This document shows, piece after piece, positions 1 through 37,870 of a DNA stretch of 37,870 nt; the first letter of the stretch is position 1; every line of letters begins with the position of its first letter. Both the position numbers and the translations under genes were made by a program. Where the stretch lies: positions 322,787 through 360,656 of the forward strand of contig NZ_CP017298.1 in NCBI RefSeq assembly GCF_001746855.1. Direction: 5' to 3'. A model generated the notes under the pieces. The model saw only the letters and a list, made by a program, of their open reading frames with translations. It was not told where the DNA came from and made no database searches. Source of the DNA: Pauljensenia hongkongensis (lineage in GTDB: Bacteria; Actinomycetota; Actinomycetes; Actinomycetales; Actinomycetaceae).

Positions 1-18
1 CTCCCACCCGGCGGTCAT

Positions 19-66
19 GGCGACGAGGGGCGGGGGCCGTTGCCGGCCTTCCCGCCCCTCGTCGCC
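19..66 (-). terminator. Strong hairpin after the kinase gene
   Basis: A perfect 16-bp inverted repeat (19-34 pairing with 51-66) encloses a 16-base loop that can itself pair partly. It lies 17 bases past the stop codon of the minus-strand sugar kinase. There is no T-tract, which is common for terminators in GC-rich actinobacteria. A terminator or 3'-end stabilising hairpin is the likely role. Confidence 0.6.
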
Positions 67-82
67 ACCGCGTTCGGCGGCC

Positions 83-1033
83 TCAGCCCTGCAGGTTCTT
101 GCTCACCGCCAGGATGGCCGCGACCTCGGCCTTGGTGGGCGAGTAGGCGCCCTCGTGGTACACCGTGATCCCCGAGGTGATGATCCCCCGGTGGATCGCG
201 GGCATCAGGTCCGCCCAGTGGGCCTCGCGCAGGCGCTGCTTCGCCTCGGCGCTGCCCAGCAGGCCCGCGTCGACGAGGCCGGAGATGAGGCCCGCCATGA
301 GCGAGTCCCCGGCGCCGACGGTGTCCACCAGTTCCACGTCCAGGGGGTCGGCGACCAGCATGTCGCGCTCGGCCGCCGTCTTGATGTAGACCCCCCAGGG
401 GCCCCGCGTGCACAGCACGAGGGCGGGGCCGGCCTGGCTCCACTCGCGGATGACCTCCTCGACGGGCCGATCCGGGTACAGCCACTCGAGGTCCTCGTCG
501 GACGCCTTGACGACGTCGGAGAGGGCGACGATGGCCTCGACCTGCGGGCGCGTCTCCTCGGGGGTTCCGAGCAGGGCGGGCCTGATGTTCGGGTCGTAGG
601 AGACGGTCCCGTGGATGGCCTGCCGCTTGACGGCGGCGAGCACTTTGGCGGCGCCCGGCTGGAACGTCGCCGCGTAGGACCCGGTGTGGACGTGGCCGAC
701 GCCGTCCTGGTCGGGGATCGCGGGAACGTCCCACAGCACCTCGAACTCGTATGTGGCGCGCGCCTTCTCGTCGATGGTCGCGTGGGCGACCGTCGTGAAC
801 TCGGCGGCGTCGGAGCCCTCGACCAGGGTCACGCCGGCCTCCTCGGCGTGGGCGCGGACCTTGGCGCCGCGTTCGTCCCGGCCGAACCACGTGGCGAGCT
901 CGGACTCGTGGCCCAGGCGCGTCAGGCCCGCGGCGACGTTGAGCATCGAGCCGCCGACGACTTCGACGGGCGCGGTATTGGGACGGTTGATCTCATCGAT
1001 GAGCGCTTCACCGATGTTGAGGATCCTAGTCAT
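83..1033 (-). CDS. PfkB-family carbohydrate kinase (fructokinase-like)
   Basis: About 316 residues, the usual length for a ribokinase/fructokinase-family enzyme, which phosphorylates a sugar with ATP in the cytosol. The N-terminal part has the glycine-rich sugar-binding segment VEVVGGSMLNVAAGLTRLG. The C-terminal part has the family signature DTVGAGDSLMAG (around residue 240), whose Asp is the catalytic base and whose Gly residues form the anion hole. The ATG at 1033 was chosen; an in-frame GTG sits one codon earlier at 1036. The start overlaps the end of the upstream sugar porter by a few bases, so the two are co-transcribed and probably translationally coupled. The exact sugar (fructose or another hexose) cannot be read from sequence alone. 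Confidence 0.88.
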   Translation of the reverse strand: MTRILNIGEALIDEINRPNTAPVEVVGGSMLNVAAGLTRLGHESELATWFGRDERGAKVRAHAEEAGVTLVEGSDAAEFTTVAHATIDEKARATYEFEVLWDVPAIPDQDGVGHVHTGSYAATFQPGAAKVLAAVKRQAIHGTVSYDPNIRPALLGTPEETRPQVEAIVALSDVVKASDEDLEWLYPDRPVEEVIREWSQAGPALVLCTRGPWGVYIKTAAERDMLVADPLDVELVDTVGAGDSLMAGLISGLVDAGLLGSAEAKQRLREAHWADLMPAIHRGIITSGITVYHEGAYSPTKAEVAAILAVSKNLQG

Positions 1034-2483
1034 CACTCAACCCCAGTTTCTCTTCCATTTCCTCGAGCGGGATGCCCTTGGTCTCGGGCATGACCTTCAA
1101 GACCCAGAATAGCTGGCCGACCATGCACAGGAAGAAGATTCCGAATGCGAATCCGCCGCCGAGTTTGTCGGTGAGGACGGGGAAGGCGTAGGTCGTGATG
1201 AAGGCGAAGGTCCAGTGCGTGAGCGAGCCCAGCGACTGGCCGCGGGCGCGCACGCGGTTGGGGAAGATCTCGGAGATGAACACCCAGATGACCGACCCCT
1301 GTCCGAATGCGTGGGAGGCGATGAACCCGAGCAGTCCGATCAGGACCAGCCACACGGCCGCGGAACCGGTGACGGCGCCCGCCTCGTAGGCGAACATCAT
1401 GCCCGCCAGGAAGCCCAGGGACACCAGGTAGCCGATGGAGCCGACGATCATGAGCTGGCGGCGGCCCAGCTTGTCGATGACGGTGAGGGCGGCCATCGTC
1501 GCGATCAGGTTCATCAGGCCGACGACCACGGAGGCGATGTAGGGGAAGGCCGCGCCGAAGATCGCCTCGCCGCCGGCGAGCTTCATGACCTTGGGGGCGT
1601 AGTAGAGGATCGCGTTGATGCCCGAGAGCTGGTTGAACATGGCGATGCAGAAGGCCATGAGGATGACCTTGCGGTAGCGCCGCGTGAAGAAGGGGACGTG
1701 GCCGGCGGCCCGGTCCTCGGCCAGCTGGTCGGCGATCTCCTTCATCTGCTCCTCGGACTCCTCCGCCGAGTTCGTCAGGCGCGCGGAGATGGCCCGCGCC
1801 TCGTCCTCGCGCCTGTGGGCGAAGAGCCAGCGGGGGGTCTCGGGCACGGCCATGAGGAAGAGCAGGAAGAAGACTGCGGGCACGGCCATGACGCCGAGCA
1901 TCCAGCGCCACGCGACATCCTCGTGCGCGATCTCGCGGATGATGGCGTTCGAGGCGTAGGCCAGCAGGATGCCGAAGACGATGTTGAACTGGACCAGGCC
2001 GACCAGTCGTCCGCGCACGCGCGCGGGCGCGATCTCAGCGGTGTAGATGGGGGCGACCACGGAGGACATGCCCACGCCGACGCCGCCCAGGAAGCGGAAG
2101 ACCATGAAGAAAGTGATGGGCATTGACGAGGAGGCCGTCATGGCCCCGCCGGCGCCGGCGACCAGGTCGGGGGTGGGGGCGAGGGCGGTCGCCAGGGCGC
2201 CGACGCCGAAGAGGATACCGATCCAGAACAGGACCGGCTTGCGTCCGAAGTGGTCGGCGAGGCGTCCCGCGACGATCGCGCCGAGGATCGTCCCGATGGT
2301 CGCAATGGCGACGATCATGCCCTCGCCGAAGGAGGACAGCGCGTACAGCGCTTTGAGCTTCTCCTCCGCGCCTGAGATGACAGCGGTGTCGAAACCGAAT
2401 AGCAGGCCGCCCAGGGAGGCGACGATCGCGCTTCGGATGACAAGGGGCGAAGTCTTTGACTGGGATGCAGACGGCGTGGTCAT
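1026..2483 (-). CDS. MFS sugar porter
   Basis: About 485 residues with twelve predicted membrane helices. Sugar-porter family signatures are present: GRLADHFGRKPV after helix 2, VPETPRWL before the central loop, and PETKGIPLEEMEE near the C-terminus. It should import a monosaccharide across the inner membrane, probably by proton symport, and deliver it to the kinase encoded just downstream. The ATG at 2483 was chosen over an upstream start because GGAGG lies about five bases before it, while the extra 37 residues of the longer frame are hydrophilic and unlike the family. The gene heads a two-gene operon with a LacI-type operator about 200 bases upstream. Confidence 0.9.
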   Translation of the reverse strand: MTTPSASQSKTSPLVIRSAIVASLGGLLFGFDTAVISGAEEKLKALYALSSFGEGMIVAIATIGTILGAIVAGRLADHFGRKPVLFWIGILFGVGALATALAPTPDLVAGAGGAMTASSSMPITFFMVFRFLGGVGVGMSSVVAPIYTAEIAPARVRGRLVGLVQFNIVFGILLAYASNAIIREIAHEDVAWRWMLGVMAVPAVFFLLFLMAVPETPRWLFAHRREDEARAISARLTNSAEESEEQMKEIADQLAEDRAAGHVPFFTRRYRKVILMAFCIAMFNQLSGINAILYYAPKVMKLAGGEAIFGAAFPYIASVVVGLMNLIATMAALTVIDKLGRRQLMIVGSIGYLVSLGFLAGMMFAYEAGAVTGSAAVWLVLIGLLGFIASHAFGQGSVIWVFISEIFPNRVRARGQSLGSLTHWTFAFITTYAFPVLTDKLGGGFAFGIFFLCMVGQLFWVLKVMPETKGIPLEEMEEKLGLSDD

Positions 2484-2687
2484 ACATGCCTCCGTGTCGA
2501 ATAGTGATGGGACGCGCGGGATCCCGCGCATCGAAGCCCCGCGAGGACGCGGCGGATTCTCCTGTGATGGTAGACATAGAGTAAGCGACACCATAGGTAA
2601 CCCACGTCACATTACTGGCCAAAGAGGCGGGCGTTTGACCGGCTCCACGCCATTTGCTACAAAACATGAAGTGACTCACATAGGCGC

Positions 2688-2702
2688 CGTTAGCGCTGTC
2701 AA
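2688..2702 (-). promoter_or_regulatory. LacI-family-like operator overlapping a -35 TTGACA
   Basis: Read on the minus strand the sequence is TTGACAGCGCTAACG. TTGACA is a perfect -35 consensus, and the overlapping GNNAGCGCTNNC core is the symmetric pattern bound by many LacI/ScrR-type sugar repressors. It faces the porter-kinase operon; no clear -10 at ideal spacing was identified. Repression relieved by the transported sugar is the inferred control. No regulator gene is in the window. Confidence 0.5.
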
Positions 2703-2744
2703 TGTCCGAAGGGTGGGCAAATGGGGACGAAAGTCGCAGGTGGC

Positions 2745-2804
2745 GCCGGAAACCGCGGCGCGGGCGGGGCAGCACGGTAGAGCCGGAAACCGCGGCGCGG
2801 GCGG
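2745..2804. repeat. Two copies of a 23-bp direct repeat
   Basis: The units at 2745-2767 and 2782-2804 are identical over 23 bases beginning GCCGGAAACCGCGGCG, 37 bases apart. They lie between the end of the GNAT gene and the sugar-operon promoter, in the gene-free stretch 2484-2830. Apart from the operator described separately, nothing else was recognised in that stretch. Confidence 0.7.
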
Positions 2805-2830
2805 AAGAGCGTGACGGGCCGGGGCGCCGC

Positions 2831-3856
2831 TCAGACCTCGCGGGCGTACAGGCGGGTCTGCCCCACCGTGCGGAACCCCAGGTAGTCGTAGACGGCCAGG
2901 GCGCCCGAGTGGTTCGCCGACCCCAGTCCCGTGCCCGTGCGCTCCATGCCGTCGCCGGCCTGGGCGCGCATCGAGGCGATGATGAGCGCGTCCACGGCCC
3001 GGCTCTGCCGGTAGGCGCCGAGCACGCCCATCTGGTCGATGTACCCCTCGCGCCAGCCCAGGGCCGCCCAGTCCTGCTCGTAGCGCGAGGCGATGAGGAA
3101 GCCCCCCACGCGCGGCCTGTCGCCCCGGCGGTCCACCAGCAGGAACGACCACTCGGGCACGAATGACATGCGGCCCTGGAACCACTGCTCCTCTGTGAGG
3201 GGCGGGCGCCCCCACTCGACCTCGTTGAGCAGGTTCGCCGCCTGGCGCGCCGGCTCCTCCCACTGGGGCGCCCACGCCTCGAGCGACAGGTAGGCCCCCA
3301 GGGAGGGCCGCTCGGGCAGGGAGGACAGGTCGGCGCGCATCTCGTAGTAGGTGCGCGACCAGTGGAACCCGTGGGACTGCAGCTGCGCCTCGAGGTCCTC
3401 CTGGCCGGCCTCGACGTGGCAGACGATCTGCGCCGGCCCCCCCGAGCCGGCCGCCCCGATCATGGCGCGGGCCGCCCCCTCCTGCCAGTCGACGATGGCC
3501 CCTCCCAGGCCGATGCGCCGGAAGTCGGGGTCCACTCCCCCGCTGCACACGCACTCGACGCGCCCGGGGTGGCGGATGGTGACCTGCGCGTAGGCGATCA
3601 TGCGCCCGGCGGCGAGGCCCCGCGTGGCGAATCCGGCGATCCCGGACCACTGCGTGGCGCCCCCCAGCATTTCGGCGACCTCGCCGGGGCTGGTGCGGTA
3701 CGGGGGGTTGTCCCGGGCCTCCATCCTGGCGAAGAGGGTGGCCAGCGCCGGGTGGTGGGCGGGGGCCAGGGGCTCCCACACGATGCCGTGGTGGCTGGGG
3801 GGCATGGGGACGTCGGCGCATGCGTCGGCTCCGGCGCGCGGCGCTGTGTCGCTCAT
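2831..3856 (-). CDS. Double-domain GNAT acetyltransferase
   Basis: 341 residues built of two GNAT-like halves. The first carries a motif-A-like loop, VDPDFRRIGLGGAIVDWQ (around residues 118-135), of the acetyl-CoA pyrophosphate-binding type. The second has a weaker motif A (VLGAYRQSRAVDALI) followed by a typical GNAT end, HSGALAVYDYLGFRTVG. Tandem GNAT folds of this length resemble mycothiol-synthase-like proteins, but the substrate is unknown. It follows the next GNAT gene by 34 bases on the same strand and resembles it in layout, so the pair is probably a duplicated operon. The start is supported by a GGAAGAGGAG stretch just upstream. Confidence 0.78.
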   Translation of the reverse strand: MSDTAPRAGADACADVPMPPSHHGIVWEPLAPAHHPALATLFARMEARDNPPYRTSPGEVAEMLGGATQWSGIAGFATRGLAAGRMIAYAQVTIRHPGRVECVCSGGVDPDFRRIGLGGAIVDWQEGAARAMIGAAGSGGPAQIVCHVEAGQEDLEAQLQSHGFHWSRTYYEMRADLSSLPERPSLGAYLSLEAWAPQWEEPARQAANLLNEVEWGRPPLTEEQWFQGRMSFVPEWSFLLVDRRGDRPRVGGFLIASRYEQDWAALGWREGYIDQMGVLGAYRQSRAVDALIIASMRAQAGDGMERTGTGLGSANHSGALAVYDYLGFRTVGQTRLYAREV

Positions 3857-3890
3857 GTTCTCCTCTTCCGCGGGTCCGCCCCGGTGGCGC

Positions 3891-4910
3891 TCACTGGTCG
3901 ATGACGTAGAAGACTTCAGCCGCGTCGTCCACGAACCCGAGGTGCTCGTAGATCGCGTGGGCGTTCGACGGGTTGCGGGTGTCCACCTCGATCCCGATGC
4001 GCGGCATCCCCGAGGCGGAGGCGGCCGCCACGGAGTGCCCGATCAGCGCCGAGCACAAGGACCTCCCCCTGTGCTGGGGCAGGACGCCCACCAGGGAGAC
4101 GCCCGCCTCGGGCCTGCCCGTGGACACCCACCGCTGGGCGGGGCGCTCGGTCACGATGTAGCCGACGACCGCGCCGCCGGGGTCGAGGGCCAGGAAGGAC
4201 CAGCGCCGCTCCATGGAGGCCACGGCGTCGTCCCACCAGCGGGCGCGGTTCCACGACCAGAACAGGTCGCGGCTGACCTCCATGTGCAGTTCCCGCGCTT
4301 TGTCGCGCAGCGCGCGGTCCCAGGGGACCACGGTGTAGCCGCCGCGGACGCGGGGGGCGCTCTCGGAGCCCTCCAGGTCCCGGTACATGACCTGCAGCGT
4401 GCGCTTGGCGTAGAAGCCCGCGGCGATGTACAGGCGCCGCCTGTCCGTCATGTGGGCGTCGACGAAGTTGGCGATCGAGGCGGGGATGGCGCTGTCCGGC
4501 CCGTAGGTCTCAACCAGCATCTCGCGGGCGCGCCCGTCCTGCCAGTGCAGGAGCGCCCGCCCCAGGCCGCGCCCCCGCCAGTGGGGGTGGACGTAGGCGG
4601 AGACGATCGCGATCGCGCTGTCGCTGACGCCGCGCACGACGCGCACGCAGCCGACGGCGCTGATGCTGCCGTTGCGGTCGAGCCCGACGATGGCGTCGAC
4701 CCAGTCTTCGCCGCCGCGGCCCTCGACCATGTCCGCGATCCCCTCGGCACCCGTCCGGTGGATCGCGTCGTCAGCGGACTCGACCGCGCGTACGAGGTCG
4801 TAGACGGCGGGTGCGTCGCGGCTGATGAGGGGCCGCCAACGCAGCCCGAGGTGGTTCCCCGGGTACGGGACGGACCCGGGCGGCGAGAGGCGCTGCGCAA
4901 GTCCTGTCAT
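3891..4910 (-). CDS. Double-domain GNAT acetyltransferase
   Basis: 339 residues with two GNAT domains. The N-terminal one has a clear motif A, VHPHWRGRGLGRALLHWQ, and the C-terminal one has VLPQHRGRSLCSALI and ends NAHAIYEHLGFV. Both acetyl-CoA loops look intact. The protein acetylates an unidentified amine or takes part in a thiol-type acetylation; this is a family-level call. The ATG at 4910 was preferred over an upstream in-frame start because a promoter-like -10 lies six bases before it. The transcript may therefore be leaderless, and there is no Shine-Dalgarno sequence. It is the first gene of the pair with the adjacent GNAT gene. Confidence 0.8.
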   Translation of the reverse strand: MTGLAQRLSPPGSVPYPGNHLGLRWRPLISRDAPAVYDLVRAVESADDAIHRTGAEGIADMVEGRGGEDWVDAIVGLDRNGSISAVGCVRVVRGVSDSAIAIVSAYVHPHWRGRGLGRALLHWQDGRAREMLVETYGPDSAIPASIANFVDAHMTDRRRLYIAAGFYAKRTLQVMYRDLEGSESAPRVRGGYTVVPWDRALRDKARELHMEVSRDLFWSWNRARWWDDAVASMERRWSFLALDPGGAVVGYIVTERPAQRWVSTGRPEAGVSLVGVLPQHRGRSLCSALIGHSVAAASASGMPRIGIEVDTRNPSNAHAIYEHLGFVDDAAEVFYVIDQ

Positions 4911-4916
4911 GGGTCC

Positions 4917-4946
4917 ATAGTAAGGCCAATGCGGGCCTTTGGTCAC
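4917..4946 (-). promoter_or_regulatory. Probable leaderless promoter with a dyad in its spacer
   Basis: Read on the minus strand: GTGACC (4946-4941) as -35, an 18-base spacer, then TACTAT (4922-4917) as -10, six bases before the ATG of the GNAT gene. AAGGCC and GGCCTT (4922-4927 and 4934-4939) form a perfect 6-bp dyad within the spacer, a plausible operator. The upstream stretch 4947-5162 shows no gene. Confidence 0.45.
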
Positions 4947-5162
4947 ATGCATCACGAGACGGGGCCCGCTCTCGTGAACCGGCCCATGCCGTGCCGGTGA
5001 ACGGTGATCGGCACGCGGCAGGGGCCTCACGCGCGGATCCCGGCCCGCCCGGCCCCAACCCCGCTGGCCGCCGCAGGATCACGAGGCGCACCGCGCCCGA
5101 AGGCCCCAGGACCGCGCCCCGGGGCCGCCGACGACCCGCGGAGCCCCGGGGGCCGCCGCCTG

Positions 5163-7280
5163 TCAGGCGTCGATGCGGTCGCGGTCCAGGCCCGCCGACT
5201 CCTCGACGATGAACTCGCGCCGCGGGCCCACCGTGGAGCCCATGAGCAGTTCGAAGACGTCCTCGGCGCGGCGCAGGGCCTCCTCGTCGGCCAGGGTGAT
5301 GCGCCGCAGGGAGCGGTGGGCGCGGTCCATCGTGGTCTCGGCCAGCTGGTCGGCGTCCATCTCGCCCAGGCCCTTGTAGCGCTGGATGGGTTCCTTCCAG
5401 GTGCGCCCGGATTTGCGCAGGGCGGCGAGCCTGCGGTGCAGCTCATCCTCGGAGTAGGTGTAGACGTACTCCCGTTTCCGGCGGCCCTTGCCCGCCACTT
5501 CGATGCGGTGCAGGGGCGGCACTGCGGCGTAGATGCGCCCCGCCTCGACCATGGGCCGCATGTAGCGGAAGAACAGGGTGAGCAGCAGCGTGCGGATGTG
5601 GGCGCCGTCCACGTCGGCGTCGGTCATGAGGATGACCTTGCCGTAGCGGGCCGACTCCAGGTCGAAGGTGCGCCCCGACCCCGCTCCTATGACTTGGATG
5701 ATGTTCGCGCACTCGGCGTTGGCCAGCATGTCGGCGGTGGATGCCTTCTGGACGTTGAGGATCTTGCCGCGGATGGGGAAGAGCGCCTGGTAGTGGCTGT
5801 TGCGCGCGGCCTTGGCGGTGCCCAGCGCGGAGTCGCCCTCGACGATGAACAGTTCCGTCTCCGCCACGTCCGCGAGGCGGCAGTCCGCCAGTTTCGCGGG
5901 CAGGGAGGAGGTCTCCAGGGCGTTCTTCTTGCGGGAGATCTCCTTGTGGATGCGGGCCGAGACACGGGCCTTCATCTCGCCGACGACCTTCTCCATGAGC
6001 TGGGAGGCCTGCTGCTTGTCGTCGCGCTTGGGGGAGGCGAGCTTGGCGCCCAGCCAGTCCCCCACCACTTTGGACACGACGGAGCGGATCTGCGGCGTGC
6101 CCAGGATCTCCTTGGTCTGCCCCTCGAACTGCGGCTCCGGGAAGCGCACGGTGACGACGGCCGTCATCCCCGCCAGCACGTCGTCCTTCTCGGGGCGCCC
6201 GTCCTTGGCGCCCACCTTGAGTTTGCGGGAGTTCTTGTCGATCTGGGCGCGCAGCACGCGCAGGACGGCCTGCTCGAACCCGGCGACGTGGGTGCCGCCC
6301 TTGGGGGTGGCGATGATGTTGACGAAGGAGCGCACGGAGGTGTCGTAGCCGATCCCCCACCGCAGGGCGATGTCGACGGAGCACACCCGCTCCAGCTCCG
6401 AGGCCGTCAGGTGCCCTGTGTCGGCGTCGAGGACCTGCACGGTCTCCGTGTACGCGCCCTCCCCCATGATGTGCCACGTGTCGGTGACGGGCCCGTCGGT
6501 GGCCAGCCAGTTCGCGAAGTCGACCACTCCGCCGTCGAAGCGGAAGGACTCGGAGCGCTCCTCCTCCCCGCGCTCGTCGACGCAGTTGATGGTGAGGCCG
6601 GGCACCAGGAAGGCGGTCTGGCGCGCCCGGGCCAGCAGGGACTCCCAGGAGAAGCCCTCGGTGGCGGGGAAGATTTGGAAGTCCGCCCAGAAGCGCACGC
6701 GCGTGCCCGTCTTGGTCCTCTTCACCTTGCCGACGGTCTTGAGCCTGGACTGGTCGGTGAAGGGGGTGAAGGGCGAGTTGGGGGTGCGCTGCCTGGAGTC
6801 GTCGAACTCGCCGGGCTCGCCCCGCCTGAAGCACATCTCGTAAGTCTTCGAGCCGCGGTCCACCTGCACGTCCATGCGCGCCGACAGGGCGTTGACCACG
6901 GACGCGCCCACGCCGTGCAGACCCCCGGCCGCGCCGTAGGAGCCCCCGCCGAACTTGCCGCCCGCGTGGAGCTTCGTGTAGACCACCTCGACGCCGCTCA
7001 GGCCGATGCCGGGGACCTCGTCGACGGGGACGCCGCGCCCGTTGTCCGACACGGAGGCGGAGTGGTCGGGGTGCAGGCGCACGTCGATGGTGTCGCAGTG
7101 CCCCTCCAGCGCCTCGTCCACGGCGTTGTCGATGATCTCCCACAGGCAGTGCATGAGGCCCTTGTGGTCGGTGGACCCGATGTACATGCCGGGGCGCTTG
7201 CGCACGGCCTCCAGCCCCTCCAGGACGGAGAGGTGCCGGGCGCTGTAGTCGGATGCTTTGGTCTGGCTCACGGGTCTCAT
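5163..7280 (-). CDS. parE: DNA topoisomerase IV subunit B / type IIA ATPase subunit
   Basis: About 705 residues, normal for an actinobacterial ParE. It hydrolyses ATP to drive strand passage and decatenation together with a ParA-type breakage subunit (ParC), which is not in the window. The GHKL ATPase domain shows the catalytic Glu and Asn in WEIIDNAVDEALEG (residues 47-60), DNGRGVPVD, and GLHGVGASVVNALS. The TOPRIM domain shows ELFIVEGDSALGTAKAARN and the metal-binding LMTDADVDGAHIRTL. EGDSALG rather than EGDSAGG fits the actinobacterial ParE branch better than GyrB. The ATG at 7280 was chosen because the protein begins there with family-like sequence; an alternative in-frame ATG lies at 7301. 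The open frame runs far upstream only because stops are rare in this DNA. Confidence 0.9.
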   Translation of the reverse strand: MRPVSQTKASDYSARHLSVLEGLEAVRKRPGMYIGSTDHKGLMHCLWEIIDNAVDEALEGHCDTIDVRLHPDHSASVSDNGRGVPVDEVPGIGLSGVEVVYTKLHAGGKFGGGSYGAAGGLHGVGASVVNALSARMDVQVDRGSKTYEMCFRRGEPGEFDDSRQRTPNSPFTPFTDQSRLKTVGKVKRTKTGTRVRFWADFQIFPATEGFSWESLLARARQTAFLVPGLTINCVDERGEEERSESFRFDGGVVDFANWLATDGPVTDTWHIMGEGAYTETVQVLDADTGHLTASELERVCSVDIALRWGIGYDTSVRSFVNIIATPKGGTHVAGFEQAVLRVLRAQIDKNSRKLKVGAKDGRPEKDDVLAGMTAVVTVRFPEPQFEGQTKEILGTPQIRSVVSKVVGDWLGAKLASPKRDDKQQASQLMEKVVGEMKARVSARIHKEISRKKNALETSSLPAKLADCRLADVAETELFIVEGDSALGTAKAARNSHYQALFPIRGKILNVQKASTADMLANAECANIIQVIGAGSGRTFDLESARYGKVILMTDADVDGAHIRTLLLTLFFRYMRPMVEAGRIYAAVPPLHRIEVAGKGRRKREYVYTYSEDELHRRLAALRKSGRTWKEPIQRYKGLGEMDADQLAETTMDRAHRSLRRITLADEEALRRAEDVFELLMGSTVGPRREFIVEESAGLDRDRIDA

Positions 7281-7347
7281 GGTAGGAAACAGTGTGCGCA
7301 TCTGCGCGCGGCCCGGCCGCTGCCAGGGCGAATGTGGGGCGTTCGAG

Positions 7348-7413
7348 GCGGATCGGGGGCGTGCTGGCGGCCCGCGCCTTGCGGATCGGGGGCGTGCTTG
7401 CGGCCCGCGTCTT
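7348..7413. repeat. 33-bp tandem repeat in the parE upstream region
   Basis: Two adjacent 33-base units, 7348-7380 and 7381-7413, differ at two positions and begin GCGGATCGGGGGCGTGCT. They fill part of the 246-base divergent space between parE and the DUF7455 gene, so they could affect either promoter. Confidence 0.8.
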
Positions 7414-7526
7414 CGGAGGCGGATTGCGAATCGTTCGGCATGTTCCGGGGCTCTTCGGGTGCCCGGCGATTGCGCCACTGGTGAACAACCGTGCGGCCGG
7501 GGCGGTCGGTGGTGTGTGATGGGGGC

Positions 7527-7742
7527 ATGAACGCTTCGACTCTCGAACGGACCGCAGTCCCCGAACCCACTTTGACTGCTGCCGACCGCTGCGACGCCTG
7601 CGGGGCGCGGGCGTGGGTCCGCGTCACCATGCCGACGGGCGGGCGCCTGTTCTTCTGCGCCCACCACGCCAACGCGCACTTGGCGGCCCTGGTGGGCTCG
7701 GGCGCCGACATCCTCGACGAGCGTCAGCTCATGACCGCCTGA
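7527..7742 (+). CDS. DUF7455-like small zinc-binding protein
   Basis: 71 residues with the pattern DRCDACGARAWVRV then LFFCAHHANAH: two CxxC/CxxH-type half-sites that should hold one zinc. The closest family I recognise is DUF7455, common in actinobacteria and often next to a type II topoisomerase gene, as here. Function is unknown. The ATG at 7527 is preceded by GGGGG and starts the conserved part; a longer in-frame start at 7491 adds twelve residues that look non-coding. Confidence 0.8.
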   Translation: MNASTLERTAVPEPTLTAADRCDACGARAWVRVTMPTGGRLFFCAHHANAHLAALVGSGADILDERQLMTA

Positions 7743-7756
7743 GGGCGGCGGGCACT

Positions 7757-7919
7757 CGTTCCCACGCGCCGGGCGGCCCGTTCCCGGGCCGTGGGCGACT
7801 CGTTCCGAAACAGTGGTCAGCCCGTTCCCAGGCGGTCCGCGACTCGTTTCCAGGCGGCATACAGTTCGCTCCCGTGCGGCGGGCGGCCCGTTACCCGAGC
7901 AGCGGTCGACTTCATTCCC
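7757..7919. repeat. Eight-unit degenerate 22-bp tandem repeat
   Basis: A CGTTCCC-like heptamer recurs at 7757, 7779, 7801, 7823, 7845, 7867, 7889 and 7913. That is exactly 22 bases apart six times and then 24. The 15 bases between heptamers are GC-rich and variable, often GGCGG. The repeat fills most of the 321-base gap between two convergent genes. Because 22 is not a multiple of three, it is unlikely to be coding. Its role is unknown. Confidence 0.75.
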
Positions 7920-7957
7920 AGGCGGCGGGCGCCCACTCTGTTCACTCGCACTTCCCC

Positions 7958-7984
7958 GGCCCCGCAGGCGCTGCCTGCGGGGCC
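7958..7984. terminator. Perfect 12-bp hairpin between convergent genes
   Basis: GGCCCCGCAGGC (7958-7969) pairs perfectly with 7973-7984 around a three-base loop. It lies between the ends of the DUF7455 gene and the DUF6318-like gene and could stop transcription from both sides. It lacks a T-tract on either strand. Confidence 0.65.
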
Positions 7985-8063
7985 GCGATCGCGTACGGCA
8001 CAACCTGGTTCTGCCGCCACTGGGGAGCAGAACCCGCGCCGCCGCGACCGTGCGCGGCACTAT

Positions 8064-8921
8064 CTAACTCTGGCCCTGGCCCGCCTGGGCTTTGAGCTCG
8101 TCGAGCGCCGGGTAGTAGGCGTCAATGCTCCCCACGTGGTTGACGGTCATTCCCGCGAGGCGCCACTGCCCCCGCTGCCACACCAAGTCGAAGGTCACGT
8201 CCTGAGTGGCGTCGATGGTGGTGTCCCTGCCGTCGTTGGTCGTCCAACGGTCGGCGTGCGACAGGTAGACGCAGCGCAGGCCAACGGCCTGGAGCTCTCC
8301 GCCGCTGTCACTGGTCCGGTCGACGACGGGGCACTCCACGCCGCGCGACTGCATCCCATCGGTCCTCGTCCGCCCCGTCGGCACCTCGTCGATATGGCCG
8401 ATCTCGATGGAGCACGCCTCGCACTCGGGCGTCATGAGGTCGCTCAGCGGATGGGTGTCGGACCTGTTCCTGGCGTGGTCGATGGCCGATATCGCGTAGA
8501 CGACGGAACCCGTCGCCCCTTCGACCGTGCGATCTGTGAGGGAGTCGGAGCCCCCGAGAGCGGTGCCCGGAGAGACGCGACCGCCCATCCCGCTGGATCG
8601 GCCTCCGCCGCCGCTAGCCCCGTCTGTCGCACCCGGCCCATTGGATTGAGCGGCGGATCCTGTGCCGCCGTGCGCATCCCCGCTGCCGCGCACCGGGCGG
8701 TCCGCGATGTGGAGGACGGCGTAGACGATGAGTATGAGGACTGCGGCGATCACCAGAGGCAGCAGGAGGACTGCGCCAGTCCTCCTCCGGCTGGCCTGGA
8801 GGTCCTCGCCGCCCTCAACGGGTTGGGCGCCCTCCTGGGCGTCGGCCGGGTTCGCCGACTGCGGGCGCGCCGACGCGGCGGGGTCGGGGTCGGAGTCGGA
8901 CAAGTGTTTGGGGCTGCTCAT
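8064..8921 (-). CDS. DUF6318-like membrane-anchored protein
   Basis: 285 residues: a hydrophilic N-terminus of about 45 residues, one membrane helix (about 48-71) and an extracytoplasmic region. That region begins with a Gly/Ser-rich linker and continues with a compact domain containing LMTPECEACSIEIGHID. The two close cysteines and the C-terminal FDLVWQRGQWRLAGM strand pattern resemble DUF6318, found in actinomycete surface proteins; a second member is encoded at 31730. GAAGGAG lies nine bases before the ATG at 8921, which decides the start. Function is unknown. Confidence 0.7.
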   Translation of the reverse strand: MSSPKHLSDSDPDPAASARPQSANPADAQEGAQPVEGGEDLQASRRRTGAVLLLPLVIAAVLILIVYAVLHIADRPVRGSGDAHGGTGSAAQSNGPGATDGASGGGGRSSGMGGRVSPGTALGGSDSLTDRTVEGATGSVVYAISAIDHARNRSDTHPLSDLMTPECEACSIEIGHIDEVPTGRTRTDGMQSRGVECPVVDRTSDSGGELQAVGLRCVYLSHADRWTTNDGRDTTIDATQDVTFDLVWQRGQWRLAGMTVNHVGSIDAYYPALDELKAQAGQGQS

Positions 8922-9551
8922 CTGCGCCACTCCTTCGTGCTGGGGATCCGCTTGCAGGATCGTGGGGTGTTCCATCGAACGTAGGCCCGGCTCCGACACC
9001 GTCACAACGTGGCCATCGGCGCTTGTGGACGCAGAGCTGAGGGCATCCGCGCTTGTGGATAATCCATCAGAGGAGAGCGGCCTGTGGACGAACGGAGGAG
9101 CATCCCACCACTGGGCAGAGGGAGGCCCCGGACGGATCCCCCTGGGGCCACGCCGACGAGCCGACCGGTGCGCTCGGGCCCCGCAGAGGGCAGCCTCGGA
9201 CGGATACTCTGAGGGCCGCCATCGGGAACATCCCACCGCTCCCGCAGAGGGAGGCGTCCGGGATATCGGGACCCCGGCCTCGGGCACTGGGCGCGCCGTC
9301 GAGCACCACCGGCACTGTTGGCACTGCTACGCCGACGCGCGTTATTGGCACCGACGCGCGTTGTCGACAAGCTGCATGGGATATCAGCACCGACGCGCGT
9401 TATATCCCCCTCGCGGTGACAACAACCCCCTCACAATGTCGACAACCCCCTCGCGGTGCCGATAACGCGCGCCCGTGCGGGGCGCGCCACCGCCCTGCGA
9501 GCCCACTGGGCGAATCCCCCCCGGTCTGGTGCCCCTCCCCCCCCCCGGTTA
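8922..9551. other. Gene-free region with short iterated motifs
   Basis: No convincing gene was found; the long open frames here lack recognisable protein sequence. The region holds one perfect DnaA-box-like site (TTATCCACAA on the minus strand, 9053-9062) with a near match about 30 bases to its left. It also holds three copies of CCGACGCGCGTT, listed separately, and repeated ACAACCCCCTC stretches at about 9420-9452. Confidence 0.5.
9332..9401. repeat. Three copies of CCGACGCGCGTT
   Basis: Identical 12-mers lie at 9332-9343, 9351-9362 and 9390-9401. An inverted partial copy (AACGCGCG) follows at about 9473-9480. The spacing is irregular, so these look like protein-binding sites or iterons rather than a tandem array. 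No function can be assigned. Confidence 0.6.
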
Positions 9552-9653
9552 CGCACACAAGGACCCCGATTTACGAAACATCCGATGCGCACAACGGCTT
9601 GATTCCGCCCTTGTGTGCGACCCCGTGTTTCCTAATTCCCTCCCTCGTGTGCG
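9552..9653. repeat. 102-bp dispersed palindromic element, copy 1
   Basis: The element is bounded by CGCACACAAGG and a CCTCGTGTGCG end, and has a central core that reads CACAACGGCTTGATTCCGCC. The reverse complement of 27884-27985 aligns along its whole length, and the central 30 or so bases are nearly identical. Each copy contains several CGCACACAAGG/CCTTGTGTGCG boxes, so it can fold on itself. It has no open reading frame. Confidence 0.8.
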
Positions 9654-9860
9654 ACACCAAGAAGAACGCGCGCCCCGGCCGATGAATCCGCGTCCACGCC
9701 AGTTTCAACCGCGCCCGCGCGCGTAGCCCCTGCCCCGCAGTCCGCGCGCTGCGGTCGGGCTCTGCCTGCCGTTGGCGTGCCGCCCAGCCCCATCCGCGCC
9801 GTGCGCGTAGTGTGGGAGCCGAAAGCGACGACGGGAGGCACCGATGGGCGAGGGCGCGTC

Positions 9861-10391
9861 ATGACCGAGTACACGATCCGGACCGTGCATTCGACGATGG
9901 GCAAGTTCGACGCCTACGACTTCGACCAGACCCCCGACTCGATCGCCGAGCAGGTCGAGCAGCACCTGCTCAACCCGGACTTCCTGGACGGGGAGGGGTG
10001 GTTCGCCCTCAGCGTGCAGCCCGCTCCGCCGGACGCCGGGCTCCGCCCGCCCGACCAGTACCCGCCTCCCACGCGCTACCTGCTGGCGGCGGGCAGGGCC
10101 CACGAGATGGCCCTGGAGTTGTACCTCACCCACCCGGACGGCTCCACCGGCACGTACGTCGTGGCGCGCGAGAGGGTGCGCGACCCCGACGAGCGGGTGG
10201 CTTTGAAATGGCGGATGGGCCCCCACGCCATCAACCTGGTCCACGTGCACCCCCAGGAGGTGTTCACCGGCGAGCAGGCCGTCCCCTTCTTCCGGGACTT
10301 CATCATCGAGGACCGCGCCCCCGACTTCTCGCTGCTCCGCTGCATCCGGGGGCGGCGCATGCCCAGGCCCGCCCGACCGCATTGCCGGTGA
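9861..10391 (+). CDS. Hypothetical protein upstream of cas6
   Basis: 176 residues; not recognised. No signal peptide or membrane segment is visible. The N-terminus (TEYTIRTVHSTMGKFDAYDF) and the middle (ERVALKWRMGPHAINLVHVH) look like an ordinary soluble alpha/beta protein. It ends 77 bases before cas6 on the same strand, so a shared transcript is possible and it may be a CRISPR accessory gene, but nothing in it shows this. A six-codon mini-cistron (ATG at 9844) with GGGAGG upstream ends in TGA overlapping this gene's ATG. It could couple translation or be chance. Confidence 0.6.
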   Translation: MTEYTIRTVHSTMGKFDAYDFDQTPDSIAEQVEQHLLNPDFLDGEGWFALSVQPAPPDAGLRPPDQYPPPTRYLLAAGRAHEMALELYLTHPDGSTGTYVVARERVRDPDERVALKWRMGPHAINLVHVHPQEVFTGEQAVPFFRDFIIEDRAPDFSLLRCIRGRRMPRPARPHCR

Positions 10392-10468
10392 GGGGTTTCG
10401 CCGGGCGGCGGGGTCCGTGCTAGAACAGAGGGACCGCACCACCCGCGCAGCACCCAGGGGGCCCGCAC

Positions 10469-11272
10469 ATGCCGACGACTGTCTTTGTCCGGTTCGACTC
10501 TCCCGGCGAGGTGCCCGCCAGCCCCAGCAGGCTCCACGCCGCCCTGGCGACCGTGCTCGACCTGCCGCGGAGCATCAGCCCGGGGCGCGCCTCGTCGTTC
10601 CCGACGCTGGCCCACCGGCCCCACCACGAGAGGCCCGGCGCGAAGCCCTACTGCCTGGGCGAGCTCACCACCGGGCCGGGCACCTTCGGCATGGAGGTGC
10701 GCTTCCTGGACGACCGCCTCGTCGAGACCTTCGACGCGTGGCTGGCGTGGGGAGGCGTCCTGCGGGTGGGGGGCGCCCGGGAGTCGGCGACGCTCATCGC
10801 CTTCGAGGGGCAGGTGGTCGCCGAGACCACGTGGCAGGAGCTGGCCGAGCAATCGGAGGACACGACCTGGGAGATCCGCCTGGTCACGCCCACCGTGTTC
10901 TCGTCGAAGGGCGCGCACGTGAGGGGGATCCCGCCGGTGTCGCTGGCCACCAGCTTGCAGGAGCGCTGGCACCAGTGGGACCCGGGCACCGCTCCCCCGC
11001 GCATCGACCGGGCCGCGATGGCGCAGGTGCTCACCACCCAGGACTGCACGACCGAGGCCAGGGTCTCGTTGGGGATGCCGCGCGGGGACAGGCGGGGCAG
11101 GCTGGCGTCGCGGGCGATCACCGCCTACGAGGGGGCGCTGCGCATCAGCGGTGTCGAGGGGGCGCCCCAGACCGCCGACTTCTCGCGCCTCATGGCCCTG
11201 TCGGCGTACACGAACGTCGGCTCGCACGCCGGCTACGGCATGGGGGTCATCGACGCGGTGGCCGTGGGGTGA
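10469..11272 (+). CDS. cas6: CRISPR pre-crRNA endoribonuclease Cas6
   Basis: 267 residues of the Cas6 RAMP family, which cuts pre-crRNA at the base of the repeat hairpin. The N-terminus, TTVFVRFDSPGEVPASPSRL, then an amphipathic helix, fits the first ferredoxin-like strand and helix. The C-terminus ends with the family's hallmark: a helix with SAYTNVG, then the glycine-rich loop SHAGYGMG (about 250-260). Histidines at 49 and 52-53 lie where Cas6 enzymes often place the general base, but the catalytic one cannot be fixed by eye. The array repeat at 25630 has a hairpin followed by eight bases, the expected Cas6 product. It is the first recognised cas gene of the locus. Confidence 0.85.
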   Translation: MPTTVFVRFDSPGEVPASPSRLHAALATVLDLPRSISPGRASSFPTLAHRPHHERPGAKPYCLGELTTGPGTFGMEVRFLDDRLVETFDAWLAWGGVLRVGGARESATLIAFEGQVVAETTWQELAEQSEDTTWEIRLVTPTVFSSKGAHVRGIPPVSLATSLQERWHQWDPGTAPPRIDRAAMAQVLTTQDCTTEARVSLGMPRGDRRGRLASRAITAYEGALRISGVEGAPQTADFSRLMALSAYTNVGSHAGYGMGVIDAVAVG

Positions 11273-11417
11273 CCGGCGCGGTTCCGGTTTCCGCACTGCC
11301 GACGAGGAGGTCCGGAGTCCGGCGCGTTTCCTCCTGCTGGACTCGTGCTACAACCCCGTGACCAGCGCGGAGAGACGGTCCCTTGCGCATCCCGACGAAA
11401 GTGGTCTGTCAAACCCA

Positions 11418-11446
11418 TCGACACGCGCCCGCCGCAGTGCTAGGGT
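11418..11446 (+). promoter_or_regulatory. Candidate promoter of the effector-complex operon
   Basis: TCGACA (11418-11423), a 17-base spacer, then TAGGGT (11441-11446) match -35/-10 patterns well. Transcription would begin near 11453 and give a leader of about 200 bases before the membrane-protein gene. The leader has a small reading frame and a hairpin with arms AGGAGC/GCTCCT around AAC (11597-11611). It lies in the gene-poor stretch 11273-11655. Confidence 0.5.
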
Positions 11447-11504
11447 GAGGGGCACCGGATACTGAGAAAGCTACCGGGGAAGCAAGCATCAAAGGAGAGC
11501 ATTG

Positions 11505-11576
11505 ATGTTCCACACGCACTGGCGAGCAAGCGCCCCTATCCCAAATGCCTCCGCATTGATCGCGGCGCGCACCTAG
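11505..11576 (+). CDS. Possible 23-residue leader peptide
   Basis: An ATG at 11505 is preceded at good distance by AAAGGAG, one of the best ribosome-binding sites in the region, and opens a 23-codon frame starting MFHTHWRASAPIPNAS. It sits between the candidate promoter and the membrane-protein gene, so it could be a translated upstream frame that regulates the operon. No run of one amino acid suggests classical attenuation. It is unrecognised and could be chance. Confidence 0.35.
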   Translation: MFHTHWRASAPIPNASALIAART

Positions 11577-11655
11577 CGGCGATAGCACAGGTAACGAGGA
11601 GCAACGCTCCTGGCGTGGATTCACTAGAGTATTCAGGAGAAGAAAGGGATCCCTG

Positions 11656-12699
11656 ATGAAGAGGGAGAATTGTATCCAATGGGTGACACTTGCGATAACA
11701 GTCGTGCTCACAGTAATTTTCGGTACCGCGTACATGCTGTTCAGGAACGAGGTCTGGGTGTCGATCGCCGACGACCTCGTCTTCCCCGCCGCGTGCACGA
11801 TTCTCGGGGGGCTCACCATCGCACTGGTCGGGAGGACCACGGCATCGCGACTCCTGAACAGCAAGGAAAGAACAGGCGGCGGAACGGAGGCACGGTCAGA
11901 CCGCCCGAGGAACTGCACCTACACAGGTATTCTCATTCTCACGTTCGGCCTCCTGGCTGTTTTCATTCTTACTTACATATTCTACAGTGATCAGAGCTGG
12001 GGCGGGATCGTCCGGAGCCTTTTCTTTCCGCTTTGCTACACGGCGATCGGAACGGTGATCGTGGCATGGGCCTGCACCAGCATAGCCGACAAGTTCCTCG
12101 ACCACTACAACGACAGGGTCAAGGAAGGGCTGGCTAATCGGAGACTGTTCTTCAAGGGCGATGCAAAAATGATTGAAAGCACCCGAGGCGACCTCAAGTA
12201 CTCAGGTTTGATCAATGACGAAAACTACATGTCGAACACCACCAGCATCACAGAATCAGACCTCGTGATCCTGTGCATCGGGCAGAACTACCCCGGATCA
12301 CATGAACGCGGAACCACCGACACTGGTAAGGGTGGGCCCGAGGCAGACGACACAGATTCAGGTCGCACCAGCGAGGAGCCCAAGGGGAAGAACAAACGGG
12401 ATACGAACAACGAAGCGGACCCACGCACGGAAACGTCAAAAAAATCCGAGTCTGTCAGAAACGACTCCAACGACGGCACGCAGTGGGAAGACACCGCACG
12501 AAAGAAAGTAGAAGGCGTCTTAGCAGAAGTCGGCCAGGACTCACGAAGGCCAGCTTTGATCGTGTACACCGACGGCTGGCTGGACAGAGAGACTAAGAAA
12601 CTGATCGATGCCCGCCCCTTCACCGCCCTCGTCAACACCCGCGGCCGAATTGTGAGCGACATCCATTCGCTGCTCACGACGCTTCCACCCCGTTCTTGA
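11656..12699 (+). CDS. Four-TM membrane protein with an alpha/beta C-terminal domain; candidate CRISPR effector
   Basis: 347 residues, not a family I can name. Four membrane helices at about 8-28, 38-58, 90-109 and 118-140 form two similar pairs (VWVSIADDLVFPAAC and SWGGIVRSLFFPLCY begin equivalent helices). A cytosolic part follows: LFFKGDAKMI, SITESDLVILCIGQ, a charged disordered insert (about 211-275), ALIVYTDGWLDRETKKLI, and the end FTALVNTRGRIVSDIHSLLTTL. The predicted strand-helix alternation suggests a Rossmann/receiver-like fold. The same domain, with TRTRGRLVNDALSMLTTL, ends the protein at 28175. It lies 34 bases before cas10 on the same strand. A membrane effector responding to the Cas10 signal is inferred, not shown. 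Confidence 0.75.
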   Translation: MKRENCIQWVTLAITVVLTVIFGTAYMLFRNEVWVSIADDLVFPAACTILGGLTIALVGRTTASRLLNSKERTGGGTEARSDRPRNCTYTGILILTFGLLAVFILTYIFYSDQSWGGIVRSLFFPLCYTAIGTVIVAWACTSIADKFLDHYNDRVKEGLANRRLFFKGDAKMIESTRGDLKYSGLINDENYMSNTTSITESDLVILCIGQNYPGSHERGTTDTGKGGPEADDTDSGRTSEEPKGKNKRDTNNEADPRTETSKKSESVRNDSNDGTQWEDTARKKVEGVLAEVGQDSRRPALIVYTDGWLDRETKKLIDARPFTALVNTRGRIVSDIHSLLTTLPPRS

Positions 12700-12733
12700 T
12701 CCACGCCGTCCACTGCTGAGGGGTTAACGCAAA

Positions 12734-15121
12734 ATGAACAATGTCCTCGTCATGCTGCAGACGAACAGCAACCAGGCGTATATCTATTCGTCGCCGCGAC
12801 TGCGCGAACAGATCGGCGCCTCCTTCCAGATCACCCTGCTCTCGCAATGGGTCGAAGAGGAGGCGAAGAAACTACTCAAAGTCCCCGAGAAAAGGTCCCT
12901 GCCGGGTTCCTTCTGGGTCTCCAACTCCTCCGGCAAAGTGATCGTGCGCCTCACCGGGGACGACGGGGACCCTAAGGCGCTAGGGTCCCTGCCGGGTTCC
13001 TTCTGGGTCTCCAAGTCCTCCGGCAAAGTGATCGTGCGCCTCACCGGGGACGACGGGGAGCCTAATGCGCTCGCGCGCAGCCTCATCGGCGCCGTCACAC
13101 GCCGCGCCTTCGAAAAGGCACCCGGCCTCGACGTGACCGGCGTGTTCATACCGTCCGAGGACGAGGTCGGCACACACAACGGGATGACCGATGACGAGGC
13201 CGTCACGCAAGACAGCTTGGACGCCCTCGACCGCGAGTTCAACGCCTACTCGCTCAACAGGCCTCCGGCCGCAGCGCGGTTCCCGCAACTCCCCTTCTTG
13301 GAGCGCGCCAAGGATTCGGCCTTGCCCGCAGTGGTTCCACTCAGCGACCAGGACAGTAACGCCATCATCGAGTACGCGAAGAGACTCGAGATCACTCCCC
13401 CGGATCCAAAGACGGATAGCAAGACTAAGGCGGGGATATGGGCGCAGACCGATCGAGACCAGAAGACGGACGAAGAAGGTATTACTCTCTACTCCCTGCC
13501 GTCTCGGGTCAAACGGGCATGGGCGCGTTCCGCCCGATGCAGCCAGATCCAGCAAGTTGCCCGCTATTGGAAAAGCGGCGAAACAGCACTTCCCGCGGAT
13601 CCTGACGATCTCGAGAGACTCTTCCAAGACGGCGAGTCGGACGACTTCGGCAGCAGAAATACTAAGTCCAGCGCCCCGCTTTCGACGATTGGCGTTATCC
13701 ACATCGACGGCAATGGTGTGGGCACTGTCACACGAAACCTTCACAGTGCTTTTCGCGCTGTAATGGAGAGCGGAGGCGAGGCACCAGAACGCGATAAGAA
13801 GCAGGACCAAAGGACCGCTCAGCTACGGCACCAACTTGAGTCATATAGGAAACCCAATCCCGTCACCAGCTCCGAAGCCCACTCTTTCCAGTGGTTCATT
13901 ATGGAGATCAACTACCGGCTCGCCGCCGTAGTGAATCTGGCAATAGCAAAGTCCTGGAAGAAAGTCGCGGAGCTCGCCAACGATTCTACTGTTCCAGTTG
14001 TTCCGATCCTGGTGGGTGGCGACGACATTACAGTCTACGCGGCAGGCGATTACGCGATCCCCTTTGCCGAAGCGTACGTCCGTCACTACGAAGAGCTCAC
14101 GGATGCCGATCCCTATCTCAGGCAATTAGCAGCAGTGGTAAATGAGAAGGGCCCCAACACGGGCCCCGGCCCTCTCACTGCCTCGGCGGGCGTTGCCATC
14201 GTGGGGCGCAACTTCCCGTTCCACATCGCCTACGACCTCGCTGAGAAGCTCGTCTCCCGAGGGAAGAAGCTCGGCAAGAAGAAGGGGGAGGTCCAGTGCT
14301 CCACACTCGACTTCCACATCCTGCGCGACACGACGGTCCTGGACCCGGACGACACGCTCACGGAGTACAGAGACCGCACCCAGCGTCCTTTCCTGATCGG
14401 CCACTACTCCGAGGAGCGCATCACCGGGACCGCGCACGCCGAGCCCGGAGCCGCTGACGGGATTGCCGGGCCGAGTGCCAACGGCGGCCAGTGGAAGCAG
14501 ATCCTCAGGGCCGTGGCCGCTTTCAACGGCCAGGATCCGGACCAACCGGGCGTGTCCCTCACCGACCCCTTCCCCCGCACGCGGGCGAATCGCATTATCA
14601 AGCTCCTCGCTGAGGAGTACTCACAGCCGGAGGACAGACGCACTCCCAAAGACTGCACGGGATACACACTAAAGAAAGGCGGTAAGACCGCTCCGAAGTC
14701 GCTTGTGGATGAGTGCGCTCCCAGCGCTGACGGATGCGCCGACAAGATAGAGCCATGCCCACACCCGCTGTGCCGGGCACTGCGCGAGTGGACGAACGCC
14801 GTGGAGAACACTCGTTCCGCAGATGCACTTCAACAGGAGTTGCGGAACCTGCCTAAACATGACCGCCTGACGAACGACTCGTCCGCGCAGTCGGGCGGAA
14901 ACGCAGCCCAGTCGATTCCCAACCTCCAGTACCTCAAGTGGCTTCTGGACCTACTGGATCTGGCTGAGAACCTTCCGGCCGGGTACGTCCAGTCCTATTC
15001 CGCTCTCCACGAGACCGGCCTCGGAGAGGATGCGGCCAGCGCATCTGATGAACCGGAGGCCCCACGGCCCAACGATGATCCGCGTTCCACCCCGTCCCCT
15101 GACGAAGGAGCTTCGAAATGA
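12734..15121 (+). CDS. cas10: Cas10-like large subunit lacking an HD domain, with intact GGDD cyclase motif
   Basis: 795 residues. The N-terminus, VLVMLQTNSNQAYIYSSPRL then REQIGAS, matches the first Palm-like domain of Cas10/Cmr2. The second Palm carries IGVIHIDGNGVG (Asp at 325) and VGGDDITVYA (GGDD at 428-431), followed by TASAGVAIVGRNFPFHIAYD. GGDD is the cyclic-oligoadenylate synthase motif, so signalling is probably retained. No N-terminal HD nuclease is present, so ssDNA cleavage is not expected. A CxxC-type cluster (DGCADKIEPCPHPLC, about 675-690) may bind zinc. Residues 54-113 are a 30-residue unit present twice in tandem. The stop overlaps the next start (ATGA). Confidence 0.85.
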   Translation: MNNVLVMLQTNSNQAYIYSSPRLREQIGASFQITLLSQWVEEEAKKLLKVPEKRSLPGSFWVSNSSGKVIVRLTGDDGDPKALGSLPGSFWVSKSSGKVIVRLTGDDGEPNALARSLIGAVTRRAFEKAPGLDVTGVFIPSEDEVGTHNGMTDDEAVTQDSLDALDREFNAYSLNRPPAAARFPQLPFLERAKDSALPAVVPLSDQDSNAIIEYAKRLEITPPDPKTDSKTKAGIWAQTDRDQKTDEEGITLYSLPSRVKRAWARSARCSQIQQVARYWKSGETALPADPDDLERLFQDGESDDFGSRNTKSSAPLSTIGVIHIDGNGVGTVTRNLHSAFRAVMESGGEAPERDKKQDQRTAQLRHQLESYRKPNPVTSSEAHSFQWFIMEINYRLAAVVNLAIAKSWKKVAELANDSTVPVVPILVGGDDITVYAAGDYAIPFAEAYVRHYEELTDADPYLRQLAAVVNEKGPNTGPGPLTASAGVAIVGRNFPFHIAYDLAEKLVSRGKKLGKKKGEVQCSTLDFHILRDTTVLDPDDTLTEYRDRTQRPFLIGHYSEERITGTAHAEPGAADGIAGPSANGGQWKQILRAVAAFNGQDPDQPGVSLTDPFPRTRANRIIKLLAEEYSQPEDRRTPKDCTGYTLKKGGKTAPKSLVDECAPSADGCADKIEPCPHPLCRALREWTNAVENTRSADALQQELRNLPKHDRLTNDSSAQSGGNAAQSIPNLQYLKWLLDLLDLAENLPAGYVQSYSALHETGLGEDAASASDEPEAPRPNDDPRSTPSPDEGASK
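12894..13073 (+). repeat. 90-bp in-frame tandem duplication inside cas10
   Basis: Units 12894-12983 and 12984-13073 differ at only a few positions and encode 30 residues each, containing SLPGSFWVS and SSGKVIVRLTGDDG. The reading frame is kept and the third bases are nearly identical, which marks a recent event. Confidence 0.9.
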
Positions 15122-17538
15122 CTGACGAACCCGACGGCCACGTCACGATCGTCTTCACGTCCGACTGGGGAGTCTCGACCGGTGTGGGCGAGGCGGGCCG
15201 CACCCACTCCACGCTCGAGAAACAGGGCGACCTGCCAGTGGTGCGCGGGACAGTGGTCGCGGGCGTCCTGCGTGAGCAGGCGATGATCGCGGCCCGCGCT
15301 CTCGACGCCGCTGTGCCCGCCCCCTCGACCGGCCGCAAGGATTCGGACGGTTCTGGGGGCGATTCTGAGGGGGGTCCGTGGAGCCGCTTCGCCAAGTGGC
15401 TGTTCGGGGACGAGGGGAACAATCCCCGCCACGTCATTTTCTCCGACGCCCTCCCGGTTCGGTATTCCCAGCGAAACGGGAAACTCAACCAGGAGCCGTA
15501 CTCCCTCCCCGTCCACGACGCCGTGTCGCTCTCCATTGATCCGACCACGGGGGCCGCGCGCGACCAGATGCTGCGCTTCACCGAGCGCGCCGCTCCTGGA
15601 GTCCTCGCGGGAACCTACCGTTTCACCGACGAGGCCGGGGCCGAGCACCGCGAGTACGCGCACTTCCTGCTGGGCGTGGGCGGGCTGATGGTCCGGGGCA
15701 TTGGTTCGGGCCGCAGCGGGGGCGACGGCGAGTGCACGGTGATCGCCGGTCTCGAGTGCGCGACCACGCTCGCAGAGTCGAAAGAGCCAACGGAGGGGAA
15801 TAGTGCCCTGGAGGAAGTGGCGGAAGACCAGAAGGACGAACCCGAGTACTCGTCTGACAGCCTTCGCAAGCTGGCTGAGAAGCTGGCTGATGAGCTGCGG
15901 GAAGCACTATTCGCTCACCTGAACGGCCCATCCTTCGCGGAACGGCCTCCCTCTCTTCTGGTTGACGGGACGAAGACCAAGGCCAGCCCACTCGTTTCCG
16001 TCGCTGCCTCCCGGCACAGTTCCGAGGCCACGGCCGCTCTCCACCCCGCGAGCTGGTTCGAGGCGACCCTCGACATCGTGCTCGACTCCCCCGTCGTGTC
16101 CTATGAGGTGCCGTTCTCGAACGAGGTCCGTTCCCTGGATTTCCTGCGCGGCACGGTACTGATCCCGTGGCTGCACAGGCAGTTGCGCGATTTGCCCACC
16201 CGGGTCGATGGGACTCCACTCGAAGAGGGCGACGAGGACCTTATCAGGTCCGCGGTCGTCTCGGGCGATCTGCGGGTTTCGGACGCCCTCCCGGTCTACC
16301 AGGGCACACCGGGCCTGCCGGTGCCCCTGGTCTTCGAACAAGAAAAGGTGCCTGAGGACGAGGTACCCGCGGACAACGAGAAGGATCCCCTCCAGCCCGT
16401 CACCCTTTTCAACCGCCATATTGAAACCGGCAAGCAGCACTGCGGCGAGCACACCGTTCCCTCACGCGGCGCCTACGTGTTCCTCGACGAGAAACAGCGT
16501 CCCGCTGACACGAATGGCGCCGCAACGGATGACGGCGCTGGTCTATGTGGGGCGGCCCCGGCCTCGTTCGCTGGGCGGATCGGGAAGCCCGCACTGATCG
16601 GACGACAGTCCACGGCCATCGACCCGCACACTGGCGCGGCGTGGAAGAGCCGGTTGTTCCTGGTGCGCGCGCTGCCCGCGGGCCTGCGACTGCGGGCGAA
16701 GGCCGTGATCTCACGGAGGCTCTTCGAGGCGCTGGCCGGGGCACCCGTTTCTGACGCCGATGAGAAGGCTCCCACCCTCGACCTCGAGATCCGCGGGAAA
16801 CACGCATACTTGGGTTCCCGCAGACTCACGGGCACGTTCGGACAGGCCACCTGCAGCCTCGGGCGGTTCACACCCATAGGCGTAGAGGAGGCGCGGAACA
16901 CAACCCCGTGCCAATCCTCTGAGGATGCGGAAACCACTCAGAGCTCCTCCGCGTCCGCGGACAAGACGATAACCACGTCCCTGTGGTTCACCTCGGATGT
17001 GCTGGCCCGTTCCGAGGGACTAGGGCCCGGCGGGACCATTGCGGACTTGCAGCTGGCATTCAACCGGACTGGAGCGCACGTCACAGTAGTAGTTCCCAAT
17101 GATGAGGAAGACCCGGAGGATTCCTCATCAGACCAGAAACCCTCCTCGCCCTGCCATGACGGACCTAAGAAGGCACGTTCCAAGCATGATGACCGTCGCG
17201 ATGATGACAGAAAGAGGAACCGCAAGCAGGTCAAGACCGCGATCCGTCACCGCAGGGTGGACTCCTGGTCGGCTGCCGATGGTGGGCCCCGGGCGACGCG
17301 GATGGCGATCATCGCCGGATCCGTGGTCCAAGTGAAGGTCCCGAGGAGCGATGTTCCAGAGTTGCACGTCCTCGGGCGCATCGGTGTCGGCGAGCTGACT
17401 CCACAGGGATACGGGCGCTTCGAGGTGAACCACCCGGCCCTGCGCGAACCGGTCCTGCCGCTCGTCACAACGAAGAGCAAGTGCTTCACAGCCCCGGAGA
17501 AAAGCGAGGAGCCCGCTCAGGAAGGAGAAGGCCGATGA
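15118..17538 (+). CDS. csx10: Cas7-Csx10 fusion RAMP protein (type III-D)
   Basis: 806 residues in two RAMP parts. Residues 8-212 are Cas7-like: STGVGEAGRTHSTLEKQ, PVVRGTVVAGVLRE (the usual P-x-x-x-G-x-x-R step) and a glycine-rich loop GIGSGRSGGDGE at 194-205. Residues about 290-790 resemble Csx10, the Cas5-like subunit of type III-D. They start with a strand (ATLDIVLDSPVVSYE), include VRSLDFLRGTVLIPWLHRQL, and end with RRVDSWSAADGGPRATRMA, AIIAGSVVQVKV and IGVGELTPQGYGRFEVN, the typical Csx10 tail. An acidic/charged linker near 655-690 is probably disordered. It should cap the crRNA 5' handle and add a backbone unit. Translation is ATGA-coupled on both sides. Confidence 0.8.
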   Translation: MTDEPDGHVTIVFTSDWGVSTGVGEAGRTHSTLEKQGDLPVVRGTVVAGVLREQAMIAARALDAAVPAPSTGRKDSDGSGGDSEGGPWSRFAKWLFGDEGNNPRHVIFSDALPVRYSQRNGKLNQEPYSLPVHDAVSLSIDPTTGAARDQMLRFTERAAPGVLAGTYRFTDEAGAEHREYAHFLLGVGGLMVRGIGSGRSGGDGECTVIAGLECATTLAESKEPTEGNSALEEVAEDQKDEPEYSSDSLRKLAEKLADELREALFAHLNGPSFAERPPSLLVDGTKTKASPLVSVAASRHSSEATAALHPASWFEATLDIVLDSPVVSYEVPFSNEVRSLDFLRGTVLIPWLHRQLRDLPTRVDGTPLEEGDEDLIRSAVVSGDLRVSDALPVYQGTPGLPVPLVFEQEKVPEDEVPADNEKDPLQPVTLFNRHIETGKQHCGEHTVPSRGAYVFLDEKQRPADTNGAATDDGAGLCGAAPASFAGRIGKPALIGRQSTAIDPHTGAAWKSRLFLVRALPAGLRLRAKAVISRRLFEALAGAPVSDADEKAPTLDLEIRGKHAYLGSRRLTGTFGQATCSLGRFTPIGVEEARNTTPCQSSEDAETTQSSSASADKTITTSLWFTSDVLARSEGLGPGGTIADLQLAFNRTGAHVTVVVPNDEEDPEDSSSDQKPSSPCHDGPKKARSKHDDRRDDDRKRNRKQVKTAIRHRRVDSWSAADGGPRATRMAIIAGSVVQVKVPRSDVPELHVLGRIGVGELTPQGYGRFEVNHPALREPVLPLVTTKSKCFTAPEKSEEPAQEGEGR

Positions 17539-20447
17539 CGATCTACCGCTACGAGATGACGATCCCCGTGAAGGTGGTGTCAGCGCTGCACTCCGGCGGC
17601 GTGGACAAGGCGCCCGAGCGCGAGTACGTCGACGAGGACGGCAGAACCGCCCAGCCCAACGAGTTCGTCCGCAACGGCCTGGGCGAGGCTGTCCTGCCCG
17701 GCCGGTCCATCAAAGGCGCGGTGCGGGCGGCCTTCGAGGAGCACGCCGTTGCGTTGGGCTTCGCGGATCCCACTGGCGGAGTCGACGAGTCCGCCCTGAA
17801 GAGCCTGTGGGGCGGTGAGTTGCGCCGCAACGTGGGAGCCTCCAAGCAGCAGCGGGGATTGGGCTCGGACGCCGACCTGCCACTGAGGGCCAGCGCCCTC
17901 ACTTTCCACCACGCGGTCGTGTGGACGGACGGCCCCCTCCCCCACCGCATGAGCACGGCCATCGACCGCGCGCGGGGAAGCGCCGCCGACGGGGCGCTGT
18001 TCTCCTACGAGTACCTGCCGGTGGGCACGACCTTCGAGATCCGCATCAGCGCCGAGGCGCAGGACGGGGACGATGCCATTCCCACTACGCCGCCCCGGGA
18101 CGAGGCCGGCGCCCCATCGACGGACAACGCCCAGTCCAAGACCGGCGGCGATGACTCCGTCAAGCCAGCCGCGCCCGAGCAGGTGGAGAAAGCCCTGCGG
18201 GCCATCGTCACGCTGTTCAAGGACGGCGTGATCTCGCTGGGCGGCCGCACGGGTTCTGGGTGGGGGCGGGTGGAGCTCGCCGCATCCGAACTGAACTACA
18301 CGAAAGACCAGATTCCGCAGGCCCCACGGAAGCCTGGAGGATCCGTCAAGTCCGTGCTGAAACGACTCGTCGGCGCAGGGACAGCCAAAGTCCCGTTACG
18401 GACCGACGAAGCGAGGAAGGCCTCAGAACCACTGGCGTTCACCCTTGAATGGACTTCCCCCAGCGGCGTGTTCGTCGGGATCCCAATGCCGAAAGTCGAC
18501 CCGAAGAAAAAGGACGAGAAGTACACGACCCCCAACGTGCCCGTCCGCAACTGGCACGTGGACGACGGGTTCGCGCGCACGCACGGGGAAGACACCTACC
18601 CCGACAATGCGCATGCAGACGAGGCCGCACTGTTGCTTCCCGGTTCTTCGGTCCGGGGAGCGTTGAGGTCGCGTTGCCTCCGCATCGCACATGACCTCGT
18701 TGACGCCGAGGACGTGATGCGGGCGCTATTCAACGAAGACGGCAAGTCCAAAGGAGTTCACCAACAGATCGCAGCCGAGCCCAACCTGGTACGGTACCTG
18801 TTCGGGAGCACTGAGCACCGGGGGGCTGTCCGAGTTCTCGACTGTGAAGGCAGAGTCGAGGGCACCACCGTGAGTAACGGAAACCCCGAAGAAATAAAGG
18901 CCTTGGAACTGACCCGAAACGCTATTGACCGCGTGACGGGAAGCGCAGCGCACAGTGCCTTGTTCTCCGAATTGTTGTATCCCAAAGCCGACTGGAGTCC
19001 GATTCGGATCGAGGTTGATCAACGCCAACTGGACCGAAATATTCTGCTCGACCTCCGTGGCCGAGGAACGATCACGGACACCGACGACGACCGAGCCCGC
19101 GAAGATCCCTCAGTCGTAACGCGTTCACACGCCTCGCTGCTTCTGCTCGCCCTGGCTGTCTCAGACCTATGCGAGGGCACCCTTCCCCTTGGCGGCGGAA
19201 CCGGCGGGGGGCTCGGCGCGGTCCAAGTGTCCGAAGTGGCGGTAGCGATTCCCGCTGGGCGCAATATGGTTGCGAAAATTCCGTTTACCGCTCCTGAGGA
19301 TGCGGCGGACATCAACAGTGTCCGTGAAGCCCGCGAGGGCTTCGCACAGTCTTTCCTTCATGCCGTCCAGCCCCTCTTCGCACTCCCCGATGCACCGACG
19401 AAGGATGGGCTGTCTGCCGAGGACAGTGTACTCGCCGTGCTCCTCCCTCCCCTTTGTGACAACAAGGGAGGATCGGCCAATAATAAGACAGTCGGCCGGA
19501 AGCGCCCGACTCTCGTGACCATTGAATGGGGTTCTCCAACGGGAGTCTTCGTCGGAGATCCGAGAATCGAAAAGGATGCCGGAGACGCAAAGGAGAAAAT
19601 AGAACCCGAGGGAAAAACAAAGAAAAACATTCTCCTTCCGCTCCGCAGTAAGACCGGAATTCAACGCGACTCGGAAAAAAGTAAAGATCCTCTGTTGCTT
19701 CCAGGAACATCGATCCGCGGAGCACTGCGCTCGCGGTGCTCGCGCATCGCACGGACGGTTCTGGCCGCGCAGTCTAAGGGTCAGGAGCTTGCGAGCTTCA
19801 CGAAGGACGGCCGTCCCATTGACGTTCACGAGCAGCTCGCTGCGGACCCCAACCTGGTTCGCTACATGTTCGGCACCACAGAGTACAAGGGGGCGATTAG
19901 CGTGTACGACTGCGAGACCGTGCCCGGAAAACTCGGAAGCCCGATCGAGGTTCCGCACATCGCGATCGACCGGTGGACCGGTGGAGTCGTCGAGGGGGCT
20001 CTGTTCTGCGAGCTGATCTATCCGAATGCGCAATGGCAGCCGATAGAGCTCGAAATCGACCCTGAAAGGTTGAGACGCAACGTACGGATCGACTCGCTCG
20101 ACACGATGATCGACGACACTGAAGTGCGTAACCGTGCGCGCGCATCGTGGTGCCTGCTGTGTCTGGCCTTGGCAGAGCTTTGCGCGGGCACGCTCCCCCT
20201 GGGAGGAAAGACGACCAGGGGTCTTGGCCAGGTAGAAGTAACCGGTATCACCATTGCACGCGCGGACGAGACCGTCATAAATCCAACCACCGGTGCACCA
20301 CTGAACGATGCACATGACATTCTTAAGTACCTGAAGGGCAAACCTGACGGCAGGGCCAACTATGAAGGCTGGAGCGATCAACTACTTGGAAACACAAGGT
20401 CCGATGAGCGAAACAGCGGCGAATCCGCAGAAGGAGGGCGACGATGA
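17535..20447 (+). CDS. Triple Cas7 RAMP fusion
   Basis: 970 residues holding three Cas7/Csm3-like domains in one chain: about 1-258, 297-572 and 656-908. Each has a PGxSxxGAxR step (55-64, 369-378, 723-732), an AIDR segment (142-, 463-, 810-) and a glycine-rich loop LGGxTxxGxG (235-, 552-, 889-). Domains 2 and 3 are close copies: SPSGVFVG/SPTGVFVG, PNLVRYLFG/PNLVRYMFG, GALRSRC in both. The protein should form several backbone subunits binding crRNA. Acidic residues in the segment after SGVFVG could cut target RNA, but the catalytic Asp cannot be fixed by eye. GAAGGAG precedes the ATG, which overlaps the previous stop; the longer in-frame start at 17481 was rejected. Confidence 0.85.
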   Translation: MTIYRYEMTIPVKVVSALHSGGVDKAPEREYVDEDGRTAQPNEFVRNGLGEAVLPGRSIKGAVRAAFEEHAVALGFADPTGGVDESALKSLWGGELRRNVGASKQQRGLGSDADLPLRASALTFHHAVVWTDGPLPHRMSTAIDRARGSAADGALFSYEYLPVGTTFEIRISAEAQDGDDAIPTTPPRDEAGAPSTDNAQSKTGGDDSVKPAAPEQVEKALRAIVTLFKDGVISLGGRTGSGWGRVELAASELNYTKDQIPQAPRKPGGSVKSVLKRLVGAGTAKVPLRTDEARKASEPLAFTLEWTSPSGVFVGIPMPKVDPKKKDEKYTTPNVPVRNWHVDDGFARTHGEDTYPDNAHADEAALLLPGSSVRGALRSRCLRIAHDLVDAEDVMRALFNEDGKSKGVHQQIAAEPNLVRYLFGSTEHRGAVRVLDCEGRVEGTTVSNGNPEEIKALELTRNAIDRVTGSAAHSALFSELLYPKADWSPIRIEVDQRQLDRNILLDLRGRGTITDTDDDRAREDPSVVTRSHASLLLLALAVSDLCEGTLPLGGGTGGGLGAVQVSEVAVAIPAGRNMVAKIPFTAPEDAADINSVREAREGFAQSFLHAVQPLFALPDAPTKDGLSAEDSVLAVLLPPLCDNKGGSANNKTVGRKRPTLVTIEWGSPTGVFVGDPRIEKDAGDAKEKIEPEGKTKKNILLPLRSKTGIQRDSEKSKDPLLLPGTSIRGALRSRCSRIARTVLAAQSKGQELASFTKDGRPIDVHEQLAADPNLVRYMFGTTEYKGAISVYDCETVPGKLGSPIEVPHIAIDRWTGGVVEGALFCELIYPNAQWQPIELEIDPERLRRNVRIDSLDTMIDDTEVRNRARASWCLLCLALAELCAGTLPLGGKTTRGLGQVEVTGITIARADETVINPTTGAPLNDAHDILKYLKGKPDGRANYEGWSDQLLGNTRSDERNSGESAEGGRR

Positions 20448-21013
20448 GCACCCCGCAGTATAGCGACAGCCTTGCTCCGTTCGAAGAGGCATTCTACTCA
20501 GTTGAGGCCCATGAAGAAACACTTGAAAACGCTTTGGACAGGGCAAAACATACATTCACCAATTGCAGTGTCGCAGGAATAGTGTGGACTACAACGGGAA
20601 TGAAACGCCTTCCCCGGTCACAAACGAAATTCGACAACGTGGCGGAACTCATCGGACTGATCGAACCAGGCATAACCTATGAGCTGCGCATATGGGAGGC
20701 GATAGAGCGCGACAAAGATGAGGAAAGCGACAAAGAGCGTTGCGACGATAACGTTGCTCCGTTAGCCCGCGAACTGCGCTGGACTAACGGCTTAGGGGCA
20801 TCAGAGATCGTAGTGTCAACCGGCGGGCGGTCGCACGAGCCTTCCCTCCCGTGCATGGTGCACACGGTCAGATACCAGACGCATCCAGCCGAGGGCGCAC
20901 CTCCGGGAAGTTCCCGATCCATAGCCGCGCTCGAGATATTCACCGGAGAAGACAGAAATGGAAATCTGGTCTACGCGGACCAGCTGATGACAGGAGCCTG
21001 GAAGCAATCATGA
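20444..21013 (+). CDS. csx19: Csx19-like protein of type III-D
   Basis: 189 residues. VAGIVWTTTGMKRL, then YELRIWEAIER, and the end ALEIFTGEDRNGNLVYADQL follow the layout of Csx19 (GVIWG..., ELLLW..., a late charged and Tyr/Ala-rich strand), a small subunit that marks subtype III-D. The match is at pattern level and divergent, so confidence is moderate. A Cas11-like small subunit is the alternative. It starts in an ATGA overlap with the triple RAMP and ends in another with the next gene. GC content falls visibly here compared with the upstream genes. Confidence 0.55.
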   Translation: MSTPQYSDSLAPFEEAFYSVEAHEETLENALDRAKHTFTNCSVAGIVWTTTGMKRLPRSQTKFDNVAELIGLIEPGITYELRIWEAIERDKDEESDKERCDDNVAPLARELRWTNGLGASEIVVSTGGRSHEPSLPCMVHTVRYQTHPAEGAPPGSSRSIAALEIFTGEDRNGNLVYADQLMTGAWKQS

Positions 21014-23256
21014 GCGACTTTAAGATGTTTCACGCATCAGCAAACAGGATTCCTGTAATACGCAAATCTGCACTAGGACTGTCTCAGTATCAGCATTATA
21101 CGTACCTCAAAGACGAAACGCCAACGCCTTTAGATACTATAGATCTTGAATCATGGTCAGGATCGATCGATATTGTAGTTCGGACACATACGCCCGTTGT
21201 ATACGGAAATCAAAACGCAATCAATCACACCATTGCACTGCCGTCAAACCCTCAAGGTGAGGTTTACATGGCCCCAACAATGATCAAGGGGCTGATTTCT
21301 AGCGCCTACGAAAAGGTTACTTCGTCGCGTTTAAGAGTATTCGGAGATCATTCCAAGCCGCTTACATATCGAATGGACCCCGCTGAGAGTACTCACTTAG
21401 TTCCCGTTCGCATACACAATGACGGGACAACGACTAAAGCTATCCCTCTTTACGGATCCACAAAAACTAAAAGCCACATAACCAGACACAACGACACGGA
21501 AATTCCTATTCTATTCACAGCCACGCTCCTCAACATGGAGACGGACGGAATTCGATTCAGAACCGGAAGCGGAATTAACCAGAAACGCCTGGTGGATCTC
21601 ACAAAACCAACAGATACCTCTGTTCCTTACCGGAAAGTAGTGTTTGACGCTCGCCTTGTGGACAACGGCGCATATGCCCATTGGCTCATCACGGCGTTGT
21701 ATGCGAATCGCGGAAGACAGCTAGATCGAATTGAGCTATTTGACTATACTAAATCAGACCTTACATTCGTTCCCGGCGAATCACTCGACATGATTACTGG
21801 ATACGTCTACGCAACTACGACCACCGAGGATCGCCAATGGGGAAAGTCTACGTTCACCGTAAGAAGTGGTAACGGGATTGAAACGGCTAAGAAAAAGAGC
21901 GAAAGAGTATTCTTTGCAAAGCCTGACGTCAACAATAATGAGGGAATTGATGTTTCTGACGACGTCATCAACAGATACCTGCTGACCATTGACAGCTATA
22001 TTCAGGAATATAGAGAGGCGAAGGTCAAGAGGGTGGCGAATCGTTTCATCAAGGAGCTCGATCTTGGCAGTCGAATTAGAATGGAAGGCGCCTTAGCCTA
22101 TGCGGTTATCGACGAGACGGACAAAAGCAACCCTGTTCTCGACACGCTAGTCCCCATTTCAATCGGTCGCACCTCCTACAAGCGCTCCCCTTATGACATT
22201 GCGCGGGCCAACTATTCATCACCTGCAGAGACAGCGGTTGAAGCTTCTCCTGCGGATCGACTATTCGGCTATGTAGCAATACCCCGGGATCGCGAAGACG
22301 ACAGCGACCAGTCTCCTTGCGATGCGCTGCGCGGCAGGGTCCGCTTCGGATTGATTGACACCAGTAAGGTGAAAATGGACACTGGTGTTGTTCCGATTCG
22401 CCCCTTATTGTCTCCGCGCCCGTCGTCTGCGCGCCGGTATTTGACGCGCGCATTTGGAAAAGAAGCGGGCAAAAATGTCAACACGCCGGAACGCCCAATC
22501 AAGCGTTCACAGTACTATTCTGACGATCCGCAGCAGGCACTTGGTGCGTGCGTATTTCCCACAGATCGATCTGCACTAAGCAGGAGAAACAACTTAGGTT
22601 TCCCGATTAAGGCACTCAGACTTCCCGAAGACTCAGATAATGTGTCGACAACGATTCAGTCCTGGATAGCGCCCGGCAGCGAGCTGCGCACAACGATTCG
22701 TTTCGAAGGTCTGACTCGTAGCGAGCTCAGCATACTCCTTTGGCTGCTGCAACCGGAGAACCTAAGTCCCGAGTCGGATTCGGACTCAGTGCGCACAGAC
22801 GATGGGAACCTTGCCGAACAGAATATAGGTTTCTTTCAGATTGGCATGGGAAAGCCTCTCGGACTCGGTCTTGTCACCATTGAGATCCCTGACGACGGTT
22901 TTCGAGCCGTACGGACTGAATCTCCCGCTGATAACAGAGAAGCAGACTCTCTTGTGCACGACTACATGTCTCTTACGGGCTGCCTTGGAGTTTCAATCAC
23001 GACAACGTCAATATCCAGTTTTCCTCCTCCACATAAGTTCACGTCTTCTCCATGGGTGCGAGCATTTCAGCGGTCGTGCTTTGGTTATACTGACAATCAC
23101 CCGGTTCGCCATATGTCGCTCACTGAGAATCGGCATAACAATATGACTGAAGCTGATGGCGACAATGCAGGCTATCCAAAAGAGGGCGCAGGCGTTGAAC
23201 CCAAGTCTTTGTGGACTTCCGACGGTGGTGATCCCATCAGAGTAGTGAAACAGTAG
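21010..23256 (+). CDS. TIGR03986-like RAMP protein, copy 1
   Basis: 748 residues. GSIDIVVRTHTPVVYGN, YMAPTMIKGLISSAYEKVTS with SRLRVF, ASPADRLFGYVAI and ELSILLWLLQPENL then GMGKPLGLGLV match the large divergent RAMP family TIGR03986 that accompanies type III-D loci. It likely supplies the terminal backbone or insertion RAMP of the complex. A second member lies at 28788 and shares these blocks. The DNA is clearly more AT-rich than its neighbours, with A/T-ending codons frequent, which suggests a different source. The ATG overlaps the csx19-like stop. The last 249 bases are overlapped on the opposite strand by the cas2 frame. Confidence 0.8.
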   Translation: MSDFKMFHASANRIPVIRKSALGLSQYQHYTYLKDETPTPLDTIDLESWSGSIDIVVRTHTPVVYGNQNAINHTIALPSNPQGEVYMAPTMIKGLISSAYEKVTSSRLRVFGDHSKPLTYRMDPAESTHLVPVRIHNDGTTTKAIPLYGSTKTKSHITRHNDTEIPILFTATLLNMETDGIRFRTGSGINQKRLVDLTKPTDTSVPYRKVVFDARLVDNGAYAHWLITALYANRGRQLDRIELFDYTKSDLTFVPGESLDMITGYVYATTTTEDRQWGKSTFTVRSGNGIETAKKKSERVFFAKPDVNNNEGIDVSDDVINRYLLTIDSYIQEYREAKVKRVANRFIKELDLGSRIRMEGALAYAVIDETDKSNPVLDTLVPISIGRTSYKRSPYDIARANYSSPAETAVEASPADRLFGYVAIPRDREDDSDQSPCDALRGRVRFGLIDTSKVKMDTGVVPIRPLLSPRPSSARRYLTRAFGKEAGKNVNTPERPIKRSQYYSDDPQQALGACVFPTDRSALSRRNNLGFPIKALRLPEDSDNVSTTIQSWIAPGSELRTTIRFEGLTRSELSILLWLLQPENLSPESDSDSVRTDDGNLAEQNIGFFQIGMGKPLGLGLVTIEIPDDGFRAVRTESPADNREADSLVHDYMSLTGCLGVSITTTSISSFPPPHKFTSSPWVRAFQRSCFGYTDNHPVRHMSLTENRHNNMTEADGDNAGYPKEGAGVEPKSLWTSDGGDPIRVVKQ

Positions 23257-23529
23257 TAATCTGCACAGCCCCACGTCGTCGAGCGCGACCGCTGCTCCTA
23301 GGATTTCTGCGCGCTCGGCGCAGGTGGAGCACAGGGGGTAGATGTGCACAACGTCTTCGGCCTCGTTGATCAGGGCTGCCAGCCGGGCCCGTATGGCGTT
23401 GAGCCCTGCGGCGTCCAGGCGCAGTTGGAACACGGATTCCTGGATGTGGTAGCCCCAGGACTGCAGGGCTTTGGCGACTCTGGTCCGGCGCCTGTTGGAG
23501 GAGATGTCGTAGGCGACTATGTAGATCAC
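23008..23529 (-). CDS. cas2: Cas2 with a long antisense-encoded C-terminal extension
   Basis: Residues 1 to about 92 are a complete Cas2: MIYIVAYDIS with the usual Asp8, RRRTRVAKALQSWGYHIQES, FQLRL, and VHIYPLCSTCAERAEILG. Cas2 dimerises and bridges two Cas1 dimers for spacer integration. Cas2 proteins usually end at 85-100 residues. Here no stop occurs until codon 174, and residues 92-173 are read from the strand opposite the end of the TIGR03986-like gene. The tail (with FWIACIVAISFSHIV) resembles nothing known and is probably a by-product of a lost stop codon. Cas2 lies 15 bases after cas1. Confidence 0.85.
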   Translation of the reverse strand: MIYIVAYDISSNRRRTRVAKALQSWGYHIQESVFQLRLDAAGLNAIRARLAALINEAEDVVHIYPLCSTCAERAEILGAAVALDDVGLCRLLLFHYSDGITTVGSPQRLGFNACALFWIACIVAISFSHIVMPILSERHMANRVIVSITKARPLKCSHPWRRRELMWRRKTGY

Positions 23530-23544
23530 GGCTGCTCCCTTGCC

Positions 23545-25344
23545 TCACCGCCAGATGATGCCCGTCCACTGGTAGTAGGGTTCGGCGATGGCGCGGGCCA
23601 TCAGCTGTGCCTCGTGGTGGATGTGTCTGCGCCAGCTGCCGCTGAATCCGGGTAGGGCGCCGGTGACTGAGCGTTGTGCGGTTGCCTCGTAGGCGTCGAC
23701 GACGGTTTTCTTGCCGTCGGCACTGAGCCACACACCTTCGCCCTGGGGGCCGGGGGCGCCGTGCTCGGAGCGGAGTCGGCGCGTGCGCAGTAGCGCCATG
23801 ACGGTTTGGTCGACCAGTAGGGGCCGGAACTCTTCCATGAGGTCCAGGGCCAGGCTGGGGCGCTTGTCGGTTGGCGCGTGCAGGACGCCGAGTGAGGGCT
23901 CCAGGCCGGCGGCGTGCAGTGCGCCGACGCATTCGCCCAGCAGAATGGCGTAGGCATAGGAAAGCGCGGCGTTGGGCACGTCGAGGGGCGGGCGGCGGCT
24001 GCGCCCGTTGAAGTCGACGCTGGGCGGCGCGCACATGGCGAGGGCGTCGAAGTACGCGGCTGAGGCGGCGCCCTCGATGCCCATGAGCTCGTCCGTATCG
24101 GCGGCATGTGCGGTTTCTTCGCGCCAGGCGCGCATGCGGGCGGCTGTGTCGGCGAGGTGCAGGGCGGGGTCGCGCCTGGCGATGCGGTTGAGCACGTGGA
24201 TCTGGTTGCGGATTTTGGCGTTGACGATGGCGCGGGCCAGTGGCAGTTTCGCCGTTTCGTCGGTGGTGTACGAGGCTTGGGCCAGCAGGCGGGCGGCGTT
24301 CCCCGTGGCGGCGGTGTTGACCAGTTGGCCCTGGTAGGCTCCGCGTCTGGACAGGCAGACGACGTCGACTCCGTTGCGCAATGCCCAGGAGCGGGCTCCG
24401 GCGGACAGGCCGACGTTGCCGGTGAGCACGATGCGGGTGACGCTGCGTTGGGGGAGGGACATTTGGGGGACGCCGGAGGCGCTGTCGACCAGGAGCCTGC
24501 CTTTGGCGACGTGGATGCGCGTCCCGTCTTTGCCGACGTAGACGATGCGGTCGGCGCTCGCCTCGGGCGTCGCGCTGGTTGTTCGCGGGGCTGGGGCGGT
24601 GGCGGTGTAGTCGGTGCCGAGGTGGCAGAACTCCTCGTCGAAACTGGTGGTCTGGGTTCGCGTCCCGTCGAGCAGCAGGCCGCGGGCGGCCAGGGTGGCG
24701 ACCAGCAGGGCGACGGCGGCATCAAGGCGGGCGTCGTCGGGCTCGCAGATGAGGATCCACTGCCCGCTGCGGGCGTAGCCGTGTCCGGCGTCGGTCATGG
24801 CGTTGTCGATGGGCGCCAGTGCGGCGTTGCGGAGGGCGTCGACCAGTTGGGGCTCATGGCGGGTGTGCGCGATGGCACTGAGCAGCGTGGTGATGGGCAC
24901 GGCGAGTAGCGAGGGAAGGGTGTCGCTGGCGTTTTGGATGATGCGGCGGACGGTCATGGGCGCCAGGCAGCAGCGGAAGACTTTGACGCGTCCGTCGGCG
25001 CGCATGCCGGTGATGCGCTCGGAGAGGGCGGTAGCGCTCCCGCTGATGGGGAATGCGGCGGGCGAGGTTTCTTGTGCCAGGCGGGAGCCGATGGTGTGGG
25101 TGATGGCGCATGCGATGAGTCGGCGCTCGAGGCGGGTCGGCGTGGGTTCGCCGCTGCCTGCGGCGAGTGCGTGGATGAGGGACGAGGCATGGGCCAGTGT
25201 CGCGTCGAGGTCGGCGCTGGCAGTTTGGACGGTGGCGGGGTCGAGGTCTGCGGTGTTGGATGCGAGCATGGTTCGCCATGCGTTGGCGAGGGTTTCGGCT
25301 GCCGCGATGAGCGCGATGATGCGGTTGGGGTCGTCGGTGTTCAT
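23545..25344 (-). CDS. cas1: Cas1 integrase fused to a degenerate reverse-transcriptase domain
   Basis: 599 residues. The C-terminal half (from about 265) is Cas1, starting DRIVYVGKDGTRIHVAKGRL. It keeps the catalytic set: Glu424 (LMGIEGAASAAYFDAL), His489 (GVLHAPTDKRPS) and Asp501 (LALDLMEEFRPLL), so spacer integration should work. Residues about 68-247 follow an RT layout: RRLIACAITHTIGSRLAQ, a motif-A position reading VFRCCLAPMTV instead of an Asp-bearing strand, LRNAALAPIDNAMTDAGHG then YARSGQW where RT has YADD, and FDEEFCHLG at the end. All catalytic Asp residues are gone, so the domain looks enzymatically dead. AGGACG precedes the ATG at 25344. It is first in the cas1-cas2 operon, facing away from the array. 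Confidence 0.88.
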   Translation of the reverse strand: MNTDDPNRIIALIAAAETLANAWRTMLASNTADLDPATVQTASADLDATLAHASSLIHALAAGSGEPTPTRLERRLIACAITHTIGSRLAQETSPAAFPISGSATALSERITGMRADGRVKVFRCCLAPMTVRRIIQNASDTLPSLLAVPITTLLSAIAHTRHEPQLVDALRNAALAPIDNAMTDAGHGYARSGQWILICEPDDARLDAAVALLVATLAARGLLLDGTRTQTTSFDEEFCHLGTDYTATAPAPRTTSATPEASADRIVYVGKDGTRIHVAKGRLLVDSASGVPQMSLPQRSVTRIVLTGNVGLSAGARSWALRNGVDVVCLSRRGAYQGQLVNTAATGNAARLLAQASYTTDETAKLPLARAIVNAKIRNQIHVLNRIARRDPALHLADTAARMRAWREETAHAADTDELMGIEGAASAAYFDALAMCAPPSVDFNGRSRRPPLDVPNAALSYAYAILLGECVGALHAAGLEPSLGVLHAPTDKRPSLALDLMEEFRPLLVDQTVMALLRTRRLRSEHGAPGPQGEGVWLSADGKKTVVDAYEATAQRSVTGALPGFSGSWRRHIHHEAQLMARAIAEPYYQWTGIIWR

Positions 25345-25629
25345 GGGTCGTCCTCACGCTGTGGTTGTGCAACACCTATAGACTTACTTTACAACCTTCA
25401 GGGTGACTTGTGCAACATTTCCGCGGGTGTCAGCATCGACTTTTCGTTGGAAAGCGGTCGGAAAGCGGCAGACGGAACAGTGTTCCGGGCGTCGGTGGCG
25501 ACCCTTGTGCTCCCAACGAAAAGTCCCCTAAACTGGAGTCGTGCTCATTGGCCGGAGGGCTCCCTGTTCGGCCACTGGCGATCCGGTGTGACGTTTGCGC
25601 AGATCAACTGCCATTCGACACGCCGAGGG
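25345..25629 (+). promoter_or_regulatory. CRISPR leader with divergent promoters and long dyads
   Basis: This is a leader between cas1 and the first repeat. Two TTGTGCAACA direct repeats lie near 25364 and 25409. On the minus strand, TTGCAC, 18 bases, TAAAGT could serve cas1-cas2. On the plus strand, TTGTGC (25505-25510), 18 bases, TAAACT (25529-25534) could drive the array. A perfect 13-bp inverted repeat, GACTTTTCGTTGG (25438-25450) and its complement (25513-25525), spans 62 bases, and its right arm sits between that -35 and -10. CGGAACA-G-TGTTCCG (25473-25487) is a second dyad inside it. Confidence 0.65.
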
Positions 25630-26756
25630 GTCAGGGAGCACCCAGCACCATCAGGTGCATTAAGACCGGTAATCGTCCTCCACCCTGTAGAGTGCTCCGC
25701 CGGGTCAGGGAGCACCCAGCACCATCAGGTGCATTAAGACACTGGCCGCTGCTTGAACGCCGGTGGGGCGGTGACCACGGGTCAGGGAGCACCCAGCACC
25801 ATCAGGTGCATTAAGACAGCATGGCCTCGCGCGGTGTCATGGGGTCGATCATCGCTAGGTCAGGGAGCACCCAGCACCACTAGGTGCATTAAGACATAAT
25901 GGTCAAGCCGCAGAGCGGCCCTCACTTCTTGGGTCAGGGAGCACCCCGCACCACTAGGTGGATTAAGACGCGGCGCGACAGCCCCAGCTCCGGGCTGGTC
26001 ACCCACCCGGTCAGGGAGCGCCCAGCACCATCAGGTGCATTACGACTTGAGGATTGTCGCGTTGTCGTATTCGGGGATGTTGGGCAGTCAGGGAGCACCC
26101 AGCACCACCAGGTGCATTAAGAGGTGGAGCCGAACCCCACCGGATCTACGTGGTGCCCGGTCAGGGAACACCCAGCACCATCAGGTGCATTATGACGGCG
26201 CAAGGACTGGAACAGGCCCAGCCCCACGCCCCCTCGTTAGGGAGTACCCAGCACCACCAGGTGCATTAAGACACAGAGAGGACGTGGATCGTGCAGGGGA
26301 TCCTGCTGGCGCGTCAGGGAGCACCCAGCACCATCAGGTGCATTAAGACTTGTTGGAGAACACGGACCCGAACACGCTGATGTCCGGGTCAGGGAGCACC
26401 CAGCACCATCAGGTGCATTAAGACCTTTGGAGTCGTAGTAGTACCATGCGCCGAGTCGTGAGGTCAGGGAGCACCCAGCACCATCAGGTGCATTAAGACG
26501 CCCGCACCCCACGACGGCACTATCTCGCAGTCGCAGTCAGGGAGCACCCAGCACCACCAGGTGCATTAAGACTGGAAATCCAGGGCCGTTACCGTATACC
26601 CGTAGTCGTCAGGGAGCACCCAGCACCACCAGGTGCATTACGACTGTTGATACGCAGGCCCTCTCCCCCACCTTCAACGTGAGTCAGGGAGCACCCAGCA
26701 CCATCAGGTGCATTAAGACTCGGTCTACGCCTCGTAGTACTGGGACAGGTTCAGAC

Positions 26757-26829
26757 GTCAGGGGCCCCTGCACCACCAGGTGTATTAAAACATCGGCCCC
26801 GTCGTCTGGTCCGCGACCGCTTGGAACGC
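26757..26829 (+). repeat. Duplicated array unit, copy 1 (shortened repeat plus spacer 16)
   Basis: A 35-base degenerate repeat (26757-26791) is followed by a 38-base spacer (26792-26829) starting ATCGGCCCCGTCGTC. The spacer is identical to the one at 27385-27422. Confidence 0.9.
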
Positions 26830-27347
26830 GTCAGGGAGCACCCAGCACCATCAGGTGCATTAAGACCCCAGGTGCTCGCCCGCCTGGACGCACCAGGACG
26901 CCAGTCAGGGAGCACCCAGCACCATCAGGTGCATTAAGACTTACGGACCCCGGCCAGCGCGTCACCGCCCGACGGTCAGGGAGCACCAGCACCACCAGGT
27001 GCATTAAGACTTCGCGCCGGATTGACTTCCAGTACCGTTCCCGTACAGTCAGGGAGCACCCAGCACCATCAGGTGCATTAAGACTTGACGGGATCGGTCA
27101 TCGGCAGGAACACCGTGAACGGGATCAGGGAGCACCCAGCACCACTAGGTGCATTAAGACGCTCTTGGAGGCGTCGAGGTCGTCGAGGTACCGCATGAGT
27201 CAGGGAGCACCCAGCACCACCAGGTGCATTAAGACCCCCTCGACCACTCCGACTATCCCGCTGAATATGCCGGTCAGGGAGCACCCAGCACCACCAGGTG
27301 CATTAAGACTCGCCGAGGGCACACTCGACGATCTGGCGGGTCGTGGG

Positions 27348-27422
27348 GTCAGGGGGCACCCTGCACCACCAGGTGTATTAAGACATCGGCCCCGTCGTCT
27401 GGTCCGCGACCGCTTGGAACGC
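27348..27422 (+). repeat. Duplicated array unit, copy 2 (variant repeat plus spacer 24)
   Basis: A 37-base repeat variant shares with repeat 16 the unusual CCTGCACCACCAGGTGTATT segment and is followed by the identical 38-base spacer (27385-27422). Copy 1 looks like this unit after a two-base deletion, so the pair arose by duplication within the array. Confidence 0.9.
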
Positions 27423-27883
27423 GTCAGGGAGCACCCAGCACCACCAGGTGCATTAAGACCGCGCCAGATGGTACGTCGTCGTCGTATTGCCGACCGTCAG
27501 GGAATGCCCAGCGCCATCAGGTGTATTAAGACATCGAATCCTTCTTCAACTGGTTCACGAACTTAGCGTCAGGGAGCACCCAGCACCACCAGGTGCATTA
27601 AGACCCGATCGACTTGTAGGATTCACGGAGGGCGGTCTCGCCGTCAGGGAACACCCCGCACCATCAGGTGCATTAAGACGGCGTGGGGCCAAGGCGCGGC
27701 AGCTCCCGCACCCCGGCGTCAGGGAGCACCCAACACCATCAGGTGCGCTCACGACTTTGCTCCATAGGAGCAGGTCGCGGTCCTCGACCCAAGTGCCAGG
27801 GGGTGGAGGCCGACCGCTGCTGCGGCGATGCCTCGTGCGGGCGCGCCGTCAGCGCTCCTCCGGTCCCCTTCTACCGTGAAGTC

Positions 27884-27985
27884 CGCACACAAGGGCCCCG
27901 AATTAGGCAACGTCGTTCGCACACAAGGGCGGAATCAAGCCGTTGTGTGCGATGTTGTGTTGCGTAATTCCGTCCCTTGTGTGCG
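27884..27985. repeat. 102-bp dispersed palindromic element, copy 2 (inverted)
   Basis: This is the reverse-complement counterpart of 9552-9653, with the same length, the same CGCACACAAGG/CCTTGTGTGCG ends and a matching core. It lies just past the end of the CRISPR array in the gene-free stretch 27756-28174. The two copies therefore bracket the array and the core cas genes in inverted orientation. Confidence 0.8.
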
Positions 27986-28105
27986 TAACCGGGAACTGCG
28001 CGCGAAAGAAGAGCCCCCAGCGCCACCGGGCGTATCCGATCAGGGCCCCGAAGCCCGAGTCTAGGCCGGACCAGCGCCAGTACTGTGTCGGGGGACACCC
28101 TGCGC

Positions 28106-28114
28106 TGCTACAAT
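28106..28114 (+). promoter_or_regulatory. Extended -10 promoter of the second membrane protein
   Basis: TGC-TACAAT is a good extended -10. The -35 (about 28086-28091, TGTCGG) is weak. Transcription would begin near 28121, about 55 bases before the ATG at 28175. The gene thus has its own promoter, separate from the array. Confidence 0.45.
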
Positions 28115-28174
28115 CTTGGGGTGTCGGGGCACTCTGGTGGCCCCGATTGGATGCTGCACCGAAGGAGGGCGCGG

Positions 28175-28741
28175 ATGCCTGTCGCACCGAGTACCGCACT
28201 GTCACTGGCCGCGTTGCTGGCGGCGCTCGTCGGCCCCGTGGTCGCGTACGCGTGCGCCAAGAAGTGGACGCGCAGGAACATCGCGGAGCTCGTCACAGGC
28301 GACCCGGGCCTCGTCGACCGCATCAACAGGCACACCTGGGCGCTGTCCGACGGCGCCATCGTGGTCGTGGGGCCGCCCGACAGCCAGCAGGCCCACGACG
28401 TGCACCAGGCCCTGGAGGACACGGGACTGTTCAAGAAGGGCGCCATCGCCCACATCCCGCCGCAGGACCTGGCCGGGGCCGCCCGGGCCGACCTCATCAT
28501 CCTCACGGAGGACGCGTTGAGCGCGCAGGCGGACGGGCCCGGCCGGGCGCGACTGCTCGACGACGTGCTGGGCAGCAAACGGGGCGTACACGCCGGGCTC
28601 ATCGGCTACGCCCCCGCGGGCAACTTCACGGACAGCGAGTTCCAGGCGATCGGCTCCGAGCCGATCACGTCGGTGACCCGGACCCGCGGACGCCTCGTCA
28701 ACGACGCGCTCTCCATGCTCACCACCCTGTCCCGCCTGTAA
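28175..28741 (+). CDS. Single-TM protein with the same C-terminal domain as the 11656 gene; candidate CRISPR effector
   Basis: 188 residues; no named family recognised. One N-terminal membrane helix (about 6-27) is followed by basic residues (KKWTRR), so the remainder is probably cytosolic. The domain has alternating strands and helices: GAIVVVGPPDS (60-70), a helix, GAIAHIPP, ARADLIILTEDAL (104-114), VHAGLIGYAP (138-147), and PITSVTRTRGRLVNDA with SMLTTL at the end. The protein at 11656 has matching blocks (ESDLVILCIG, ALIVYTDG, NTRGRIVSDI, LLTTL). The fold could be receiver-, TIR- or CARF-like; no catalytic residues can be named. GAAGGAGG six to seven bases before ATG 28175 decides the start. 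A RAMP gene follows after 46 bases. Confidence 0.75.
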   Translation: MPVAPSTALSLAALLAALVGPVVAYACAKKWTRRNIAELVTGDPGLVDRINRHTWALSDGAIVVVGPPDSQQAHDVHQALEDTGLFKKGAIAHIPPQDLAGAARADLIILTEDALSAQADGPGRARLLDDVLGSKRGVHAGLIGYAPAGNFTDSEFQAIGSEPITSVTRTRGRLVNDALSMLTTLSRL

Positions 28742-28787
28742 CAGCCGCACCAGCAGGCCACACCAGCGGCAGGAAGGCGGCGTCGAA

Positions 28788-31262
28788 GTGACCGAGAACG
28801 AGGGACAAGCCCCCAGCACCCAGCACCTAGGACCCAGCACCCAGTCGAGAACATGGCACCACGCCTACAACGGCGTCCCCACAGTGCGCGCCAGCCGGAC
28901 GGGCGTGGGCAAGAACCCTCGAGCCGTTTTCTTCGACGACGCCCCTCCCCCACCGCACGACCACATCCCCCCACAGTCCCTCTCCGGCTGGATCCGCCTG
29001 GAACTCACAGTCGCCACACCCACCGTCCCCGGCCACCAGGACCCCTCCGGCAGGATCGTCGTCGCCTCGCTGAACGGGAACAACTGGGGCGCCCAGTCCT
29101 GGGACGACGCGACAATCCCGGCGACAAGCCTCAAGGGCGTCCTCTCATCAGCCTGCGAAGCGGTCACCGAGTCCCGGCTCCGGGTGTTCCGGGAGCACGA
29201 CCACGTGCTCACCTACCGGCGCAGCGCCCGCGAGGGCCAAACCCTGTACCCGGTCTTCCTCACCAAGGAGAAGAACGGAACATGGTCGGCGCGCGTGATG
29301 CTGGGGAAGAACCCCCGGCCCACCACTCCGGCCCAATGGGACACGCCGCCCAGCTGCGTGTGCGCGGCCGCCCTGCCCGACTCCGAGCAATCCGCGGTGA
29401 AAATCATGCTCAGTAAGAAGCGGTACTACCTGGGCGGCCGTCGCCGGAAGAAAGGGAAACAGCGGGGCGACGAGCAGGCAGCCATCCGAACACTCATAAA
29501 GCTGCGCACTGCGACGCCCCATTTGAAACGCGTGTCGTTCACCTGGGAGGAGGAGAATTTCTACGAAGGCACCCGCGCAATTGTCTCCAAAATCGGACGC
29601 ACCCTCTACGCCCACAGCAAGAGCGTGATCGAAAGCGGCACGGACGAGGGCTACGTCGTCCGTACCACGCCCGAACGTGCAGCCAAGGGGAAGCGCAATC
29701 GTGGCCCCGTCCGCCTCATCAGCACGAAGTACAACGAGTTCGTGTTCTTCGACTCGGAGGAGAACCGCACTCTCCTTCCGGTCTCCGACGATGTGGTGTC
29801 GCGCCTGGTGTCCGTCATCCACTCCTACGCCTGCAATGTCTTCGAACTGAAACGCCGCGAGTCGAGGGCGGGTCGGAATCCGTCCTCGGGAACCCAGCGT
29901 TCGACCGACCCCAGCACCCGGTTGGTCGAGGAGTTCGTCCGCCGGCGCCTCAGTGGCGTGCGCGCTCACGACACCGAGCCGCCATTCACCCGCCAGGACG
30001 TACTCGACTACCTGGCGGCCCTGGCCTCGCAAGACCCGGGCATCCCCTTGTTCGCAGTCATCGTCGGCGACGATTCGGGGACGGCGGAGCACGGCGGAAA
30101 AGTGATGGTGCTCGGCCCGTCGCAGGTCGGCCGCGCGACCCCACAGAACGGTGTTCCCCCGCACCGCCTCGCCGAGGACAGCGACGTGCTCCCCGCGCAC
30201 GACATCGCCGAGGCCTCTGCCGCCGACCGTCTGTGGGGGTTCGTCGCCGACGAGCCCGATGACGACGACACGCCCTCCGCGCGCGGCAGGATCACCCTTA
30301 CCCGCGCAGAACCGGACACCAGCACCGGGAAGGAGCACCTGCTGCGCGCCGAGGCGGGCGGATGGGTGCCTCCGATCCTCGCGGGGCCAAAACCGGCGAC
30401 GGGCGCGCCCTACCTGCGCGACCGCGAAGGCAGGCACGTCGGCGAGCGCCTCACCCGGGGGCGGCTGTTCGAACCCGGGCAGACGCTGATCCGCAAGGTC
30501 TACCCCACTCACCGTTTCCTCATTCACGACTACCGGAGCGGTAAGGAGGAGCTGCCGCCACCGGCGCGGGAGGCGCGGAGCGGAGAAGCCACCCAGGGCA
30601 GCGAGGTCGTTGTGGGCTCGTACCTGCTGCCCGGCGCGAAGCTCCACGCCACCCTTCGTTTCACCGCACTCACCGACACCGAGCTCGCGGTGCTCCTGTG
30701 GCTGCTGACCCCTGAGAACCTCGTCCCCACATCCGAGCGGGAAAAGGGCGGGACGGGGGTGTTCCACATCGGCTTGGGCAAACCCCTGGGGTGGGGGGCC
30801 GTCGAAGTCAGGGCGACTGAACTCGTAGTCGCGGACGGGAAGCGCCTCGCACGCGGTTACGCGGATCTGTCCGGGTGCTTGGGGTTGAGCGCTGCAGACT
30901 CTCCGGTCGAGCGGGGCACCGCCGCTCCGACTGCGGCGATCACCAGTACCGCCGAAAGCACCGCTACCACCCCCTTGGCGGACTACCGGGAGCGTCTGCG
31001 GGGACTCCTACCGGGGTTCGAGGCGTCCGCCGCCGTGCGCTCTTTCGCGCGGTCGGCGTTCGGATGGCGCGACGCGCCGGACGAGGACAACGTGTCGTAC
31101 CCGGTCGCGAAGGGCTCTGGATCAGCGGGGATCTCTGCGACCGCCCTGTTCTTCAAGAAGCGGGAGGACAACAGGGTGAAGGCGGCGTTCCCAGACGCCC
31201 GGGGACGCAAAGACTGCCTCAAGTCTCAATTCAACCTCCCCACGCTCGACGACGACCACTGA
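28788..31262 (+). CDS. TIGR03986-like RAMP protein, copy 2
   Basis: 824 residues. It shares blocks in order with the protein at 21010: ATSLKGVLSSACEAVTESRL, EASAADRLWGFVADE, ELAVLLWLLTPENLVP, GLGKPLGWGAVEV, YADLSGCLGLS and RSAFGWRDAP. It is GC-rich like the chromosome, unlike copy 1, and has a low-complexity N-terminal addition (QAPSTQHLGPSTQSRTW). The GTG at 28788 has AGGAAGG ten bases upstream. It lies outside the coupled cas operon, behind the second membrane protein, so it may replace copy 1 in an alternative complex or couple that membrane protein to the complex. Both ideas are inference. Confidence 0.82.
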   Translation: MTENEGQAPSTQHLGPSTQSRTWHHAYNGVPTVRASRTGVGKNPRAVFFDDAPPPPHDHIPPQSLSGWIRLELTVATPTVPGHQDPSGRIVVASLNGNNWGAQSWDDATIPATSLKGVLSSACEAVTESRLRVFREHDHVLTYRRSAREGQTLYPVFLTKEKNGTWSARVMLGKNPRPTTPAQWDTPPSCVCAAALPDSEQSAVKIMLSKKRYYLGGRRRKKGKQRGDEQAAIRTLIKLRTATPHLKRVSFTWEEENFYEGTRAIVSKIGRTLYAHSKSVIESGTDEGYVVRTTPERAAKGKRNRGPVRLISTKYNEFVFFDSEENRTLLPVSDDVVSRLVSVIHSYACNVFELKRRESRAGRNPSSGTQRSTDPSTRLVEEFVRRRLSGVRAHDTEPPFTRQDVLDYLAALASQDPGIPLFAVIVGDDSGTAEHGGKVMVLGPSQVGRATPQNGVPPHRLAEDSDVLPAHDIAEASAADRLWGFVADEPDDDDTPSARGRITLTRAEPDTSTGKEHLLRAEAGGWVPPILAGPKPATGAPYLRDREGRHVGERLTRGRLFEPGQTLIRKVYPTHRFLIHDYRSGKEELPPPAREARSGEATQGSEVVVGSYLLPGAKLHATLRFTALTDTELAVLLWLLTPENLVPTSEREKGGTGVFHIGLGKPLGWGAVEVRATELVVADGKRLARGYADLSGCLGLSAADSPVERGTAAPTAAITSTAESTATTPLADYRERLRGLLPGFEASAAVRSFARSAFGWRDAPDEDNVSYPVAKGSGSAGISATALFFKKREDNRVKAAFPDARGRKDCLKSQFNLPTLDDDH

Positions 31263-31403
31263 CTGAGGGCGCTCGGCCCGACGACGACCGCTGAGGGAGT
31301 ACCGAGTTTGGTCTTGCCCGCGCCGCCGGGTGGACACGCGGCTCAGACCCCAGCGGCCACACCAGCACTCGTACGCCCGCACGCCGGGCGTATCCTCCAC
31401 CCA

Positions 31404-31440
31404 GGGGTATAAGCAACGCTTATGGCCCCGCCGCGCGGAC
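31404..31440. repeat. AAC-centred dyad, copy a
   Basis: GGTATAAGCAACGCTTATGG (31406-31425) has arms ATAAGC/GCTTAT around AAC and continues with GGCCCCGCCG. It matches the layout of the two dyads near 33990 and 34130. It lies between the RAMP gene and the DUF6318 operon, in a stretch (31263-31607) without a gene. Confidence 0.6.
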
Positions 31441-31607
31441 ACACGGCCAAACCCCTGGTGGTCCCACCCACACCAGCACCCGCGACCCCGCCCACCGGGC
31501 AGGCGCACCTCAAACCCACGAGTCAGCCCATCAAACGCCACGGCATAGCCAGCGTTCTGCGGAACCCAGAACGATCCACCGCCCAACCCGATGTCTGAAG
31601 ACGGTCG

Positions 31608-31681
31608 CAATAGTTATCCACAGACCATGACTGGGGTCTAGCGCCGGGGGTGTGCGAGGCGTTAGCATCGAAAGCAAGTGA
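31608..31681 (+). promoter_or_regulatory. Conserved upstream region of the DUF6318 operon
   Basis: The block shares with 34321-34394 a TTATCCACA box (31614-31622; TTATACACA in the other), CAGACCAT, GGTCT (31635-31639), exactly 20 bases, CGTTAG (31660-31665), and CATCGAAAGCAAGTGA. Equal spacing of GGTCT and CGTTAG in both copies suggests a promoter, perhaps for an extracytoplasmic-function sigma factor. Confidence 0.5.
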
Positions 31682-31729
31682 AGCAGGCCACCACTACGGT
31701 CTCAGGTTGGCACAAGGATGTGGTACCGC

Positions 31730-32761
31730 GTGAACACAGACGATGAGCACGCCATGGACGGCACCAGGCCCAGGGCTGGGCTCACACGCGGCCGCACTGC
31801 ACCGGGAGGAGCGGTCGATGATCCTGCCACCAACGAGCCCGCTGACGCTTCCAGCCTCCAGGACCGCTCCACTGGTGGGCCCGCCAGCAGCGGGTTCTCA
31901 ATCGGCGATCCGGATTCAGACAGGACCTCGCCCGGCGGCGACCAGTCGGTCGGCGATCCTGGCGACGACCCCGATAGCGGCCTACCCGACGGTGGTCCTG
32001 TCGACGACGGGCCCGCCGATGGTGGTGGTGGGGTGTCGCCTGTGGTGCGCGAGTATGTGGAGGGGTTGCGTCGTGAGGCGTTGGCGCGGGATGCGGAGTT
32101 GCGGGCGCGGGGGATCGACCCGTACAAGGGGACTGGCGTGGATGAGGGGCCGCGTCGGCGGTTGAGCGCGCGCGCCCTAGTGGCGCTGATCGTCCTGGTG
32201 GTGGCGGCGGTGTCGGTGGGCGCGTATGTGGTGTTCTTGCGGGGGGAGCCCGATTACGGGATGAGCCATGGCTACCAGGTTCAGTCCGACGGGAGCCTCA
32301 AGCGCCCCAGCACCCCAGTGCACCAGCCCGACGCCCCGGCCGAGCTCCTGCGGTTCACCGACGACGCCAGCGAGATCGCCGCGACGCACTACTTCGAGGT
32401 AGTGGCCTACGCGTGGAACACCGGGGACACCCAGTACTTGAGAGCATTCAGCTCACCAGACTGCCAGTTCTGTAAGAAAACGGCGGAAGAAATTGAGAGG
32501 CTCTACACCGAAGGGGGTTGGGGTTCAGGAGCTGCGTACTCTAACATGACTACGGAAATGCTCGGTAAGTCTGAGGACGCGGCTACGTTCGGCGACCAAA
32601 GCTATGGAGTCAGAGTTCGCTATCACGAACGCACCCCCGACCTTTACCATGATCACTCTTTCCAGCAGAGCAGGGAATCAGACAACAACCTGATAGTAAT
32701 CGTTCATTGGGACGGCCAGCGTTGGCTGATTCGCGACATTGGAAAGGAAGGGGACGAGTAA
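31730..32761 (+). CDS. DUF6318 membrane-anchored protein
   Basis: About 343 residues: an Asp/Gly/Ser-rich cytosolic N-terminus of about 145 residues, one membrane helix (about 148-170, ALVALIVLVVAAVSVGAYVV) and an extracytoplasmic domain. That domain contains TGDTQYLRAFSSPDCQFC and KKTAEEIERLYTEGG, the DUF6318 pattern with two close cysteines. It should be a surface protein of unknown role. GTG 31730 was preferred because AAGG lies about ten bases upstream; an in-frame ATG at 31718 is possible. Its stop is directly followed by the GTG of the secreted-protein gene, so the two are co-translated and may act together. Confidence 0.8.
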   Translation: MNTDDEHAMDGTRPRAGLTRGRTAPGGAVDDPATNEPADASSLQDRSTGGPASSGFSIGDPDSDRTSPGGDQSVGDPGDDPDSGLPDGGPVDDGPADGGGGVSPVVREYVEGLRREALARDAELRARGIDPYKGTGVDEGPRRRLSARALVALIVLVVAAVSVGAYVVFLRGEPDYGMSHGYQVQSDGSLKRPSTPVHQPDAPAELLRFTDDASEIAATHYFEVVAYAWNTGDTQYLRAFSSPDCQFCKKTAEEIERLYTEGGWGSGAAYSNMTTEMLGKSEDAATFGDQSYGVRVRYHERTPDLYHDHSFQQSRESDNNLIVIVHWDGQRWLIRDIGKEGDE

Positions 32762-33784
32762 GTGCTGAAACCAATCCCCCTCCGCAACCGAGCCCGCATG
32801 GCCTTCGCTTTGGCCTACGTCTTCGTGATCGCCAATTCCACCTCCGCCTCCGCCGACACCCCGGAATCGAATACCGACTTCAGCGTTGGAGCGGACGAGA
32901 ACAGTATCGTCATATCCGGGAATCAATTCTCCCAACAGACCACCCCATCCACAGAATCCGGCCCGTCGTCGTCGGTTGTGGGTGGTTCCGGCGGGGGTTC
33001 TGGCAGTGGTTCTGCTGCTGGTGGGGGTGTTCCGGCGGTTCCGGCGGCGTCCGGTGGGTCTGGCGCGTCTGGGGGTGGTTCTTCTGGGGGTGGGCGTGCG
33101 GCGGGGGGTCCGTTGGAGATGGTGTGCACGGGTGAGCGTGAGGGGATCCCGGGGTCTGCGGCGCGGCCGGGGGATGCGGGCGCGGCGTCGGCCCACTGCC
33201 AGTACGTTGCTGGCGCCGCCCCCACCACACCCGAGACTGCGGACGAGGAGCCCGCCGACGACGGCAGCGGGGGTGAGGGGGAGGCGCCGCCCAGTACGGA
33301 GGCGATCGTGCGCACCGCGCTGGCGCGGGTGGCGGTGTCGGGGGCGGGCCTGTCGTGGCAGCCGCGCGAGAAGTCGTACACGAACGCAGGGGTGCCCACC
33401 ATCGTCTACGCCGCCACCCCTTCTCAGACCCACACCACGGCCCTGTTCGGGCGCGAAGTGTCGATCACCCTGACCGCGTCGCAGTACTCGTACGACTTCG
33501 GGGACGGCACCGCGCCCCTGGTGACCTCCCGGGCGGGGGAGCCGTGGAGGAGGGGCAACAAGGAAGCACGCCTGACCCACCATTACGAACAGGTCACCCG
33601 CGGGGGCGAGAGGCGGACCATCACGCTGACGACCACATGGGACGCCACCACCACCAACCCCTTCACCGGCCAGACACTCACCCTCCCATCCATCATCACC
33701 ACCACCGAGCAGTCCACCCCCTTCCCCGTGTCCCACCTGCGCATCGACCTGACCGACACCGCCGACGAACAAGACGGCCACTAA
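32762..33784 (+). CDS. Secreted PKD-like surface protein
   Basis: 340 residues. A signal peptide (about 1-31, ending TSASA) is followed by a Gly/Ser/Ala-rich linker. Next comes a compact motif, MVCTGEREGIPGSAARPGD ending ASAHCQYV (about 120-149), with two cysteines likely bridged. A C-terminal domain follows with YSYDFGDGTAPLVT and HHYEQ, the core of a PKD/Ig-like fold. There is no sortase signal, so it may be released or held by the DUF6318 partner encoded immediately upstream. GTG start with AAGGAAGGGG upstream. A shortened relative with the same motif is encoded at 34462. Confidence 0.8.
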   Translation: MLKPIPLRNRARMAFALAYVFVIANSTSASADTPESNTDFSVGADENSIVISGNQFSQQTTPSTESGPSSSVVGGSGGGSGSGSAAGGGVPAVPAASGGSGASGGGSSGGGRAAGGPLEMVCTGEREGIPGSAARPGDAGAASAHCQYVAGAAPTTPETADEEPADDGSGGEGEAPPSTEAIVRTALARVAVSGAGLSWQPREKSYTNAGVPTIVYAATPSQTHTTALFGREVSITLTASQYSYDFGDGTAPLVTSRAGEPWRRGNKEARLTHHYEQVTRGGERRTITLTTTWDATTTNPFTGQTLTLPSIITTTEQSTPFPVSHLRIDLTDTADEQDGH

Positions 33785-33964
33785 CCCCACAACCCACCCG
33801 AGCACTGCACGGCGGCCCCACCCACCAGACAGACGAGGACAGGAGGAGGACCCGGCCCACCGGGCCCAGCAGGCCCCGCGAACCACGCGAAGAGAGGAGG
33901 GGACCCGGCCCGCAACCCCAACCCGCGAGCCCGCCCCCAGGGCGGTCCCATTCCCCCGACCCGT

Positions 33965-34016
33965 GTGTTCCCGGACCCGGGGGGTATAGACAACGTCTAT
34001 GGCCCCGCCGGGCGAA
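33965..34016. repeat. AAC-centred dyad, copy b
   Basis: ATAGACAACGTCTAT (33986-34000) is the core, with arms ATAGAC/GTCTAT. Outer imperfect arms run from GTGTTCCCGG to CCGGGCGAA, making a dyad of about 50 bases. It lies in the 677-base gene-free stretch after the PKD-like gene. Confidence 0.7.
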
Positions 34017-34106
34017 TGCACAGCCCGAACCCCAGCGGCCGCGGACCCAGCCGCCGGGCGGCGGGCGCGGCCCGACGACTGCGGAGCTTCCGCCCACTGG
34101 GCCCGA

Positions 34107-34160
34107 GTGTTCCCGGGCCCGGGGGTATAGACAACGTCTATGGCCCCACCGGGCGAACAC
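34107..34160. repeat. AAC-centred dyad, copy c
   Basis: This has the same core as copy b (ATAGACAACGTCTAT at 34127-34141) and the same flanks, GTGTTCCCGG on the left and CCGGGCGAACAC on the right. Copies b and c lie 141 bases apart in the same orientation. They could be terminators, a REP-like element or a protein-binding site. Confidence 0.7.
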
Positions 34161-34320
34161 ACCACCCGACGACCGCCGGGCTGGACACGAAGAGGAGGGA
34201 ACCCGGCTCAAAACTCTTACCCAGCCGCCGCGAGCCCGCCCACCGAGCGCCACGGCATCACTCACCTTCCACAGGACCAAGCACGATCCAGCGCCCCACA
34301 CTCATACTCACCGATAATCA

Positions 34321-34394
34321 CAATGGTTATACACAGACCATAATAAGGGTCTTGCGTTAGCAGGATGTTAGGCGTTAGCATCGAAAGCAAGTGA
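34321..34394 (+). promoter_or_regulatory. Conserved upstream region of the reduced paralogue
   Basis: Counterpart of 31608-31681, with TTATACACAGACCAT, GGTCT (34348-34352), 20 bases, CGTTAG (34373-34378) and the same CATCGAAAGCAAGTGA end. No DUF6318 gene follows; only ATG and four codons (34411-) remain before a stop, so that gene seems to have been lost. Confidence 0.5.
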
Positions 34395-34461
34395 GGCGAA
34401 CATTCATCGTCATGGTCGACGCTGACTGATCCGCCACACTGAATTGGAAGGAGAAGAGTCC

Positions 34462-34782
34462 GTGCTGAAACCTATGAGCCTCCCCCACTACGTTCCCGCA
34501 GTCCTCGCGTTCGCGTGCGCCTTCGTGCTCGCCGACGTCTCCCTGGCCTCCGCTGTTACGAGCGCGCCCACCGCTCCCGCCGCTCTTGCTGCCCCCAGTG
34601 CGCCCACGGGCGATTCCGCTCAGAGCACTCCCCCGGGCCGCTCCCCCATGACGATGGTGTGCACGAGCGAACGCGAGGGCATCCCCGGCTCCGCGGCCCG
34701 CCCCGGCGACCCCAGCGTCGCCTCCGCCCACTGCCAGTACGTCCCCGCGCCAACGCCCACAGGCGGCTCCGCCGGGCAGTGA
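34462..34782 (+). CDS. Short secreted paralogue of the PKD-like protein
   Basis: 106 residues: a signal peptide (MLKPMSLPHYVPAVL... to about residue 31), a short Ala/Pro-rich linker, the motif MVCTSEREGIPGSAARPGD ending ASAHCQYV, and a Pro/Thr tail. It begins MLKP like the protein at 32762 but lacks the PKD-like domain. GGAAGGAG lies eight bases before the GTG at 34462. Differences from the longer paralogue in the motif are largely silent third-base changes, so the motif is under selection and this is probably a working gene rather than a remnant. Confidence 0.7.
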   Translation: MLKPMSLPHYVPAVLAFACAFVLADVSLASAVTSAPTAPAALAAPSAPTGDSAQSTPPGRSPMTMVCTSEREGIPGSAARPGDPSVASAHCQYVPAPTPTGGSAGQ

Positions 34783-35219
34783 CCCGCGCCCACTCCCTTC
34801 CAACCAGGAAGCCCGGCTCTTCGCACTCCATGATGTAGGTGACGCGCAAGTTCACCGGCTCGAGGCGACCTGGGGTCAGTTGTGGGTTTGGTTACGGAAT
34901 TGAGGGGGCAGCGCCCCCCCTTGAGAACTCCGCACCCCTCCTGCGGCTCGGGCAGAACCGCCTATGGGTGTGGTGGGCGGCGGTCAAGGAACCACAGCGC
35001 CCGTCTTGTTACGGCACGGTCTGGCAGGCGCGCGGATCCGCCTGCGAGCGCCTCGGCGGCACTCTCCCAGCGCTCGGGCGCACTGATGGGCGGAGAAGCT
35101 GGCACTCGTACCGCACAGCGCCGCGCGCGGCGGGACGCCCACCAGCGGTAATAGCATCAACCGGCGTGCTATGCGCACAAGTGGGCACTCAGACATCTGC
35201 GCCCAGAAGGAGACAATGA
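34783..35219. other. Gene-free region before the ABC exporter
   Basis: No coding sequence with recognisable content was found. The only clear element is AAGGAG at 35207-35212, seven bases before the permease ATG. The promoter of the exporter operon must lie here but was not identified with confidence. Confidence 0.5.
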
Positions 35220-36320
35220 ATGAAAATAGCCTGGAACGAAATCACATACCAACCAAAGAAGTTCGTTCTCATTGAGATACTGATCGCTTTGCTCATGTTC
35301 ATGGTCGTCTTCCTATCCGGCCTGACGAACGGGCTGGGACGCTCCGTTTCCGCTCAAATCGATAACTTCGGCCCCCTCAACTACATCCTCTCAAAGGACT
35401 CCGACAAGAATATCCCGTTCTCCAGCATCACACCCGAAGACACCGAAGAAATTGAGAAAATCGACGGCATCGCGTACAGTGGTCTGTTCATCCAGCGAGC
35501 GACAATCGCTCAGACGGAAGGCTCAAGCACTCTCGATATCACCTACTTCGCCATCGAGAACAACGGTCAAGAGATACTCACTCCGAAAACAAGTGGAACA
35601 GGCGCCAGAATTTCGGATCTGAAGGAGAACGAGGTCATTCTCGATAGCTCATTCCAAGACGAAGGGATTCAACTCGGCGACGAGGTGATCGACAAGGCGT
35701 CCAAGCAGAAACTCACCGTGATCGCCTTCGCGCAGGACGCCAAATACGGGTACAGCGAGATCGGCTTCGTCAACTCGGAAACCTACACGGGCATGAGGCG
35801 AAAGGCAGATCCGAACTTCCAGTGGCGAGCCCAAACGCTCGTGACCCCGGACTCCGTGACGTCCAGCGATCTCACTGGAGACCTCGTCGTGGCCGACCGG
35901 GAGCAGATCATCGACAACATCCCCGGTTACAAGGCCCAGAACCTCACCCTGCGGATGATCACCTGGGTCCTTCTGATCGCCTCCTCCGCCATCCTCGGAG
36001 TGTTCTTCTACATCCTCACCCTCCAGAAGCTCAAGCAGTTCGGAGTGCTGAAGGCAATCGGAATGCCCATGAGCAGAATCACCTACATTCAATTGTCCCA
36101 GCTCACCATCGTCTCCCTCATCGGAGTCGCGATCGGCCTCGGCCTGGCCGCCCTCGTCAACCCACTGCTGCCGCCGACTGTTCCCGCATTCATCACCCCT
36201 CAGGACAACATCGCCATCTCAGCGAGCTTCATTCTGACGTCTCTCCTGTGCGGCGCCCTTTCCCTGCTCAAGATCAAGAAAGTCGATCCCATCGAGGTCA
36301 TCGGTGGAAACGGAGAATAA
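35220..36320 (+). CDS. FtsX-type ABC transporter permease, HrtB-like
   Basis: 366 residues with one N-terminal membrane helix (about 16-36), a large extracytoplasmic domain (about 40-240) and three C-terminal helices (about 245-268, 285-312, 327-350), the MacB/FtsX topology. The opening MKIAWNEITYQPKKFVLIEI then FLSGLTNGLGRS resembles HrtB haem-efflux permeases. Export of haem or another hydrophobic toxic compound is likely, but the substrate is not proven. The start follows AAGGAG by seven bases; an ATG at 35216 is out of frame. The ATPase gene follows after one base. Confidence 0.78.
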   Translation: MKIAWNEITYQPKKFVLIEILIALLMFMVVFLSGLTNGLGRSVSAQIDNFGPLNYILSKDSDKNIPFSSITPEDTEEIEKIDGIAYSGLFIQRATIAQTEGSSTLDITYFAIENNGQEILTPKTSGTGARISDLKENEVILDSSFQDEGIQLGDEVIDKASKQKLTVIAFAQDAKYGYSEIGFVNSETYTGMRRKADPNFQWRAQTLVTPDSVTSSDLTGDLVVADREQIIDNIPGYKAQNLTLRMITWVLLIASSAILGVFFYILTLQKLKQFGVLKAIGMPMSRITYIQLSQLTIVSLIGVAIGLGLAALVNPLLPPTVPAFITPQDNIAISASFILTSLLCGALSLLKIKKVDPIEVIGGNGE

Positions 36321-36321
36321 G

Positions 36322-37005
36322 ATGGCAGTCATCGAGCTGGAGAACATCCAGAAGTCGTATGCCGACGGCAATCAAATGCATCATGTCCTGAGCCACCTCG
36401 ACCTGAGCGTCGACAGCAAAGAGTTCGTCGCTATTCTGGGCCCTTCCGGATCCGGGAAGTCGACCCTTTTGGCCGTCGCAGGTCTGCTGTTGTCGGCCGA
36501 CGCAGGACGCATCCGAATCGGCGGCCAAGACCTCACCGACCTCAGCCAGAAGCAGTGGACGAGGAAGCGCCTGGAACTCCTCGGCTTCATCTTTCAAGAC
36601 CACCAGCTGCTGTCCTATATGAGGATCGGAGAACAGCTGGAACTGGTGTCCAGACTCAAGGGAGAGCAGGACAGGAAGAAAAGGCGGGAGGAAGTCCAGT
36701 CCCTGCTGGTTGATCTGGGTATTGAGGCCTGCTATCACCAGTACCCTAATCAGATGTCCGGAGGACAGAAGCAGCGGACCGCTATCGCACGCGCTTTTAT
36801 TGGGAATCCTCAGCTGATTCTGGCGGACGAGCCAACGGCGAGCCTCGACCCCGACAAGGGCCAGGAGATCGCTGAGCTGATCTGCAACGAAGTCAAGTCG
36901 AAGAACAAGAGCGCCGTCATGGTCACGCACGACCGCTCGATCCTCAGTTATGTCGACACCGTCTACGAACTCAAGCACGGCCAGCTGCTGGAAGCAGAAG
37001 GATAG
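36322..37005 (+). CDS. ABC transporter ATPase, HrtA-like
   Basis: 227 residues, the usual length for a MacB/HrtA/LolD-type ATPase. Walker A GPSGSGKST (40-48), Q-loop FQDHQLL (91-97), signature MSGGQKQR (145-152), Walker B LILADE (165-170) and the switch His203 (VTHDRS) are all intact. It energises the permease encoded just upstream. The ATG at 36322, with CGGAG upstream, was preferred to a GTG at 36304 inside the permease gene. Confidence 0.88.
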   Translation: MAVIELENIQKSYADGNQMHHVLSHLDLSVDSKEFVAILGPSGSGKSTLLAVAGLLLSADAGRIRIGGQDLTDLSQKQWTRKRLELLGFIFQDHQLLSYMRIGEQLELVSRLKGEQDRKKRREEVQSLLVDLGIEACYHQYPNQMSGGQKQRTAIARAFIGNPQLILADEPTASLDPDKGQEIAELICNEVKSKNKSAVMVTHDRSILSYVDTVYELKHGQLLEAEG

Positions 37006-37175
37006 AGGCCGGTGGTAGGCGGCGCCAACACTCGCGCCGTATGCTTGGACAGCGCCGCGAGCAGTGTGTCAGCATTCGGGCCAGAATCCGCATCGGTGAT
37101 AGTCGGGTAGCGGGCACCGCCTCACGCCACCCGTCCCATCGTCGCCAATACTGCGCGCATAGAGACGCTGGTGCG

Positions 37176-37870
37176 CTACTGCCCCAGCCGCTGCGACACC
37201 ACAGTGGTCACGCCGTCGCGCATGGTGACGCCGTAAAGGGCGTCCGCGATCTCCATCGTGCGCTTCTGGTGGGTGACGACGATCAGCTGGGAGGCCTGCT
37301 GCAGCTCCTTGAAAATGGTGAGCAGGCGCGACAGGTTCACGTCGTCCAGGGCCGCCTCGACCTCGTCCATCACGTAGAACGGCGAGGGCCTGGCCTTGAA
37401 GATCGCCACCAGGAACGCGATGGCCGCCAACGACCGCTCCCCGCCCGACAGCAACGACAAGCGCTTCACCTTCTTGCCCGCCGGCCTCGCCTCGATCTCA
37501 ATGCCCGTGGCCAGCATGTCCTGCGGGTCCGTGAGCACCATGTCGCCCGTGCCCCCCGGGAAGAGCACCGAGAAAGTGTGGGCGAACTGCTCGCGAGTGT
37601 CCGCGAACGCGCTGGTGAACGCCTCCTCCACCCGTCGGTCCACTTCCTCGACGATGCGCAGCAGGTCCGCCTTCGACGACTTCAAGTCCTGCACCTGGTC
37701 CACCAGGAACTTGTGGCGCGCCGCCAGCGCCTCGTGCTCCTCCAGGGCCAGCGGGTTCACGCGGCCCAGCTTCTCCAAATCCCGTTTGGCGCGCCGCAGG
37801 GCCTCCTCCTGCTCGGCGCGGACGAAAGGTCGCCCCGCCGAGGCGCCAGCCGGGCCCTCCGCGCCGCGCC
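37176..37870 (-). CDS. smc: Chromosome segregation protein SMC, C-terminal part (runs off the window)
   Basis: About 230 C-terminal residues of [23 protein letters not shown] is the end of the coiled coil. It is followed by the head with the ABC signature [17 protein letters not shown], Walker [14 protein letters not shown] and the late [16 protein letters not shown]. The frame stays open to the window edge, so the N-terminal head, hinge and most of the coiled coil lie beyond 37870. SMC binds ATP and DNA and organises the chromosome with ScpA/ScpB. The 170-base space to the convergent exporter gene shows no clear terminator. Confidence 0.93.

Follow-up and report, generated by a model that had tools for sequence, protein, structure and literature searches.

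The window, which is the whole 37870 nt stretch of Pauljensenia hongkongensis DNA that was analysed, carries a gene for a 599 aa protein in which Cas1 is preceded by a domain that derives from a reverse transcriptase (RT) and has none of the three catalytic Asp residues of an active RT. On balance, this is probably an RT-Cas1 of the actinobacterial type in which the RT has become a pseudoenzyme, and which would act as a DNA-only integrase with a remnant that contacts Cas1 and Cas2. A sequence-only reading of the window had proposed that an RT-Cas1 lost reverse transcription and kept the domain, and profile comparisons support this, as do same-family relatives whose RT motifs are intact and codon constraint in a pair of sister proteins that are likewise dead by substitution. 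The gene and the parts of its product are as follows.

23545..25344, minus strand: RT-derived domain fused to Cas1 (P0001), 599 aa, a single ORF with an ATG start and no internal stop
23584..24543, minus strand: Cas1 domain, aa 268–587, with E424, H489 and D501 present (Pfam, NCBIfam, alignment)
24850..25314, minus strand: decayed N-terminal part of the RT, about aa 11–165 (RT0, fingers, motif A, RT3a/B), scoring 17.6 bits (178–283 bits in seven left-out intact relatives)
24955..24978, minus strand: place of motif A, FRCCLAPM, aa 123–130, catalytic Asp replaced by C126 (alignment)
24589..24840, minus strand: best-kept RT piece, aa 169–252, comprising the helix before motif C, the motif C hairpin, the next helix and motif E (profiles)
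24757..24777, minus strand: place of motif C, YARSGQW, aa 190–196, Asp-Asp replaced by Q195-W196 (alignment)
24658..24738, minus strand: position corresponding to the Cas1- and Cas2-contacting RT helix of the Thiomicrospira complex, aa 203–229, mapped by residue numbers

The ORF lies at the position previously claimed (23545–25344), on the minus strand and 599 aa long, and residues 424, 489 and 501 read E, H and D, confirming that the Cas1 catalytic residues are retained. Residues 268–553 matched the Pfam family Cas_Cas1 (PF01867) at 1.6e-79 and residues 268–587 matched NCBIfam cas1 at 5.2e-71, giving both the family match and the Glu/His/Asp triad of a Cas1 integrase. When the whole protein was scanned, the best stretches of all families listed started at or beyond aa 256 (for PADLOC, the best 25 of 37). 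The RT-derived domain lies N-terminal of Cas1 within one ORF, as in a fusion by descent, and no Cas6 domain was found in this protein.

A profile built from 10 related RT domains, including that of genome G021, scored 76.0 bits against aa 1–260 (hmmsearch), and the maximum was 6.1 bits among 1000 shuffled sequences, of which 705 were reported. The two halves scored 16.0 bits (aa 1–165) and 67.2 bits (aa 166–260) when searched separately. Using hhalign, the region was aligned with the same 10 domains at a probability of 99.1% (E 4.4e-19), and the corresponding values were 94.4% for the more decayed G031/G028 pair and 77% over 61 columns for G002. As profile comparison had been set beforehand as the check on which the RT claim could fail, the 99.1% probability and the 76.0 bits uphold the claim. 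BLASTP aligned the window protein with the RT-Cas1 of G021, from the same genus, at 48% identity across aa 9–599. The G021 protein is a full-length RT-Cas1 with an RVT_1 match at 2.4e-23, and its RT and Cas1 domains match the Cas6-RT-Cas1 structure 7KFT at 7e-40. PADLOC analysis of aa 1–260 alone gave seven matches, all to RT families (best 4e-5). Pfam returned no family for aa 1–260 at E 10, its filters discarding most weak matches, and RVT_1 found no match in the window protein, G031 or G002; hence RT-based searches can miss dead RTs. An AlphaFold2 single-sequence model of aa 1–260 had a mean pLDDT of 38.5, too poor for use in fold comparison. The pieces quoted in the sequence-only reading do align to RT motifs in order: the fingers piece RRLIACAITHTIGSR at aa 74–88, FRCCLAPM at aa 123–130, LAPIDNAM at aa 176–183, YARS at aa 190–193 and FDEEFCHLG at aa 235–243. 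These comparisons show that aa 1–260 derive from an RT.

All catalytic Asp residues have been lost, as had been claimed, with C126 in place of the motif A Asp and Q195-W196 in place of the Asp-Asp pair of motif C. Neither the motif B signature (QGS/SPLL) nor the fingers block of an active RT is present, HEP occupying the QGS place, and the RT1-2 block (0.2 bits) and RT3a-B block (−0.4 bits) both score below the shuffle maximum. It follows from these residues that the protein is predicted to have no RT activity.

Among 213 genomes of the family that were searched, 28 (window genome included) gave matches reaching 1e-60. In 17 of these, the RT is uninterrupted and retains all three Asp residues; the ORF is full length and includes Cas1 in 12, and the gene is broken in or near Cas1 in the other five (G119, G132, G125, G103 and G111). 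Six were dead by substitution (the window protein, G031, G002, G028, G222 and G126), although one motif C Asp remains in G126 and motif A contains Glu in G222. Five of the six dead proteins are full length and all five have kept the Cas1 triad; in G028, the Cas1 part of the gene is frameshifted. G021 has kept FADD and is counted as defective because its motif A residue is Asn (codon AAC). In G011, G022 and G131, the match covered Cas1 with, at most, the last stretch of the RT. G001 (L007 2830) has all three RT Asp residues and a TAA codon inside motif B. In G011 (L005 33–1421, minus strand), a transposase-like ORF, named by eye, severs the RT part and Cas1 remains open.

The proposed alignment with RT-Cas1 relatives, in search of common Asp losses, was thus run and separated six dead from 17 intact RTs in the 28 genomes. 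None of the eight carriers in the window's genus has an uninterrupted three-Asp RT, compared with 17 of 20 elsewhere (Fisher p 5e-5, which is descriptive only as the species are not independent). RT loss therefore extends beyond the window genome to the other carriers of its genus, and two further dead RTs belong to other genera. Identity to the 10 nearest RT-bearing relatives is 29–32% for the RT part of the window protein and 57–67% for Cas1; for the sister protein in G031, the values are 21% and 71%, respectively. Thirty loci were retrieved, and the alignment comprised 28 rows from 26 genomes, with two pieces each for G132 and G125; no row was made from the second piece of G222 or of G028, and two genomes with only partly matched Cas1, G022 and G131, were omitted. 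Further afield, a scan of genome contigs found three loci matching the Cas1 part at 32–34% and a scan of viral contigs three at 28–32%, while samples of the order and phylum (396 genomes each) added three matches, G351, G403 and G704.

The decay within the RT is uneven. In regional profile scoring (13 sequences, G021 included), the N-terminal part of the window RT scored 17.6 bits compared with 178–283 bits in seven left-out intact relatives, and the C-terminal part 70.1 bits compared with 104–156 bits, the palm segment adjoining Cas1 retaining about half its profile score. In G031, G028 and G002, the C-terminal part scored 24–29 bits and the N-terminal part 0.6–6.6 bits (shuffle maximum 4.4), the G028 RT being readable in this scoring from mid-domain only. 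G222 (140 bits N-terminal, 100 bits C-terminal) and G126 (118 and 107 bits) look like early stages of decay. All six dead proteins retain relatively more of the C-terminal part, by a slight margin in G222 and G126. The length of this part is stable at 90–95 aa, and the RT region as a whole measures 251–274 aa in the window protein, G031 and G002 versus 283–315 aa in 12 other relatives with RT motifs. The best-kept blocks of the window RT are motif E (27.9 bits) and the helix with motif C (27.5 bits). As the block of the RT helix that contacts Cas1 and Cas2 scored 5.2 bits against 8.3 bits for shuffled sequences, and is also low in some intact relatives (range 4 to 54), the claim of retention applies to the palm segment and not to that helix, in which the terminal Lys of the Thiomicrospira protein is replaced by Arg. 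The best survivor is thus the palm segment adjoining Cas1 and not the whole RT.

Trees were built from 23 rows, leaving out G028, G111, G103 and the N-terminal pieces of G132 and G125. In the tree from Cas1 columns, the window protein, G031 and G011 formed a supported clade (100/99), and G002, G222 and G126 were found elsewhere without firm placement, G002 joining the window clade at 67/88. The dead state required at least three changes on this tree, or two when G021 and G001 were counted as defective, and a single origin was not rejected (p-AU 0.137 and 0.102).

Codon models were fitted to 15 genomes, with G021 in the background class, and the joint model shared branch lengths between Cas1 and RT columns. 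Under this model, omega was 0.040 for Cas1 and 0.057 for the RT background. For the RT of the window tip it was 0.20, with omega=1 rejected (2dlnL 38.9) and the value above background (11.3); as synonymous sites are saturated on deep branches, this value is averaged over the branch and possibly covers a period that preceded the loss. Omega=1 was also rejected for the RTs of the G031 and G028 tips (omega 0.095, 2dlnL 161.7), G002 (0.33, 32.7), G222 (0.18, 74.9) and G126 (0.15, 137.4). The substitutions shared by G031 and G028 suggest that their common ancestor was already dead. Omega=1 was rejected for this pair in the pairwise fit (2dlnL 102.3, with t at its bound of 20.09 and hence saturated), and differences were more frequent at third codon positions (0.43) than at the other two (0.23 and 0.24). 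For G028 and G011, the pairwise omega over 50 codons was 0.40, not different from 1 (2dlnL 0.99). Cas1 omega on the dead tips was 0.03–0.09, against a background of 0.048, in a single-region model with branch lengths at their upper bounds; as this model was saturated, the joint model and pairwise fits were used instead, the latter being saturated for some pairs too. The RT domain of the dead sister pair G031/G028 is under purifying selection. This close-pair constraint rests on the two RTs, one of which, in G028, adjoins a frameshifted Cas1. A cas1 fragment elsewhere in the window genome (described below) differs from the window gene about equally at the three codon positions (4/6/4 over 45 codons), and is a weak control as a neutral contrast because omega=1 was not rejected for it (ML omega 0.29, 2dlnL 3.1, 45 codons).

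The type III context recognised earlier was corroborated, as the neighbouring effector genes fit type III-D models (PADLOC Cas10, Cas7_IIId and Csx19). The remaining features of the locus are listed below.

11656..12699, plus strand: membrane protein of type III operons (PADLOC Mem_04, 1.2e-110)
12734..15121, plus strand: Cas10, with GGDD at aa 428 (family search)
15118..17538, plus strand: Cas7/Cas5-like RAMP protein (III-D models, weak)
17481..20447, plus strand: large RAMP protein with three RAMP stretches (Cas7_IIId 1.9e-60)
20444..21013, plus strand: Csx19 (3.7e-26)
20851..23256, plus strand: TIGR03986-type RAMP protein (family search)
23008..23529, minus strand: Cas2, first ~90 aa normal, the ORF then running on to 173 aa; family C-terminus GVW absent
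25345..25629, plus strand: leader, last 200 columns 84–89% identical to the leaders of two other arrays
25630..27754, plus strand: CRISPR array with 37-nt repeats and 24 recognised spacers of 35–41 nt
27385..27422, plus strand: spacer matching phage xhp1, both ends coded, with a second copy at 26792–26829
28788..31262, plus strand: second TIGR03986-like RAMP gene, past the array, 26% identical to the first

Cas10, III-D-type Cas7/Csx10-like genes and Csx19 are all present, the Cas5/Csx10 match being weak, and no match to Cas6 was found among the nine window proteins scanned. An in-frame, near-perfect tandem duplication of 88 nt (12894–13071, period 90) lies within cas10. Homologues 42–44% identical to the RAMP gene past the array are present at G121, G122, G107, G130 and G145, five loci from genus g4 or the family to which it belongs. 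Beyond it, two pairs of 78% identical repeats (31605–31684/34318–34397 and 33118–33207/34653–34742) are perhaps a duplicated promoter and gene start. Several relatives encode a Cas2 of 93 aa ending in GLCRGVW, and the Cas2 of G126 looks frame-shifted near residue 65. The abnormal Cas2 C-terminus in the window could mean that adaptation is already impaired.

No other full-length Cas1 was found in the window genome, and RVT_1 had no match in its 2.14 Mb at E 0.01, a search that was positive in 3 of 14 control genomes. The genome assembly is a single contig rated 70.5% complete (most genus mates 95–100%), so that an RT gene may have been missed. Three arrays are present, with leaders 84–91% identical, and a comparison of 47 spacers (24, 13 and 10) showed none common to any two arrays. 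The 27 repeats recognised in the window array are not all that it contains. Array 2, together with its leader and a cas1 N-terminal fragment, is a detached copy of the cas1-leader-array junction (L002 1474–1659, minus strand; L090 10039–11054), and the third array lies near G000:C1:503773. The cas1 fragment at array 2 carries the altered RT0 block of the window protein (SNT.. versus [RKN]DxxDG in 17 of 17 intact-motif RTs), indicating that the copy was made after the RT0 block had decayed. As the two arrays share no spacers, at least one of them has gained its spacers since. Spacers were therefore probably gained after RT decay began, unless array 2 came from another strain.

One spacer of the window array has a target in a phage of the host group, matching Actinomyces phage xhp1 at 34 of 38 positions; it is antisense to the annotated phage gene, assuming that reading of the array proceeds away from the leader. 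As this phage infects Actinomyces odontolyticus, the match places the bacterium close to that species. Other matches of the array to phages were to stretches resembling ordinary genes or transposases, or were weak (one match, E 0.06). The repeat-spacer unit holding the xhp1-matching spacer is duplicated within the array (26761–26867 and 27354–27460, 96% identity over 107 nt). Within the genus, 12 of 35 genomes had a match to the array, mostly in other arrays; G022:C37 and G020:C1 also contained the xhp1 spacer, and G021 had a 29-nt stretch of a different one.

What such a protein might do is suggested by mutants of other RT-Cas1 proteins in the literature. In the accessible parts of PMC8102632, an RT active-site mutant is described as losing >80% of RNA ligation compared with 20–33% of DNA ligation, and the C-terminal part of the RT in 7KFT contains the motif C sheet and a helix reaching Cas1 and Cas2 (residue numbers mapped in this study). 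The available text of PMC11014452 reports that Cas1 with the RT deleted acquires spacers from DNA, and that an RT domain uncoupled from cDNA synthesis impedes RNA integration. It also reports that, in RNA-acquiring RT-Cas1 proteins, the majority of new spacers have two or more uncoded bases where spacer and repeat join. By analogy, a DNA-only integrase with an RT helix contacting Cas1 and Cas2 would be expected. The window RT-Cas1 and Cas2 would form a spacer integrase using only DNA, and the protein would be unable to make cDNA or to tail RNA protospacers, so that RNA-derived spacers would no longer be acquired. The surviving palm segment may touch Cas1 and Cas2, either in assembly of the complex or in gating of the Cas1 active site, and would be retained for this contact, as seen for the active RT in the Thiomicrospira complex; we infer that the remnant docks on Cas1/Cas2 in the same way. 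The type III effector would act only where there are transcripts, and with spacers now coming from DNA, only those antisense to transcripts would protect. Relatives with a decayed RT probably also store memories of invaders from DNA only.

A more specific and tentative proposal, somewhat less likely than not, is that in one genus the RT was switched off and selection has preserved the palm/RT-helix segment as a non-catalytic component of the integrase. The closest competitor of the preferred reading, which we regard as rather unlikely though not negligible, is that the useless RT drifts as a plain relic and persists only through its position between the start codon and Cas1. Such drift agrees with the low RT identity (29–32%, and 21% to G031) where Cas1 reaches 57–67% and 71%, with a window-tip omega above the RT background, and with the variety of ways in which RTs of the genus are broken (a stop in G001, a transposase in G011, a frameshift in G028, an unmatched RT part in G022). 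However, omega=1 was rejected for the pair that diverged after the loss, G031/G028 (2dlnL 102–162), and for the window tip (38.9); the segment adjoining Cas1 has not shortened and still scores well in the profile, in contrast to the decaying remainder; and 255 open codons would be only about 2% likely at this base composition if the region were fully randomised.

Persistence of constraint without catalytic residues would also suit a domain repurposed for nucleic-acid binding or regulation, for example one that holds DNA or RNA protospacers uncopied. Active RTs grip their template with the fingers and motif B, and these are the very parts that have been lost, making such a role improbable even though the accessible text of PMC11014452 describes an active RT-Cas1 in which RNA versus DNA integration is modulated by the RT domain. 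Recruitment by the domain of another cellular RT that supplies cDNA in trans found no supporting evidence in the window genome (rated 70.5% complete), where RVT_1 had no match in 2.14 Mb at E 0.01, and seems very improbable. Least credible of all is a chance likeness between RTs and an unrelated domain in aa 1–260: the Pfam result would allow it, but not the score of 76 bits against a shuffle maximum of 6.1, the hhalign probability of 99.1% or the unbroken alignment to the family's RT-Cas1 proteins.

RT-Cas1 is the known route for CRISPR recording of RNA. The relatives described here form a natural experiment in which the RT has been lost in various ways (one Asp, a stop codon, all Asp, the fingers) and Cas1 is often under strong selection, suggesting that a type III system can do without RNA capture. 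The set of dead RT-Cas1 proteins is ready-made for probing what the RT contributes to integration besides cDNA, and counting RT-Cas1 by fusion architecture can overstate the capacity for RNA recording. If the proposal that selection has preserved the palm/RT-helix segment is true, these proteins would be a natural separation-of-function series in which the RT domain serves Cas1-Cas2 integration in a structural or gating capacity apart from cDNA synthesis, and RNA memory can be abandoned while the type III system stays in use. No earlier description of RT-Cas1 fusions with an inactivated RT was found in the open-access literature searched, and the available portions of PMC5541045, PMC6013744, PMC5513706, PMC6753606, PMC12669027, PMC8102632 and PMC11014452 contain no report of one.

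Among known systems, the closest are the actinobacterial RT-Cas1 proteins (RT-CRISPR clade 10, Toro et al. 2017, accessible parts of PMC5541045), which share with the window their domain order and a type III effector. Full-length alignment is seen with relatives from the same family, most of which have an adjoining cas2, an array and homologous effector genes, and the host group and homology suggest that the window protein belongs inside clade 10. Unlike RT-Cas1 of that clade, it is without the three catalytic Asp residues, most of the fingers and motif B. The RTs of Thiomicrospira Cas6-RT-Cas1 (7KFT/7KFU) and Marinomonas RT-Cas1 are active by assay, whereas that of the window is judged dead from its sequence. 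The Thiomicrospira protein also has a Cas6 domain, none being found in the window protein, and in its complex an RT helix touches both Cas1 and Cas2. The Marinomonas Cas1 with the RT deleted (PMC11014452, available text) is engineered, has no RT activity and still acquires DNA spacers; the window protein, in contrast, is natural, appears dead by substitution and loss, and retains a remnant. The WGDD RT-like proteins of Streptomyces (PMC6013744, in the part accessible) are CRISPR-associated and have an altered motif C, with both Asp residues kept. Cas10 of types III-G, III-H and III-I, as described in the available text of PMC12669027, offers a parallel in which a polymerase-type palm has lost catalysis and the domain has been retained in a CRISPR protein, although that Cas10 is a subunit of the effector and the window RT-Cas1 belongs to adaptation.
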